From: Effrenium voratum | Lineage: Eukaryota; Sar; Dinophyceae; Suessiales; Symbiodiniaceae | Direction: 5' to 3' | Length of the DNA: 64,000 nt | Assembly: GCA_963377175.1 (NCBI GenBank) | Contig: CAUJNA010003057.1 | Span: forward strand, 90,001-154,000 | Shown here: piece after piece, positions 1 to 64,000 of the stretch | Position numbering within the stretch: the stretch's first letter is position 1 | Layout: each line of letters opens with the position of its first letter | Made by a program: the position numbers and the translations under genes | Notes under the pieces: model-generated | Told to the model about the DNA's origin: nothing | Database searches by the model: none | The model's input: only the letters and a program-made list of their open reading frames with translations

Positions 1-604
1 GGGGGGGGAATTTTGATTTGTCTTTTACATGTATATTCTTTATAGGGAACCCAGGACAAGTGGCCGTTGGGCAGGGGCATTAAATTATTAAGGCCTTTTG
101 ACCCCCAGGCCCATTGTTTGGATTCCATCACTCCCGAATACAAAGGGGAGGGGGTTAAAAAGATGCTCAGATGAGGGGCTTAAGAGAACCAAACAACCCA
201 ACTAAAAGGTAAGTCTTTGTTCACACACAACAACTCAAATATATACTTCGGGTAACCCATGACATACCAGGGTGTCATCATTTATGTAGGCGCATTAATA
301 TGGGATATGACATATCACACAGCAATGATCACTGCCCTGGTGTCCCCATTTTAGAGGAACCTTTTGGTGCCCTCCCTTTGTTGGGTTCCTTCCTTTGATT
401 TTTGCAACTCATCAACTAAACAGTTAGTGCCCTTGTGTCCCCGAGCTGGCTGCGTCTTTTTTTTGGACCCCAGCAATGGCTGCGGTTTTCCACCGCCAGA
501 AGCTGACTTGCGACTTTTTCACCTTTTGGCGTTCCTGAGTTGGTTCCAAGTTGTCTTGGTGCTCAGTAAACTAGACCACGGTTGGCCCGAAAGCATCACA
601 GCCC
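1..604. other. intergenic, no gene recognised
   Basis: Mixed-composition DNA with a leading G run. Open frames here are short and have no recognisable motif. I see no repeat structure until the minisatellite begins near 605. Confidence 0.6.
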
Positions 605-1296
605 CGTGACCATTCTGCGCAAGTTGCTCTGGGCAAGGTGCTTTGCGCAAACTGGTCTGTGCAAGTTGCTCTGCGCAAGTTGCTCTGCGCAAGTTGCTCT
701 GTGCAAGTTGCTCTGTGCAAGTTGCTCCGTGCAAGTTGCGCGGCGCAAGTTGCTCTGCGCAAGTTGCTTTGTGCAAGAAGCTCTGTGCAAGAAGCTCTGT
801 GCAACTGACTCTGTGCAAATGTCTCTGTACAAGTTGCTCTGTGCAAGTTGTTCTGTGCAAGTTGCTCTGCGCAAGTTGCTCTGCGCAAGTTGCTCTGTCA
901 AAGTTGCTCTGCGCAAATTGCTCTGTGCAAGCTGCTCTGTGCAAGTTGCTCTGTGCAAGTTGCTCTGCGCAAGTTGCTTTGTGCAAGTTGCTCTGTGCAA
1001 GAAGCTCTGTGCAACTGACTCTGTGCAAATGTCTATGTACAAGTTGCTCTGTGCAAGTTGTTCTGTGCAAGTTGCTCTGCGCAAGTTGCTCTGTGCAAGC
1101 TGCTCTGTGCAAGTTGCTCTGTGCAAGTTGCTCTGCGTAAGTTGCTCTGCGCAAGTTGCTCTGGGCAAGGCGCTCTGCGCAAACTGGGCTGTGCAAGTTG
1201 CTCTGCGCAAGTTGCTCTGCGCAAAATGGTCTGTGCAACTTGCTCTGCGCAAGTTGCTCTGCGCAAGTTGCTCTATGCAAGTTGCTCCGTGCAGCT
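605..1296. repeat. 14-bp minisatellite with higher-order repeat
   Basis: About 48 tandem copies of a 14-bp unit close to GCAAGTTGCTCTGT, with T/C variation in the CTGYGC part. A variant block containing GCAACTGACT recurs at 801 and 1011, a spacing of 210 bp or 15 units, so there is a higher-order repeat. Because the unit is not a multiple of three and holds no stop, long open frames exist on both strands (up to about 350 codons) that repeat every 14 residues. They are almost certainly not genes. Confidence 0.95.
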
Positions 1297-1404
1297 TGCG
1301 AAGCCCGCCCGCGGACCAGGGAGGAATCGAACGCGCGACCCGCCGGTCCCGGGAGCAGGCGCGCGAACCACGCGACAACTCCCGAGGACCAGTTCGAGCA
1401 ACAA

Positions 1405-1655
1405 AAAACGACCACGCCGATCCGCAGAGAGTCGCGCGAGCGCTGCAGAAATCGTAAAAAAAACCTCGGGTTTTTGCACCTCGACCACGCCGTCTGCAGA
1501 GGTCGCGCGAGCCAAAACAAAATCGCAAAAAACCTCGAGTTTTTGCACCTCGACCACGCCGATCCCCGCAGAGGGTCGCGCGGGCCCAAACAAAATCGCC
1601 AAACACCTCAAGTTTTTGCACCTCGACCACGCCAATCCCCGCAGAGGGTCGATTT
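1405..1655. repeat. ~70-bp tandem repeat, 3-4 copies
   Basis: The block TTTTTGCACCTCGACCACGCC starts at 1471, 1540 and 1613 (periods 69 and 73 bp). A partial first copy, CGACCACGCCGATCCGCAGA, lies near 1408. The copies also share an AAAACAAAATCGC spacer. No coding function is evident. Confidence 0.9.
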
Positions 1656-1711
1656 TCTTAGAGTGTCGTCGGCACTACCCCCCCGCCCTAAGAAGAGATT
1701 TTAACTCCTCG

Positions 1712-1930
1712 CAAGTCAATTGCACTTGACTCCTTGCACTTGCAACTTGCACTTAACTCCTTGCACTTGCAACTTGCACTTGACTCCATGCACTTGGCTC
1801 CTTGCAACTCGCAATGACTCGCATGACTCCTTGCAATGACTCCTTGCAATGACTCCTTGCAATGACTCCTTGCAATGACTCCTTGCAATGACTCCTTGCA
1901 ATGACTTTCATGATGATGATTCCTTGCAAT
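1712..1930. repeat. 13-bp ACTCCTTGCAATG-type minisatellite
   Basis: The left part (1712-1800) alternates ACTCCTTGCACTTGCA blocks. The right part (about 1820-1910) has about seven copies of ATGACTCCTTGCA. Open frames on the minus strand here only reflect the repeat. Confidence 0.9.
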
Positions 1931-1935
1931 GACAC

Positions 1936-3515
1936 CTTGTAATGACTCTCATGAGAACAACTCCAGTGAACCCAGCGGAAGAACCCTTCGCCATGTTTTC
2001 GGGGAAAAATGACCCAGGGTGCTGGGAATAATAACATCGGGATTCCATTAAAGGAAACCATAGATGGATTACAGGGGTCATTCCCTCATTTCCTGCTGAA
2101 AACCAGCAAATGTTGCCAAGGTTCACCTTTTATGTCCAAATCCTGGCAACTCCGAAACGGGTTCCCCCCCCAAAAAAAGGTCCCCCCCCCGGTAACCCCC
2201 GGCCAAACCGCCCGACCCGGAGACCTGACCGGCTCCGAGGCCCTCAGAACCCGGGGCTGAAGGATGCGGTGGTGACCATGGCCAAAGACGCCAAAGACCG
2301 CAGCTCGGACATGGAGTTGAGGGGCCAAACCCAAAGAAATCCATTTTAGTAGGTGGTTCTACCTGGCAAAGCAAACGAGTAGAGTGGTTAAAGCGCATAA
2401 AAAGTGTCTTACTGTCTTGGCAGAGCCCAAAATCGATGCTGCGCAGTTGTCTTCTGGGTTCCTGAGTACCCTTGGGATGTGCGCCTTGGGTCTTTTGGGG
2501 TTTGTTTCGGAGTTGGTAGCTTCTTTTGGTCGGTGGTTTTAACCGGACACCGAGGTTTCCTCAAAGAAGACAAGGATAAACCTCACTTTCAGTGAACCGC
2601 ACGGACGACCCCAGAAGGCCCTCAACGCAGAAACGTGCATACCCACGCAGACTGATAGCACAGACACACTCACAAGGGTCGGCAGGCAAAGTGGGGAGTT
2701 GACTTGCTCAGGAGCATTCCCGGAGCTGACAGGCACTTCAACCCCACAAATGCCTGGCAGATTCAGTCCCAAAGATGAATGATCCAAATCTGACAGGCAG
2801 GTGTGGCGCACTGGCCTTCCTTTAGGACAGGCCACATGAAATCGGAAGCTTCTGCTTGGGAGCTGCAAATGTGTCAATGTTTACACCTCACGTGCCTGGA
2901 AGGGAAGGCAAAGAACGGCATATTTTGGACCAATGAGTCTGGGGGGATTTAGCTAGCTGATTTGTGTATCCAATTCTGGCTTCTTTAGCTTTCGGTGGAT
3001 TTCCCTTGAGCATAAGCTACCAACAGAAAGGACGTGTTTTTGATGATGGCAAACCACTGGCCAAGTAACTTGGAGTTGTATGGGCTGTCACAGGCGCATT
3101 CTCGGCTGTGTTGTCGATTTGGTTTAGGTGAAACTTACGGCTGGGGATTTTGTCAGCGGTTTCTTGGCAGTTGAAGCAGCGGCGGCTACAATCCACGGCA
3201 ATTTGACGTGGTCGCTATGTTTTGGAAATCCAACGTACAAGCTTGCCGGGTCGCAAAGGCGACTTTGATGTGCACATCATGATCGGCACGTGTTGTCGAT
3301 GTTTGCAGGTTTCTAAGGGAACCGATTACTAGAGCCTCCCTAACCCCCAGAAAGGTGCAAACGGAACCGCTTGACCAAAATCCCTTTCAATTGGGTTCTG
3401 GCGAATCTGACCTGAGGGAGGGGTCTGTTGGTTTCTTCCCAATTGGTAAACTTGTGGTGTTGTTGATAGTGCAAAATGTATTACAAAACATGACAAACTT
3501 GGAATAACAGAAGGA
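1936..3515. other. intergenic, no gene recognised
   Basis: No convincing coding region. Homopolymer C and A runs lie at about 2164-2191. Short open frames on both strands show no domain motif. Confidence 0.55.
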
Positions 3516-3518
3516 ACC

Positions 3519-3840
3519 ATGGTGGCATTAAAACAGGTAAAAAGAGTATTTGTTACTGATACTGATGCAACAATATTATTACGTGAATTCAGAATACTTC
3601 ATACATTAAGAGGTCATCCAAGTATTGTTAAATTATATGGTATATTACCTCCATTCGATCCAAATAATTTTAAAGCACTGTTTAGTAATATTATAAAATA
3701 TATGTTTATTTGATATAATATTATAATTATATATATACACATACATGTTTGTTAACATATATATATATATATAGGATATTAGTATTTGAATTTGTTGAGG
3801 CAGATCTCAATAAAATATATTCAAACCAAATCAATTATTT
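3519..3840 (+). pseudogene. MAPK-like protein kinase fragment in AT-rich island
   Basis: A 64-residue open frame at 3519-3713 begins MVALKQVK and contains LLREFRILHTL and GHPSIVKLYGILPP. This matches the VAIK lysine strand, the C-helix glutamate (RE) and the following strands of a CMGC/MAPK kinase N-lobe. After an AT-rich gap ending in TATATAG, the frame from 3776 reads ILVFEFVEADLNKIYSNQ, the hinge of the same family (compare VFE.M..DL in MAPKs). The gap therefore looks like a short intron or a decayed joint. Nothing of the C-lobe (HRD, DFG) is visible, so this is a fragment. The island at about 3480-4030 is far more AT-rich than its surroundings, which suggests transfer or a different compositional origin. 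Confidence 0.65.
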
Positions 3841-3851
3841 CAACCTTTGCA

Positions 3852-3999
3852 CATATAACAACTCAATATCATGTTTAATATTTCATTTATGACTCACATA
3901 TTGTGTTTTTGTATATTTTATAATGCATATAACAACTCAATATCCTGTTTAATAGTTCATTTATGTCTCAAATATTGTGTTTTTGTATATTTTATAACA
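3852..3999. repeat. 74-bp direct duplication
   Basis: Two adjacent copies (3852-3925 and 3926-3999) begin CATATAACAACTCAATATC and end TTTTGTATATTTTATAA. They differ at a few positions. They lie inside the AT-rich island just after the kinase fragment. Confidence 0.9.
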
Positions 4000-6900
4000 C
4001 ATTTTTTAAGTGGCATCTTTAAGCACATGGAAGCGGCCCATCATTTCCCAACTATTGCTCAAACCTAGCACCTTTCAGGCTGCATCATCATTGGCTTTTC
4101 TTCGCTGAAGAGCTCTCACGTTGGGGTGAACACGCTGATCGCTTTGAAAGTGTGTTCGGAAATTGAAAAGGCGCCCCTATGAAAGGGTTCACAGTTGGTT
4201 TCCCTCAAGCACCGTGGCGGGCCCCCAATCTGAGGAGCCCCCACCTCTTCTTGCCTATTGAACTGCTTGAGGGTGTCTCTGTACCAGGCTGACGCGCGTT
4301 CGCGGCCCGGAGGGTGGCATAAATCCCACCGGGCCTGATGCGCGGCCTGATGCGGGGTGCAGTCGGCTCGCAAAACGCGAAGGTTTCGGCGCCCAAAGTT
4401 GGCGCGAGCTCCGTGAGGCGCCAGAATACCCCGTGCAGCTTGGATGGCCGAACTAGAGGTCTCCTCTCGAGGACCTTATGTCAATTCCAGAAGCTATTTG
4501 AGTAGGTCTACTGCATGCTCTTCTGGTAGTAAGGCCTAGAGCTCAAGCAACCTTGGGCTGGTTCTGGAACCTCCCAACATGCGGAGAAGTAAGACACTGC
4601 ATGGCTTAGGGTCCCTAGTCTTTCCGTTTTTGCCAGATTCAACATCATCCTTTTGGCCCTTTTTGGTTATGTACCCTCCCATCCTATAGAACCTGACGGA
4701 AGGTCCCTGGAAGACCAGTCTTAGGGGACCGATTGAGAGGTTCCATTCGTAATGTAACCCCAAAAGAGGAGGAACCCCATGGCCTGTCCATAAACATAAA
4801 CATATGTGTAGGACATGGCAATGCCGGCCTTCATTGAAATACACGCGGGCCCACAAACGAGCACATCGTTTGTCTTCAGTTTGACACTTTCGTGTGAAAC
4901 TGAAAGACATATGTGACCGTGTCGGCATTTGAAAGATTCCGGACAATGCCCAAAGTGGATAAGACATACGACGACCGGCGCAGAAAAGTGCAAAAGCAAC
5001 CGGAAATCGCGAGGTTTCAAGGGGGAACAGGTTGGGCACCCTCTCAGATTTCGGGTTGACACCTGGAAGCCACAGTTTGGGGACCAGCCCGACAGGACCA
5101 CATTTTTTGTGCCATTCCGAGGCTGAGTTGCAGATCAACTTCGGGGGCCAACAGTTCTGGGCGCGGCCCCTGGAGTTCCACCGATCCGAGGGCGAAACAA
5201 GCGAAGGGTTGTGAGGGAATGGTTCTTTACCCGGGGATCCGATTCTGATCTCAGGATGTTGGAATGATGAAGCAATCATTTGCAGATAAGCGGGTGCGTC
5301 TTTAAGGGGGACGGACCCCCCCCAGAATTGTGGTTGTTCTTTTGGTTTCCCTGTAAACCAACCCCCAAAAAATAAACCTTGAAAAAAACAGGCACGGAAA
5401 TATGGCTTTCTTTCAGGCCAGCACAACTCTTGGAAATTGGACTTCCCTTATCTGGTTTGCGCGTGCAAGCGTCGCAGAGGCGTTCTTTGGGTGATACTGC
5501 AACCTCACCCGTGATGACGTTGTTACTTTTGGGGCTGGTGAATTTACTTCGACTCATCCAGGAATACACCAGGCTGGAAGTCGAGAGCGCATTTCCCTTA
5601 GTGTCAGCAAGCAACGCCCGGAGTATTGATCCCCGCATGGGCATGCTACCTTTCCCAGACTGACGCGCCACCCTAGCTGACCGCAGATGCGACCCGAGGT
5701 TCCCACACGTGGGGGTCACAAGCTGGATGCGCGGGCGCTCATGGGATGGACATCCCTTTTTGAGGGGTCCAGTTGGACCCAAAGGACAGGTTGAGGGACT
5801 TTGGAGGGTCCATTTGGAACCCACCCTGGCAAAGCACAGCTGGCAAAGCACAGCTGGCAAGGCACAGCTGGCAAGGCACAGTTTGAGGGAAGGAAGCGTG
5901 AGACGTGTGCTCTGTCAACACAAGGTGCTCCTTCTCTAGACCCGTTTTGTGCATAGTCCGAGTCCTGCATTTGAGCGAGCGGGTGAGGACTCAACGCAAA
6001 AGTGTAGCCAGTCTAAGCTTTCCAGTTGATTCGTGTCCATAGTCAGGGGAGCAGCCAACAACATGGGACAGAAAGTGAAATTGTGGATCCCAAGCTTTCG
6101 TTGTTCTGTGGGCAAGATGAATCCTTTTAAGCTCCGTTTCCTGACCCATGAAATTTCGGATTGGGGTGAAGCGACTCGGGATTTCATCGGTGAAGCCTTG
6201 ACCCGTGGGTGTCTTAAACTCAGTCCTTCCGTACGCAATTCGGCTCCGATCTTTGCGGAGGACCTCTGCCATTGGATCGAATCAGGCCATGTTCATCCCC
6301 TGCCAGCGGGGGAATCGACTACCTGAGAAGGAGGCAGGAGAGCAAAAGGCGGCGCAAAGGGCAGGGTACCCAGTGAGGATTCTTGGAAGATTGCCTTCCC
6401 AATGACTATTATTCACTTGAAGGGGGGGCAATGGTTTCTGAAAGGTATGAGAGCTTGGGTTTTCCAATCCACCTCCAAATGTGTGAAGTTTCAGTACCCC
6501 ATGACTGAAAGGCTTCCGACCTCAAGGGCCTGGGGGGGGGGGGTAGCCGGGACCTCCTTCGACCAGGTGTCGGTCAAGGAGCAGATGCCCCTGATGGAGG
6601 CAGCGCTTGCGGAACCCAGATCCGCCCGAAAGGCAATCCAGCCGGTTTTTCTTGAAGATCCTAAGCATCCTACGGGCCCTCAACATGGCATCCGTCTAAT
6701 GAGGTCCACCCTTCAATGGGTCTTGTCGATAATTTCCCTGGCTGTTGAGTTGTTGAAAGGATCTTACTGAGTCGATGGGCTCCAGAGACCTTCCATGGTC
6801 CATGAGGGTTCGGTTCGGATCTCAAGAAAGTTGAGCGTTTGAATGGAGAAGTTATGCCCGAGCTTTCTAAAGATTGCCCTGGAAAAAGCTGCTGTTTTTT

Positions 6901-7567
6901 CTGGCGTGGGAAGAGACACCAATCAGCTTCTGAGAGGTACCAGTGAAATGGACATCACATGAGGCACATCTGGGAGACAGCCTCATCAAATCAAACCCGG
7001 TGGCCGAAATCCGTCGCCCGGCCAGGAGAGCCCTACCTTGATCTGGCCCGGGGCTTCGGAACTCGGAACCCCCCGACACCCAGCAGGTTCGTGGGGGGAT
7101 TGGCTTCCGGTGGGTTGGAGCGTGGGTTGGAAGTTCGGGCTCAGCAAGAACCAGGCTTCAAATTCCACCAATACAAACCACCAGTTGAGAGGAGCCCGAG
7201 GTAAGGTTTGTGAATGGTTACAAGATCCTCGAGAGACGATCGGTGCCCAGTTGGGGTTGGTGAAATTTGCCGCATGCATAGCGGTGCATCCATCTGACAG
7301 GTGCTGGTTTTGTCCAGCCCTACAAGCAACCTCTTCAGCCATGTTGGTAGAACCAAACTGGGTGTTGTACGCTGCTAAAACTACCCACAGCCCCCGTGGT
7401 TTGCCGGCACCCCCTAATCCACCCTTGTCCAGCACGTGGTTCAAGTATGGCACCCTTTACTACTCAAGTAGCACAACTCCTGCAGCCATACCTGACACGT
7501 GGTGACCTGCGTTCTCTTCAGAACGTGGGGCCGTGGTACCACGAGGCGTGGGTAGCAGGCAGGTCTG
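4000..7567. other. intergenic, no gene recognised
   Basis: Open frames of up to 296 codons (minus strand 4536-5426) occur, but none shows a recognisable domain or clear coding pattern. A run of 13 G lies near 6531-6543. The small 14-bp repeat at 5826 is listed separately. Confidence 0.5.
5826..5881. repeat. four 14-bp tandem repeats
   Basis: CTGGCAAAGCACAG occurs twice, then CTGGCAAGGCACAG twice, head to tail. Confidence 0.95.
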
Positions 7568-7803
7568 CGGGTTTTTAGGGGTTAGGTTTAGGGTGGAGGG
7601 TTTAGGTGTAGGGTTTTTAGGGCTTAGGTTTCTGCAAGCAGGTTTGGGTCTTTTTAGGGTTTCGGTTTAGGGTTTTAGGGTTTAGGTTTAGGGTTAGGGT
7701 TTTTAGGGCTTGGGTTTAGGGTTAGGCTTAGGGTTTTAGGGTTGAGGTTTAGGATTTTTAGGGTTTAGATTTATGGTTTTTAGGGTTTAGGTTTAGGGTT
7801 TTT
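7568..7803. repeat. interstitial telomere-like repeat tract
   Basis: Degenerate tandem array built from GGGTTTAG, GGGTTTTTAG and GGGTTAG units. The G-rich strand of the plant and dinoflagellate telomere repeat is TTTAGGG, so this is a degenerate internal telomere-like tract. It is flanked by ordinary sequence on both sides and is not a chromosome end. Confidence 0.85.
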
Positions 7804-10800
7804 GTGTCGGGGCTTTGGTTCGGGGCGCAGGCAAACCTCAGGGGCTGACCGTAAAACTAGTACTTCCAACACTGGGGTACCCCGACAATTTGTTGATGTG
7901 CATATTTGGCCTTTCTTCAACGCCATTCCAAACAGGTACTCGTACCGTTTGGACACCTATATCCCCCTCCTTGGATGTGCAACTTGCTTGAAAGAAGTTT
8001 TGTTGGGTGATGCGTGGAGGCTGCGTGTTTGTTGCGTGCGACATCGTGCGACCTTTCTTAGTTGGTTCGTGTGGAAGGTTTTTCGCTGATGCCTTGCCAT
8101 CTAAGCTGCGTATTTGGTGCAGGTCCAGGGCCTTCGCACAAAACCTCATTCTCGCCCAGCCGAGCTCCTGCTCGGATTTGCTCCCCATTCCTTGGGGGCA
8201 AGGGATACAGGTGTGCGGTTTTCTGGGACGCTTTTTGGTTGGTTTCAAAGGGAAACCACAAGGAACACCACCATTCTTGGTGGTCCGAACCCAAAAAAGC
8301 GGCACACCCGCATATTTCACCGCTCGTTTCTCGCCACTTGGGTGGCGATTGACTTTCAACACCGACGCTAAGGTGCAACCCCAATGCGGCCTACTATGAG
8401 GCAATGGTGTACCAGGCCTCGGGATCGTTTGGATGTTCCATGTGTCGCCTCGAGGTGAGAGGGTAGGTTTTTATGGGAAGGCCCCGTGAGGAGAGGCTCC
8501 CATGTCTGTACAATCTCGTGATCGTTGGCCAAAAAGTCTCTCACCCTTTCCGAGCCTAAGGGCCTAGTGGAATTGGTAGCTGCAAGGACTCGCCAAATGT
8601 GGCTCTGTTTCGCGTCCCAACCTGTAAACCTCCTCTCCCATTTTTGACCCCGTGGCCTATGGAAAGCCTCCCCACCGCCCCTGGTTGCCAGCGTTCGACC
8701 CGTGAATTCAAGGTGGTACCAGCCTCAAAAGATGTGCCCCACGGACAGATCCTCCCCCCCCGTGTTGTTTTCCGATGGTTGGAACTTGGCCCAACTGACC
8801 AAACTCATCAAGAGTATTTCACTGAGAGCACAGAACCGGCCCAACTTCAACTGTCTGTTTTCCAACTGCGATCGCCTAGATCATCACAATGGATATGGAA
8901 TTGATAGTCTGAGACGGCTGAAGCTCAACAGATTGACCATGCTGAGTAGGTCCAGTTCCCCAGAGGCAACGGCATATGTCAAACGTCGAGGCAGGATTCC
9001 CCTGACTACAAAAGGGGATATATTTGCTATGGAACCCCCATGTTTGTCAAAAATATTCCAACCGAACAAAGCGGACACTTTGGAGGGAGTTGAGCGGTCA
9101 GTCTTGGTGATGATCTAGAGAAAGTCATATGGGCCATTGGGCCCCTAGTTTACCTGCCAGAACCTCTACATACCCATTGTTTAGTCGGTATCCAAAGCTT
9201 TTCCTTGGCCACAAGCTCCGCAAAAAGACACGGGCCCACAACAATGCCGTAGATAAAACCCACAGAATCAGACGGTTCGACAACCACGGCTTTAGAAGGT
9301 TATATTCATACCAATCCCTAGCAGGTAGCATAGAACCCCCCCCCAACCACCAACAAAAACAAGCCTTCATCTTTGGAGGAAGCTTCTTTTGGGTGGCCGC
9401 CTTTTGGAGTTTCTTCTGTTGATCTGCAGGGGAGTGCCTGAAGTATCAGCCATACCCCCTGCGCAGTCAAGCATCCTCAAGTTCTGGCTGAACCGGGGCC
9501 CTCTGCCCAGCGTGCAAAGTGGTCGAATCGCTATGCTCGTTTCAGGGTCGCCGCGTCGTCTCCTTCTTGGGGTAACCAGCTGCGGGTAAATTCACTCCCT
9601 GGGGCGATCAACATTGATTGATGTCAGCACCCTTGCCCTTCATTCAGTACCCCCAAAAGAATCAACCAACCAGTTTACGAATATGGGGGTTGGGGGCCCC
9701 TCAATTTTGTGGTGAATCCCACTAAAACTGGGGACACCCCCAAGAATAAATAAACAGGGGTGTATCAATCCGGGGTCAACATTACCCGTGCCCATTGCGC
9801 ATGAGATGTCGGACCCCATGCCCACCTCAAACATGCCCCAAGCTGGGACTTTGTGCAGCAGGTTTCAAAGGGACATGAGGGGTTTGGCGTCCTTTGATTT
9901 GGGCTACAACTTCTAGTGCCCCCTACACCCAATCATGTTGACCCCTTTTGTTACTCAACCCCAGTTTGCTAATACGGGTGTCCCCTCCAAAAGTGATGAT
10001 GGCCCACTAAACCCATGATATGACGTCAACATTACCCACTTTGTTCAGGGTATGATAGGGTATAGCTAGTCCTTCACTCTTACCCTGCAAAACCAGGGTT
10101 GTCCAAATACATACCTACTAACAAAAAGCAATGGTATTTGGAGACTCCAAGCGGCTGCGCGGGGTGCTGGAAATCAGCTGTTGTTTTGGTGCTTGTCTAC
10201 CCTAAGCCTCTGATATTGGCATGGGTGGCATTCGTGGGCGCCTACAGGCGCCATGGGAGCAACAAGCAGTCGCTTGTTCTCCTGCACGGGGTGCCGCTTA
10301 CAACCGCGTGGCATCGAGAGTGTAACTACGGCATGCTGAGGCTGAGCAGGGGAGCATTTCGCCACTCACCACTACCGCTGAGATTCACGAACATGACCAA
10401 ACATCCAATGTCTCATTGAAGCATATCTCACCTTTCATCTAGCCCTTCGAAACTTCCCCGCTGCGGTTCCATCGCAGCAGAACGTGACCAGCTGAGGCAG
10501 GTGAAACTGGGGTTGTGTCCTTATCTCCTCTCGGGGAACATTGGGAGGGTCTGGCTGATGAGTAATTACGCCTGTTGATTTTGCTTCACGGTTGATGCCA
10601 CGCGCGATGAAACATGTTCTGATGTCGTTTCCTTTGTAGGTGAAGGGGTCCCAAGTATTTCCCTTTGGTTTGAACATAACCGTTTGGTTGCAGGTTTTAA
10701 GGATACATTTCACTTTGGGCAATGTTTGGACATTCAAGAAACCGTCTCGAGAGGCCCTTCAAGAAACCAGGAGGACTTTGTTGGAACCATCCACTTCTAT

Positions 10801-12460
10801 GTGTGCGAAACGGTTGAGCCCTCACCTCAGTGTTTTTAGGGTTGTAGCTGTTCACCAAAGGGAACGCCCATTTCGGACGGTCAATTAAGTGAACAGTGGA
10901 TGTTCTTTCTTGCCACCACCGTGTAAAATTAGATTTGGAGAGTGAGGCTTGAATGGACCCAATATCTGCGGTTTCGGCCGCACTGTCATTGTTCACCCGT
11001 TTCAATTCTGATGTTTTATAGAAATTCTGATGTTTTATGACTTTTCCTTGGCTTCCCAATGGAATTGGACGTGCCAGGGATGACTACTGCCACACAAAAA
11101 AACGCATCCAAGGGGAAGCTGCAAACCATGTGCCACTTGTGGCGACGGCCATGCTCCCTTGGGAATGCATCGGTGGTACAAGGCGACACCAAAACAGGTA
11201 GCGCGGTAGCGCCAAGTAGCCAAGTTTCACTCACCCCGGGGGCAAGATTTCCCAATTCGATGATCGGAGGGTTTTGGATACCAGCCTTTGGCAAAAGAAC
11301 CCTGTATGACTATTGGAAAATGGGGCATGAATTTGCCTTGGCATGCCCCACTCGCAAGGGTTCGTAAGGCTGCAACCTTTTCCTTTTCAACTACGCCGGC
11401 TACGGGCAGCGGGCCCAGGGTGGGTTCTTGGCGCTCGCTAGTGACTGGTGTGACTGACTGCCTTTACCCCCAGAGACCCAATCTCAGATAACCCATTTAG
11501 ACCCTTTCTAGACCCTCCCCCCGTTTTACACGCATTTGTTGGACCATTTCATGATTTTCTCGCGGGTTGATGAGGTTACCCTCAATCATTGGTGGTCTGG
11601 ATTGGTGGTAGGATTTGAAGCCCTGGTTCTTGTAGAGGCACAATAAAGGGCGTAAAGGGCCTCCTAAGATTACGGATGAAGTGAATTGCTGAGGAAGAAA
11701 CAAATGACGCTTGGCAGCTGTGCAGAACGGGACAGTAGGCCTTTTTGACAGATGAGGTCTTGCATAGACGGGGCTGGTTCTTGACCGTTTGTTTCTTTGA
11801 GAAGTGACAGTTGTTGTCTGGCAACCCACTCCCGGTGAAAAGTCATGTTGCATCAACAAACTACTACTCCAGCCCCAAAAACGTGGTTCGTGTTCAACTT
11901 CCAAATGCTCACGCCCGTGGCAATTGCACTGTTGGTATTGCTTCTTGGTGTTTGGGATTCCCCTACCGGAAGCCATAGCATTCCCTCGTTCCCTGACCAG
12001 CAAGGCTTGAAGGAGTCGGCTTTACTTTTGGCCAGCCTCCGTTGTCCTGGCTCAAAAAGGCCAAGCTGGGTTGCAGATGCTGAAGCCACTTGTTCTCCTC
12101 AAAGACCCAAAGACACCTACAGATAATTTATATTTGTCAGCCAGCCAAACCGTCCCCTAGTTTTGAGCCAACCAAGTTTCCGCTTTTGAGCTTGAACCAT
12201 CAGGACAGGGAATATCACTACCCTGGAACCATCCCAACATTTGGTTGTTCATTTTGTGAATCAACCAGAGGGAATTCCGCTTTTCAGGCCACCCAACAGT
12301 GAACTTCTCTTTAAGCCCACCCAAAGTTGGCTCTTCTTGGTGTTTGAAGCCGCCCACCGGCATTTCCCTCGTTAGCCCCGCAAAAAAAGACGGGTCCCCC
12401 GGCCTCGGAAATTCGACTCAGGCGCTCCACGGGGAAGCCGTCGCCTTCTCGGGTGGCGGA
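7804..12460. other. intergenic, no gene recognised
   Basis: No open frame has recognisable domain content. The longest candidates (minus strand 7838-8404 and 11497-12003) lack motifs and overlap competing frames. Nothing else is seen except scattered short homopolymers. Confidence 0.5.
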
Positions 12461-12500
12461 GGATCGAGTCGATCGAGTCGATCGAGTCACGATCAAGTCA
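12461..12500. repeat. GATCGAGTC microsatellite
   Basis: GATCGAGTC is repeated three times, then a degenerate ACGATCAAGTC, immediately left of the element 1 insertion point. Confidence 0.9.
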
Positions 12501-12516
12501 CTTGGGGAATGGAACC

Positions 12517-12521
12517 ATTTC
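12517..12521. repeat. target site duplication, left (ATTTC)
   Basis: ATTTC directly precedes the TG of the left LTR. The same five bases directly follow the CA of the right LTR at 35171-35175. Five base pairs is the usual copia duplication length. Confidence 0.95.
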
Positions 12522-12977
12522 TGTTTTTGGGGGCATGTAGTTTTATCATAACATGTTTCCACGCCACGGCCAATGCGCCGTCTGGCTCAAGCTTTTCACT
12601 CGTCGACTTTGCCTGCCATCTCGTCGGAAAGAGCCCGCGGCGCTCCTCACGCCGGCCGCACTACGTCGCGGCCGTCGTTGCTGGGGCGGTGGTCTTGGAT
12701 CCGGAGGTGGGTCGGGTTTTGGTTGGAGTGCGCTGCTACTGCTCGCTCTGCTCGCTTGGTGCTGCTTGCCGCTGGTTTGCTTGCTTGCTCTGCGCTGTGC
12801 TGCGCTTCTGCTTGGTTTATTCTTGTTACAAACGAGGCACCCCTTTTGGTTCGTGTTAGTGCCGGCCGGGGGCAACTGCTTTGCCCTTGGGACCGGGGGG
12901 GATAAGGTGGTCTCTTCTTGTTGGTGGGTTAGGGCCTGTTTTATCCATCCCGAAACTCTGTTTCAAACCCTTTCGCA
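12522..12977 (+). repeat. element 1 left LTR
   Basis: A 456-bp repeat that begins TGTTTTTGGGGGC and ends TTTCGCA. It matches 34715-35170 throughout as read by eye; identity ends exactly at C/G on the left and G/A on the right. It contains a hairpin followed by TGGCTCAAG. Confidence 0.97.
12566..12591 (+). promoter_or_regulatory. LTR hairpin plus spliced-leader-like TGGCTCAAG
   Basis: ACGGC (12566-12570) pairs with GCCGT (12577-12581) around a CAATGC loop; TGGCTCAAG follows at 12583-12591. The same arrangement occurs in the unrelated LTR of element 2 (40108-40135). The 3' end of the dinoflagellate spliced leader is CCATTTTGGCTCAAG, so the shared tail resembles it. Its role (transcript start, trans-splicing relic or packaging signal) is inference. 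The right-LTR copy is at 34759-34784. Confidence 0.6.
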
Positions 12978-12991
12978 GGTTATCAGCCGTA
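12978..12991 (+). promoter_or_regulatory. primer binding site, half-tRNA type
   Basis: GGTTATCAGCCGTA starts at the first base after the LTR. The identical 14 bases occupy the same position in element 2 (40473-40486), where the surrounding leader is otherwise unalike. The complement, UACGGCUGAUAACC, reads as an anticodon arm: 5' stem UACGG, loop CUGAUAA with U33 and a purine at 37, then the start of the 3' stem. This suggests priming by a tRNA fragment cut near the anticodon, as known for Drosophila copia. The loop would carry anticodon GAU; which tRNA this is remains unproven. Confidence 0.7.
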
Positions 12992-13064
12992 GGATTCGTC
13001 CTCGGTTGGCACCGCGAACCCCCTATTAACAACCCTGCAGGCGCTGTAGGTTATTGTATATACG

Positions 13065-16000
13065 ATGGCAGGAATCACTGAGGATGGACCTCACGTGGTG
13101 ACTGATGAATGGGTTCTCGGCCAGGCCGGAATCTTGGACGTTGTGAATGACGACCAAGTGCCCGGACAGCCGATGTTTTCCGGTCCTGACTTTTTGTCGG
13201 ACCACACTTTTTCAGAAGCAATGCCTTCAGGGAGATCCAGTGCTACTCGCACTGATGATCTATCGTCTAATGCCTCAAGAGCTAATCGCTCTCAGGGTCA
13301 TGGGACTAATCGTCCTGACCATGATGATTCCGTCTCAGGACGTGATGATGACGAGCCCGGTATTGCACCTGGAGCTCAATCCTCATCTTTCCCGGAGCTG
13401 ATGAATATTGGTCAGTCCGAGTTTCGTGACTCTCGAAGTAGCAGTAGACCTGTGCCAACCAGTAGCATAGCCTTTCAAGTGCTCGGTAATCCCGAACCTG
13501 GTACATCCAGTGGAGTTGCATTTGACGTTCATCTGCCGACCGAATCCGGTGGACTCGATTGGAGAGCCTCATGGCCCAACGACGGAAATATTTTTGGTAT
13601 GGATTTTGCCGCATGGATGCCAGGGCCCCCCGCCCCGTCATCTTTCCCGCAATTCCAAAGCCCAAAACGGGCTGCTGGAAGCGATGAATTCATGCTACCT
13701 TTGTCGATTGAGAATCTCAATCCTGACGTGGCCAGCCGCAACGTCAGGCCAAGGCCGTCGGTAAACCCGACCATGAGGAACATGTCCCCTCCCCCAGGAC
13801 TTTCAGGATTTGAGAGCCCTAGGGAGCGTAATATCGTGGATAGATTGGATTTGCATCCCAGTCCAACCCCGAGCAAACGATCAAGGTCAAACTCGACTGG
13901 ATCGCATAGGGCAAGGGGGATGGATCGGGAAACCGCCCACAGGGGTAACCCCAGTGCGCGGGACTCAGGACGCGGTCGATCAGGTGATCCAGCGTCAATC
14001 ATTGGTAGAGACCCGCTAAACGCGGACACACTCGTTAACGTGCTTGATGGAATCGAAGCATTCCAGGAGGAATTTAATAGGTCAAGTGGCATGAACACAC
14101 AAGGTGTTCGCCCTACGCCCTACGCGGCTTCCATTTTCGCCCTGGATGACATGGACGGAGCTAATGTTCCGATAGAATCTGAATCCATGATGGCATCAAG
14201 TTCTAGTCGCAATCATACCATCAGTAATGCGACTGATATTGAATCGATGTCTGAGTCTAGAGTGTCCAATGCGACCGACTTGAATGACATTGTTATTGCT
14301 GACTCGAGACCCGATGTTCCTATGCGAATGGATAGGCCTGTTGTTCCTAAACTGCCCGTGGCCAAAGGCCTGGGCATGACACAACCCTCTGCGGTTCGTG
14401 ATGCTAGGAGATCTGCTCCGTATCAGAGTCAATCTCCTAATCGGAGTGAGCTCCCACGGCCATCAACGGCCGTGCAGGATGATTTCAGAACTCCTCCGAG
14501 ATCTAATCCAATCATGGTTGATTTGTCCACTCCTCGAGATCGCGGATCAGGATTTGGTCCTACGAATGAGGAGCAACCCAACGAGGTTGCAGATCTTGTT
14601 ACAGCCCTTGAAAGAGGGAGAGTGGACTCTTCGGTAAGTGCGATCATTCATCGCCTGGTTGCTAAGGTCGAAGACCTTGGGCGTAGGAATGATAGAAGTG
14701 ATCAATGCATCAAACAGCTCTCCACTGAGGTTAACTTGTGGAGGGCCAAATACGACCAATGCGTCCATGTGAATAGCACGTGTACGCAGGCTGCGAACGC
14801 GGCCATGCAGCTGTCGCAAGGGACTAAGGACATCGTGACCGAGCTTGGCCAACGCGTCAAGATCGTTTCCAATCGCATGATAAGCATAGGCGATGCCCTA
14901 AATGAGCGAGCCAGCTATGATGATGTTGCTCGCTCCATCACCCAAGTTCAAACTGTTTTTGAATCTCTTTCTGATCGAGTAACCGGGCTTATAGCTCGTG
15001 TTGATATGATCGAGAGATCTCTAGTGGAAAGCCAATCCAATCATCCTGCGATTGGTGGAGTAAACCTCAAAATCGAGGACCTGTCCACTAGGGTATGTCA
15101 GATTGATAGAATGATGCAAGATGTCGAACAATGCTGGACCAATAATAGGGACGGCATAAAGTGGGTCAAAGACCAACTTTATGAGACACAAGCCAACCTT
15201 GAGATGAAGTCAAGGGACTGCAAGTCCTACACGGACAAGCAGAATACTCATAACATGGCCGTTTCGACTACGCTCAACAGTAAGCTCGAGCAAATGCTCG
15301 AGGTGCTGGGTAATACGGCCCAGAGAATTAATTCCCTCGAGTCAAGGCACTCGAACCAGGCCTCAAGTAGTGGATTGAACGATCACACAGGAGGAAGGCG
15401 AGCCGCGTCCCGTACTCCGGATAAGCGGCCACCTCCGCCTGGCCCTCCTGATGGTGATCCTCCACCACCTCCTCCTCCAGATTGGCAAAGCCCAGGAGGA
15501 GGGGGGAAGAAGAGTGCTGCCGGTGGGAACCCTGGCAACCCTGGTAAACCCAGATGTAAATATGTAGGTGATGGGTATAATCATCTCGTGGCTGAGTTTC
15601 ACTGCAAGGGATGCAAAGGTGATATTTGTGAGTATTGTTTCTCATTTAAAGAGAACCTGTGTGAAGAATGTTCCCGTAACGGACCCCGATGCGGAGTCTG
15701 TAGGGAGAGCTCGTTCCTGACCAAGGGAATTGAGTGTCAATTTTGTAAGACCTACTACTGCACCAGACATTCTGCTGGGCAGGATGACTACAGGAGATTT
15801 GGATTTGTCCAGGGTCCCTGTTGTCTTGCGTGCCTTAGGGACGAGACTAGGAGAAGAAGGGATCCCGATGGTAACCGTGTCAGGAATAGATCGCCTGGAG
15901 GCGTACCTGAGACGAACCCGACGCGGTCGTTCTCGCCGCCTCTGCGGCCACCCGTTGACAGATTCCGTGATACCCCAAATGGAGGTCAACCCAACGCGGC

Positions 16001-16745
16001 TAACCTTCAGAGTCCTCCGAAGGCTACGCAATCCGTGCCCCTGGATAAACGTGAAACCGGGTATTATCCAGGATTTGATCCCAACGGTACAAGGCCGAAG
16101 GATCCTTCGGGCCTTGAGCCGCCGACCATGCGTGGCCCCGATCCTCCTGACAAGAAATGTCGGATGTGTGATCGGGATATTCCTGATCCCAGCAAAATTG
16201 AGGAGTGTAAAATATGCATGAAAAGGGCATGTGAGATTTGCATTCCGAAGGCTACTCGCCTGTGTCCTGTATGTGCATTGTCAATCGGTAGTTCTCAGGT
16301 TCCGCAGCATCTTTTCGGAACTGGTGGCGGCGGGTACGGTAGCCACCATGATCCGAACTGTACAGCTGCGACTAAGTGCATTCCTATAGACCTCCCGCCA
16401 GAGCCCGACGCGGCTGGGCTGAGGGTATGGATAGCCAATATGAAGGAAGCTGTTAGCAATGCCTACAGCTATGATGGACTTTACGTCATCAATTGGCTAA
16501 CTGAAGTCGAGAAGGCAAAGACCTTTGATGAACTGGATGGGGAATGTAAATACCACATCCTTGAAGCCAGGTTCAATGCAGCCATTCGGAAGTGCATCAA
16601 GACTGTTGCAATTATCGATAAGATTAATCGTCTCACCGAAGCCGCTCAACGCTCCAACAATCGCATCAAGAGTAGGCAGATCCTGTGGCTCTTATACGAC
16701 CACTTAAGGACTGCGAATATCGGAGAGAGCTCTCAGGATAATTGA
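13065..16745 (+). CDS. gag: element 1 Gag, main part
   Basis: 1226 codons from ATG 13065, the first long frame after the primer site. Residues 1-500 are low-complexity and acidic/serine-rich. About 510-770 look like a coiled coil. A proline-rich stretch (PPPPGPP, PPPPPPPDW) follows. Residues about 830-920 form a Cys/His module (CKGC, CEYC, CEEC, CGVC, CQFC, CTRH, CLAC). Residues about 1030-1085 form a second, RING-like module (CRMC, CKIC, CEIC, CPVC). The last 120 residues match the element 2 Gag capsid-like region (KSRQILWLL). The frame ends at a TGA where element 2 continues, so a one-base shift near 16735 splits the gene; the remainder is at 16756-17649. Confidence 0.85.
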   Translation: MAGITEDGPHVVTDEWVLGQAGILDVVNDDQVPGQPMFSGPDFLSDHTFSEAMPSGRSSATRTDDLSSNASRANRSQGHGTNRPDHDDSVSGRDDDEPGIAPGAQSSSFPELMNIGQSEFRDSRSSSRPVPTSSIAFQVLGNPEPGTSSGVAFDVHLPTESGGLDWRASWPNDGNIFGMDFAAWMPGPPAPSSFPQFQSPKRAAGSDEFMLPLSIENLNPDVASRNVRPRPSVNPTMRNMSPPPGLSGFESPRERNIVDRLDLHPSPTPSKRSRSNSTGSHRARGMDRETAHRGNPSARDSGRGRSGDPASIIGRDPLNADTLVNVLDGIEAFQEEFNRSSGMNTQGVRPTPYAASIFALDDMDGANVPIESESMMASSSSRNHTISNATDIESMSESRVSNATDLNDIVIADSRPDVPMRMDRPVVPKLPVAKGLGMTQPSAVRDARRSAPYQSQSPNRSELPRPSTAVQDDFRTPPRSNPIMVDLSTPRDRGSGFGPTNEEQPNEVADLVTALERGRVDSSVSAIIHRLVAKVEDLGRRNDRSDQCIKQLSTEVNLWRAKYDQCVHVNSTCTQAANAAMQLSQGTKDIVTELGQRVKIVSNRMISIGDALNERASYDDVARSITQVQTVFESLSDRVTGLIARVDMIERSLVESQSNHPAIGGVNLKIEDLSTRVCQIDRMMQDVEQCWTNNRDGIKWVKDQLYETQANLEMKSRDCKSYTDKQNTHNMAVSTTLNSKLEQMLEVLGNTAQRINSLESRHSNQASSSGLNDHTGGRRAASRTPDKRPPPPGPPDGDPPPPPPPDWQSPGGGGKKSAAGGNPGNPGKPRCKYVGDGYNHLVAEFHCKGCKGDICEYCFSFKENLCEECSRNGPRCGVCRESSFLTKGIECQFCKTYYCTRHSAGQDDYRRFGFVQGPCCLACLRDETRRRRDPDGNRVRNRSPGGVPETNPTRSFSPPLRPPVDRFRDTPNGGQPNAANLQSPPKATQSVPLDKRETGYYPGFDPNGTRPKDPSGLEPPTMRGPDPPDKKCRMCDRDIPDPSKIEECKICMKRACEICIPKATRLCPVCALSIGSSQVPQHLFGTGGGGYGSHHDPNCTAATKCIPIDLPPEPDAAGLRVWIANMKEAVSNAYSYDGLYVINWLTEVEKAKTFDELDGECKYHILEARFNAAIRKCIKTVAIIDKINRLTEAAQRSNNRIKSRQILWLLYDHLRTANIGESSQDN

Positions 16746-16755
16746 GCTCTCAAAC

Positions 16756-17649
16756 TTGCGATGCAGTGTTTCATCTTTCTATACTGAAGAGGAGCGACTT
16801 GAAAGGTTCATCGCGAAGTGGGATCACATCCTTGCGGGTCTCGATGAACCGCTGACCGAGCAGGTAAAGCGGTCGCTATTCAGTGAGAAGGTTAGACACC
16901 TCAACTGTCTGGCTCATGATATCAGGGAATGGGATAGGAACATATCCAACCCTGATGTCTGTAGCTATGAGTGGCTTCGTGCTCGTTGCAAGAACGAAAT
17001 TGACCGCTGGAGGGTTCGTAAGAATCAGGTCAATATGCACAAAGATTTTTACGAACGATCTCAGTCCAGGGAGAGAGCCCAGAAACCTGGCGCTCCTGGT
17101 CCTCCCGTGAGGAGACGATCTTTGTTTGGAGACTCCCATAGGCCTAATCGGCCCCCTAGTGATCCAAGGAAGAGGTCCGGTAATACCCCTAGTCCTCATC
17201 GAAGGGACAGGTACTCTCCCAGGAATCGGGAGCAGGACAAGCGGCGTACGCCTAGCCCTAGGGGTGAGCCCCCAAGGAGGCCCAGATCTACGTCGCCTGG
17301 CGCTCCTGCGATTGATGCATGTAGGGACTTCGCGCGTGGATACTGTTCGCGCGGGCAAGAGTGCAAATTCGCACACACGAGAACTGGGAGTTCCGACGCT
17401 AAACGCAAGGAGCGTCCTCCCCTGATTCCAGGGTATTGCGCCCAATGGGTTTCCTATGGAAAGTGCATGAGGGATAAGTGTGATTACAAGCATGCAAAGC
17501 CACCTGAGCATTTGCTGAAAGAAGCGAAGCAACACACTGCGGCCCCAGCGACCGAGTCTGCCGATGCGCAACCCGAGTCTGCTGAACCTACTACCACTGC
17601 TGACGACAGGACATATAGTCCTGCCCCTGATTTGTCAGCGGGTTTTTGA
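16756..17649 (+). CDS. gag: element 1 Gag, C-terminal part with CCCH fingers
   Basis: Continues Gag in a different frame from 13065-16745. The first about 100 residues complete the capsid-like region (RFIAKWDHILAGL; matches element 2 KFLDKWEGLLGG). A basic SR/RP-rich linker follows. Two CCCH zinc fingers come next: C-x7-C-x5-C-x3-H at 17320-17376 and C-x8-C-x4-C-x3-H at about 17436-17493. Classical copia Gag carries a CCHC knuckle, so CCCH fingers are unusual; they probably bind the RNA genome. The frame ends in GGT TTT TGA, the frameshift site. Confidence 0.8.
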   Translation: MRCSVSSFYTEEERLERFIAKWDHILAGLDEPLTEQVKRSLFSEKVRHLNCLAHDIREWDRNISNPDVCSYEWLRARCKNEIDRWRVRKNQVNMHKDFYERSQSRERAQKPGAPGPPVRRRSLFGDSHRPNRPPSDPRKRSGNTPSPHRRDRYSPRNREQDKRRTPSPRGEPPRRPRSTSPGAPAIDACRDFARGYCSRGQECKFAHTRTGSSDAKRKERPPLIPGYCAQWVSYGKCMRDKCDYKHAKPPEHLLKEAKQHTAAPATESADAQPESAEPTTTADDRTYSPAPDLSAGF

Positions 17650-17695
17650 GAGGGGCGGGCCGTCACCCTCAGGCTATTGGGCTTGTTGCCTGCCC
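17640..17695 (+). promoter_or_regulatory. -1 ribosomal frameshift signal, gag-pol
   Basis: The heptamer G GGT TTT (17640-17646) fits X XXY YYZ in the gag frame and is followed at once by TGA (17647-17649). After a 6-nt spacer, GGGCGGGC (17653-17660) can pair with GCCTGCCC (17688-17695), giving 8 pairs including one G-U. The pol frame is open in -1 from 17646. Element 2 has the same arrangement with GGGTTTC. This is sequence-based and not measured. Confidence 0.85.
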
Positions 17696-20198
17696 TGCTC
17701 ATCCCATAGCCAAGGCATATGAAGAGTATAGAGCTCGGTTTCAACGCCCTGAAGGGACAATGGAGTGGTCAGTGACCACTATTGGCGCTCGTACACTGCA
17801 AGGTACGTGTCCGGGCGGCCCGAATATCAGAGCTGTAATTCGCAGACGAACGATTCGTCTCTCGGACAACGCTCTGATTGATGATGTCGATTTGAGTGTA
17901 CCGACTCGCAAATCCGTTTTATTCAGACGGATTCCTGGGCCAATTGACATTAGGACGGATTTCTATTACTTGCCCGGTAAGTGCGGCCAGTATAACTCTG
18001 AGCTCGCGAAGGCAGTGAGGATTAAGCTCACTGCTCGCAGGCTGAGTTTCAATGACAATGCTGAAATTCAGCAAGTTGAGAATATAAGGACACGTGACGA
18101 GCCTAGGCCGATCATGAATCGGCGGTCGCATTCTCACCCCATTCACCCGGATAGGTTGCGTCAACCTCCCGAGGTGATTGCGATGTCCGAGGAAAATGCT
18201 AGAATCCTAGCTGCCACTACTAGACAGATTGTACAGTTGCACTTAGGTGAGTATGTGCCTGATAATAGGTGGGCTCGTCGCCCTCGAATGATCAGGGAAA
18301 ATGTTCCTGATCAGATGCCTGCTATGCCTGGCCCACAAATCGAAATCCGGTGGCTTGCTGACACTGGGTGTCCTTTCGACTTGGTTGGGATGCACGACAT
18401 TCCCGCGCAGGATCATCGCCACATCAAGAATGGGCGAATCCAACATTCCTTGCAAACCGCAAATGGTGTTGCTGGGACTCAAGGTAGAGTTGATGCAACT
18501 GTTGAGTCACTTGACGAGGATATTGAAGCCTTTGTCATGGATAATACACCCTCGATTGTATCGATAGGGCGTAGGTGCGTGGATTTTGGATACAGTTTCC
18601 GGTGGGATGCTTTTGAGACGCCTGTTCTCATCTGTCCATCCGGAAGAACTGTTAGGCTCGACGTTATAAACAACGTCCCATACCTGCCTAAAGGGCCGGT
18701 TATGTTTGGAGCCCCGAACTTAGATGCATGTCCTGCGATACCGGCAATGCCCGGTCCAGTAATTGCCATGAACGATTCACTGTACCCTGCAGCTCGCTCT
18801 GAGGCCGACGCGCCTGACGAGGGGGGTGAAGTTGTTGAAATCAAACACCCTGAGGGCTACAGGACTGAAGCCCAGTTACGTGCTGAAGCTAAAACGCTTC
18901 AACACATGATGTCACATTTGCCAAAGAATCCTTTTTGCCCACATTGCCAACGCGCAAAGATGGAAAACGTGCGTTTGCACCGCCGGGGCGGTGCCGACGC
19001 GCATGAATGCACGAAATTCGGTGATATTGTCACTGTTGACACGATGGTGTTACACGGTTTAAAGGACCGTGGTGTGAATGGTGAAACGGACGCAGTCGTG
19101 TTTTACGATCTTGCGACCAAGTACATAGATGTACTCCCTGTTTTTAGTCGCTCTGTACCTAATACGGTAGAAGCCTTTCACAAGTTTATGGGTCCCGAAC
19201 CCAAGATTGGTCTGTTATACTCGGACCAAGCCAGAGAGTTTCTTGCGGCTACTCGCCGAATGGCTTGGGTGCATCACATGTCCACACCCGGAATGCCAAA
19301 GACGAATGGCATCATTGAAAACAAAGTGAAGCTAGTTCTGCATGGAGCAAGAGTACTCCTCAGACAAGCCGGCTTATCGCCCAAATGGTGGCCATTTGCC
19401 GTTCGCGCATTTTGCGCGGCCAGAAATCTCGAAAATCGAGGTGAAGGAACCGCATGGGGAAAGAGAAACGATGACAGGGATTTTCCCGGTCAACTCATCC
19501 CATTCGGATGTCTTGTTGATTTCAAGCCAATCGCGCCAAAACCGCGTAGGCTCGAAAAGGGGGGGCTCAAAAGGGACGACCATCACAAAGCTGATGAAGT
19601 TCCTACAAAAGATCACTGGATCTTCGATGAAGAATCTGGCAAACTCGTCAGAGTGCACGTTGAACCAAGGACTAAGCTATTCAAAGCTGACAGCGTTGAC
19701 GCTCCAATCGAGCATATTCGTCTCACCGCTGACTGTGATACATGGGTTCAGTATGATGAGGAAAATGGAGAAATGATGCACTCCGTAGACTGGAGATACG
19801 GTCCAGATTCCACCAAGGAGCTAAAAGCCCCGTGGACTGGAGAGACGTATTTCACTGTAAAGCCAAAAGAATTTGACCCTCTTGAGGACTCTGATTACGA
19901 GCCCGAAGGAGATGATGAACTAGCTGATGATTCAGGGCCGTCCGATCACGGAGAGGACGAGTACAGTAACGTGCCCGCTATGCCGGCACAGAAGATTGAC
20001 CCTGCATCTAAAGCGCCCAAATTCGGGCCAGTGTCGAAGCCTGGGATTTTCCTGGGTTATAGATTAGAGCCCGGTGGCCAGTGGAAGGGCGACTACTACG
20101 TTGCCGAACGGATTTTCCCGACCCAGTGTTCATCAAGTCAAAAGAATTTGGCGGAACCCCGAAGAGGGATACGTTTTTCCCATGTTGGCCGCCTATGA
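17646..20198 (+). CDS. pol: element 1 Pol: protease and integrase
   Basis: Entered by -1 frameshifting, so no start codon is needed. Aspartic protease signature LADTGC has its Asp at 18360. Integrase follows: HHCC-type zinc site (HMMSHL...CPHC, about 18904-18960), then the catalytic D (VDTMV, about 19036), D (YSDQA, about 19220) and E (IIENK, about 19312). The C-terminal part carries the copia-like GIFLGYRLEPGG motif near 20040. Upstream of the protease is about 230 residues of unknown function conserved in part with element 2. Compared with element 2, about 17 nt are missing near 20115, which shifts the frame and ends this piece at 20198. Confidence 0.9.
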   Translation: MRGAGRHPQAIGLVACPAHPIAKAYEEYRARFQRPEGTMEWSVTTIGARTLQGTCPGGPNIRAVIRRRTIRLSDNALIDDVDLSVPTRKSVLFRRIPGPIDIRTDFYYLPGKCGQYNSELAKAVRIKLTARRLSFNDNAEIQQVENIRTRDEPRPIMNRRSHSHPIHPDRLRQPPEVIAMSEENARILAATTRQIVQLHLGEYVPDNRWARRPRMIRENVPDQMPAMPGPQIEIRWLADTGCPFDLVGMHDIPAQDHRHIKNGRIQHSLQTANGVAGTQGRVDATVESLDEDIEAFVMDNTPSIVSIGRRCVDFGYSFRWDAFETPVLICPSGRTVRLDVINNVPYLPKGPVMFGAPNLDACPAIPAMPGPVIAMNDSLYPAARSEADAPDEGGEVVEIKHPEGYRTEAQLRAEAKTLQHMMSHLPKNPFCPHCQRAKMENVRLHRRGGADAHECTKFGDIVTVDTMVLHGLKDRGVNGETDAVVFYDLATKYIDVLPVFSRSVPNTVEAFHKFMGPEPKIGLLYSDQAREFLAATRRMAWVHHMSTPGMPKTNGIIENKVKLVLHGARVLLRQAGLSPKWWPFAVRAFCAARNLENRGEGTAWGKRNDDRDFPGQLIPFGCLVDFKPIAPKPRRLEKGGLKRDDHHKADEVPTKDHWIFDEESGKLVRVHVEPRTKLFKADSVDAPIEHIRLTADCDTWVQYDEENGEMMHSVDWRYGPDSTKELKAPWTGETYFTVKPKEFDPLEDSDYEPEGDDELADDSGPSDHGEDEYSNVPAMPAQKIDPASKAPKFGPVSKPGIFLGYRLEPGGQWKGDYYVAERIFPTQCSSSQKNLAEPRRGIRFSHVGRL

Positions 20199-20445
20199 GC
20201 GTCTGACTAGGGAGGTCCAGCTCCTAGATACTGGAGAAGGAAAGGGTCTTCCCAAAGCGGATGCTCCAACCGAACCGGACAACCAGCTCAATGCCGTTGG
20301 TCCGGGTTCTGATCATCCTAACGATGACAGTAGTGATCCTGCTGTTGACTCTGAAGCACCTGCTGATGTTCCTGAAAGGGACCACTGGGTGCGTGATGAA
20401 GAGTCCAAATCCTGGCACAGACACCATGTCGATGCTAGGCAATGA
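20110..20445 (+). pseudogene. pol: element 1 Pol fragment after integrase
   Basis: After the deletion near 20115 the homologous frame reads FSRPSVHQVKRIW, matching element 2 VVRPSIHQVKQIY, and runs to a TGA at 20443-20445. About a dozen bases are missing at 20437 relative to element 2, shifting the frame again. The content is a short conserved linker between integrase and the methyltransferase-like domain. Confidence 0.75.
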
Positions 20446-21214
20446 TAGATCTCCACTGCCTCCTGGAGGCCCGTCCCAAGCGGATGTGGATGATTATCGT
20501 GTAACTCATCTAAAGTACATTGACTCTACGCAACAGTGTATCCGTGATGACAGGAGAATCCTGAACCCTGGACATCGAGTCAGAACTCAAAAGTTCTGGA
20601 CTGGTGTGACCATTCTGTATGATAAAGGGCATGCTCCTTCTAGGGCTCCGAGGGTCACGCTGACCAAGTTTAAAAATAGGCTAGACAAAATCAAAGACCT
20701 CGACGCAGGTGAGCCTAAAGCCCACACCTTACACGGTGATGAGCTTGATTATGAGCAGAAGGAGGAAAGAAAGGAGAGGTCCTATTCTGGATCTGGTAAA
20801 CCCAACTCCATTTCTTCTACTGACTGGAGAGGTATGTCCGTCGGTATGCGAAGGATATACATCGAGGCTGAAAGGGAGGAAGCTCTGAAGCGAGCGCGTG
20901 CTGGCGAAGCCGCACCCTCCAAACCAGCTGGACCCGCTTTGATAAAGCGCAGATTGTTGATAGAATTTGCATGCGAACCTGACTCTAAGCTCTCCGCCAC
21001 AATGCTGGAACAGGGGGGTGACGCGATTCGCGTACACAAAGAGTCGTTCGACATTTTAAAGAATAAGGATATGACCAGATTGATTGAGATCGTCGATCAG
21101 AATCCTGGTTGTGACTTATGGGGCTCGATCCCGTGCGGACCGTGGAGTACTTGGCAGTATGTTAAATTTGTCTCAGTACGGTCCCGAGTTCGCAGTAGAG
21201 CTCAACGAAGCTAG
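20261..21214 (+). CDS. pol: element 1 Pol fragment: linker and N-half of methyltransferase-like domain
   Basis: The homologous part starts near 20440 (RSPLPPGGPSQADVDD). It includes HRVRTQKFWTGVTILYDKG and GKPNSISSTDW, both conserved in element 2. From about 20950 it reads LLIEFACEPDSKLSATM, then GSIPCGPWSTWQ near 21120, resembling motif I and the Pro-Cys motif IV of C5-cytosine methyltransferases. A one-base insertion near 21165 breaks the frame (element 1 GTTAAATTTGTCTCAG against element 2 GTCAACCTTTCTCAG). The part before 20440 is out of the real frame. Confidence 0.7.
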   Translation: MLQPNRTTSSMPLVRVLIILTMTVVILLLTLKHLLMFLKGTTGCVMKSPNPGTDTMSMLGNDRSPLPPGGPSQADVDDYRVTHLKYIDSTQQCIRDDRRILNPGHRVRTQKFWTGVTILYDKGHAPSRAPRVTLTKFKNRLDKIKDLDAGEPKAHTLHGDELDYEQKEERKERSYSGSGKPNSISSTDWRGMSVGMRRIYIEAEREEALKRARAGEAAPSKPAGPALIKRRLLIEFACEPDSKLSATMLEQGGDAIRVHKESFDILKNKDMTRLIEIVDQNPGCDLWGSIPCGPWSTWQYVKFVSVRSRVRSRAQRS

Positions 21215-22760
21215 ACGAACGTCGATGGTCATGTTTGCTGCTTTCCTTCGTGTCGCCAAACGCGTGCGTTTTAAGGGAGGTAGAATTGCATTTGAATGGC
21301 CGAGGCATTGCCTTGGTTGGAAGCAGCCATTTATGAGGCGTCTAACCGACGATCCCGACATCAGGTGTGTCGACGTTGACGGTTGCGACTTCGGAATGCA
21401 AACGTCCGATGGTGTTCCCATCAGGAAGCAGTGGCGGATCGCCACTTCTTGCCCTGAACTAGCCAACGAGCTACGAGGGCGCACGTGTAGCCACGAACTA
21501 GGCTACCCCCATGCCAGGATCGAGGGAAGCCTTACGCCCTTGACTGCGCGATATTTTATTGGGATGTGTAAAGCCGTGATTAAAGGTCTTTATGGGAATA
21601 AGCCCTATGCGGCTGCCCCTGCTACCTTGAGCGAGGGGGACGACGCTCCTACTGCGCCCGTTGAGGTAACGGAGGCCGATCCGTGTGCATGGAGGCGAGA
21701 CAAGGATGCCTTGCTCGTCCACATGTTGAACAATTATGCAACTCTCCCTACTCGGCAAACGCCTGGCTCTGCGGGCTTAGATTTAAGCTCGTGCCATGAA
21801 ATCATCGTTCCCGCTAAGGGAAGTGCTCTTGTGCAAACTGGATGCGCCTTTACTTTCCCAAGCGGAGTTTATGGCCGCATCGCACCGAGATCAGGTCTGG
21901 CAGTCAAGCACATGCTCGACGTAGGTGCAGGAGTAATTGACCCTGATTTCTCAGGAGAAGTGAGAGTGATGCTTTTTAATCACTCTGATTATGAGTTTCG
22001 AGTTCGACCTGGAGACAGGATCGCTCAACTCATACTCGAGAAAGTCATGATTGTTGATGCTAAGATCACCGTTAAACAACCCGACGTGACCGTCAGGGGG
22101 GTTAATGGTTTCGGCAGTACCGGCGGGTACCCTGCTGGTCCCGCCATAGGGTTATATGGAGATCCTGTTCCGCCGATGCCCAGATCGAACAAGGCTTCGG
22201 GGCATCAACCCAACTTACAGGGCATACCAACTTTTTACGCCTGTGTAGCAAGGCCTGTAACGAAGAAGGAGCAAGCTGGTAACGACAAGGCTCGTGCAGC
22301 ACTCCTCAAGGAGTGGACAAAGCTCCGAAAGTTGGGATGTTGGGATGAGTTGAGAGTTAGAGAATGGAAGAAAGTTGCTGCCGAAGCGCGAGCAAATGGC
22401 AAGACAGTCCATGTAGGAAGAATTTTTGACATATGTGTGGAAAAGAATCATGAACTCCCTGAGGATGATCCTAATAGGAAGTACAAAGGGAGAGTAGTGT
22501 TTGAGGGATGCTTTGTGAGGGACCAGGCAAATCACTGGGCCATGTTTTCCGAAGCTACCTCATGCCCGGCAACAATGGCCGCAGGCAAGATGTGTGATGC
22601 ATATGGCATGTTGCCTGGTCACGCACTACAAGTCAGTGATGGCGAATCCGCCTATACCCAAGCTAAGCTACTGGGTCCCACGACATGGGTGCGTCTTCCT
22701 AAGGATCAATGGCCGCAAGCATGGGTAGATGCTGGCTATGACGATCCGGTCTGTCCTTGA
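21084..22760 (+). CDS. pol: element 1 Pol fragment: methyltransferase-like C-half, dUTPase, start of RT
   Basis: The homologous part starts near 21166 (NLSQYGPEF). The methyltransferase-like C-half has FEWPRHCLGW, DGCDFGM and PIRKQWRIAT. dUTPase (about 21735-22130) shows all five motifs: PGSAGLDL, APRSGLA, GAGVIDPDFSGEV, RPGDRIAQLIL and the C-terminal RGVNGFGSTGG. It would hydrolyse dUTP to dUMP and keep uracil out of cDNA. From about 22250 the copia RT begins (EWTKLRKLGCWD, KGRVVFEGC, SDGESAYTQA with the first catalytic Asp). A one-base deletion near 22755 ends the frame; RT continues at 22757. Confidence 0.85.
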   Translation: MRSSIRILVVTYGARSRADRGVLGSMLNLSQYGPEFAVELNEARRTSMVMFAAFLRVAKRVRFKGGRIAFEWPRHCLGWKQPFMRRLTDDPDIRCVDVDGCDFGMQTSDGVPIRKQWRIATSCPELANELRGRTCSHELGYPHARIEGSLTPLTARYFIGMCKAVIKGLYGNKPYAAAPATLSEGDDAPTAPVEVTEADPCAWRRDKDALLVHMLNNYATLPTRQTPGSAGLDLSSCHEIIVPAKGSALVQTGCAFTFPSGVYGRIAPRSGLAVKHMLDVGAGVIDPDFSGEVRVMLFNHSDYEFRVRPGDRIAQLILEKVMIVDAKITVKQPDVTVRGVNGFGSTGGYPAGPAIGLYGDPVPPMPRSNKASGHQPNLQGIPTFYACVARPVTKKEQAGNDKARAALLKEWTKLRKLGCWDELRVREWKKVAAEARANGKTVHVGRIFDICVEKNHELPEDDPNRKYKGRVVFEGCFVRDQANHWAMFSEATSCPATMAAGKMCDAYGMLPGHALQVSDGESAYTQAKLLGPTTWVRLPKDQWPQAWVDAGYDDPVCP

Positions 22761-24868
22761 TTCTTGCCCTATACGGGCATCCTGATGCCGGCACGTTCTG
22801 GGAAAAGCATTGCGAAGCAAGGCTTATTGAGGTCGGATTTATCCGCGTCCCGGAGTGGCCGAGTGTATTTTATCATCCCAGGTATAAGCTCTTTCTTGTG
22901 GTGTATGTCGATGATTTTAAGATGGGTGGCCCATCCGCTAACCTATCGATCGGATGGGACCTCATTGGTCGGGTAATTACGATGGAACCGCCGGGTACCC
23001 TAAAGCGGTATCTGGGCTGCGAGCATGAGTTTGCTGCAGCAGATGTACAGGGTTTCTTCGACCCTCGCACTGCTTGGACTGTGGATCATCCACCATCCAA
23101 GGAAATGCCTGACATTCGTTTCGGAGAAAAGCGACTTCGAGCTGACGAGGTCAAATTCGACCCGGCTCGGGTGAAGATCATCAAATATAACGAAGCGTGC
23201 TTCATGGAAGCATGCGTTGACAGGTACAAGGAGCTATGCCTCCCCAAGTACCCTAGACCTCTGGTGAAGGCTGAGACGCCTTTTCTGGATGAAAGTAAAC
23301 CAGAGTTTGATGAGAATCCCATCAACCCGGAAGTAGATCAGCTGTTTGGGCAGCCGTCTCCTTGCCCAACAGACGTGATTGCTGAACAGCCCGGTGTCCT
23401 AGGCGACGCTGCAGCTGCAGTTCTCATGAAAATTTTGTATGGTGCTAGAATGGGTCGATACGACCTAATTAGACCTGTACAGGCTTTGGCCAGTCGAATC
23501 ACTAAGTGGAATCGACTGTGCGATAAGAAGCTTCATAAGATTGTTTCCTATATCAACTCCACGCTAGACCTACACCTATACGGGTGGGTCTGCGATAAGC
23601 CTAGTGACATTGAAATCGTCGCTTACTGCGATGCCGATCTCGCTGGAGATCGTACCGATTCCAAGAGTACGTCTGGTGTCCTTATTTGCCTAGTCGGCCC
23701 AAGGACATATGTTCCCATTACCGCAGTTAGCAAAAAGCAAACTTCGGTATCGAAATCGACTCCCGAAGCGGAGATCGTTGCACTAGATCATGGCGTGGCC
23801 AAGGAAGGCATGCCACTTGCACAGCTTTGGCAGTTTGCTATCGGTCAAGGCACCGGTAAGCCTGTCACGGTGAATTGTATGGAAGATAATGAGGCCGCAT
23901 GCCGCATCATTATCACTGGGAACAACCCAAACATGCGATATATGTCGCGTACTCAGCGAATCGACATTAGTTGGCTCAATGAAGTCTACAATGAACAGAT
24001 TTTTCGTTTCGTAGCATGTCCATCGCATTACCAAGGCGCGGACATTCTCACCAAAGCGTGCGTAGACAAGGTGACATGGGGTAGGAATTTGCAGACTTTA
24101 GGAATGTTTAATCCAGGATTCCTGGAGAAATTCATTAGCCATCCCACCCTCCCTGTCGTAAAGCCTGCTGCACCTGTTCTCCCCCCAATTAGGGGGGTAC
24201 GCATGGAAACCGATCAAAATTCATTTTTCAACAAATTCATCCAGCTAGCTGAATCCAGCTACATGGTTTTTGACATAGTTGAGGATCGATCAAATGTTTG
24301 CGATACGCGAAACATTTTCGTCGATTCTGAGCTTGGCATAACGCCTGAACCTCAGTTTGGTAGATGGCTTACTTACTTTGTTAGACCGGCCAGTATTTGC
24401 CCCGTTATCCCTAGACGGGGTACAATTGAAGGCTCCAGACCTAACATCTTGTTATGTAGATATAGCAGTTTGATCGATGCATCCACGCGAGGGAATTGGA
24501 GCAAGATCAGGCGCGCACGTGACCAGGTAGAGCAGTGCCAATCATGTCTAAACGACTTAATTGAGCACGCGCTGAACACGAAGTTTTCCGTAGGCATTTT
24601 CATACAGCCGAATACCTGGATTGCTAATCGCGATATTCTTGTCAAGCTTGGCGTAAACCGCTATAGCCGTGTTGTACACTATTGCTCATGTCTTGTAAAT
24701 AAACAGCATGTGCATGCATTGACATTAATTTGTATTTCACGACATGTGAACTCTTTCGCAGTTTTCAAATGCAACAGGATGTATCGCACTACACGTGTTG
24801 ATCCTCTTGTGCATGGCTTAGTTGTAAAATATGCGACCCGCGCTGCTCTTCAAACAGCCTCGAACTGA
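22757..24868 (+). CDS. pol: element 1 Pol fragment: RT palm, RNase H, C-terminal extension
   Basis: Starts mid-RT (LILALYGHPDAG). The RT active site YVDD is at about 22901-22914 (VVYVDDFK). RNase H (about 23620-24110) has YCDADLAGD, STPEAEIVALD, MEDNEAA and GADILTKA, the usual copia set. After RNase H there is about 250 residues of extension starting at PPIRGVRMETD; its WSKIRR and Cys-containing stretches match a frameshifted continuation in element 2 (52791-53153). Copia elements normally end shortly after RNase H. The extension has no family I recognise. Confidence 0.9.
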   Translation: MILALYGHPDAGTFWEKHCEARLIEVGFIRVPEWPSVFYHPRYKLFLVVYVDDFKMGGPSANLSIGWDLIGRVITMEPPGTLKRYLGCEHEFAAADVQGFFDPRTAWTVDHPPSKEMPDIRFGEKRLRADEVKFDPARVKIIKYNEACFMEACVDRYKELCLPKYPRPLVKAETPFLDESKPEFDENPINPEVDQLFGQPSPCPTDVIAEQPGVLGDAAAAVLMKILYGARMGRYDLIRPVQALASRITKWNRLCDKKLHKIVSYINSTLDLHLYGWVCDKPSDIEIVAYCDADLAGDRTDSKSTSGVLICLVGPRTYVPITAVSKKQTSVSKSTPEAEIVALDHGVAKEGMPLAQLWQFAIGQGTGKPVTVNCMEDNEAACRIIITGNNPNMRYMSRTQRIDISWLNEVYNEQIFRFVACPSHYQGADILTKACVDKVTWGRNLQTLGMFNPGFLEKFISHPTLPVVKPAAPVLPPIRGVRMETDQNSFFNKFIQLAESSYMVFDIVEDRSNVCDTRNIFVDSELGITPEPQFGRWLTYFVRPASICPVIPRRGTIEGSRPNILLCRYSSLIDASTRGNWSKIRRARDQVEQCQSCLNDLIEHALNTKFSVGIFIQPNTWIANRDILVKLGVNRYSRVVHYCSCLVNKQHVHALTLICISRHVNSFAVFKCNRMYRTTRVDPLVHGLVVKYATRAALQTASN

Positions 24869-25252
24869 GTAGGCTTGATGGACATTATTCACAACAGCAT
24901 TAGTCATGCTGCAATAACTAACGCAAATTCGCGACATTAGTTCAGGCACATTCGCCTCGATTAGATGGTTTGTGTTTGTGTCATTTTCCGCCCGGGTGGG
25001 CATGTCCATAGGGTAGCTTTGCAGTTTCATGTGTAGTGATGTAGCAGGGTTGTTGTCAACGCACGACTGTTTTTCATAGGTACGACCATATTCGGTCTTA
25101 TACCAGGGGAAATTGCCCCTTCGTACCCATAGAGATGGCACCCAAGGTTTACACACCTTTGGATGTGGAAGGTTTCCCTGTTCTCGAGGTATCTTCAGTG
25201 GTATTCTTTGTTTTAGTGGTACCCTACCGCTTCCCGGGCGCAAACTCGCGCC
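24869..25252 (+). other. element 1 pol-ORF3 spacer
   Basis: A 384-nt stretch without a convincing gene. Pyrimidine-rich tracts followed by AG (for example TGTTTTTCATAG near 25073-25080) could serve as splice acceptors for an ORF3 mRNA, but this is inference. The sequence is not alike in element 2. Confidence 0.5.
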
Positions 25253-28200
25253 ATGGCAGCGGCTGCATCCGCGGCCGGCGGAATGGCGGGCGCTGCCCCG
25301 CGCTCGAGAGGTTCATCTTTGGCGGCGCGACAGCAGGCGGACTATATGAACCCGAACTGCGCCTGCACCTTGGGTCCGCTTCCGGTGGAAGCGAAGCACG
25401 CAGCCAATGCGCTGTCAGATGAGAGGCCTACTCGGCTATCGGAAAATCTTAGAATTTGCTACCCGCACTTGACGGCAAAGTCCGATCAGTACGGTTATCG
25501 AACCACTGCTGAGACGCAGTTGGTGCAAGTCAAGGACGGTGTCAAGGACCCTCAGGTTGTCGGTGCCTTTTCCGGCATTTTCAACCTACTGGAGGGTTTT
25601 GACACGGGCATGATTGAGGACAAGTCTTTCGTCCCGGCCATCAAGAAATACCGCCGCCTACGCGTGGCTGGTATTCTCCAGGCCATGCTTCTAGGTGAGG
25701 TGGAGCTGAGTGACCAAAGCGTCTACACGGCTGCCATAATCATCTGTGAGGCAATGCCGCGAGAGCCTGAGCTCCACTGCGAGCCAACTCGGAACTCGCT
25801 GATCGATATGACATTGTCCACCGCCGTTTCCCCTTCACTGGTTCCCCGAGGCGGGAACTGGCTGTACGAGATGGCGAAGGTCGACTCACGCTGGCAGACC
25901 TTTTTCCAAGCGGCGAATAAAAATGTTATTCGCGCCATGCAGGCGGCCGTTGTAAAGGGTAGGAGGGATATGCCCTCGAATGTACAGCCGGCAGGAGCCG
26001 AGGAGGCATTCAAGGCCTGGGCATACCAGCGCCCAACTGCCCTTTGTACCCCACCCAAGGCGGTGGTTGGGTATATGAAGGCAATTCATTGCATCTCGGC
26101 CGATGCGCTGACAAAGATGCAAACGGTCAATGCACATGCCTTTGAAGTAGGATCCATGTGCAAGGAGATTGAGGCCTTGTGGTGCTCCTATGACGATTTT
26201 GTGGATTTCATCACGGATGAAATAGGGATTCCCCCCACCATATTTCACCTGATTGACTGGAAACGCGCTAAGCCGCTTACCATGCCGAGCAAGGAAATCG
26301 GGGATTGGCACGCCGGTGATCCCGTGCTTGAACGCGACGGGTATCTAGTGTTCCCGATGCGGCACTGCACAGAGCTCAATGCAGCCAGCATGCACGAGAG
26401 ATGGGTTCATGGAACACAATTCTCTTCCCTATGGAACATATTGGGCCATGGGAATGCCGTTGCATCGCTCGGAGATGCCGACACGCTAACAGGCGTGTGG
26501 ACATCGACGAAGCCCGTTTTTCTTGAGAGTTATTACTCTTGTCTCAGCCATATTGGCCTGGGCGTAACCGTCCGTCTGGCACTTTTGCTACGTCCTCTCG
26601 GTAAGAACGCCCACGACGCGTACAAGCATACTGAGAAGGGGCCTGCACACCAACGCGTGATAAGGCAATTCCGCGTTCGTGTTGAAGCAATCGCTCTCAA
26701 AGAAGAGACGATTGGTGAAGGGACGTCTGCTGTGGCGGGGAATTTGCTGTCGCATAACCCTGCCACGCACCTTTGGAATCCTGTGCTTGAGGTAAACCCT
26801 CACTCGGCAGAGGTCGGATGGATACGTCACGGCGCCAACCGCGTAGCGCTGACCATTGGGGCGGAAATTCCCGCCGGGTCGGTGGCACGTGAGGCGTCGG
26901 TTCCCCCGGCAAAGCCCGGCGGTGAGGTGGATTTTAAGTTCTTTCCTCAGGAGATCCGCGAACTCGGCGAGGTACATTGCTGCCCGCTGTTTGACACCTG
27001 GGAGCACTATGTTCCCGCTTCGGAAGGAAAATTCTTTCCCTTGGCTGGCGGCCTTCCCTTTTCAGGGGCTGCAAAGCTCATGTACCATGCGCCAGAGCAC
27101 CCGCTGTCGACGCTTGCCAACGCAGACACTCAATGCAGTGAGTTCATGAGCGCGATAAGCGGTAACATCTACCCTGATCGTCAGGACCGCCAACCTTATG
27201 AGCTTGTGCGGGAGATGTGGGAATCATGGGCGTTCAATGTCCGGACGTACATTATTTCCATGATTTGGCCCGTGACGGCAATGGAATACGCCGGCTGCGA
27301 GGAGCCGGACGATTTGGGGTTCGTTCTCACAATGCTGGGATACGTCAACCCCTCCGCTGCGGCTGGCCTATGCGCCGAGCTGCTAAGTGGATGTAAGCCA
27401 AACAAGGTCTCTTACATAGGTGTAGAGGGATCTCGTGTTGTGGTGCTGGTTGGACCCTCACACTGGGTTACCGGCAGCGCGGGTCAGTCCATTACTGAAG
27501 CAAAGCTTCAGGAGCAGTGGACGACCATCCGGACAAAGCTCCCGGCCAAAACCGGCGAGTACGCGCTGGAGGTCGTGGAGGTTGAGGAGGAGACCTCAGT
27601 AGCTGAGCTCCTCCGTACCGTGGTCAGCCAGAAACTAGCTGACCCGGTACATGCAGGTGCTCCTGCGGGCGCTAAGGATGATATATTCATCATCTTTACC
27701 AAATGCCTGTGGCTGACCGAATGGCGCAAGTCCGAAAACACGTATGGTCCCAGCCCCGATGCGGGTAGGATCATCGATGAAAACATCGATGCCATGAAGG
27801 CGTTCGCCAATAAGGGCGGCCGGAGCCAGGCACCGACGATAATCTTGTCGGGTCCGGGCATCGTTTGGCATGGGACAGCCATGCAGGAGGTCGCAACCAC
27901 GTTTTTCATGAAGTGCCGCGACGCTGGTTTCCCAGCCTACCCATCCAACGCGATGTGGTTCGGCTGCTCAAAGAAGAGCCTAAACGGCGGTGTTGTCGGT
28001 CTCGAAAGAGGCGGACACCAGTTTATGGGTCTTGTCTCGGCGTTCACCGACCTGGTATGCCTGCTGAGGCGTGAGTACTCGATGAGTGAGGAGGTCCGGG
28101 AAGCCCTGGCCATCGCTCTGGATTTCTTGGTAGAACATGACTACCTGATGAAACCATCGGAGTCATATCTGAGCGCTGCGAAGCAGTGCGGAGTCGGGGC

Positions 28201-31200
28201 AGGCCTCACACCGGTCGACCGGTGGTCCTCATCTGAGGATGCGCCATGGGCGGAGGTAATCTCTGCTCCTAGAACGATGTCGAGTGGCCCATGCGCCACC
28301 AGCCGTGTGTCGTCGGCCAAAGCGCCTGCCGCGGCCGATGCAAGAGCGTCTGAGCAGCAGTCTGCTCCTCGCCCCAACGCGGGAAATGGGCCACAGACAA
28401 TGGCTCAGCGCGTCCGGTCCTCGACGCCGCCCGCAACGGGGAGGCAGAGGCTGGGCCAAGCAATGGCCGATTTCGGCCAGTCAGCCGCAAGTCGCGGTCT
28501 CTCGCCGGCTGTTTGCGGCAATCAGAGGGGAACAATACCTGCAAAGCCAGCGCAGGCGTGCGGGTATAGTCCGACCACGACTGGTGGTCCGTCTAAAACA
28601 GGCGGCCACAGAATAGATTTGAAGCCTGCTACCGGGAAGCAGTTGTTGAAGGCTAAGCCTGATCCTCCCGAGCTTCCCAAGGACGCGTACTCCGATGACT
28701 TTCCATCCCTGTCCAAGCGCGAAGCCGCTAACAGATGGAGAGGTGGGGCCGCAAGGGGTCCCAGCTGCGCGCCACCTAAGGTGGGAGGGTCGTTGCCATG
28801 CCTGTCTTCGGCCGCTGGCCCTCCGCCAAAGGGTGCCGCTCCTTGTGCTAAAGGACCCGAGGTCAAAGCACCTGAGGTCACGGGCCCACCCGTGCCTAAA
28901 GCGGCAGGTGCTGACGCACCGACCGATGGGGGTTCGGGGGGGTGCGCTCCCGCGAATAGCGAGATCACGCACCCTCGGCCCGAGGTTCCACCGCGGAAGG
29001 CAGTGAAGAGCCCCCCGGCTAGTCTGTCTGAGCCGGCGAAGCCTAACCAGGCGGAGCCGCCACCTAAGCGTGGGGACAGCGTTCCAGATGTCGCTGGTGG
29101 GGATAATCCTCAACCAGGAGACAGCACTCCGTCCCTGTCGACCGATGCGTCGATGGGGATGGCTTCCCATCCCGAAGCATCCAGAGCTGTTGGTCAGGAT
29201 GTACAGCCCGAACCTGCGGATGCAGGCGGGGCCAAAAGGGCTTCACCCAGCCAAGGCGCTGCGGGTGGAGACAATGATGGGGACGGCGATGGGGCGAAGG
29301 GAGATTCCCCTACCTCCCCTGCCGATGAGCTCCCGGGCCGCGACGATCCTATGGATGGGAGCGGGACTGGTGGGGATGGTGGACCCGATCCACCCGATGG
29401 CGACGATGATCCGTCTGAACCCGGAGACCATGAAACTGGTCCGGATTCGGAATATTATGCGCCCGCTGAAAGCGCGGATGCCTGCATCGCAGTGCACTAC
29501 CTGTTCCGGAGAGCAGGTTACCCGCCAGCGTTGGCGGCGTGGAGGAACGGGGCCTGGCCAAGGCGCCTTCTTTACCCTGTTCAGGCTAATTCCATTGAGG
29601 ATGCCCTCGCTCTACCTCTGTGGCAAGGCCTGTCAGAGGATGGGTTTTTCCAGCTGCTGGACAATGCTTCAGCAACTGATCGTCGCTTCGGCGAATACGA
29701 CTGGGATTTCCTGTCAAAGGCCATTATGTCTGACACGATGAATGCCGATGAAATTCATCACGCGGGAGCCAAAGCGCTTGCTGATTGGGCTGAGGAGAAC
29801 CTTGGGCCATTGTCGATTGGCCCTCGGTCGGACCTGGTCGCACGGTTTAATCAGATGCAGACCGAGGGGAGGCATCCAAACAGGGAATCGGCAAATGAGT
29901 CTAGTGTCGGCTCAGGGAAACAATATGTTCCCCGTCCTCCGATGGAGGATCAGCCGAACTCGAACCAGATCTCCGCCGACGTATTCCGCGGTCGGGAGAT
30001 CCGTTTGGGGCTCACTATGCCTGACTCCCAAAGCGGAGATGACGAGCTCAGCGCGCAGGACGCAACGTGGAACGTTGCGTACTGCGATTTTTACAGGGCC
30101 GCCGCGAATCTGTGGCGTGCGAGGTCATGCTTGCGCGAAGCCGCAGGATGCATGATTGAAACTGGGTATATTCACCCTCAGATGGCTGCCGCCATTGCGG
30201 CGACCGAAAAGGTCGAAAGATTTTGTAATGTTCTTCGGGCTGCCAACCGCTATGCCGGTTTAGGCACGTATCGATTCAATGAAATCGTGGGCAGGAATCT
30301 GCTCGATGGATACGACGGCTGGAGAACTCCTCCGGGGGAGAACGACCATCCCGAGTTCCTTGCTCGGGAAGTTGAGGACGTATTCCGTTCCTATTGCGCG
30401 GGCCTTTTGAGGTCTGAAAGTTTCGACCTCAGGTCCTGCGTAATTGAGCCGGAGACGGCGCCCAAGGCGGAGCCGGCTCCCAAGATGAAGCCACCCCCTC
30501 CATCTCTGTCGGCAAGTAAGGGCCCTCCTAGGCGATCGGCTCCTGCTGTACATACTGGGTCGGCTCACACCGCCAAGCGTCCGAGAGAGGCTGGCGGTGG
30601 CTCTTCTGGGAACGTGCAGATCCCAGGACATTATTACGGCAAAGCCCGTACAAAGGAATCCCCTGCTCAATCCTCTGAACCGCCAATGGGCGGAGCAGGG
30701 GGGAGCGCGCAGCCATCCGAAATGGATGTGGATAAGGAGGGGAATAAGGGTGACGAGAAGAAGGACAAAGCGGCCAATGAGGCTGCTGTAGCGTCAAAGA
30801 GCGCAAAGCCGCATCCGGCGAAAGCGTCGCGTCCCGAGGCCCTAGGCGGCTCGTTGGACGTGACACTAATCAGCGACGTACGGGAGCGTGATCGGGATAT
30901 TTCCGATGATGAGTTTTCCCCTACGAACGTGTGCATGTTTCCAGAATCATGGGAGGGCGCAATGCCGACCTCCGTGATTGACAAGGCCGGAGGCTTTGAG
31001 CAGTTTAGGAACGAGCTCATGAGGATCCAGAGAGTCCTGGATTCTCCGGCGTTGGTCGACCTTGGTAAGGTCGATCTGGACGCTCTGGGCGAGCCGCCCA
31101 AGGAGTACGTCTCGGATGAAGATCACGAGAGTTATGTAGACGATGATGGAATGGGTCCATATGTGGACAAATTCTCATCAATGGGTGACCGCGACCTAGT

Positions 31201-31633
31201 GCCCTCAAAGCAGGAGCCGCCTTACTATGAGGCAAAGGCGTGGCGCACCACTGAAGAAGAAATTGAAAGGATGAAGAACCTTTTTCCATTCTTTCGTGCC
31301 GAAAATTATCGGCTTATGTCTGCGAGTACTGGTCCCATAGGTACCAAGTCGCACGTACAGGGCGTCCTCCCGACAGGTGCGTCGTTGGAAGAGGCACTGA
31401 TGGCTAAGCCCGATGTGTGCCCGATTACGAGCACCTACAACCTCACATACGAGGGTGAAGAGGTTGTGATTGATGCACAGGGCGGGATAGCAGGCAGAAT
31501 CGCCTGTCCTGCCGGAAAAGACATCTTCCATTTTTTCCCCGAAATTAGGGATGTGTCGGCGTTTGTTGGACGAAGCTCCAGGGAATCGCAAATGCTGCTA
31601 GAAGTTTTGTCGGTTAAACGTGAAGCCCGGTGA
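25253..31633 (+). CDS. element 1 ORF3 polyprotein, unknown function
   Basis: 2126 codons from ATG 25253, in a good initiation context (CGCGCCATGGC). I do not recognise the protein as a whole. Region A (about 25640-28140) matches element 2 (YRR.R motif; TAAIIICEAMP against TAAAILCDAIP). Inserted in it at about 26390-26900 is an ADP-ribosyltransferase-like stretch (HGTQFSSLWNIL, GVWTSTKPVF) absent from element 2. About 28250-29470 is a Pro/Ala/Gly linker. Region B (about 29470-30440) has FNEIVGRNLLDG, matching element 2 FHQIVGELDRVDD. Region C (from about 30850) has WEGAMPTSVIDKAGGFEQF. No signal peptide or membrane segment is evident. The frame is lost at about 31625; homology continues at 31685-33889 in other frames. 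Confidence 0.85.
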   Translation: MAAAASAAGGMAGAAPRSRGSSLAARQQADYMNPNCACTLGPLPVEAKHAANALSDERPTRLSENLRICYPHLTAKSDQYGYRTTAETQLVQVKDGVKDPQVVGAFSGIFNLLEGFDTGMIEDKSFVPAIKKYRRLRVAGILQAMLLGEVELSDQSVYTAAIIICEAMPREPELHCEPTRNSLIDMTLSTAVSPSLVPRGGNWLYEMAKVDSRWQTFFQAANKNVIRAMQAAVVKGRRDMPSNVQPAGAEEAFKAWAYQRPTALCTPPKAVVGYMKAIHCISADALTKMQTVNAHAFEVGSMCKEIEALWCSYDDFVDFITDEIGIPPTIFHLIDWKRAKPLTMPSKEIGDWHAGDPVLERDGYLVFPMRHCTELNAASMHERWVHGTQFSSLWNILGHGNAVASLGDADTLTGVWTSTKPVFLESYYSCLSHIGLGVTVRLALLLRPLGKNAHDAYKHTEKGPAHQRVIRQFRVRVEAIALKEETIGEGTSAVAGNLLSHNPATHLWNPVLEVNPHSAEVGWIRHGANRVALTIGAEIPAGSVAREASVPPAKPGGEVDFKFFPQEIRELGEVHCCPLFDTWEHYVPASEGKFFPLAGGLPFSGAAKLMYHAPEHPLSTLANADTQCSEFMSAISGNIYPDRQDRQPYELVREMWESWAFNVRTYIISMIWPVTAMEYAGCEEPDDLGFVLTMLGYVNPSAAAGLCAELLSGCKPNKVSYIGVEGSRVVVLVGPSHWVTGSAGQSITEAKLQEQWTTIRTKLPAKTGEYALEVVEVEEETSVAELLRTVVSQKLADPVHAGAPAGAKDDIFIIFTKCLWLTEWRKSENTYGPSPDAGRIIDENIDAMKAFANKGGRSQAPTIILSGPGIVWHGTAMQEVATTFFMKCRDAGFPAYPSNAMWFGCSKKSLNGGVVGLERGGHQFMGLVSAFTDLVCLLRREYSMSEEVREALAIALDFLVEHDYLMKPSESYLSAAKQCGVGAGLTPVDRWSSSEDAPWAEVISAPRTMSSGPCATSRVSSAKAPAAADARASEQQSAPRPNAGNGPQTMAQRVRSSTPPATGRQRLGQAMADFGQSAASRGLSPAVCGNQRGTIPAKPAQACGYSPTTTGGPSKTGGHRIDLKPATGKQLLKAKPDPPELPKDAYSDDFPSLSKREAANRWRGGAARGPSCAPPKVGGSLPCLSSAAGPPPKGAAPCAKGPEVKAPEVTGPPVPKAAGADAPTDGGSGGCAPANSEITHPRPEVPPRKAVKSPPASLSEPAKPNQAEPPPKRGDSVPDVAGGDNPQPGDSTPSLSTDASMGMASHPEASRAVGQDVQPEPADAGGAKRASPSQGAAGGDNDGDGDGAKGDSPTSPADELPGRDDPMDGSGTGGDGGPDPPDGDDDPSEPGDHETGPDSEYYAPAESADACIAVHYLFRRAGYPPALAAWRNGAWPRRLLYPVQANSIEDALALPLWQGLSEDGFFQLLDNASATDRRFGEYDWDFLSKAIMSDTMNADEIHHAGAKALADWAEENLGPLSIGPRSDLVARFNQMQTEGRHPNRESANESSVGSGKQYVPRPPMEDQPNSNQISADVFRGREIRLGLTMPDSQSGDDELSAQDATWNVAYCDFYRAAANLWRARSCLREAAGCMIETGYIHPQMAAAIAATEKVERFCNVLRAANRYAGLGTYRFNEIVGRNLLDGYDGWRTPPGENDHPEFLAREVEDVFRSYCAGLLRSESFDLRSCVIEPETAPKAEPAPKMKPPPPSLSASKGPPRRSAPAVHTGSAHTAKRPREAGGGSSGNVQIPGHYYGKARTKESPAQSSEPPMGGAGGSAQPSEMDVDKEGNKGDEKKDKAANEAAVASKSAKPHPAKASRPEALGGSLDVTLISDVRERDRDISDDEFSPTNVCMFPESWEGAMPTSVIDKAGGFEQFRNELMRIQRVLDSPALVDLGKVDLDALGEPPKEYVSDEDHESYVDDDGMGPYVDKFSSMGDRDLVPSKQEPPYYEAKAWRTTEEEIERMKNLFPFFRAENYRLMSASTGPIGTKSHVQGVLPTGASLEEALMAKPDVCPITSTYNLTYEGEEVVIDAQGGIAGRIACPAGKDIFHFFPEIRDVSAFVGRSSRESQMLLEVLSVKREAR

Positions 31634-32091
31634 GCAGCCTCCCTTCTTGTTTGGGACGGTCCCAGACATTCTGGGAGGTTGGATGTCCTCTGATCTCAAC
31701 GCTACTTGAGAGGGATCACAAGTGCACGAGTGTCGAGGTAGCGACCTGGGCGGGTGCTCTCGCAATGGAAAGCGTACCCTCCAGTCAAGCTCCTAACACG
31801 GACAGTCTGGAGGACAGATGTGTGCGCCCGAATGAGGTGCTTTTTGCGCGGTCCACCCTAATCGGGAGGGACGTGCCGTTCAAAGTTTTCAAGCGTTGGG
31901 CACTGCGTGACCGAACGCCTATGGGGCCTTTGCTTAGGCCGATGGGAGCCAGAAGTCCCTTATACGGGATACGTGCTGCTGACGATGGCGAGTATCGGTG
32001 CCCTCAAAACGAGGTGCCCGGAGGCCTGGCAAATTCGCCATCACAGTTTTCCCCATGCGACCTGAGCAGGTCTGCAGGGGGGAGATCATGA
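31630..32091 (+). pseudogene. element 1 ORF3 continuation, fragment 2
   Basis: From about 31690 this frame reads PFKVFKRWALRDRTPMGPLL and GEYRCPQN, matching element 2 LYKVVPLRMYRLYVERGAII and GECPND. The first about 20 codons are probably out of frame: the true sequence between 31625 and 31685 lies in the +1 frame (KPGEQPPFLFGTVPDILGG). Homology leaves this frame near 32015. Confidence 0.6.
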
Positions 32092-32360
32092 TTGGGATGG
32101 AGGGCGCAAAGGTGCCTTTCCTCAAGTTGCCCAGCCCCAATAATGAGGGCGAATTTTATGTTGACGACCGCGTCAAGTACATGGACAAGCGCCATGTCGT
32201 TGTGGCCGTTGACCTAAAGTGGATGGCCATCGAGGAAGCCGCCGGCATCTACAAAACCCGACGCGGTTTGATCGCCGTGCGGGAAGAGATACATGCGCCA
32301 TTCTGGCGCGCATGCTATCTGCATCAGGAAGGGGATGTACCGCCCCTGGGCGGTCCGTGA
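31998..32360 (+). pseudogene. element 1 ORF3 continuation, fragment 3
   Basis: Contains VVVAVDLKWMAIEEAAGI and EIHAPFWRACYLHQEGD, which match element 2 VMAIDARFFSMENGGM and NIAIGYWRCVYFKED. There is no ATG at the start, so this is a frame segment and not a separate gene. Homology moves to the next frame near 32340. Confidence 0.6.
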
Positions 32361-33573
32361 GTTAAATGTTCAGGGACCGCGGAGAGGGGTGTCATTTTCA
32401 TGGGACAATGCTCCCATGCATGACTACTGGTGCCCTCGGTGCGCGCATTTGAACATGTATGGCACCATTCTATGCAATGGTTGCCATCTGCCGATTTTCT
32501 ATCGTGAATGGGTGCCTGGCACCGTCCGCGCTCTGGTTAAGCATGGACAGCCAATCTGGCTGAGCGAACTCAAAGCAGTCCGCCCCAGCAGCTGGCATGA
32601 AGGGGAGACCGACGCGTGGGCCCCTCTCATGGCATCGGTAAACCCGATTCGCGAGGTGGTCAGCTGCATGATCACCGGTTTGCGCTGCGCGCCGCATCTT
32701 GTGCACACTCCCAATGCGGATATTGTGCAAGTTGCGTTTCAGGAGGTTGCAAAGGTCACCTCAAAGGACACTCACGCTTGTGTGCGGGCGAGTGATGAGG
32801 CTCTCGAGCGGTGGGTAGCGAAGCAGCTGCTCATCGAGGAGAGCAACACTGGCGTCTCGATTCCCGACAATATGTCTGTCATGGCATATTTAATCGAGCA
32901 CCCGCAACAGGCGGCGCAATGGGGTCGTCATATGACGAGAAAGGGCAGTCTAAATTCAGCATTTGCCCTTTACCTGCATATCTTCGATGCCTACCGCATC
33001 GGGATTGAGGACGGATATTTGGTTCCGCTGTATGGCCTAGGCGCCTCACGCGCGGACATCATAATGTCATTGGTACAGGCTGAGCGACGCCTCGCGGACT
33101 TCAATAGTGAAGATCCGAGTTTTGATGCTTCCACTGTTCTTGATTGGAGCATCGAATCTCTGCGGGCCAGTGGTGGATCCATCACGGCTCCAATTGAGTA
33201 TGCTGAGGCATACATTTATGTCGAAGACAACAAGGTTGACATGGTCCCCGCTGCACGGCGCGACGGCCAATGCGCCATTGTTTTTGCTGAACCGCCGGCT
33301 GGGAAGCACCACAGGCGGACAGCCACGCCTAGGGGAGACCAACGGTCTGCTACCCCGCGACCTGAATCCAGGTCAAAGGGAGATCAGCAAAAGGGCAAAG
33401 CCCCTGCGCAATCCTGGCCCAAGGGCGGGGGTCACAAGGGTGACCAATTTCCCGGAAAGGGTCACAAAGGTGATCAGTACAAAGGCAAGGGGCCAATACG
33501 GCTACCAACAAGGGCAGTTCGGTCGTGGCGGATCCGCCAGATCAAGAACTCCCACTGGCGGGTATCAGCCTGA
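32293..33573 (+). CDS. element 1 ORF3 continuation, zinc ribbon and helical region
   Basis: Homology to element 2 starts near 32340 (YRPWAVREL against LRPWCYPPN), so ATG 32293 is probably not a real start. A C-x2-C-x11-C-x2-C zinc ribbon lies at about 32430-32484 (CPRC...CNGCHLPIFY), present also in element 2. About 250 mostly helical residues follow (MTRKGSLNSAFALYLHIFDAYRIGIEDGYL against RLTTANFNANRCGFYTSYYMVEAHIIGLRSGHL). The tail is basic, with repeated KGDQ/KGK units. An extra G near 33488 takes it out of frame before its stop. Confidence 0.7.
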   Translation: MRHSGAHAICIRKGMYRPWAVRELNVQGPRRGVSFSWDNAPMHDYWCPRCAHLNMYGTILCNGCHLPIFYREWVPGTVRALVKHGQPIWLSELKAVRPSSWHEGETDAWAPLMASVNPIREVVSCMITGLRCAPHLVHTPNADIVQVAFQEVAKVTSKDTHACVRASDEALERWVAKQLLIEESNTGVSIPDNMSVMAYLIEHPQQAAQWGRHMTRKGSLNSAFALYLHIFDAYRIGIEDGYLVPLYGLGASRADIIMSLVQAERRLADFNSEDPSFDASTVLDWSIESLRASGGSITAPIEYAEAYIYVEDNKVDMVPAARRDGQCAIVFAEPPAGKHHRRTATPRGDQRSATPRPESRSKGDQQKGKAPAQSWPKGGGHKGDQFPGKGHKGDQYKGKGPIRLPTRAVRSWRIRQIKNSHWRVSA

Positions 33574-33889
33574 TGCTCGCGGATCGGGGTACAAGGGTGC
33601 TCAGGCAGCTCCTTTCCCTTTCCCGAGTCCGATGTACCCCGCTTTCCCAATGGGAGGGTACATACAACAGCCCATGGCTGGTATGATGCCACAAATGTGG
33701 CCAGGCGCAATGCCGCAGAGTTGGCAGCCGCATATGCAGGGCGATCCCCGCGAGTTCGAAAATCCGAACTCGCCGCACACCCCTACCTGGGGTGACGATG
33801 ACGAGCTAGCCGAGACAGTGCCTCCTCCCCCTGGGGACTGGAATGCCAGCAAGGGGAAGGGGCGGCACGGCCGTGGGCGACATCGGTGA
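33488..33889 (+). CDS. element 1 ORF3, C-terminal Gly/Gln/Pro-rich tail
   Basis: Continues the basic tail in the shifted frame: GQYGYQQGQFGRGGSARS, then Met/Pro-rich sequence (PMYPAFPMGGYI, MMPQMWPGAMP) and a final GKGRHGRGRHR. This looks like an RNA-binding, disordered tail. The longer open frame in this phase begins at 33107, but its first part overlaps the real frame of the preceding segment. Confidence 0.65.
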   Translation, partial: RGQYGYQQGQFGRGGSARSRTPTGGYQPDARGSGYKGAQAAPFPFPSPMYPAFPMGGYIQQPMAGMMPQMWPGAMPQSWQPHMQGDPREFENPNSPHTPTWGDDDELAETVPPPPGDWNASKGKGRHGRGRHR

Positions 33890-34548
33890 TACCTGGAGTC
33901 TGCCCATGCGTTTTTTATTAATTTGCCCGACTGCGCCAACGCGCGCATGCCTTTATTCCGGAGATTTTTCCGGAAGGGCTATGCTCCTTGCCATATTTCA
34001 ATGATTTGGCTATTCGCCACTCCAGAATTTAATTGCGCGCGTGGCTGTGCGCTATTCGCGCAAGCTGCGATGTCCTGTCAGGTGTGCGTCGTCACAGCAA
34101 GGCAGTTACCCTCGCCGGCGTCTACGGCTGCTGGTGGTCAGCTTCATCCAGCACCGCTGCTGCTGCTGGCGATGGAACCCATCAAGATGCTGTGGTGAGG
34201 ATCTCGGATGCGCTGCACCGCCGCCGGTGAGGTCCTACTCGGACCTGAACCGCTGATTGCAGCTGGTGGTACTCCTGCCGAAGGTCGTTGTGTGATCGCG
34301 CGCCTAGACGGTGCTACTTTAAAGACCAAGGTCTTGTGGTCGAAGCACCATGTATCAACCAGTGGGCCAAAGCGCCTAAATCATGAATTCAGAAACTAAA
34401 TCCACTTGAACCTTACGGTTCATTGTGGTTGCATTGCAAATGTATTTATATTTCATGCCTGCCATTCTGAAGTTGAATCTTTGGTTCTGTTTCCTTTTGC
34501 TTCCTCTTGTTTGATTTGGCTACCGGCGCGAATCCGCCCCATACCCGT

Positions 34549-34569
34549 AATTCGGGGTGGTGGCGGGAT
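34549..34569 (+). promoter_or_regulatory. conserved 3'-UTR motif shared by both elements
   Basis: The sequence ending TTCGGGGTGGTGGCGGGAT is identical over 21 nt at 62096-62116 of element 2, also about 150-165 nt before the right LTR. An upstream CCCG (about 34544) can pair with CGGG in the motif; element 2 has CCCCG/CGGGG. Possible RNA hairpin; function unknown. Confidence 0.6.
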
Positions 34570-34702
34570 CCGGGCACCAAGGAGTGCCCGGGTATGGGGA
34601 CGCGAACCCTGGAAGCCCAATCGGCTTTGTTTTTCTTGTTTATTGCCTTTCAACTTCAACATGGCCAATGCGCCCTTCCAAATTCACTCCATCTCTTTGT
34701 AC

Positions 34703-34714
34703 AGGCGAGGGGGG
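34703..34714 (+). promoter_or_regulatory. polypurine tract
   Basis: AGGCGAGGGGGG abuts the TG of the right LTR, the place where plus-strand cDNA synthesis is primed in LTR elements. Confidence 0.75.
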
Positions 34715-35170
34715 TGTTTTTGGGGGCATGTAGTTTTATCATAACATGTTTCCACGCCACGGCCAATGCGCCGTCTGGCTCAAGCTTTTCACTCGTCGAC
34801 TTTGCCTGCCATCTCGTCGGAAAGAGCCCGCGGCGCTCCTCACGCCGGCCGCACTACGTCGCGGCCGTCGTTGCTGGGGCGGTGGTCTTGGATCCGGAGG
34901 TGGGTCGGGTTTTGGTTGGAGTGCGCTGCTACTGCTCGCTCTGCTCGCTTGGTGCTGCTTGCCGCTGGTTTGCTTGCTTGCTCTGCGCTGTGCTGCGCTT
35001 CTGCTTGGTTTATTCTTGTTACAAACGAGGCACCCCTTTTGGTTCGTGTTAGTGCCGGCCGGGGGCAACTGCTTTGCCCTTGGGACCGGGGGGGATAAGG
35101 TGGTCTCTTCTTGTTGGTGGGTTAGGGCCTGTTTTATCCATCCCGAAACTCTGTTTCAAACCCTTTCGCA
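34715..35170 (+). repeat. element 1 right LTR
   Basis: The second copy of the 456-bp LTR, offset 22,193 bp from the left one. I find no difference between the two by eye, including the hairpin and TGGCTCAAG. Confidence 0.97.
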
Positions 35171-35175
35171 ATTTC
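35171..35175. repeat. target site duplication, right (ATTTC)
   Basis: Matches 12517-12521 and joins directly to the CA end of the LTR. Confidence 0.95.
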
Positions 35176-35463
35176 AAAACATGGGCAAAAGGTGGGGAGT
35201 CGGCCCCAGCAAAGCTTCGGGGATGCTTTCAGAGCCGTCCAAGCTCTGACTCCGATTATGGCCAAGGGAGACGCGCTAAGCCAATGCTGGAGATGGTTGC
35301 AACAATCACACTCCTCTTGGGTGGCACACCTTGTCAACGAGCACTTTGTCAACTCGTGGAGTCTTCAGGGGCTCCCGGGGTGTGAAGTACCGAGTCTGGG
35401 ATTCGAAGTGATCCTCAAAGCTACCCTTTCAAGCTCTTAACTCGAAACCCCCAAGATAGGGGT

Positions 35464-35520
35464 GGTTGATTGGTTGATTGGTTGATTGGTTGATTGGTTG
35501 ATTGGTGGGTGGGTTGGTTG
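35464..35520. repeat. GGTTGATT microsatellite
   Basis: About five perfect 8-bp units, then a GGTGGGTGGGTTGGTTGG tail. Confidence 0.95.
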
Positions 35521-35855
35521 GCACCCGAGAAAATGTTCGTTAATGGAAGCCACGTAAGGTTTGTCCAGAGCCTTGGGGAGCGGAGACGCGCAGGACGGAG
35601 AAGCCGTGGTGAACTTCCTTACGAGCCCGGAGCCGAATGGGACGAAACCGAGGTTCGTTGGGTCTGTCTTTCAGGATCCATTTGGACTCCTTTTTGGTTG
35701 CCCTTGAAAAACAAGGGGTACCCTCAAAAACAGACCCAGCCATTCACAATTTACCCATGGCACCTGTGCCAGAGGAAGTTGATCTTGCGGGTACCCTCCC
35801 AACAATGTTAGTGAAAGTACTGGTGTCCCTTGGCAAGTTGCTAAATCTAGAAGCT

Positions 35856-35903
35856 ATTCCCGTTCCCATTCCCGTTCTCATTCCCATTCCCATTCCCGTT
35901 CTT
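35856..35903. repeat. TTCCCR hexamer microsatellite
   Basis: About eight hexamers of ATTCCC/GTTCCC/GTTCTC type in a row. Confidence 0.95.
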
Positions 35904-37558
35904 TTGTCGCTAGTGCTTGGATGATCGTTGCCAGGTGGTCCAACCGGGGTTATGAAACATGCGGAAGAAACACAAGTCCGTCTCCCCAAGTAGAGTTAGC
36001 CCTATTGCAAGTAGCAGTTTCACCCAGGTTCCGGGCTAGCATGTTCCGGGCTAGCATGTCAAGCACTTGGCCATGACTGGTATTTGTTCACTGGCACCTC
36101 ACATGTGGAAGAGGATTTCTCTCAGAAGATACGTGTGCTGTTGCTTGTTGTTCTTCGGCTGACTTTCCTCGTTGCCTGATCTTTGCTGCTAGTTGATGTT
36201 TCTAGTTTCCGGCCAGAGGAGACGTCTTATCGTGTTGGTCTAAACGCTCGCACAACGAACACACCAACTCCAGTGATGTGGAAGGGGGTGTGCCATCGCA
36301 GGGGTTGAGGCCACGCACCGAAGCTTGGGGGCACTGCGAACCCTGAGGCCAGAGTGGCACCCAGTGGGAGACGATCCGCCGGATTTCTGATTGTCCCCCG
36401 AATTGCAAGCAGTACGCTCTGGAGCAAGCAATCCAAATGGAACATGCAAATGGGGTCGCGTACTCCCCAAGAAAAAGGACCCTTTCAACTTGGTGGGTCC
36501 AAAGGAAATCATGGCCGGAGGCCGCATGGGAAGCTGTGTTGTTTCCTAGAGGTGTCAGCTTCGTAAGACTCTGCCGTTGGGCACAGGAAGTCTGTTCAAA
36601 GCCCTCAAGGCTTTATGGGGAATGGTCCGACCCCAGAACGACCATGCGGGGCGGCTTCTGCATCCTGTTGTGTTGATATTGGCGCGAGGGTGCCCTTGTT
36701 TGGTTTTAAGGGAATCCAACAAGAAAACCACAGATTTTGGTGCTGCCCCCTTTTTTGACACGGAAGCTCAGTGGTCTCGAAGTGGAGCTGATATCCATAT
36801 CCGACGGCAAGTTTCCGCCGGGCCCAGGCCGAGGAGCGACCAACCTGGGGATTTACGGCAGGCCGCGGATCAGCCGTGCTTGTCGTGTTGAGTTTGTTGG
36901 TATCTGGGTATTGACGTGTTGTATTGATCGCATGGGTTTGTTGGTTTGCATTTACGTTTGTATTGGTTTGATTCGACTTTAATTTGGGACTGGTGGGCAT
37001 CATTTAGGTGGCGATGTATATCCATCAACCACCTGTGAGGGTCACGGCCTCGCGAGCGCACGTGGTTTTCGGCTCGCGGGCGCACGTAAATTTGCTCTTG
37101 CCCGCGCATGTCGAGGGCTGGATTTCGTGGTAGGTGCGGTACTTTGGGCAAGTTACGGCAAGCTTTTCGTGGGTCTCGCCGGCGCATGTGATACCGCGCG
37201 TGTCCCCCAAAAAGGCAAAGCGCGTGAGCCTCGCACGCGCATGTAAGCAAAACCGCACTAGTAGCGTACGCGCGTGCAAGCCTTTCATCCATGCGTGATC
37301 CCATCCAGGGATGCACGGGGCGGTTGCGTCTTGCACTCGGCCGCGTGCTTCTTCTTCATGTCGCTGGCTTTTCTGCGTGCTTTGCAAAGGAAGCGGCCAC
37401 AGGGACGCTCTACGTGCGTAGTGTCGCGCGCGCTTGGAAGTGAGCGGCTAGAGGGACGCTCTTCGAAGGTCAACACGACCGCACGTTCTTACCACACGAG
37501 TCGCGACACGCAGGCGTAGCGCAGCTCAAGCAAACGGAAGTCGCGCGCTCTGCCTGCC

Positions 37559-37936
37559 ATGATGAGTGACCTCAACACGGCGGCTCCGATCACGTCCGAG
37601 GACATCGCGCGTATGCAAGAGCTTAGGCGCGCGGCAGAAAACGCGCAGTCGATCCTCGCGGAGGCTGTGAGCATGCCTGCGATATCAGGCGGCACGTCGA
37701 TTCATGTCGCGGCGGCCACGGCCGCATTAGAGGCAGCAGCTCGCTGCTTGCGAGAAGCCGCTGACCCGCATGCGTGGATGCAGGTGCGCTTCCTCTTTCG
37801 CGTGCGTGGATGCAGTGCCGAGCGGGTGCGCTTGAGCGGGTGTGCTTACCATCCCCCCCCACAACCTCCCCCCCACCCCCCCCCACCCCCCCCCCTCCCA
37901 CACACACACAAGGAAGCCAGTCCTTCCTGGAGCTAG
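37559..37936 (+). CDS. possible small gene or first exon, unknown
   Basis: 125 codons starting ATGATGAGTGACCTC. The first about 75 residues are regular, alanine-rich and helical (ITSEDIARMQELRRAAENAQ, AAATAALEAAARCLREAA). The rest runs into poly-proline coded by a C-rich microsatellite, so the coding part may end near 37775 at ATGCAG|GTGCGC, a possible splice donor. No family is recognised. It could be a chance frame in CpG-rich DNA. Confidence 0.3.
   Translation: MMSDLNTAAPITSEDIARMQELRRAAENAQSILAEAVSMPAISGGTSIHVAAATAALEAAARCLREAADPHAWMQVRFLFRVRGCSAERVRLSGCAYHPPPQPPPHPPPPPPLPHTHKEASPSWS
37847..37915. repeat. C-rich and CA low-complexity tract
   Basis: Long C runs separated by A or T, ending in CACACACACA. 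Confidence 0.95.
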
Positions 37937-38390
37937 ATTTCGTGGCAGGGAGCGCTCACGTGCTCCTGTGAGACGTGCTCCGACGCTTGAAAAGCTGCGC
38001 CCGCGCGCTAAGTTGGCACGCGCATGCTTGTGAAGCGACCTGCATGAGTGCAGTTGAAGCCAGGTCCCGCGTGGGTTTTGCAGCTGGATTTCGTAGCAGG
38101 CACGCTGTTTTGAGTGGTTTGGAGCGCTCACGTGCTCCTGTGAGACCCGAGCCGCTGCGTGCTCCGACGCTTGAAAAGCTGCGCCCGCGCGCTAAATTGG
38201 CACGCGCACGCTTCTGAAGCAGCCTGCGAGAGTGCAGATGTGGGGCTGGATTTCGTGGCAGGCGCAGTACTTTGAGCGACCACATGCTCCTGTGAGACCA
38301 GAAACGGCTGGAGTGTCCACGTGTGCCGGTGAGACCGAAACCACGTGCTCCTGTGAGGCCCCCACCCCTGTGAGGGCGTTCCCCTATCAA

Positions 38391-39829
38391 CATGAGTGCT
38401 TATTCACCCATTACAGTACATATTTGGTGCATGTTTGTTATCCTTGTTTGCAAGTCGGCAGCTAGCGACGCCCCTTTGCGTCGCTGCATTCCCGTTAAAG
38501 GGACTATGGTGCAATAATTGAGTTTGAGACAAGTTGCCAAGCTCGCCAGTCGCGCTTTGTGCCTTTGAGTGTGCGCCCGCCTTTTGGGGAGCTTGTGTGT
38601 GGGTTTTTTCCGGATGTTGCGCCCAACTTCTGAAGCTGTGACTCTGACTCTTCTAACATTTTGCCACATGCAAATCTGCACATATACATCCACGTGCACG
38701 TTATATATCACAAGTATATGCACGTGTGTATATATCTATACATAGATAGTGCAGGTGTGTATTGGCATGCATCAGCGTATGATGCATTGGCATATGCACA
38801 CATTGACACATTTCCCTGGATGCATCAAGTACATGCGACACGCCCTCGCCTCGCTCAGGTCCATCGGTGGAGTGGCAGCCTGCTACACCGCGCGCCGCTT
38901 CCCGGAGGCTCACCAAAACTTTGAAAGTAGCCACAGAAACAAGTCTTCCGATTTTCGAGCATGTACTTGTGAATCTTTCTGAGTGGAGTTCACCTTGTTG
39001 CTCACGAACTTGTATCGGAATAGCATGGGGTGTTCTGACTACACAATGAAGTGGCGGGACACTTCGCACTTGGGGTGGCAGGGACTAGTTGAAAGGTAGG
39101 GGAACGAGGGGAAAGCGACTTAGCCTTGTCTCGATTCAAGCGTAATACTGAGGGTCAAAGACCACAGAGATCCGTTGATTGGTGCCACCAATGTTTGAGA
39201 GGATCTGGATCACTTGGGGGGCTGGAATTACTACTCCGCAACGCTCAGAAATCTGGGGTCGACTCGGGAAGAGTCCGCAAGTAATGCTTCGGTTTGCCAC
39301 GGCAAGGGGAGCTAGGCTTCAATTCCTAATTTGTGCAAGCGAACCAACCAGATCCAACCAATATGGCTCGCCAAAGGGAGAGCGCCTTCATTTGGTGGAG
39401 GTCCTTTTGGCTGCCCTTTACATTCACCTCACAAGGGTACCCCGAAAACATCACACAGCAAAATTTGCCAAGGCCGTTTGTGCCTTCAGGGGTCTTTGGC
39501 GGGCTTTGGGCCATCTGGCTGCAACCCCAAGAACTGTCGTTGCGTCAGCTTCCGCGCCAACGATCACAAAAACTGTGAGGGTGGGAACCTTGGGAAAAGG
39601 TCTCCATTGTTAAAGAGACACCCGATGGATGTGCCCCAGTTGATTCTACCGATACGTAGAAAAGGCGCTTGCTATTTGGCCAGCACTGAACATGGTCAAC
39701 CTGGAGCGGTCCCTTTCTCTAGAATGAGCGGAGCAATGAAAATGTTTGCTGTAAAGCTTTGGATGAGAGCCGACTAAAACGGGGTGCTTGCGGAGGCCAA
39801 AAAGGCTCAAGCGAATTCGAATTGAACAT
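38391..39829. other. intergenic, no gene recognised
   Basis: Includes a TATA/CACGTG-rich low-complexity stretch at about 38665-38760. Short open frames show no domain. Confidence 0.5.
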
Positions 39830-40001
39830 GGCATGCGCTCGCTTGCTAGATGGCACGGATGTGATGACGATGGAGGAGTATTGCGTGTGGCGGGACGAGC
39901 GCGGAAATGAAGATGGGGACTGTTTGTTCGACGCACTACGACGCCATTTGGCCAAGAGATTCCCAGTTACCTATTGGTATCCCATTTTCCTGCTTTGCTA
40001 G
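39830..40001 (+). pseudogene. OTU-like fragment, possible exon
   Basis: From ATG 39829 the frame reads MACARLLDGTDVMTMEEYC and then GNEDGDCLFDALRRHLAKRF. DGDCLFDAL resembles the catalytic-Cys motif of OTU cysteine proteases (DGxCLFxA). The frame stops at 40001 with no more of the domain. A GT near 39966 and TGCTAG near 40002 could mark an intron. Element 2 inserted 70 bp further on, so an exon-intron gene may have been interrupted. One motif only; low confidence. Confidence 0.3.
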
Positions 40002-40067
40002 GAGTTGAATGAAGATCAACCAACAACAACATTCTGAATGATGTTGTTGTTTTTCCAATGTTTATTG

Positions 40068-40072
40068 GTAAC
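40068..40072. repeat. target site duplication, left (GTAAC)
   Basis: GTAAC precedes the left LTR and is repeated at 62648-62652 after the right LTR. Confidence 0.95.
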
Positions 40073-40472
40073 TGTGTTTTGTTCACGTGTTGTTTCTTCA
40101 TGTGGCAAAACGGCCGAATGGCCGTTTGGCTCAAGTTTAAACCTCCCGTCAGGGGTCCCTCGGATCTGCGTGCATCCGCCATAGCACGGCGGCTTGCGTC
40201 ATCACCGGGAAAAGGTCCTGGTGCTGCCGCGGCCGGTGTTAGGTGGTGGGTGGCTGGTCGTCGAGGACTTCCTGGGCCTGGTTCTGAACTTCACTTTCTG
40301 TTGTAACCTGTTTTCCAACCCTCCCAAACTTGATCTTCTTCAACTGTCACTCCCTCAACCTGGTCATCAGCAACTTCACCATTGTGCGTTGGGACTGGGT
40401 TCTTTTGGTACTTCGTGGATCACGTGTACCTCTTTGATTCCCTGGGCTACTTCGTGTTCGCCCAAAACCGCA
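40073..40472 (+). repeat. element 2 left LTR
   Basis: A 400-bp repeat that begins TGTGTTTTGTTCACG and ends AAAACCGCA. It matches 62247-62647 except for one extra C in the right copy (GCGGCCGG against GCGGCCCGG). Confidence 0.97.
40108..40135 (+). promoter_or_regulatory. LTR hairpin plus spliced-leader-like TTTGGCTCAAG
   Basis: AAACGGCC (40108-40115), GAAT loop, GGCCGTTT (40120-40127) form a perfect 8-bp hairpin that runs into TTTGGCTCAAG (40125-40135). The last 11 bases equal the end of the dinoflagellate spliced leader. It sits 63 bp into the LTR, against 70 bp in element 1. The right-LTR copy is at 62282-62309; a partial copy, GCCGTTTGGCTCA, is at about 62145-62157. Confidence 0.65.
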
Positions 40473-40486
40473 GGTTATCAGCCGTA
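40473..40486 (+). promoter_or_regulatory. primer binding site, half-tRNA type
   Basis: The same 14 bases as in element 1 (GGTTATCAGCCGTA), directly after the LTR; the leader diverges at once after them. Complementary to an anticodon arm with loop CUGAUAA. Confidence 0.7.
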
Positions 40487-40564
40487 CCAGCTAGAAGCTG
40501 GGGCTGGTGATCCGGTTGCGGGACGTGACCCGCTACCTGCTCCCATCGCCTACTTGTACGAGCA

Positions 40565-43500
40565 ATGGCGTCCCCCGGAGCTTCACATCGTGGGCCGGGC
40601 TTCGTGGACGACGAGGCCAACGCCCTTCGCGGCAACGCCGCGCATGCTGCCCCCGGCTTAGACAGCCGGCTGTGGCCCATTCCCCCGATGGTGGGCGCAG
40701 AGCCCAATCCCGGGGTGATCACGGACGATTGGATCCTTTCTCAGGTCGTGTTTGATGAGGATGCGGAGGCCCCTATCCCGGCGGCAGTGCTCCAGATCGA
40801 GGACGGACCCCCTCTAGAAGAGGCTGAGGTTCCTCCAAATCAGGTGCCCTCGTCGATTTCGCCTACTGTTCCGTTCGTGGCGCTCCAGATCGAAGACCGG
40901 GCTGCCCATCATGCTGCTCATCAGGAGCCGGCTCAATCTTGGTCCCTTACATGGGATCAGTTTGACCAGCTCCTCGGCAGTGGATCGCAGGCTACACCGC
41001 CTGATTTCGGTCGGCTCGACTTCGACTCGGGTGCCCCCATGTCGGTCGGGAATCTGGATTTTCAATCCCTTTTTGATGCTGATTGGAGATCTCAACCTTC
41101 CCGAATAGACAGATCTTTTGATGCCCTGCCTATGCATGAACCTACTCAGGGTTTTCCACATGATGGAGAAAATGACCCCATTGAAGATTTCTCCCCTTCT
41201 CAAGTTGCAGGTTCGGCCCAACCCGAGGCGGGCAAACGGGCGATTGAGGATTGGCCGCAAATAGCTGGCCTTCCTCCTGTCTCAGGTTCATCCGACATTG
41301 ACATCATTCACGATCACCCCAGTCCGGCGGATATGGACTTCATCCCTGATGCAGTATCATCTCACTTGTCAGGTACCCGCGACCGGAATGCGGACCGCTA
41401 CAACGCTGGTCCTAATCCACCGCTTTCCTCAGGTACCCGAGGTCGGGACGCGAACCGCTACAACGCGGGCTCAAATCCGCCAAATCAAGCATCAGGTACT
41501 CATCGATCGGACACGGGCCGCGAAATAGCAGGCCCAAATCCTTCATCCACTTCGTCAAGAAGCCATGCCGGTCTCTTCGCGGCCTTCAATCGGCATCAGA
41601 CTCGGAAAGAGTCCGCCCCCGACGTCATCGACCTCGAGGAGCAGTCCAGCCACCGTACCAGTGATGGATCCGAGCAGGATACACCTGGTATTGGCTCTAC
41701 TCCCTTCGACCTTCTCGACATTCCCTTCCATCAGCCACCCAGGAGAGGAAATGAAGATGATGAAACCATCCCTGGGATCCTCGATGTAATCGATGAGGCC
41801 GAGGTCACACCAGAGAGACGAACGACATCGCTCCCGCCGAGCCGCGTTGCCAAAGTACTTTCCCCTAAGCCATTCAATGATGACGTTGCTCAACGGCTTG
41901 ATCTCACTCAACCTGATCCAGATCAAGCTCAACATCGCGGATCGTCATCGTTTGATAACATGTCGGGACAAACCGGCACTGACTCGCGAGCCACAAAGAG
42001 GAGCTCTGAGTCACCCGAAAGACGTGAAGCTGCCCTCCGATTGCGATCTAATCCCCCAGCTCATCACGATCCTGTTGACGTTCCTATCCACTCTGCGGGG
42101 TCTGGGCTCAGCTCCAATGCCCCGATGTCTGAGAAGGAGACTGATGACGGGATCAACTCTACGCCCAGGAACCGGAGACCCGGACTTAGCACTGTTGCCC
42201 CTGGGAATGGAGGGCTTCCATCAAATCAGCCGGTCAGCAACTCCCTCATCCCTGCATTCTTTCAAATCGGGACTCCCGGCTGCACTCCCGACAGGGAAGA
42301 AAATAGGCGTGGAGCTCATGACGCTGATAGTCGTCCTGCCCCGTCTGCATCCACAAGTGACGGCCATCCGGTTGCATCTGAGCTACAGCGACTGCTTCTC
42401 GCGATCCACAACGAGGTCAAGGGATGCAAGGCCGAAATCCAGGGATGCAGAACTGAGATTCGTTCATGCAGGGATGACATCAACGTTTGCGTCGGTGAAA
42501 TCAAGAAGATCAATAACCGTGTTGATGCCTTCGAGAAGAAGGTTGAATCATCTTTTTCTGCCGTTGCCGGAACCCTCTCAAGACACGAGGCCAAGTTCCG
42601 TGATTTCCACGAGTGGGTCGCCCGAAGCGAGAAGGAGATGAATGAGCGTTTCAAGATGTATGATGAGAGGTCCAACTCGATCGTCATATCCGCTGCTGAA
42701 CTTCGCGAGCAGGCCGAGTCACTTGAAAACGTCAAGGTCCAGCTCCTTAGGTTCTCTGAGATTGGGGCCCTTGAGGCTGAAGTTCGAAAAATCAAGGACG
42801 AAGTTGAGGCGAACTCTCGCAGTGTCATTGACATTGAGGGAACCATCTCAAGGGAAAGAACCATCCGTGGGAACGTCGAGACGTATATCCAGCAGCTCGT
42901 TCCTGCGACCGACCTGAAGCAGTTCAGTGATAGGATGTCCGGAGCCCTCAATGAGAACTCACAGAAACAGGAAGAGTTCAAGCTTCAATTGTCCCGTATT
43001 GCTAGGTGCGTCAAGGACCTTCATGATAAAAGCCTAGGCCCCTATCCGAGAGACATGCAAGAGCAGTTTATGAAGCTTGTGTTGAGGGTCAATGAGATCA
43101 ACATGCAGATCGCTGAATTGAGGGAACAACCTCCTTCTGTCTGCGCATCTTCAAGTGCTGGCGCTGCTTCGATCACCGGGACGGGGCCATGGGAGAAATC
43201 TGGAGACACTGATCCCTTAACCCAGGGAAGGGCTCCTAGAGGTTCTCCTCCTCATGATGCTCGCATCGTCAGCTCGGCGAGACCTCCTCCACCTCCACCT
43301 CCTTCAGGGCCACCCCCACCGTCACCATCAGCCCCCATCTTTGGCAGGGATCCCTCTAGAACGAGGGCCGTTGCTCGGGCTGCCGGCGCTGCCCCTGATA
43401 ACCGGGCCAGGTGCGCTCATGAGGAGCCCGGGCATCCACAGCATCGGGAACCTCGCTATCCATGCCGAAGCTGCGGCAAGTCAGTCTGCGAAGACTGCTT

Positions 43501-45517
43501 TGACCATGATTGTAACTCATGTTTCAAATGTAGCGATCAGTTTCCTAGATGCCGCGCATGCAGGGGAAGAGGGGGGAGACACGGACTTGTGACGTGTCTC
43601 ATATGCAAGGATGAGTACTGCGATCAACACATCGCTTCACCTGACGATGTGCGCCGTTTTGGGTCAGATGTTCGACCTATTTGCCTCGGCTGCTTGAGGG
43701 CTGACCCCGATGGGAAAACTAAGCATCGTGGTCCTAGTGCGGGACCTGGAGGACCTGGTTGCATTCCTGACCATAATCAGCGGGATGGCACTGCTCCTGA
43801 TCCTGGATCCGGGCCATCACGTGGAGATCCGTCACATCGGAGTCCTGAACCGCAACAAGGAAACTCTGGTTTCTGTTCCCACGCCGGAGCCGCCGGGCCA
43901 ATGCCGCCGAGGGCAATGTCATCGCCCGTAGTCGGGCGAGCAGCTCCGAGGGGAACCATCAACACGTATCCCGGATGTTCCCCTACAGGGGGGATTTTCA
44001 CTGGTCAGGTTGAGCATGGAACATCTCAGGGAGTCATTCGCGGAAGATACGGGCCTGACACTGCTGTGACAAATCAGCAGAATCCACAGCCTCACCACGG
44101 AGTACAGGATAACTCTGGCGGGCCAGCTGGTTTCTCTCTTCCACCGGGACTCGGTAAGGGTGTGCATGGCGCCGGTGGTGTCGGCGGTATTGGAGCTCCC
44201 GACCTTCGCCGATCTTCCGCTGAGGAGAGGGTCTGCCCTCGATGCAACATCAATGTCAAGTCCAGCATCCCCGGGACACCTCCATGCTTCCAAACCTGTT
44301 CGTTGTGCCGCACTTCCTTGTGTTCCGCGTGCTGCCCACCATCGTCTGGGAGTTGCTCTCTTTGTGCCATATCCATTGGCAGAGACGGCGTTCTACCTCC
44401 CCACGTTTTTGGGCAGGCTACTCGACCGCCCTTAACTTCGTTGCCATCTGAGGCGAACAAGTGCGCCAACATAGAGCTCGAGAAAGAGCCTGCACCGCAC
44501 GAGTTGCGAGACTGGATCATTTCCACGAGAGAAATCGTGAGCAACGCATTCAGCTATGACTCGCCATATGCCATGTCGTGGGTCATGAGTGTCGAGAACG
44601 CCAACGCAATAGAGGAACTTGATGAAGAGTGCCTCTACCCGATCCTTGACAATAGGTTCAATGCTGCACTGAGAAAATGCATCACATCGAAACCTATAGT
44701 TGCCAAGATCAGCAGGCTGACTGAAGAGGCTCAGGTAAAAAGGGGAACGAGGCTGAAAAGCCGCCAGATCCTGTTCTGTCTAATTGAGTACCTTCGTCCT
44801 GATGAAGTTGGGAGTCAGTCTATCCGCACAAATGAACTTCTTCGCCTATCCCTTGGCAGAGCTGCCGGGTCTGGCGAACCTCAGCTTGAGAAATTCCTTG
44901 ATAAATGGGAAGGACTCCTGGGCGGAATCACCGCACCGATTGATCACCACGTTCTTCAGCATGTTTTCTTTGAGCAAGTTCGACATTCACCATGCTTGAT
45001 GCCTGACGTGCAACACAGGGATCGTAATCCAGACGTGCAAAACTACGACTGGATCATGAGGGCCGCTCGTAACGCTGTATCGAGGTGGAGGACGAGATGC
45101 AATGTCTCTGAGATAAAGGATCGAATGTACTCCCGATCGCCACATGCTGATCGCAATCCGAATGCCGCCGCTCCTGGGGTACGCCGTCCTTCGCCGTTTG
45201 GGGATACTCGCAAGACAGGGGACGCGAGATCAGGTGATCGTGATCGCGGAAAGACGCGGTCTGATGACCCCAGGCGGAATAGCAGGGAGCGCCCTTCTCC
45301 AGGAAGAGATCGCCGCCATGAGCATCCTGCCACCCCTGGAGTTTGTCATGATTGGCAGAAGGGGCAATGTAGGCGCGGTTCTGACTGCCGTTTTGCGCAC
45401 CATGAGGAGAAACCGAAATTTCCCCGCGATGACGATGATGCAGAGAGTGGCAAACGAAATGCACGCGTTGTACGTACAAGCATGAGGCCCCCTACCGCTG
45501 CTTCCCAGGAAGACTGA
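40565..45517 (+). CDS. gag: element 2 Gag, main part
   Basis: 1650 codons from ATG 40565. The N-terminal third is acidic and Ser/Pro-rich; VITDDWILSQ matches element 1 VVTDEWVLGQ. About 600-870 look like a coiled coil. A polyproline stretch precedes a Cys/His module (about 950-1045: CRSC, CEDC, CFKC, CRAC, CLIC, CDQH, CLGC) and a RING-like module (about 1224-1270: CPRC, CSLC, CSAC, CSLC). The capsid-like region follows (KSRQILFCLIEYL, KFLDKWEGLLGG). One CCCH finger is near 1594-1613 (C-x7-C-x5-C-x3-H). The frame ends at TGA 45515 inside a local duplication, before the second finger found at 45605. Confidence 0.88.
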   Translation: MASPGASHRGPGFVDDEANALRGNAAHAAPGLDSRLWPIPPMVGAEPNPGVITDDWILSQVVFDEDAEAPIPAAVLQIEDGPPLEEAEVPPNQVPSSISPTVPFVALQIEDRAAHHAAHQEPAQSWSLTWDQFDQLLGSGSQATPPDFGRLDFDSGAPMSVGNLDFQSLFDADWRSQPSRIDRSFDALPMHEPTQGFPHDGENDPIEDFSPSQVAGSAQPEAGKRAIEDWPQIAGLPPVSGSSDIDIIHDHPSPADMDFIPDAVSSHLSGTRDRNADRYNAGPNPPLSSGTRGRDANRYNAGSNPPNQASGTHRSDTGREIAGPNPSSTSSRSHAGLFAAFNRHQTRKESAPDVIDLEEQSSHRTSDGSEQDTPGIGSTPFDLLDIPFHQPPRRGNEDDETIPGILDVIDEAEVTPERRTTSLPPSRVAKVLSPKPFNDDVAQRLDLTQPDPDQAQHRGSSSFDNMSGQTGTDSRATKRSSESPERREAALRLRSNPPAHHDPVDVPIHSAGSGLSSNAPMSEKETDDGINSTPRNRRPGLSTVAPGNGGLPSNQPVSNSLIPAFFQIGTPGCTPDREENRRGAHDADSRPAPSASTSDGHPVASELQRLLLAIHNEVKGCKAEIQGCRTEIRSCRDDINVCVGEIKKINNRVDAFEKKVESSFSAVAGTLSRHEAKFRDFHEWVARSEKEMNERFKMYDERSNSIVISAAELREQAESLENVKVQLLRFSEIGALEAEVRKIKDEVEANSRSVIDIEGTISRERTIRGNVETYIQQLVPATDLKQFSDRMSGALNENSQKQEEFKLQLSRIARCVKDLHDKSLGPYPRDMQEQFMKLVLRVNEINMQIAELREQPPSVCASSSAGAASITGTGPWEKSGDTDPLTQGRAPRGSPPHDARIVSSARPPPPPPPSGPPPPSPSAPIFGRDPSRTRAVARAAGAAPDNRARCAHEEPGHPQHREPRYPCRSCGKSVCEDCFDHDCNSCFKCSDQFPRCRACRGRGGRHGLVTCLICKDEYCDQHIASPDDVRRFGSDVRPICLGCLRADPDGKTKHRGPSAGPGGPGCIPDHNQRDGTAPDPGSGPSRGDPSHRSPEPQQGNSGFCSHAGAAGPMPPRAMSSPVVGRAAPRGTINTYPGCSPTGGIFTGQVEHGTSQGVIRGRYGPDTAVTNQQNPQPHHGVQDNSGGPAGFSLPPGLGKGVHGAGGVGGIGAPDLRRSSAEERVCPRCNINVKSSIPGTPPCFQTCSLCRTSLCSACCPPSSGSCSLCAISIGRDGVLPPHVFGQATRPPLTSLPSEANKCANIELEKEPAPHELRDWIISTREIVSNAFSYDSPYAMSWVMSVENANAIEELDEECLYPILDNRFNAALRKCITSKPIVAKISRLTEEAQVKRGTRLKSRQILFCLIEYLRPDEVGSQSIRTNELLRLSLGRAAGSGEPQLEKFLDKWEGLLGGITAPIDHHVLQHVFFEQVRHSPCLMPDVQHRDRNPDVQNYDWIMRAARNAVSRWRTRCNVSEIKDRMYSRSPHADRNPNAAAPGVRRPSPFGDTRKTGDARSGDRDRGKTRSDDPRRNSRERPSPGRDRRHEHPATPGVCHDWQKGQCRRGSDCRFAHHEEKPKFPRDDDDAESGKRNARVVRTSMRPPTAASQED

Positions 45518-45700
45518 GCTGCCGAAATTGCGCACCACCTGCTGAGAGGGGCCGCGTCTCCCTGCGCCTCGCCCCAATGATCTATCGCATGGGTACTGCA
45601 GAGAGTGGCTAAACGCGGCAAATGCACGCGTCCGAAGTGTACGTACAAGCATGAGAAGCCCCCTCCTGACCTAGCTCCGCTTCCCAGGAAGCCCGGTGCC
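45420..45700. repeat. diverged local duplication in gag C-terminus
   Basis: GCAGAGAGTGGCWAAMCG, TGTACGTACAAGCATGAG and GCTTCCCAGGAAG occur at about 45440-45515 and again at about 45599-45690. The first copy lacks several bases. The linker (45525-45590: GAGAGGGGCCGCGTC, ATCTATCGCATG) resembles the sequence at 45790-45840 just after the gag stop, so a block of about 160 bp was duplicated and then decayed. Confidence 0.75.
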
Positions 45701-45790
45701 CCTGCTACTGAGCAGGGGGATGATTCGTCGAATCCCTATCCTGATGGGCGGATTGACAGTCCCGCACCTGGGGTTGATGAGGGTTTCTGA
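45605..45790 (+). CDS. gag: element 2 Gag, C-terminal end with second CCCH finger
   Basis: In the same frame as the main gag but separated by TGA codons at 45515 and about 45578. Residues KRGKCTRPKCTYKHEKPP carry the C-x4-C-x3-H end of a CCCH finger and match element 1 GKCMRDKCDYKHAKPP. It ends DEGF* in GGG TTT C TGA, the frameshift site. With the stops in place, a single Gag-Pol fusion could not be made from this copy without readthrough. Confidence 0.75.
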   Translation: MAKRGKCTRPKCTYKHEKPPPDLAPLPRKPGAPATEQGDDSSNPYPDGRIDSPAPGVDEGF

Positions 45791-45821
45791 GAGGGGCGGG
45801 CCGTTACCCACAGGCCTCGCC
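45781..45821 (+). promoter_or_regulatory. -1 ribosomal frameshift signal, gag-pol
   Basis: Heptamer G GGT TTC (45781-45787), TGA at 45788-45790, then a 7-nt spacer. GGCGGGCC (45795-45802) pairs with GGCC (45813-45816) and CGCC (45818-45821) around one bulged T. The -1 frame is open from 45787 into pol. It is conserved in position and form with element 1. Confidence 0.85.
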
Positions 45822-48800
45822 GGGAATATCTATCGCATGCCCAGCGACCAAGTGCGAATCTGGTGGCCTGACGGGTGCCCTTTCTGACAAGACACCCGGC
45901 CGCTCTCCTCCCGCTGATGCACAGGTGTGGTCTAGAACCGATCACCGGGCTTGCATGTTTCAGGGACCCACAGGTGGAGGCCCCGACTTACAGCATGTGG
46001 TGTGGAGACGGACCGTTTCCATCCCCGATGGACGGGTTATCCAGGACCTTCCAATCACCTCTCACACTTCGCGGAATAGGATGTTCTGCCCTATCGGTTT
46101 TACCGGCGACGTGAAAACTACCTTTTGGTCATACACTGATCCTGTTAAGCGTGCCGCGTGGAATGCCTCTATGCGTCCGAACGTCTACAACGACGATCGC
46201 AGCCCGACAGTTCAGATCAATGACTCCGCCATGATTGAATATATCGTCGTTGCTGATAACAACCTTATGAAGCAGATTTCTCATATTTCTCAGAAGTCTA
46301 GGAATCCATCCTATACTCACTCCGGGGAGTTCAAGAATGCTTCAAAGATCACCATTGAACGCCAAAGTGAGAAGGCTATTCTCCGCGCGCTATCCATGCA
46401 GGAGCAGGTCGCCATTGATCAGGAGGGCGAATACCTCGAATCTAAACCGATTCGACGGCGCATGATGTATAGAGCATCGCGCATGTCCTCCACTCCATCC
46501 GCTCCTGGGCACGAACGATCGATCCGTTGGCTTGCTGATACAGGCTGCCCCATCGATCTTGTTGGACTGAACGAACTTAGCGCCGGAGAGCAGAGTCTGG
46601 TGAAGAAAACTGGACGTACCCATGCCCTGCAGACCGCCAACGGTACGGCGTCGACCCTCGGAAGCATTGCTGCTGATATGCAGGACATTGACGAGGTGAT
46701 TGATGCCCACGTCATGCAGAACACGCCATCGCTCATCTCAATCGGCAAACGCTGTATGGAGCAAGGTTATACCTTCACCTGGCCCGCAGGTGAGCTTCCC
46801 GTCCTTCAAGGACCTGATGGCAAGGAGATCGTACTCGACGTGCTGAACAACGTCCCGTACTTGCCTGCCTCACGTTGTAACTTCAGTTCTCCGGTGACCG
46901 ACCAGTACCCTGACGTCCCTGCTGTTCCCGCTCCTTCTGCTCTTTCCGGGGATGTCATCCAAGGGGCAACGAAGGACATGCCTTCGACATCCGAAGGTCA
47001 TCCTGGTTCGCCTGACCCTGATCCTCCTGCCTCTGATCCAAATGAGGATGCCGTCGAGCTTGAAGGCCACGGCCCTCTGCGTAGCGCCGAAGACTGGAGA
47101 GCTGACGCCTTGACCCTCCGCCATATGATGACTCATCTTCCCAAGAACCCTTTTTGCTCTCACTGCCAGCGTGCCAAGATGGAGAACGTTAGACTGTTCC
47201 GGAAGAAGGGCGCGGCTGGTCACGGAGCCGAAGACTTTGGCGACCTAGTCACCGCCGACACGATGGTTCTGCAAGGACTACGAGACAGGGGCATCAACGG
47301 CGAGGCCGACGCCATCGTCTTCTACGATCTCGCCACTTCGTGGATTGATGTCATGCCTGTCATGAGCCGCTCTGATGCTAACACCGTTGACGCTTTCAAC
47401 CGCTTCGCAGGGCCTCAGAATGACATCAAGATGATGCACACTGATCAAGCTAAAGAACTTGTCAGTGCTTGCAAAGAACTGCGCTGGATACATGAATGGT
47501 CTACTCCGGGGATGCCAAAGACCAACGGCATCATTGAAAACAAAGTCAAATTAGTCCTTCATGGTGCACGTGTGCTTTTACGTCAAGCCGGGTTAGAAGC
47601 CCGATGGTGGCCCTACGCAACAAAGTACTTTGCCGTCGCTAGGAACATCGAGAATCGGGGAGGTGGAAGCGCGTGGTCTAAAAGACACGCCCCCCTTCCT
47701 TTCAACGGCAAGCTTCTTCCCTTCGGTTGCTTGGTTGATTTCTTCCCCGTCGCTCCCAAACCGCGTCGAGTTGAAAAGGGGGGGATCAAAAACGCTCCCG
47801 AAGATCAAAATAAGCCTGCCGACGATGACTATTGGAGCAAAGACGAAGAGAATGAGTGCGTTATCCGTATACACCGGACACCCAGAAAGAAACTCTTCGA
47901 TCCAAGGGGCTCCAACTGCCCAATCGACGTTGATTTCCTCGCTGACGAAACTCTCACCATCATTAAGTATCTCAACGGTGAAAATGACTCCATTCAGTCA
48001 ACCACGTGGAGAAACCTGAGTGATCATAGAGATGATCAATCGCAAGATTGGATTGGCGAAACCTATTTTCAGGTCGACGTCCACGCTCTCGAGAAATGGG
48101 GCGAAACCTCAAAGGAAGGCGCACCCCTTTCTGATGATGACTATGAACCCATGTCAGCCGAAGAAATCGAGGAAGCTCTGCGTGACTGCGACTACGACCC
48201 CCTTGCTGACTTCGCTGAAGAAGAATCTAGTATCGCTCCCGCTGTTCCCGGTGAAGAGCACGATCATTATAAGGCTCCCAAGTTCGCTCCTGTAGCCAAA
48301 CCTGGTGTTTTCCTTGGTTATCGGTTCGAACCTGGAGGGAAATGGAAGGGCGACTACTATGTTGCTGACCTCGAGCACTTTCAGGCTGGAGTTGTTCGAC
48401 CCAGTATCCACCAAGTGAAGCAGATCTACCACAATGCTGAAGAACCGTACGTTTTCCCTCTGCTAAAAGCATATGAGGCTCGTACCCGTGAAATTGCATC
48501 ATATAAGCATGATCGCCTGTCAAACCCTGATCACTTCAGCGGGAAGAATCTGCCCCGAGAAGACGAGTCGTTCAGCTTCGACGAGGGACGCTTTGACCAT
48601 GAGGACGATGAGGATGATCGTCAAAATCGTCGACAGAATGCTGACTTCGACAATGTTCCTGAGACTGACCTCATAGATCGTCACGTCTCGGATGGATCTT
48701 CCCCTGACAAAAGGGATGATTACTGGGTGCGCTTTGAAGAAGAAAGGTCCTGGCATCGATACCATGTCAAGGCGAGAAAGGACTTCTTTGGAGACGACAC

Positions 48801-51800
48801 CCGTCCTCTGCCTTCAGGGGGGCCGGTCCAAGCTGATCTCGACGACGTCAGGATCACTCATTGCACCTTCCTCGACTCCAGAGACGAGGTCTATCGCGAC
48901 TCCCGTGATGTATATGCCAGCGGCCATCGGGTTAGAACACACAAGTTCTGGACCGGGGTTACCATCCTCTTTGACAAGGGCTGCGCGCCCAAGAGGAGGC
49001 GTCCCTCTCCCAAGAAACCGCTCTGCGAAGATGTGTCTCAGTCCTCCAAACGCAAAGAACGTCCCTACACCGGGACGGGGAAACCCAACTCCATCTCGTC
49101 CGATGATTGGCGAGCCATGTCGCTCACTGCGCGAAGGATCTATGTCAGCACTGAGAGGGAGCTTGAGGTTCAGAAGTCTCGCTCCAAGTCCGGCGACGAT
49201 CCCCCTGGCGCACCGGCCACCTCCAATAAATCACTCCTAATTGAATTTGCATGCGAAGCCGATTCCGCACTTTCCGCCACGATGTTCGAATTTGGTGGAG
49301 ATGCCATTCGCGTGCACAAGGACTCCTTTGATATCCTTAAGGGCAAGGATGTTAGGAGGCTGATCGAGATCGTTAGGAAGAATCCTAAATGCGATCTTTG
49401 GTCTTCTATTCCCTGTGGACCTTGGAGTACTTGGCAATACGTCAACCTTTCTCAGTACGGACCCGAGTTCGCCGCCGAGCTTAACGACGCTCGAAGACAA
49501 TCCCAAATCATGTTCGCGGCCTTCATTCGAGTTTCTCGTGAAGTGCGGAAGGGTGGCGGACGAGTTGCCTATGAATGGCCACGTCATTGCCTTGGATGGT
49601 CTCAGCCCTTCATGAGAAGGTTTCTTGACGATCCTGAGATTCTCACTGTCAATATTGACGGATGCGACTTCGGAATGAAGGACAAGAACGGGACGCCCAT
49701 CCGGAAGCAGTGGAGAATCGCCACGAACTCTCCCGACCTCGCCGCCGCGCTCGGGGGCCGAACATGTCATCATGAAAAGGGGTTTGCGCACGCCAGGATT
49801 GAGGGATCCCTCACTCCGCTCACTGCCCTCTATCCGAAGCAGATGTGCCAGACAATCATCAAATCCTGGTACAAAGGGAGGACTGAGAGATCTACGATTC
49901 CTGTCGCTGTCGCCGAGCCCAACAACCGCGCTGCGTGGAAAAGAGACCCCCATGCAAGCTACATCCATCCTCTTCGGGAAGGGGTCGCTGTCCCAAATCG
50001 CGGGACTCCTGAAAGCGTTTCTCTGGATGTTCGCTCGGCCGATGATCACATAGTCCCCGCTGGCGACAAAGCCACCATCGGGACTGGCTTCGCCATCACC
50101 ATTCCCGAGGGGGTCTACGGGAGAATAGCCCCCCGCTCTGGCCTTGCTGCCAAGCACAACATCGGTGCCGGCGTTATTGACCCCGACTATACCGGAGAGA
50201 TCAAGGTTGTAATCTTCAACCATTCACACAGCGACTTCCTCGTCAAAAAGGGAGACAAAATCGCGCAACTCATTCTTGAACGCGTCTCTATTCTTGAGCC
50301 CGTCATATGCGTGCAGAAGCCGCGTGCCACCGAAAGAGGGGGGCAAGGATTCGGCAGCACTGACAAAGGTGCCCCCGCTGCATCTGCTACTTTCCCATCA
50401 CATCTGTGGTCCTCCACCGGAAACACCGAGTGGTTTGCCATGCCTCGTGGGGCCGATGGATCCGGTCACAGTCCATTCCTCGGGCTTCCTCCGTTCAGCG
50501 CCTGCGTCGCTCGCCCTGTGCCTCGAAAGGAGGCAAAGCTCAATCCCAAGGCCTTCGCCGCCCTAGAAAAGGAGTGGAAGAAGCTTAGGGATCTTGGCTG
50601 TTGGGACCAATCCAGGGTGCGTGAGTGGCGTGACGTCGCTGCTGAGGCAAAACGAGAAGGGACCAAAGTTCATGTCGGCCGTATCTTTGACATATGCGTC
50701 GAAAAGAATCACGAACTCGGCGAGGATGACCCGAACAGGAAGTTCAAGGGCCGTGTTGTCTTCGAGGGGTGTCATGTTAGGGACGAATCCAATGCCTGGG
50801 CTCTGTTTTCCGAAATCACTTCGTGCCCTGCCACCATGGCGGCGGGAAAGGTTGCTGATGCATACGGACTTTTGCCAGGAAACTCGCTTGAGGTTAGCGA
50901 CGGAGAATCCGCGTATACGCAGGCGTTGCTCGGCGGAACCAAGACCTGGATACGCCTTCCCCGTGACCAATGGCCGAAGGAGTGGGAGAGCATGCAGGAC
51001 CCTGTATGCCCCCTTGTTCTTGCGCTCTATGGACATCCCGACGCTGGAGGTTTCTGGGAGCAGCACTGCGAGACCCAACTTAAAAAGGTTGGCTTTGTGC
51101 CCATTCCCGACTGGCCCAGCGTTTTTCGTCACCCGGCACTTGAGACCTTTCTCGTAGTCTATGTTGACGATTTCAAGCAAAGTGGCCCATCGGCTAACCT
51201 CGCCGAAGGATGGAGACTCATAGGTTCCGTTATCAACATGGAGGAGCCCTGTCCTCTCAAGAGATATCTCGGCTGCGAACACGAATTCAGATCAGCCACC
51301 GTTGATGGGCCCTTCGATCCGAGGACTGCTTGGACGGTTGGACATCCTCCCTCAAAGCCTATACCCGAGATGCGTTTTGGGCCGGACCGAAGACCTGCTG
51401 CCGACGCATGTCGCGGCAAAGCCAAGATCAACCTCATCAAGTACAACGAATCTTGCTTCATGCAAGCATGTGTTGAACGTTACCTCGAACTATGCCAGTC
51501 GAAATTTCCCAAGGCCCTTCAGACTGTCGAGACCCCTTTCCTCGACGAGAGCAAGCCTGAATTCGACGAGAACCCGGTAAACCCGGAGTTTGACAGACTT
51601 GTCGACCAGAAAGAAGACATCGAGATTATCTCTGCCAAGCCTGGCGTCCTAGGCGACGCAGCTGCACAAGTCTTAATGAAGATCTTGTATGGTGCTCGAA
51701 TGGGCCGTTATGATTTAATCCGACCTGTGCAAGCGCTTGCCAGCAGAATCACGAAGTGGAACCAATTGTGCGACAAGAAGCTTCACAGGCTCGTGTCATA

Positions 51801-52860
51801 CATTAACTCCACCATTGAGTTGCACCTCTATGGATGGGTTGGCGATCGATCTGATATGATTGAAGTCGTCACCTACTGCGATGCTGATCTCGCTGGTGAT
51901 CGAACCGACGCAAAAAGCACATCCGGGGTCCTCGTGTGCCTCGTTGGCCCCCGCACCTACATGCCCATCACCGCCGTGAGCAAGAAGCAGACATCCGTAT
52001 CGAAGTCTACTCCCGAGGCCGAAATTGTCGCCCTCGATCACGGCATTTCTAAAGAGGCCATGATGCTCGCCGCTCTCTGGCACTTCGCCATCGGTCGCGG
52101 CTCCTCTGACTCAATCGTGTGTAAGTGCAAAATCAAATATGACGCTTCGATCCCACAACCCATCAGCGTCCTTGAGGACAATGAAGCCGCATGCAGAATA
52201 ATCGTCACAGGCAACAACCCGAACATGCGGTACATGTCACGTACCCAACGGGTTGATATCGCGTGGCTCAATGAGCGATATAATGACAAGATATTCCGTT
52301 TCGTAGCATGCCCTTCGGACTATCAGGGAGCCGACATCCTCACCAAGGCGTGTGTCGACAAGATCGTATGGAGCAAAAATCTCCACACCCTTGGGATGTT
52401 CAAGCAGGGGTTTCTGCAATCATATCTCTCCCATCCCACCCAACCCGTGCATATTCCCCCTGCCGCTCCTGCTCTTCCACCAATCAGGGGGGTTCGCATT
52501 GAATCCGATCATGACTCAAAGTTCAACGCCTTCATCAATGACGCCAACATCTCAGATTGCAGGATTTCAATCACCGAGATTAGGGCGTCTGAGAATGACA
52601 GCCTGACCGTCGTCATTGACTCATCTGTGTTACCACTCCTGCCCCCTAAGCGCGGGCACAGAGTCGTAAAAATCGATCTCGATGATGGAGGCACCGGAGG
52701 GATCTCTACGTATCCTGGGTTAAAAGGAAAAAGAGATAATTTTGCCGTGTTCAATATTTTCCTTCATGCCCGGATTCCTGCAAAAGGGATTGGTCCAAGA
52801 TCAGGAGGTTTCGACAGAAGTGCGACGCGCTTACTGCCTCTACTCTTGCCTTTGCCCTGA
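45787..52860 (+). CDS. pol: element 2 Pol polyprotein
   Basis: Open in the -1 frame from 45787; the first in-frame GTG is 45925. Domains in order: protease LADTGC (Asp at 46537); integrase zinc site HMMTHL...CSHC (about 47120-47170) and catalytic D (ADTMV, about 47255), D (HTDQA, about 47440), E (IIENK, about 47535); GVFLGYRFEPGG (about 48304); methyltransferase-like domain (about 49225-49860: LIEFACEADS, SIPCGPWSTWQ, YEWPRHCLGW, PIRKQWRIAT); dUTPase (about 49975-50370: APRSGLA, GAGVIDPDYTGE, KKGDKIAQLIL, GGQGFGST); RT (about 50520-51290, YVDD at 51160-51171); RNase H (about 51870-52360: YCDADLAGD, STPEAEIVALD, LEDNEAA, GADILTKA). dUTPase motif 1 reads TPESVSLDV, weaker than PGSAGLDL in element 1. 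A one-base shift near 52787 cuts off the extension, which continues at 52791. Confidence 0.93.
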   Translation: MRGAGRYPQASPGISIACPATKCESGGLTGALSDKTPGRSPPADAQVWSRTDHRACMFQGPTGGGPDLQHVVWRRTVSIPDGRVIQDLPITSHTSRNRMFCPIGFTGDVKTTFWSYTDPVKRAAWNASMRPNVYNDDRSPTVQINDSAMIEYIVVADNNLMKQISHISQKSRNPSYTHSGEFKNASKITIERQSEKAILRALSMQEQVAIDQEGEYLESKPIRRRMMYRASRMSSTPSAPGHERSIRWLADTGCPIDLVGLNELSAGEQSLVKKTGRTHALQTANGTASTLGSIAADMQDIDEVIDAHVMQNTPSLISIGKRCMEQGYTFTWPAGELPVLQGPDGKEIVLDVLNNVPYLPASRCNFSSPVTDQYPDVPAVPAPSALSGDVIQGATKDMPSTSEGHPGSPDPDPPASDPNEDAVELEGHGPLRSAEDWRADALTLRHMMTHLPKNPFCSHCQRAKMENVRLFRKKGAAGHGAEDFGDLVTADTMVLQGLRDRGINGEADAIVFYDLATSWIDVMPVMSRSDANTVDAFNRFAGPQNDIKMMHTDQAKELVSACKELRWIHEWSTPGMPKTNGIIENKVKLVLHGARVLLRQAGLEARWWPYATKYFAVARNIENRGGGSAWSKRHAPLPFNGKLLPFGCLVDFFPVAPKPRRVEKGGIKNAPEDQNKPADDDYWSKDEENECVIRIHRTPRKKLFDPRGSNCPIDVDFLADETLTIIKYLNGENDSIQSTTWRNLSDHRDDQSQDWIGETYFQVDVHALEKWGETSKEGAPLSDDDYEPMSAEEIEEALRDCDYDPLADFAEEESSIAPAVPGEEHDHYKAPKFAPVAKPGVFLGYRFEPGGKWKGDYYVADLEHFQAGVVRPSIHQVKQIYHNAEEPYVFPLLKAYEARTREIASYKHDRLSNPDHFSGKNLPREDESFSFDEGRFDHEDDEDDRQNRRQNADFDNVPETDLIDRHVSDGSSPDKRDDYWVRFEEERSWHRYHVKARKDFFGDDTRPLPSGGPVQADLDDVRITHCTFLDSRDEVYRDSRDVYASGHRVRTHKFWTGVTILFDKGCAPKRRRPSPKKPLCEDVSQSSKRKERPYTGTGKPNSISSDDWRAMSLTARRIYVSTERELEVQKSRSKSGDDPPGAPATSNKSLLIEFACEADSALSATMFEFGGDAIRVHKDSFDILKGKDVRRLIEIVRKNPKCDLWSSIPCGPWSTWQYVNLSQYGPEFAAELNDARRQSQIMFAAFIRVSREVRKGGGRVAYEWPRHCLGWSQPFMRRFLDDPEILTVNIDGCDFGMKDKNGTPIRKQWRIATNSPDLAAALGGRTCHHEKGFAHARIEGSLTPLTALYPKQMCQTIIKSWYKGRTERSTIPVAVAEPNNRAAWKRDPHASYIHPLREGVAVPNRGTPESVSLDVRSADDHIVPAGDKATIGTGFAITIPEGVYGRIAPRSGLAAKHNIGAGVIDPDYTGEIKVVIFNHSHSDFLVKKGDKIAQLILERVSILEPVICVQKPRATERGGQGFGSTDKGAPAASATFPSHLWSSTGNTEWFAMPRGADGSGHSPFLGLPPFSACVARPVPRKEAKLNPKAFAALEKEWKKLRDLGCWDQSRVREWRDVAAEAKREGTKVHVGRIFDICVEKNHELGEDDPNRKFKGRVVFEGCHVRDESNAWALFSEITSCPATMAAGKVADAYGLLPGNSLEVSDGESAYTQALLGGTKTWIRLPRDQWPKEWESMQDPVCPLVLALYGHPDAGGFWEQHCETQLKKVGFVPIPDWPSVFRHPALETFLVVYVDDFKQSGPSANLAEGWRLIGSVINMEEPCPLKRYLGCEHEFRSATVDGPFDPRTAWTVGHPPSKPIPEMRFGPDRRPAADACRGKAKINLIKYNESCFMQACVERYLELCQSKFPKALQTVETPFLDESKPEFDENPVNPEFDRLVDQKEDIEIISAKPGVLGDAAAQVLMKILYGARMGRYDLIRPVQALASRITKWNQLCDKKLHRLVSYINSTIELHLYGWVGDRSDMIEVVTYCDADLAGDRTDAKSTSGVLVCLVGPRTYMPITAVSKKQTSVSKSTPEAEIVALDHGISKEAMMLAALWHFAIGRGSSDSIVCKCKIKYDASIPQPISVLEDNEAACRIIVTGNNPNMRYMSRTQRVDIAWLNERYNDKIFRFVACPSDYQGADILTKACVDKIVWSKNLHTLGMFKQGFLQSYLSHPTQPVHIPPAAPALPPIRGVRIESDHDSKFNAFINDANISDCRISITEIRASENDSLTVVIDSSVLPLLPPKRGHRVVKIDLDDGGTGGISTYPGLKGKRDNFAVFNIFLHARIPAKGIGPRSGGFDRSATRLLPLLLPLP

Positions 52861-53153
52861 ATGCTATTCATCACGAGTTTGGCATTGTTATTGGATTTGG
52901 TGGTGACCTACCCGGACTCTGCGTTCAGAAAATCCGTCAATTTATTGATGACCATGACCTATACAGATCTAATCTCTGCAGTTGCCAGGTTGGAGCTTGT
53001 GGTCACGCCACTGTTATTACCGTTGCCGTGAACAAACGGACTAATGACCGATTACGCTTTGTACCCTGCTCCATATCGCTTCGAAACGGGAAGGATGATT
53101 TCTCTTTTCACGATGTTGCCTGGGAAAAGATTTTCGATGAAATTTTCGGTTGA
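52791..53153 (+). CDS. pol: element 2 Pol C-terminal extension, shifted frame
   Basis: From TGG 52791 the frame reads WSKIRRFRQKCDALTAST for 120 codons to TGA at 53151-53153. Element 1 has WSKIRRARDQVEQCQSC at the equal position in its intact pol frame, so this is the true end of Pol, lost from the main frame by a one-base deletion near 52787. No family recognised. Confidence 0.75.
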   Translation, partial: WSKIRRFRQKCDALTASTLAFALNAIHHEFGIVIGFGGDLPGLCVQKIRQFIDDHDLYRSNLCSCQVGACGHATVITVAVNKRTNDRLRFVPCSISLRNGKDDFSFHDVAWEKIFDEIFG

Positions 53154-53668
53154 TGTGTTCGATCTCTGTTGAACCTATGCACTCATGTTGCTCGCCATGC
53201 AGTGTGGGATGCTTCTAAGCGTTTACATGTCGCTTTTTGGCTCTCCCAGCTGACCACGACTTCCTCGGAAGTCAACATCGGCAAGCGACGCACATTACCG
53301 ACCACTTCAGGACCATATGGAACTCCCCTACACGCGGGGCTTTGACCTTTGTTTATTCTTGATGTACGATTCATCATTTGATCTAATTGAGCTCCTCTAT
53401 CTCTTTATTTGTGTGAGCCTGAGTGTTGCACGTAGCCGCCCCGCCTCGCGCTCTGGGCCGCTGCTGCGACATTCCCTGGCCCGGGTGACGTGTCCTAGAC
53501 GGACTTTCCACCCCGGCCTTGGCCGCCGTTCGGCTGCTGGTGATCTTCACCACCTTCACGCACCGCTGCTGTGCGGCCGTTGGCGCTCTCCATCGCCTTC
53601 CTGCACCGCCGCCGGCGGTCGCCTTGAACCACTTCCTACTTCCGCTACTTCAACGCGGGTTCTGTGAT
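53154..53668 (+). other. element 2 pol-ORF3 spacer
   Basis: 515 nt without a convincing gene. The ORF3 frame is open upstream to about 53519 but has no ATG there. Pyrimidine tracts before AG occur, as expected if ORF3 mRNA is spliced, but no site can be fixed. Confidence 0.5.
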
Positions 53669-55780
53669 ATGGCTTCCGCGGAAAGCGGGTCGATCACAAG
53701 GGCTGGGGCTGAGAAAAGCCTCCCCACACCTCCCAGCGCATCATCGCTGCGGTTTCCCTACCTTGTCACCGGCCGCGTAAAAGCCGTGGCCAACATCCTG
53801 CAGAACAGCTTCAACGGCTGGGTTTCCAAGCTCAACGGTCGCGCGGCTTTAAAGGCTGCCCGTTTGAGCGATGTGATCACCGGAGAGCAGGTGGAGACTA
53901 TGATCAATGGTCTCGTCAAATGCGACGGTTACGATTCCTTTCCCGGGGATGTTAGGACTAAAATCCTAAATTACCGAAGAGGTAGGGCGGCCAACATCAT
54001 CGCCCTGCTCAAGGATTCTGGTTTTGTCGCCACCGAGCACAATGCCCTGACCGCTGCGGCAATCCTGTGCGATGCGATCCCCGTCCGTGGCTCTGCCACC
54101 CATTACCTCCCTGATGCCCGCATAGCGCCGCTCGGGATTGATGAGGCGAATGACGTCGACCCAGCAGTATATCCCTGCTGTCGGCCATCCGGAGGGGGAT
54201 GGTCTTCGTCCATCACGAACGCCGACGCGAACCCCGAGAATGAGGTGCTTCCTAGCCTGAACAGGCCCAAGACCTCTCATCTGACTACGTACGACCAGAA
54301 CGCCCTCGAAAAAGAGTGGATGGGTTGGGGAAACCAAATGTTCAGGAACGTCATCCTGACCGTGTTCCCGGAATTCGCCCTCACATGCATCGATTCTGAC
54401 GTTCCGACTATACCGTCGGTGTTGAAGGGCCTCCTGCCTATGAGCACAACCGGAGTCACTGGTATCCTCGCCGCAATGGCAGCGGGATGGGGGCCTCCTA
54501 CATATCTGGAGGAGCCAACGATCAAGGCCAACGCCCAGGTGCTTGTCTTCTACGATCTTTGCTTTGCATCGCGCGGGAAGACCAAGAAGGGCTCGTACAT
54601 CACGGCGGATGAATTCAGTGCCCAACTAGACATTCTCCGGTCCACTGACAGCGGGCCGCGAAAGGGATCCACCCCGAAGATCCAGTTCCACTGCCCGTAT
54701 GGGGAAAGTGGTTACCACATCCCCATCGCCACCATGGTCGAAGAGGCCACACGGCTCACTCATGACCGCGAGAAAGCGGTTGGAAGGGAGGCCATGGAGT
54801 ATGACACCTGCATCTTTGCGACCCGCCTCCATGACCTGGCCGATTGGGATGAGAAAAAGCAGGTGTCGGTCATCAAGAGCAACGCGCAAACCCTCATCCA
54901 CCTCACCCTGGAAAGGCTTGAGTCCGTGAGGAGGGCTGGATCGAATGTGGTGATCCTCATTTCGGTTGCGTCATGGCTTCAGCCCGCTCGTAATACCAAC
55001 ATGCTCGGCGTCATCACGACGTTCATCAAGGCAGCAATGAAGAGGAACCTGATCGTGGTTCCTGCGGATTTCGCTTTCTGGGGCGACCACTGTGTCGGTA
55101 GTTCCGGCGCCCCCGCGAACAAGTACAGAGCTGCGGTAGCGCTCCCGGCACTCGCCAGCGCGGCCGTGGACATCTCGTGGACGCTACACCGCGTCATGAG
55201 TACGACCAATGCTGCGAAAACGTTGGGCATGCTGTACAAGAAGACCATGTACCCACCCGACGAGGACGCGAAGGTGAAGGCGGAGAAGATTCTCCAGACC
55301 AAGGTCTGGGATGATTCACTAACTTACTCCACCGCCCCGTCAGCGAAGATCGCCGGGACAGATAGCTCTGGCCAATCGCTTGACGTGGAGATGACTGATG
55401 CGGCATCCGAGGTGACGCCCCCCGCACAGGTGGCGGCTCCCTCTGAGGCGAAGGCCCCAGCCCGTCAGGCCGAGCCCAAAGGCCCCACACCGAAGACGAT
55501 GTCGCCACCGACGCGCCCTGTCTCGCCACCGAAAGCCTCGCCCGCCAAGGCAAAGGGGCCCATTGACATTAGAAGTGTCCCCAAGGCCCCTGTCCCTACC
55601 GTGCCCGCAAAGGGTGGCACGCCAGCTAGATCGCCGGATCCCGGTTCTACGGCTACCAAGGGTGCCCCTCCCGCTCGGGCGTCGAATACCCGCACTTCCG
55701 GGGTAGTTCGCCGGTTCCCGAGCCTGCTGACCCACCAAAGGCCCCCCGTTGGGGGGGCCCATTGCCCAAATCTGTGCTGA
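53669..55780 (+). CDS. element 2 ORF3, region A
   Basis: 703 codons from the first ATG in the open frame (GATATGGCTTCCGCG). It matches region A of element 1 ORF3: NYRRGRAANIIALL and TAAAILCDAIP, then a stretch with alternating strands and helices (CIFATRLHDLADWD, NVVILISVASWLQPARN, LIVVPADFAFWGD). The last pattern is reminiscent of a Rossmann-like or SGNH-hydrolase fold, but no catalytic GDS motif is seen, so the function is unknown. It lacks the ADP-ribosyltransferase-like insert of element 1. A Pro/Ala-rich linker follows. The frame is lost between 55705 and 55780, next to C and G runs. Confidence 0.8.
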   Translation: MASAESGSITRAGAEKSLPTPPSASSLRFPYLVTGRVKAVANILQNSFNGWVSKLNGRAALKAARLSDVITGEQVETMINGLVKCDGYDSFPGDVRTKILNYRRGRAANIIALLKDSGFVATEHNALTAAAILCDAIPVRGSATHYLPDARIAPLGIDEANDVDPAVYPCCRPSGGGWSSSITNADANPENEVLPSLNRPKTSHLTTYDQNALEKEWMGWGNQMFRNVILTVFPEFALTCIDSDVPTIPSVLKGLLPMSTTGVTGILAAMAAGWGPPTYLEEPTIKANAQVLVFYDLCFASRGKTKKGSYITADEFSAQLDILRSTDSGPRKGSTPKIQFHCPYGESGYHIPIATMVEEATRLTHDREKAVGREAMEYDTCIFATRLHDLADWDEKKQVSVIKSNAQTLIHLTLERLESVRRAGSNVVILISVASWLQPARNTNMLGVITTFIKAAMKRNLIVVPADFAFWGDHCVGSSGAPANKYRAAVALPALASAAVDISWTLHRVMSTTNAAKTLGMLYKKTMYPPDEDAKVKAEKILQTKVWDDSLTYSTAPSAKIAGTDSSGQSLDVEMTDAASEVTPPAQVAAPSEAKAPARQAEPKGPTPKTMSPPTRPVSPPKASPAKAKGPIDIRSVPKAPVPTVPAKGGTPARSPDPGSTATKGAPPARASNTRTSGVVRRFPSLLTHQRPPVGGAHCPNLC

Positions 55781-57996
55781 CTCCGCCCGGGAAGGACGAG
55801 AGCAACTTCCCGCGCCTCGCTACGTCTGAGGCATCTCGCAAGGCTGCAGCGGCGGCCAAGAAGAAGGCTGAGGAGCTGAAGAAACCAGCAGGCAGTGAAA
55901 AGAAGGACGTTCCCGCGCTCCCTACCATCGAGGAGAAGGATGATGACATGGATGTTGACGCTGAGATAGCATATTGGCGTGGCACGCCGGTAGAACCGGC
56001 CGCCCCCGCCACTGCCCCCACTCCTGCCCCTGGAGGTGCGCCGCCCGCGGCGCCAGTGGCCAGGCCGGTCGGTCTCAGTGGCAGTGGTGTGGAGAGCTTT
56101 GAAGACCTCATGGAGACCCTTGATCAGACGACTGATGATGTACCAGACGTCGATTCCTATCCTGCTGCGTCAATGGAAGTGGGGGGGAGCACCGGATCGG
56201 GGGGGCTTCCGACAAAGGAGGATCTCTCAGAGTTCGATGAGGTTGACCCCGATGCCCGCACCTCCACCGGGGACCCGGGGGTCTCCGTTGAGGGATATAC
56301 CATCACCCCCGATGGTGAGTATTTTGATCCCGACTCGCAGGAGACCTTTCAGACGCTTGAGGCATGGAAAGCTCAGCGGAGATCGTCCCGACATAGGGTC
56401 GTCCGGGCTAGCGCCACGGAGTCGACGGACCCGGTGCACGGTGGACTTGAGGAACCCGAAGAACGGAATCCCAACTACTATGGCGACGACACGGAGCCGA
56501 AGAGAGGATCGATCCCCCTTGACGAAGCATTCACCCGGCCCGACAGGTTCGTACTTCATCACATCGCCGCTCGAGAGAAAAATTTCGAGCCGATCGTGGC
56601 CAGCTACGCAAACAAGGCGAGGAACTCGGACCAGGTGACTAAAGAGCAGGGTGATCAATCGAGGACGCTGAACGCTGCCATTCCCAGTGATCGCCATGGG
56701 CAACGTGAAATGGCCAAACGCGCCACGCTGGTTGACTGGGCCCACGCATATGCGGACAAATGCACTGTGCATGGCCCCAGGCAACTTCAGTATGTCCACT
56801 TCGGAAAGGAGGCCACGGATAGAACCGAGGCTGACGAGTGGACGAAGGTCATGGAAACGATCGTTCCCCCTGAGTACCCGCCGGAGATTCGTGATCAGAT
56901 TGACTCCAAGTTCGTAACCCGAAAGGGCGAGTCCGGCGACCACCACACCGGCATCTTCGGAAAAGCCAAGCAGCCGCTTGGGAATTCCAACTCGTACCCA
57001 AACAGGACTCGGTGCGATGCAATGGTGCACGACGGAACCCGACTCGGGATGGTCGATTCCAGGAATGGCGAGGTCATTCCCATGGATGACGTCTTTTGGA
57101 CGGCAGAGTACATGAACGCCTATGACCTTAACTCCCAGCTCTCCGCGGTCCGTGCCGGCCTCGATATGGCTTTGGCGACCGCCTGGAGGATGGGGCACGT
57201 GCGGCACGTCCACCCGCACGTGGCCGGTGCCGTGGCTGGGTTGCAGAAGATCAGGACGCTCTATGACTGCCTCCACGCCGCTCACCGCAAGACCCGGCTT
57301 GGTTCGCTGCCCTTTCACCAGATCGTTGGTGAACTTGATCGAGTCGACGACCGTGGCAACAAGCTGGAGCCGAACATCCCTGACACATGGCGAACCACCG
57401 CGCTCAGAGGGGAGTACCCGGACTGCCTGGCGCAATCGGTCGCGCAGGTCTTCCGATCCATGTGCGGCCCTTTGGCCATGTCTGGATCACGAGAGGATCG
57501 GGCGGTTATCATTCGCAGAGATGAATCCGCCTTTACCCGTGGTGACAAAATCATGGGCATCCCCTGGCCGGCTTATCGACGTCCTACAGCACGTGAGATC
57601 AAGGAGGCCAGGGAGAAGGCGGAGAAAGAAGGTCACAAACCCGGTGATGACGTCGACATGAATGAACCCCGGGACAAACCGGTGGTGACTGGAGAGGAGG
57701 CAGCGGGAACAACCGCCACGGAGGCCTCCGACCACAAGAAGGACGACCCTGTTCCGCCTGCTACTCAAGCCCCTAACGCTCCTGCCGAGCCCGCCCATCC
57801 TCCTGCGGATGCGCTCCCTAGCCAGGCCATGACACTGCAGGGCCATTCGCCGCGCCCAGGGACCTGCATACCGGTCAGTTCATTTACGTCGCTGCACGGA
57901 GGAGGAGAGGGCCATGCTGCCCACGACCATCGGCTCACAGTTCGAGGCGGAGCGTGCTCTGGCCGAGCTGAGGACCGTGAGTCGCGTCGTCGGTGA
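55762..57996 (+). CDS. element 2 ORF3, region B
   Basis: Continues ORF3 in the next frame (GGPLPKSVLTPPGKDESNF); the apparent start is not a true start. An acidic, Pro-rich first part is followed by the conserved block at about 57120-57500: MGHVRHVHPHVAGAVAGLQK, FHQIVGELDRVDD and AQSVAQVFRSMCG, matching element 1 TGYIHPQMAAAIAATEK, FNEIVGRNLLDG and AREVEDVFRSYCA. A second linker follows. Homology leaves this frame near 57870. Function unknown. Confidence 0.8.
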   Translation: MPKSVLTPPGKDESNFPRLATSEASRKAAAAAKKKAEELKKPAGSEKKDVPALPTIEEKDDDMDVDAEIAYWRGTPVEPAAPATAPTPAPGGAPPAAPVARPVGLSGSGVESFEDLMETLDQTTDDVPDVDSYPAASMEVGGSTGSGGLPTKEDLSEFDEVDPDARTSTGDPGVSVEGYTITPDGEYFDPDSQETFQTLEAWKAQRRSSRHRVVRASATESTDPVHGGLEEPEERNPNYYGDDTEPKRGSIPLDEAFTRPDRFVLHHIAAREKNFEPIVASYANKARNSDQVTKEQGDQSRTLNAAIPSDRHGQREMAKRATLVDWAHAYADKCTVHGPRQLQYVHFGKEATDRTEADEWTKVMETIVPPEYPPEIRDQIDSKFVTRKGESGDHHTGIFGKAKQPLGNSNSYPNRTRCDAMVHDGTRLGMVDSRNGEVIPMDDVFWTAEYMNAYDLNSQLSAVRAGLDMALATAWRMGHVRHVHPHVAGAVAGLQKIRTLYDCLHAAHRKTRLGSLPFHQIVGELDRVDDRGNKLEPNIPDTWRTTALRGEYPDCLAQSVAQVFRSMCGPLAMSGSREDRAVIIRRDESAFTRGDKIMGIPWPAYRRPTAREIKEAREKAEKEGHKPGDDVDMNEPRDKPVVTGEEAAGTTATEASDHKKDDPVPPATQAPNAPAEPAHPPADALPSQAMTLQGHSPRPGTCIPVSSFTSLHGGGEGHAAHDHRLTVRGGACSGRAEDRESRRR

Positions 57997-59326
57997 CCCG
58001 CGTGATTCCGAGGAGTACACGTATTGGGAGACATCTTCGCATGACACTCTCGCCTACGCCTTTTACAGCGTGCCGGATCAGTACAGGAACGTCCCAGCAG
58101 TGAAGTCCGCCTCGCGTATCTTTGACCAGATTCCCGACGGCCAGCTCGTGCGACCGGACAAACCGGAGCCTGCTGTTCTCCGCCTCAGCGCGGTGAAGGG
58201 CACTGAAGACACCCGGCGAAACCTCGAGAAGCTGAAGGAGGAGTCCATCAAGAAGAATATGGTCATCCTCGGCGCCAGGAGAGGCGAAGATATCGCCCCC
58301 AGGATCGGAAACACGATCGCTACTCTGTGCGCTAAGGTCGGGGATATTGCCCGATTCCTGGAGATGGGAGTGAGATCCAGAGCAGGACCTATCCTCCCGA
58401 CCAGGAGTGACCCTGACCTGATGATCCAGGCCATTGTTCCCGCACCCGAGGAGCTTCTGGATTACTTCGCCGACGAGATCCGTCAGAAGGTGGAGAGTAG
58501 GACGGGCGCCTCTTCGCACTACTACAGGAGAGCATGCGCGGAAATACGCGACGCGCTCCGTGGAACAGCCGTGCAGCCCGGAAATGCAGGCGCGGTCAAG
58601 GACCCAGAATTGGAGGCCTCGTCTGCCAGCGGGCAAGGGAACGTCACTTCGGTGATACAACTGAAGAAGTTCCTGAGCCACTACTTCGGGACCAGCGTCG
58701 AGTCTGAGGATGCCTTTTCATCGTACCTCTTGTCTTCTTTCCTCGAAGACGGGGTGGGAATGTTCGAGATCATCATCACCGTCATTCGTGACAAGGAGCG
58801 TCGATTGCTGCCTGGTTCCGCCCGCATAGCGGCGGTAAGGTCGCTTGAGATCGGATCCGACACTGATTACCGAGCATTTCGTGAACGATATCAATACATG
58901 CTCTACGAGAGCCCTGTTTGTCTTCCTATCACATCTAAGGTGGTTCCCAAGACACTCTACAAGGTGGTGCCTCTCCGGATGTATCGGCTCTACGTAGAAC
59001 GTGGGGCGATCATTCGGGGTGGGCGAGCTCTGATTGAGCTCCTTCCCTCCAGGCCGGATGAATATCAATCCCTCCGCGATCACGGTGAATGCCCCAACGA
59101 CACTGTCGACCGCATCACTGACAGCAATGTGACGGAGCTGCACACCTCGGGTCGACGCCAGAGGAGCGATCCCCGATGGTCATGGCTATCGATGCACGCT
59201 TCTTCTCCATGGAAAATGGGGGCATGCATATTACTCGTCAGGGTACCTTTGCATCGCGCGAGAACATCGCGATCGGGTACTGGAGATGCGTCTACTTCAA
59301 GGAGGACTGCTCCATCATTTACTTGA
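57914..59326 (+). CDS. element 2 ORF3, region C
   Basis: The conserved frame enters slightly upstream of ATG 57914 (TEEERAMLPTTIGSQFEAER against element 1 PESWEGAMPTSVIDKAGGFE), so it continues region B after a one-base shift. It contains LYKVVPLRMYRLYVERGAII, matched by element 1. After about 59110-59150 the real sequence passes to the frame of 59176-59550, and the last about 60 codons here are out of frame. No family recognised. Confidence 0.75.
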   Translation: MLPTTIGSQFEAERALAELRTVSRVVGDPRDSEEYTYWETSSHDTLAYAFYSVPDQYRNVPAVKSASRIFDQIPDGQLVRPDKPEPAVLRLSAVKGTEDTRRNLEKLKEESIKKNMVILGARRGEDIAPRIGNTIATLCAKVGDIARFLEMGVRSRAGPILPTRSDPDLMIQAIVPAPEELLDYFADEIRQKVESRTGASSHYYRRACAEIRDALRGTAVQPGNAGAVKDPELEASSASGQGNVTSVIQLKKFLSHYFGTSVESEDAFSSYLLSSFLEDGVGMFEIIITVIRDKERRLLPGSARIAAVRSLEIGSDTDYRAFRERYQYMLYESPVCLPITSKVVPKTLYKVVPLRMYRLYVERGAIIRGGRALIELLPSRPDEYQSLRDHGECPNDTVDRITDSNVTELHTSGRRQRSDPRWSWLSMHASSPWKMGACILLVRVPLHRARTSRSGTGDASTSRRTAPSFT

Positions 59327-59550
59327 GGCCTTGGTGCTATCCGCCCAACTTCCTCAACTCCGTGAGTGAGAACCCGAGGAAGTGTCGGGACGAGATGGAG
59401 AAGTATCACCAGATCACCAAGGCGGAGCATGTCCGCGAGGTGCTGTCCGTTCCATGCCATAGGTGCATGACGGCCCACCCGATCGGCGCTCACCTCTGCA
59501 CCGCCTGCTACCTTCCCATCTTCTATGAGGGCGTCCTGCCCACCGGATAG
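59176..59550 (+). CDS. element 2 ORF3, zinc ribbon segment
   Basis: Carries VMAIDARFFSMENGGM, IGYWRCVYFKED and LRPWCYPP, then C-x2-C-x11-C-x2-C (CHRC...CTACYLPIFY) at about 59455-59510. All are matched in element 1. The frame ends at TAG 59548; a one-base deletion there moves the continuation to 59565. Confidence 0.75.
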   Translation: MVMAIDARFFSMENGGMHITRQGTFASRENIAIGYWRCVYFKEDCSIIYLRPWCYPPNFLNSVSENPRKCRDEMEKYHQITKAEHVREVLSVPCHRCMTAHPIGAHLCTACYLPIFYEGVLPTG

Positions 59551-59564
59551 CGAGCACCGACGGG

Positions 59565-61610
59565 GTGATTCCCACCTGGCTGGCGAAATACGGGGGCGTC
59601 GTCCCCGCTCTGTGGAACAACGCAGACGCCAACGCCATCGGAATGGCCCTCTACTCACAGAGTCCCGCCGTTGATGCCCGGTCCTTGCTGATGTCTGGGA
59701 TGCGACCTCCTAAGTACCTCGACAAAGAGGACGTGGACGGCATTTTCCGGAAACTTCACGACTCGCTCCGAGACGAAGTTCTTGACGGCAAGTACCGTGA
59801 CACTGTTGACCACAATGTGGAAGAGTGGGTCGCAAAGGCGATCTTGGTGAGGGGTCTTGCCTTCAACGGGAGCTCCGTCCCCGACTTCTTCGAAGAATAT
59901 GAAGGATATGCAGCTGAGTGGGGCAGACGCCTAACCACCGCAAACTTCAACGCCAACCGCTGCGGCTTTTACACGTCTTACTATATGGTCGAGGCCCATA
60001 TCATTGGGCTGAGATCAGGGCACCTTTCTCCGATACTCCCCAACGATGTGTCCGGGGAGGCGTTCAAGGCCCAGGTGGAACTGCTCGCACAACACTGCGG
60101 GATAATGCAAGCCATGCGGAGGAAGGCCGGATTCGATCCCGCCGCGCGTCTCAAACAGGCTATGGACACGATACGGGAAGGCATAAAGAAGGGCTACGTC
60201 TACACGCTCAACGACCTCAGCAGTATGGATGAGCTGATCTACCGGACGTCCACCGTTGCCTACGACACATGCCTGGCCGACCGTCCGCAGACCCAGGACG
60301 ACATCAAACAGGAGCTGGCCGATCCTGTACCAAGGAAATACCGCTTCCGACCCCGCGATCGCCATCGGCCCGGAATCCGCCTTACACCAGGCCCCGGCGT
60401 GAAAGACGAAGAAGAGCCCGACTTTGCTGGATCAGCGGAGGATGAGCTGGGATCGGATGGATCTTCGCACAAAGATGACGAGAAGCCTGACGACCTTGAC
60501 GAGCCCATGGGCGACGATGAGGAGGAGATCCCTCCCCCTCCGCCACCGCCCCCGGCTCCTCCTGCGCCGCCTGTCCCGGTAGAACCGGAGACTGAAGCTG
60601 TACCACTTCCTCCTCCTCCTCCCCCCGCTCCCATTGCTGCGGGCGTTACAACGGCTGGAGATCCGTTTGAGGAAGAGGACATGGCCGTCAATACTCGCGT
60701 CCCTGACACCGAGTCCGAGCTGGAGGGTGACACCGACCAACCCAAGGCCAGGAGGACATCTCGTGGTCGGGTCCCTGCGCCCGAGAAAGGGCAGGGGGGC
60801 GTTCACGTCCCGCCTGGCGGGCAACCCAGCTCTAAGAGCATGGCCCAGCCTGCCCGTCCGTCCCCGGTCCCCGCGAGAAGCGGTGCGGAAGGGGGGGAGA
60901 GAAGGGGCAGAACCAAGGGGTTCTACACCCAGAAGGATCGTTTTACCGGCGAGGACGCGACTCCCCGGGTTCGTCTTCGATCGGGCGGTCCCGGAACCCC
61001 TGCGTCCCCACCACGGGAGGCCACTGGTTCCTTGGGCGGCCGTGGCGGCTATGACCCGCGCGATGACGACGACGAAGAATGGGAGCTTCCCCCGGGCGTG
61101 CCTCGGACCACTCGTGCGGCCAATGAGTCACGGCCCCACCGAGATGACGATCGATCAAGGACCGCGCTTGGGGCCCGCGAGGATCGTCGCGGCCCTAAGG
61201 GTGAGGGGAAGGGTCGAGGAAAACATCGACCTGGCAAAGGTGGACGCGAGGATCCTGGCCCGCCCCGACAAAGGGATGATCGTGGCAGGGATACCTGCGG
61301 AGGCCGACGCGATGATCGCCGACCTCCTCCACGTCATGAGGAGCCCTCCGAGAGGCGCGGTCCGGGGCGAGATGACCGCGGACGTGATGACCCGGCTGAT
61401 GACCGTCGCGATCGCCACCGGGACCGGCGCAGGGATGACCGACGTCACCAATCAGATCCCCCTCCGCCTCGCCGACATCCGGCTGGCGACCACAGTAGGG
61501 GTGGTGGTGAGGATCGCCGTCGGGATGGAGGAGGCGATCGAGGTGACCGCGGTGGACGTCGGAGAGATGACGCACCCAGAGACCGGGAAGAACCCGGTTC
61601 AGGGTGGTAG
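59565..61610 (+). CDS. element 2 ORF3, region D and RGG/RD-rich tail
   Basis: Starts without ATG (VIPTWLAKYG; element 1 KHGQPIWLSELK), so it is the continuation of ORF3. About 250 helical residues match element 1 (VEEWVAKAILVRGL against LERWVAKQLLIEES). The tail turns acidic, then polyproline, then a long Arg/Asp/Gly-rich stretch with RGG and RDDR units to GSGW*. This looks like a disordered RNA-binding tail, comparable to the basic tail of element 1. A competing frame, open at 60634-61821, is a GC-driven shadow. Confidence 0.8.
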   Translation: MIPTWLAKYGGVVPALWNNADANAIGMALYSQSPAVDARSLLMSGMRPPKYLDKEDVDGIFRKLHDSLRDEVLDGKYRDTVDHNVEEWVAKAILVRGLAFNGSSVPDFFEEYEGYAAEWGRRLTTANFNANRCGFYTSYYMVEAHIIGLRSGHLSPILPNDVSGEAFKAQVELLAQHCGIMQAMRRKAGFDPAARLKQAMDTIREGIKKGYVYTLNDLSSMDELIYRTSTVAYDTCLADRPQTQDDIKQELADPVPRKYRFRPRDRHRPGIRLTPGPGVKDEEEPDFAGSAEDELGSDGSSHKDDEKPDDLDEPMGDDEEEIPPPPPPPPAPPAPPVPVEPETEAVPLPPPPPPAPIAAGVTTAGDPFEEEDMAVNTRVPDTESELEGDTDQPKARRTSRGRVPAPEKGQGGVHVPPGGQPSSKSMAQPARPSPVPARSGAEGGERRGRTKGFYTQKDRFTGEDATPRVRLRSGGPGTPASPPREATGSLGGRGGYDPRDDDDEEWELPPGVPRTTRAANESRPHRDDDRSRTALGAREDRRGPKGEGKGRGKHRPGKGGREDPGPPRQRDDRGRDTCGGRRDDRRPPPRHEEPSERRGPGRDDRGRDDPADDRRDRHRDRRRDDRRHQSDPPPPRRHPAGDHSRGGGEDRRRDGGGDRGDRGGRRRDDAPRDREEPGSGW

Positions 61611-62246
61611 GCAGGTACCGCAATCAGCATCCGCCTTAGAAGGGCGAGGATGGCACGTGTGTCGCCGAAAAACGCGACCGCGCCGATCCTCCTCTCGCCC
61701 ATGCGGCACTGCTGGGGGTGATGGTCTCCATTGCCCTGTACCGCTGATCCGGCGTTGTTCGTGTTCCTCCCGCACCGCTGCCGTGCGCGCTGGTGACGGT
61801 TCCCCTGGCGATCCTGTGTGAGGCTGTGACCGCACTAGAAGTGCCGGGCCGGCCGTAGCCGGATATTTTTCACACCAATTTCGGAACGTCCTTTTCCTTT
61901 TTCCTCCCAACTCGGTTACTCCTCCAACCACATTACGGCATGCAGTGAGGCGCGGTGATCCAGATAAACCCCCCTCCACATGTTGCTGTCCCATGACAAT
62001 GCATGAACGGCGCGAGAGGAATCTTCGTCTGGCTCCTCCAATATGTCCTTGTTCACTCATGTGGCCCACTCGTCAAATAATCCTGTCGCCCCGCCAATTC
62101 GGGGTGGTGGCGGGATTTTAACTGGGGCCCGGGTGCTGCCGTTTGGCTCACCTCTGAGTTGACACCGGCATTTTTGGTTGGATCCTTTCGTCGTGAACTC
62201 AACTGTCTCGCATCCTTTCTCTCGTTCAGATATCGGATGAGGGGTG
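61611..62246 (+). other. element 2 3' untranslated region
   Basis: 636 nt with no convincing gene. It holds the 21-nt shared motif (62096-62116), a partial copy of the LTR sequence GCCGTTTGGCTCA (about 62145-62157), and a short purine tract GGATGAGGGGTG (62235-62246) at the LTR edge that is the likely plus-strand primer. Confidence 0.7.
62096..62116 (+). promoter_or_regulatory. conserved 3'-UTR motif shared by both elements
   Basis: Identical over 21 nt to 34549-34569 of element 1 and at a like distance from the LTR. CCCCG just upstream can pair with CGGGG in the motif. Confidence 0.6.
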
Positions 62247-62647
62247 TGTGTTTTGTTCACGTGTTGTTTCTTCATGTGGCAAAACGGCCGAATGGCCGTT
62301 TGGCTCAAGTTTAAACCTCCCGTCAGGGGTCCCTCGGATCTGCGTGCATCCGCCATAGCACGGCGGCTTGCGTCATCACCGGGAAAAGGTCCTGGTGCTG
62401 CCGCGGCCCGGTGTTAGGTGGTGGGTGGCTGGTCGTCGAGGACTTCCTGGGCCTGGTTCTGAACTTCACTTTCTGTTGTAACCTGTTTTCCAACCCTCCC
62501 AAACTTGATCTTCTTCAACTGTCACTCCCTCAACCTGGTCATCAGCAACTTCACCATTGTGCGTTGGGACTGGGTTCTTTTGGTACTTCGTGGATCACGT
62601 GTACCTCTTTGATTCCCTGGGCTACTTCGTGTTCGCCCAAAACCGCA
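62247..62647 (+). repeat. element 2 right LTR
   Basis: 401 bp, the same as the left LTR apart from one added C near 62407-62409. Confidence 0.97.
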
Positions 62648-62652
62648 GTAAC
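62648..62652. repeat. target site duplication, right (GTAAC)
   Basis: Matches 40068-40072. Confidence 0.95.
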
Positions 62653-62683
62653 CATCAAGCCAACTCAGCAACATGTACGGTAG

Positions 62684-63541
62684 TTGTGTGTGTGTGGGGT
62701 TTTCCCATGGACACTGGCCAAGCAAGGATTGCGCTTGCGGAATTTCAGGCAGCTCGCATTAGCTAGTGGCATAGGCAAGTTGGGGCCAGAGACTCCGTGG
62801 GACAATTCTGAGTGCCTGACGGCTGTTGTACGGCAATATGTTGAAGAAGACACGGGTGAAGCAGAGGACTGGCTGCAAGGGGCGGAAATGGGCGACGCAG
62901 AACTTGTGCTAGAGCTGTTGGAGAAGCCTCTTGATCCCAATGCCGCTGACAGAAACAGACAGAGGACACCTTTGCATCACGCTTCTGCAAACGGCCATTT
63001 GCAAATTGTGCAGTGCTTGCTAGATGCCCGTGCTGACACTGGCAAGACAGACAATGGTGGCCGCACGCCATTGCATCATCTTGCTGCTTCCCTGGGCCAT
63101 CAGGCAGTTGCGCAGTGCTTGTTAGATGCCGGTGCTGACAAAGAGAAGGCAGACAACACTGGTGCCACACCATTGCTTATTGCTGCAGCATTCGGCCATC
63201 AGGGAGTTGTGCAGTGCTTGCTGGATGCACGTGCTGACACTGGCAAGACAGACAATGGTGGCCGCACGCCATTGCATGTTGCTGTTTCCCTGGGCCATGA
63301 GGCAGTTGCGCAGTGCTTGTTAGATGCCGGTGCTGACAAAGAGAAAGCGACCGCCAAGGGCTCTAGACCATTGCATATTGCTGCGCAGCTGGGCAGTCGG
63401 GCAGCTGTGCAGGGCTTGCTGGATGCCGGTGCTGACAAAGAGCAGGTAGACAATGAAGGCCGCACACCCTTGCATGTTGCTGCAGGCCAGGGCCATCAGG
63501 GAGTTGTGCAGTGCTTGCTGGATGCACGTGCCAACTACTAA
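62684..63541 (+). CDS. ankyrin-repeat protein (ORF or last exon)
   Basis: An open frame of 285 codons. The first in-frame ATG is 62888, so the upstream part is either 5' of the start or an exon spliced from further left (TTTCAG|GCAG near 62745 could be an acceptor). It contains an N-cap (GDAELVLELL) and six ankyrin repeats of about 33 residues, each with TPLH/RPLH, GH/GS, VQCLLDA and GAD/RAD. Repeat 2 has one extra residue (PLHHLAAS). The repeats are nearly identical at DNA level; a 198-bp double unit recurs (63028 and 63226), so the array expanded recently. Ankyrin repeats bind proteins; the partner is unknown. Element 2 lies only 32 bp upstream and may have displaced its 5' part. Confidence 0.8.
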   Translation: MCVCGVFPWTLAKQGLRLRNFRQLALASGIGKLGPETPWDNSECLTAVVRQYVEEDTGEAEDWLQGAEMGDAELVLELLEKPLDPNAADRNRQRTPLHHASANGHLQIVQCLLDARADTGKTDNGGRTPLHHLAASLGHQAVAQCLLDAGADKEKADNTGATPLLIAAAFGHQGVVQCLLDARADTGKTDNGGRTPLHVAVSLGHEAVAQCLLDAGADKEKATAKGSRPLHIAAQLGSRAAVQGLLDAGADKEQVDNEGRTPLHVAAGQGHQGVVQCLLDARANY

Positions 63542-63880
63542 CAGAAGGTGATCAGCATGATCGTGCAGTTTGCCGTGTAGCCGAATGATGATGGTTAATG
63601 AGCTGCGCTTTGCTGGCCAAAGAAAAGGGCGGTGCTGACTTCAAGGCGAAACAGATAGAAGTCGTCCGCCACCGGGAATCTAGTGTTGCCATATTTGGAT
63701 GTTGATCCTACGGCTTCTGGGCTGGGAGGTAGTGTAAAACATGTTTTTTTCTTGGTTTAAATAGGATGTTTAAATTGGCTGGCCGGCCCACTCTCACCGG
63801 CCCTGTGAAAGATTTGTTTTGATCGGATGGGAGTTCTGCTTTGCAAAGAATCGCAGAACGAAAGAGAAGAGAGACAGAGA

Positions 63881-63918
<38 letters not shown>

Positions 63919-64000
63919 ACCTGGATCTGGTTCTGGGCTGTGTGTCAGACTTGTTTCAGACCCTCATAAAACACGGTCTCAGGTCGGGCTGTTATACCAA
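63542..64000. other. downstream region with GA microsatellite
   Basis: No gene recognised. A (GA)n microsatellite with interruptions runs from about 63852 to 63917. Confidence 0.7.

What the first reader, a model, noticed from the sequence alone, without database searches (positions are those of the whole stretch)
25253..33889. ORF3: a third, about 8-kb polyprotein of unknown function conserved in both elements
After pol, each element has a long frame with the same order of conserved blocks: region A (YRR, TAA.I.C.A.P), region B (IVG motif, H.VF.S.C), region C (AMPTSVI/AMLPTTI), a C-x2-C-x11-C-x2-C ribbon, a helical region and a basic or RG-rich tail. LTR elements with an extra 3' frame usually carry an env-like protein with membrane segments; none is seen here. 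The zinc ribbon and RG/KG tail suggest a nucleic-acid role.
Basis: partly seen in the sequence, partly recalled or inferred. Interest (0 to 1): 0.92.

Follow-up and report, generated by a model that had tools for sequence, protein, structure and literature searches.

The report
Giant third gene in algal retrotransposons
Two giant jumping genes in what is likely a dinoflagellate genome each carry a third gene about 9,000 bases long whose copies show the mark of natural selection; its protein has no clear membrane anchor, is predicted to hold a degenerate esterase-type fold besides a zinc-ribbon motif and a basic tail, and likely helps the element handle its own RNA.

Summary
The window holds two 22.6-kb LTR elements (12522-35170, 40073-62648), apparently of Ty1/copia gene order, each with a third frame after pol. 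Here that frame is broken, and in element 2 also internally deleted, but other copies in the same genome read it as one frame: 2,901 aa (element-1 type) and 3,102 aa from Met (element-2 type). The two types share collinear blocks at 23-32% identity. ORF3 sits behind pol in 30 of 30 element-1-type loci; dN/dS is 0.16-0.18. There is no clear transmembrane segment and no profile-library relative. The one fold lead is an SGNH/GDSL-hydrolase-like domain (element-1 aa 725-909), from a low-confidence model most of whose top PDB matches are SGNH enzymes. The catalytic set is incomplete in element 1 and missing at the aligned sites of element 2. Best reading: an accessory protein, likely an RNP scaffold round a mostly non-catalytic SGNH fold. 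Closest known: the GDSL-type ORF3 of dUTPase-bearing bdelloid rotifer LTR elements, from which it differs in element type, length (8.7-9.3 kb against about 1.3 kb) and lost catalytic residues. Host is inferred, function untested. New variant of a known kind.

The parts
12522..35170 (+). Element 1 (E1), LTR retrotransposon, TSD ATTTC
   Evidence: 456-bp identical LTRs; TSD and termini read from sequence
40073..62648 (+). Element 2 (E2), LTR retrotransposon, TSD GTAAC
   Evidence: 402-bp LTRs 99.75% identical; TSD read from sequence
25253..33889 (+). E1 ORF3 (frame-broken in this copy; five overlapping frame segments)
   Evidence: unbroken copies L031-L035
53669..61610 (+). E2 ORF3 (frame-broken and internally deleted near 54227 in this copy)
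   Evidence: unbroken copy L037
24869..25252 (+). Non-coding gap between pol stop and ORF3 start in E1; present in the 29 copies aligned
25508..25972 (+). E1 region A (YRR..., TAAIIC.A.P)
   Evidence: blastp block with E2; YRRLRVAG at 25649
25970..26932 (+). E1 block largely shared with E2 around WxHG...SLW...G(V/I)WTS (motif at 26402)
   Evidence: blastp block 86-523/119-571; ART-like resemblance not supported by profiles
27425..27979 (+). E1 SGNH/GDSL-like domain (aa 725-909); GPS within 27437-27475
   Evidence: Foldseek and VIA-align on a low-confidence model; residues
54536..55088 (+). E2 counterpart of the SGNH-like domain (YDLC in place of GDS), approximate end
   Evidence: alignment with E1: 0 of 1000 shuffles as good; hhalign 276 columns, E 0.023 but probability only 2.1%
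29885..30445 (+). E1 region B (IVG at 30275, VFRSYC)
   Evidence: blastp block 1545-1731
56959..57513 (+). E2 region B (IVG at 57313, VFRSMC)
30959..30979 (+). E1 region C peptide AMPTSVI
   Evidence: weak, outside significant blocks
57911..57931 (+). E2 region C peptide AMLPTTI
   Evidence: weak
32431..32484 (+). E1 zinc ribbon C-x2-C-x10-C-x2-C
59455..59508 (+). E2 zinc ribbon C-x2-C-x10-C-x2-C
32551..33040 (+). E1 helical block after the ribbon (approximate)
   Evidence: blastp blocks
59571..60182 (+). E2 helical block
33390..33889 (+). E1 basic KG/RG tail (approximate)
   Evidence: pI 10.2 in L031
60750..61607 (+). E2 basic RG/RD tail (approximate)
   Evidence: pI 11.2 in L037
21735..22124 (+). 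E1 dUTPase domain in pol, upstream of RT
   Evidence: Pfam PF00692 E 2e-37
49987..50361 (+). E2 dUTPase domain in pol, upstream of RT
   Evidence: Pfam PF00692 E 5e-34

Best explanation
ORF3 is a selected third gene of two related giant LTR elements that encodes a 2,900-3,100-aa protein without a clear membrane segment, which likely acts as an accessory scaffold of the element's RNA-protein particle, predicted to be built round a mostly non-catalytic SGNH-hydrolase-like domain. Shown: unbroken copies, collinear blocks between two types at 23-32% identity, linkage to pol in 30 of 30 E1-type loci, dN/dS 0.16-0.18 in E1-type copies, four ribbon cysteines and basic tails in both types. Predicted only: the SGNH-like fold (low-confidence model). 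Inferred: the tail and ribbon bind element RNA or cDNA; the SGNH-like domain serves as a binding surface (lipid, partner protein or nucleic acid) rather than an esterase, since E2 lacks the catalytic residues at the aligned sites and E1 keeps only the Ser and His; the protein is made from its own mRNA, because in E1 a stop codon and a non-coding gap of about 385 nt separate it from pol.
Confidence: 0.42

Rival explanations
1. ORF3 is an enzyme-bearing protein: the SGNH-like domain is an active esterase/lipase (at least in E1-type elements) that would modify lipids or acyl groups during particle assembly or exit, as proposed for rotifer GDSL ORF3s.
For: E1 keeps GPS Ser736 and His922 in 30 of 30 copies; GDSL ORF3s with intact catalytic residues exist in rotifers; the ZfL2-1 ORF1p esterase is active and binds lipids.
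Against: The block III Asn and the Asp of the Asp-His pair are not seen in E1; E2 has none of Ser, Asn, His at the aligned sites (alignment). By first-look candidates, a loose figure, the E2 type is the more numerous (5,641 vs 1,127).
Confidence: 0.18
2. ORF3 is an envelope-like protein in the wide sense, used for transfer between cells, and its attachment part is not recognised by sequence.
For: Position between pol and the 3' LTR, where env genes sit; separate cistron; one borderline hydrophobic window in L037 (1.63).
Against: No such window in L031 (highest 1.47); the L037 window lies inside the predicted SGNH-like region; basic low-complexity tail.
Confidence: 0.07
3. ORF3 is a host-directed regulator, for example a counter to silencing or a chromatin-targeting factor, not a particle component.
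For: Multi-domain, no gag or pol domain found in it, ribbon and tail; many candidate copies (1,127 and 5,641 first-look candidates).
Against: No chromatin or silencing-suppressor family hit above cut-off; no direct evidence.
Confidence: 0.2
4. Part of ORF3 is an ADP-ribosyltransferase-like domain (WxHG...G(V/I)WTS motif near aa 384) that would modify host proteins or RNA.
For: Motif conserved between E1, E1' and E2.
Against: No ART-type Pfam match listed with max_evalue 10, none in the PDB profile search, no confident model; the resemblance is recalled, not computed.
Confidence: 0.07
5. A captured, now functionless host gene or random long frame.
For: The window copies are frame-broken.
Against: dN/dS 0.16-0.18, unbroken copies, presence in two element types that share only 23-32% of residues in the aligned blocks.
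Confidence: 0.02

Closest known systems
GDSL-type ORF3 of bdelloid rotifer LTR retrotransposons (Vesta lineages; PMC5408684, abstract and passages seen)
   Same: Extra ORF behind pol; dUTPase domain in pol; GDSL/SGNH-type domain in ORF3; no TM or coiled-coil domain in the GDSL ORFs
   Different: Rotifer elements are retrovirus-like with dUTPase between PR and RT, their GDSL residues are intact, and the GDSL clones described are 1.3 kb; here the gene order is that of Ty1/copia with dUTPase after the integrase, ORF3 is 8.7-9.3 kb with further blocks, and catalytic residues are incomplete or lost. Variation in rotifer ORF3s was reported as mostly neutral; here dN/dS is 0.16-0.18
SGNH esterase of CR1/L2/RTEX non-LTR ORF1p, e.g. 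ZfL2-1 (PMC3905857, abstract and passages seen)
   Same: SGNH-type domain inside a retroelement accessory protein thought to take part in RNP assembly
   Different: Non-LTR elements, ORF1 upstream of the RT gene, catalytically active
Additional ORFs (aORFs, env-like) of plant LTR retrotransposons (PMC7264820, abstract and passages seen)
   Same: Sense ORF between pol and 3' LTR with unclear role
   Different: Plant sense aORFs are called env-like, some with TM domains; no sequence comparison made here
Retrovirus-related dUTPases and copia elements of Symbiodinium (PMC6001144, PMC5890265, passages seen)
   Same: Expanded, often intronless dUTPases, some with RT domains, in Symbiodinium clade C; Copia the most abundant retrotransposons
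   Different: No third frame is described in the passages seen

Membership tests
Ty1/copia LTR retrotransposon | LTRs with TG..CA ends and target-site duplication | tested here: met
Ty1/copia LTR retrotransposon | Integrase upstream of RT; RVT_2-type RT | tested here: inconclusive
   Order protease, zinc/DDE integrase-like segment, dUTPase, RT, RNase H read by eye; RVT_2 E 8e-4 at 19.4 bits in E2, below the curated 31.6, and 0.057 in E1
Retroviral/env-like third gene | Transmembrane segment | tested here: inconclusive
   Hydropathy only: L031 highest 1.47; L037 one borderline window of 1.63 inside the SGNH-like region
SGNH/GDSL hydrolase | Flavodoxin-like SGNH fold | tested here: inconclusive
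   consistent SGNH matches on a low-confidence model; mixed list in the viral library
SGNH/GDSL hydrolase | Block I nucleophile Ser, block III Asn, block V Asp/His in both element types | tested here: not met
   E1: Ser and His 30 of 30, Asn and Asp absent; E2: none at the aligned sites
SGNH/GDSL hydrolase | Ester hydrolysis | not testable with these tools
   needs purified protein
Bdelloid GDSL-type ORF3 | ORF3 behind pol plus dUTPase in pol | tested here: met
Bdelloid GDSL-type ORF3 | Sequence relation to the Vesta GDSL ORFs | not tested
   rotifer sequences not at hand
ADP-ribosyltransferase | Profile match to an ART/PARP/KptA family | tested here: not met
   none listed (HMMER filters drop most matches above about 0.1)
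RanBP2/NZF-type zinc finger | C-x2-C-x3-N-x6-C-x2-C (consensus recalled) and profile match | tested here: inconclusive
   Spacing met in E1, Asn replaced by His in E2; Foldseek matches at E 2.3 and above; Pfam zf-RanBP not listed

The most novel reading that the evidence does not exclude
A lineage of giant Ty1/copia elements in dinoflagellates has turned a degenerate SGNH-fold domain, with a ribbon and a basic tail, into a 3,000-residue accessory protein larger than its own Pol: a class of retroelement gene product without a described counterpart, old enough to have diverged to about 25% identity while travelling with pol.
Probability: 0.45. Interest if true: 0.78.

Novelty: new variant of a known kind. 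Interest (0 to 1): 0.62.

Why it matters
Copia-type elements are described as the most abundant retrotransposons of Symbiodinium genomes (PMC5890265), yet the searches here listed no account of a third gene in them (titles and abstract starts, open-licence library only). A selected protein of about 3,000 residues, with 1,127 and 5,641 first-look candidate places in one genome, suggests that gag and pol alone are not the whole machinery of these elements. If the SGNH-like domain is confirmed, retroelements of rotifers, of the CR1/L2 group and of protists would all have made use of the same fold in accessory proteins, perhaps independently, and the question what this fold does in retroelements becomes testable, above all because here the catalytic residues are incomplete or lost.

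Tried and rejected
Thought unlikely: env-like protein (one borderline hydrophobic window in L037). Set aside for lack of support: ADP-ribosyltransferase reading of the WxHG block. Weak and set aside: zinc ribbon as zf-FPG_IleRS, DZR or RanBP2 (all below cut-off). C-terminal model too poor for use, although its Foldseek list was looked at. Relatives in viral contigs: none in three scans. First protein search with a long query found none; shorter profile queries found 18 and 24 ENA fragments, without Pfam domain or name. Spliced-leader-joined ORF3 retrocopies: 0 matches, and 0 for the reversed control; the pattern covers only acceptors within 30 nt of one conserved site, and how often that site itself occurs was not counted. 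P0003 (77% to L031) has no identical match among 66 scored copies but 91-98% matches in six, so an E1' subfamily also lives in this genome. The count of the exact dinoflagellate spliced leader in the genome, meant to settle the host, did not complete. Families absent from the VIA list are not excluded by it.

Full report
What is there. The window lies in a 1.16-Gb, 3,699-contig genome. It carries two LTR elements of 22.6 kb each: E1 12522-35170 and E2 40073-62648, with 456-bp (100%) and 402-bp (99.75%) LTRs, TG...CA ends and 5-bp target duplications, so both insertions look recent. Pol holds a protease motif, an integrase-like segment, a dUTPase (PF00692, E 2e-37 and 5e-34), an RT with a YVDDF motif that matches RVT_2 only weakly (E 8e-4 in E2, 0.057 in E1, both under the curated cut-off) and an RNase H motif, in Ty1/copia order (order and motifs read by eye).

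ORF3 in the window and elsewhere. In this window ORF3 is read in five overlapping frame segments in each element. In other copies of the same genome it is a single frame. Among 46 scored E1-type copies (of 1,127 first-look candidates), 11 have open frames of at least 2,900 aa. Six copies chosen for their long frames were fetched: five give an ORF3 of 2,900-2,908 aa from Met and one runs on to 2,991 aa. Among 68 scored E2-type copies (of 5,641 candidates) 9 have the same 3,162-aa frame; one was fetched as L037. The window E2 copy lacks about 450 aa near 54227: apart from the window itself, the reported matches (67 of 68) cover only query residues 187-650, and L037 has the missing part. The window copies are therefore damaged members of families that also have unbroken copies.

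Conservation. L031 and L037 align collinearly in three significant blastp blocks, 86-523 (2e-17, 23%), 1545-1731 (2e-18, 32%) and 2214-2616 (6e-28, 24%). The stretch between the first and second, aa 640-990, also appears homologous: 0 of 1,000 shuffles of the E2 sequence reach the observed score, z 7.9 for the whole and about 5 for the SGNH-like part. hhalign aligns 276 collinear columns at E 0.023 but gives a probability of only 2.1%. The pol C-terminus lies upstream of ORF3 in 30 of 30 E1-type loci, across a non-coding gap of about 385 nt in E1.

Selection. Over aa 1-999 in 30 E1-type copies (435 pairs) median dS is 0.125, median dN 0.020, pooled dN/dS 0.163; ten 100-codon windows range from 0.04 to 0.26. 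Over the full frame in six copies (15 pairs) dN/dS is 0.18, and the eleven blocks range from 0.11 (ribbon block) to 0.25 (disordered linker). The non-coding gap diverges by a median of 0.11 (406 pairs, 29 copies; L024 left out), close to dS. Caution: the copies are those ranked best by protein similarity or chosen for long frames, which lowers dN. E2-type copies were not measured.

What the protein looks like. The highest 19-residue mean hydropathy is 1.47 in L031 and 1.63 in L037; the L037 window (frame residue 975) is borderline and lies in the SGNH-like region. The C-terminal tails are basic (pI 10.2 with 14 KG/GK; pI 11.2 with 19 RG/GR and 26 RD/DR). The ribbon is C-x2-C-x10-C-x2-C in both types. 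Pfam, NCBIfam, PHROGs and PADLOC gave no family above a cut-off or at a convincing E-value; PDB sequence searches gave nothing relevant. Protein searches found 18 and 24 fragments from ENA, E1-type ones at 56-98% identity and some E2-type ones, none with a Pfam domain or a name.

How it most likely works. I commit to an accessory particle protein: the tail and ribbon would bind element RNA or cDNA, the SGNH-like domain would be a docking surface, and the other conserved blocks would hold protein partners. The steps from fold to function are inference. Expression from an mRNA of its own is inferred from the gap and stop codon; a search for copies that join the spliced leader to ORF3 found none within the range covered.

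Comparison with what is known. Bdelloid LTR elements carry dUTPase in pol and, in some lineages, a GDSL-type ORF3 (PMC5408684, passages); CR1-like ORF1p has an active SGNH esterase that binds negatively charged phospholipids (PMC3905857, passages). The present ORF3 works like these at most in outline: it lacks the complete catalytic set, sits in an element of Ty1/copia order and is far longer. Membership in the SGNH hydrolases is therefore not claimed. Expanded retrovirus-related dUTPases, some with RT domains, were noted in Symbiodinium clade C (PMC6001144, passages), and Copia elements are the most abundant retrotransposons of Symbiodinium (PMC5890265, passages); neither set of passages mentions a third gene. 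Five paper searches with dinoflagellate or Symbiodinium terms listed no description of such an ORF3, judged by titles and abstract starts. Subscription papers, among them the ISME Journal paper on heat-activated retrotransposons of Symbiodinium, were not available, so novelty is limited to the held library.

Host. A dinoflagellate is likely: both LTR families carry TGGCTCAAG at nearly the same offset, the 3' end of the dinoflagellate spliced leader printed in PMC6050394, and nowhere else in the window. The match alone is modest (E2 15 of 2,000 shuffles as good, E1 283 of 2,000), and a 3-mismatch scan found no excess (2 matches, 2.5 expected). The genome-wide count did not complete.

Verdict. 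The finding is real, selected and under-described; its mechanism is open. New variant of a known kind, interest 0.62.

Noticed in passing
12583, 34776, 40127, 62301: Both LTR families carry TGGCTCAAG, the 3' end of the dinoflagellate spliced leader, at offsets 61 and 54. If the element RNA is trans-spliced there, the leader itself would form the start of the repeat used in strand transfer.
   Followed up: partly
20957-21700 and the matching part of E2 pol: Between integrase and dUTPase both elements share a conserved domain (LIEFACEP, SIPCGPWSTW, EWPRHCLGW) that by eye recalls C5-cytosine methyltransferase motifs; no Pfam match listed.
   Followed up: no
12978 and 40474: The first bases after both 5' LTRs are GGTTATCAGCCGTA, a shared primer-binding-site candidate that lacks the usual TGG start.
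   Followed up: no
17317-17535 and 45341-45403: CCCH-type zinc fingers near the end of the gag region in both elements (PF00642); no CCHC knuckle was listed.
   Followed up: no
25253-33889: E1 has identical LTRs yet a frame-broken ORF3; either assembly indels or copying of already defective RNA by partner elements.
   Followed up: no
488-1300 and 62876-63571: Tandem arrays with 14-bp and 99-bp units in the flanks.
   Followed up: no
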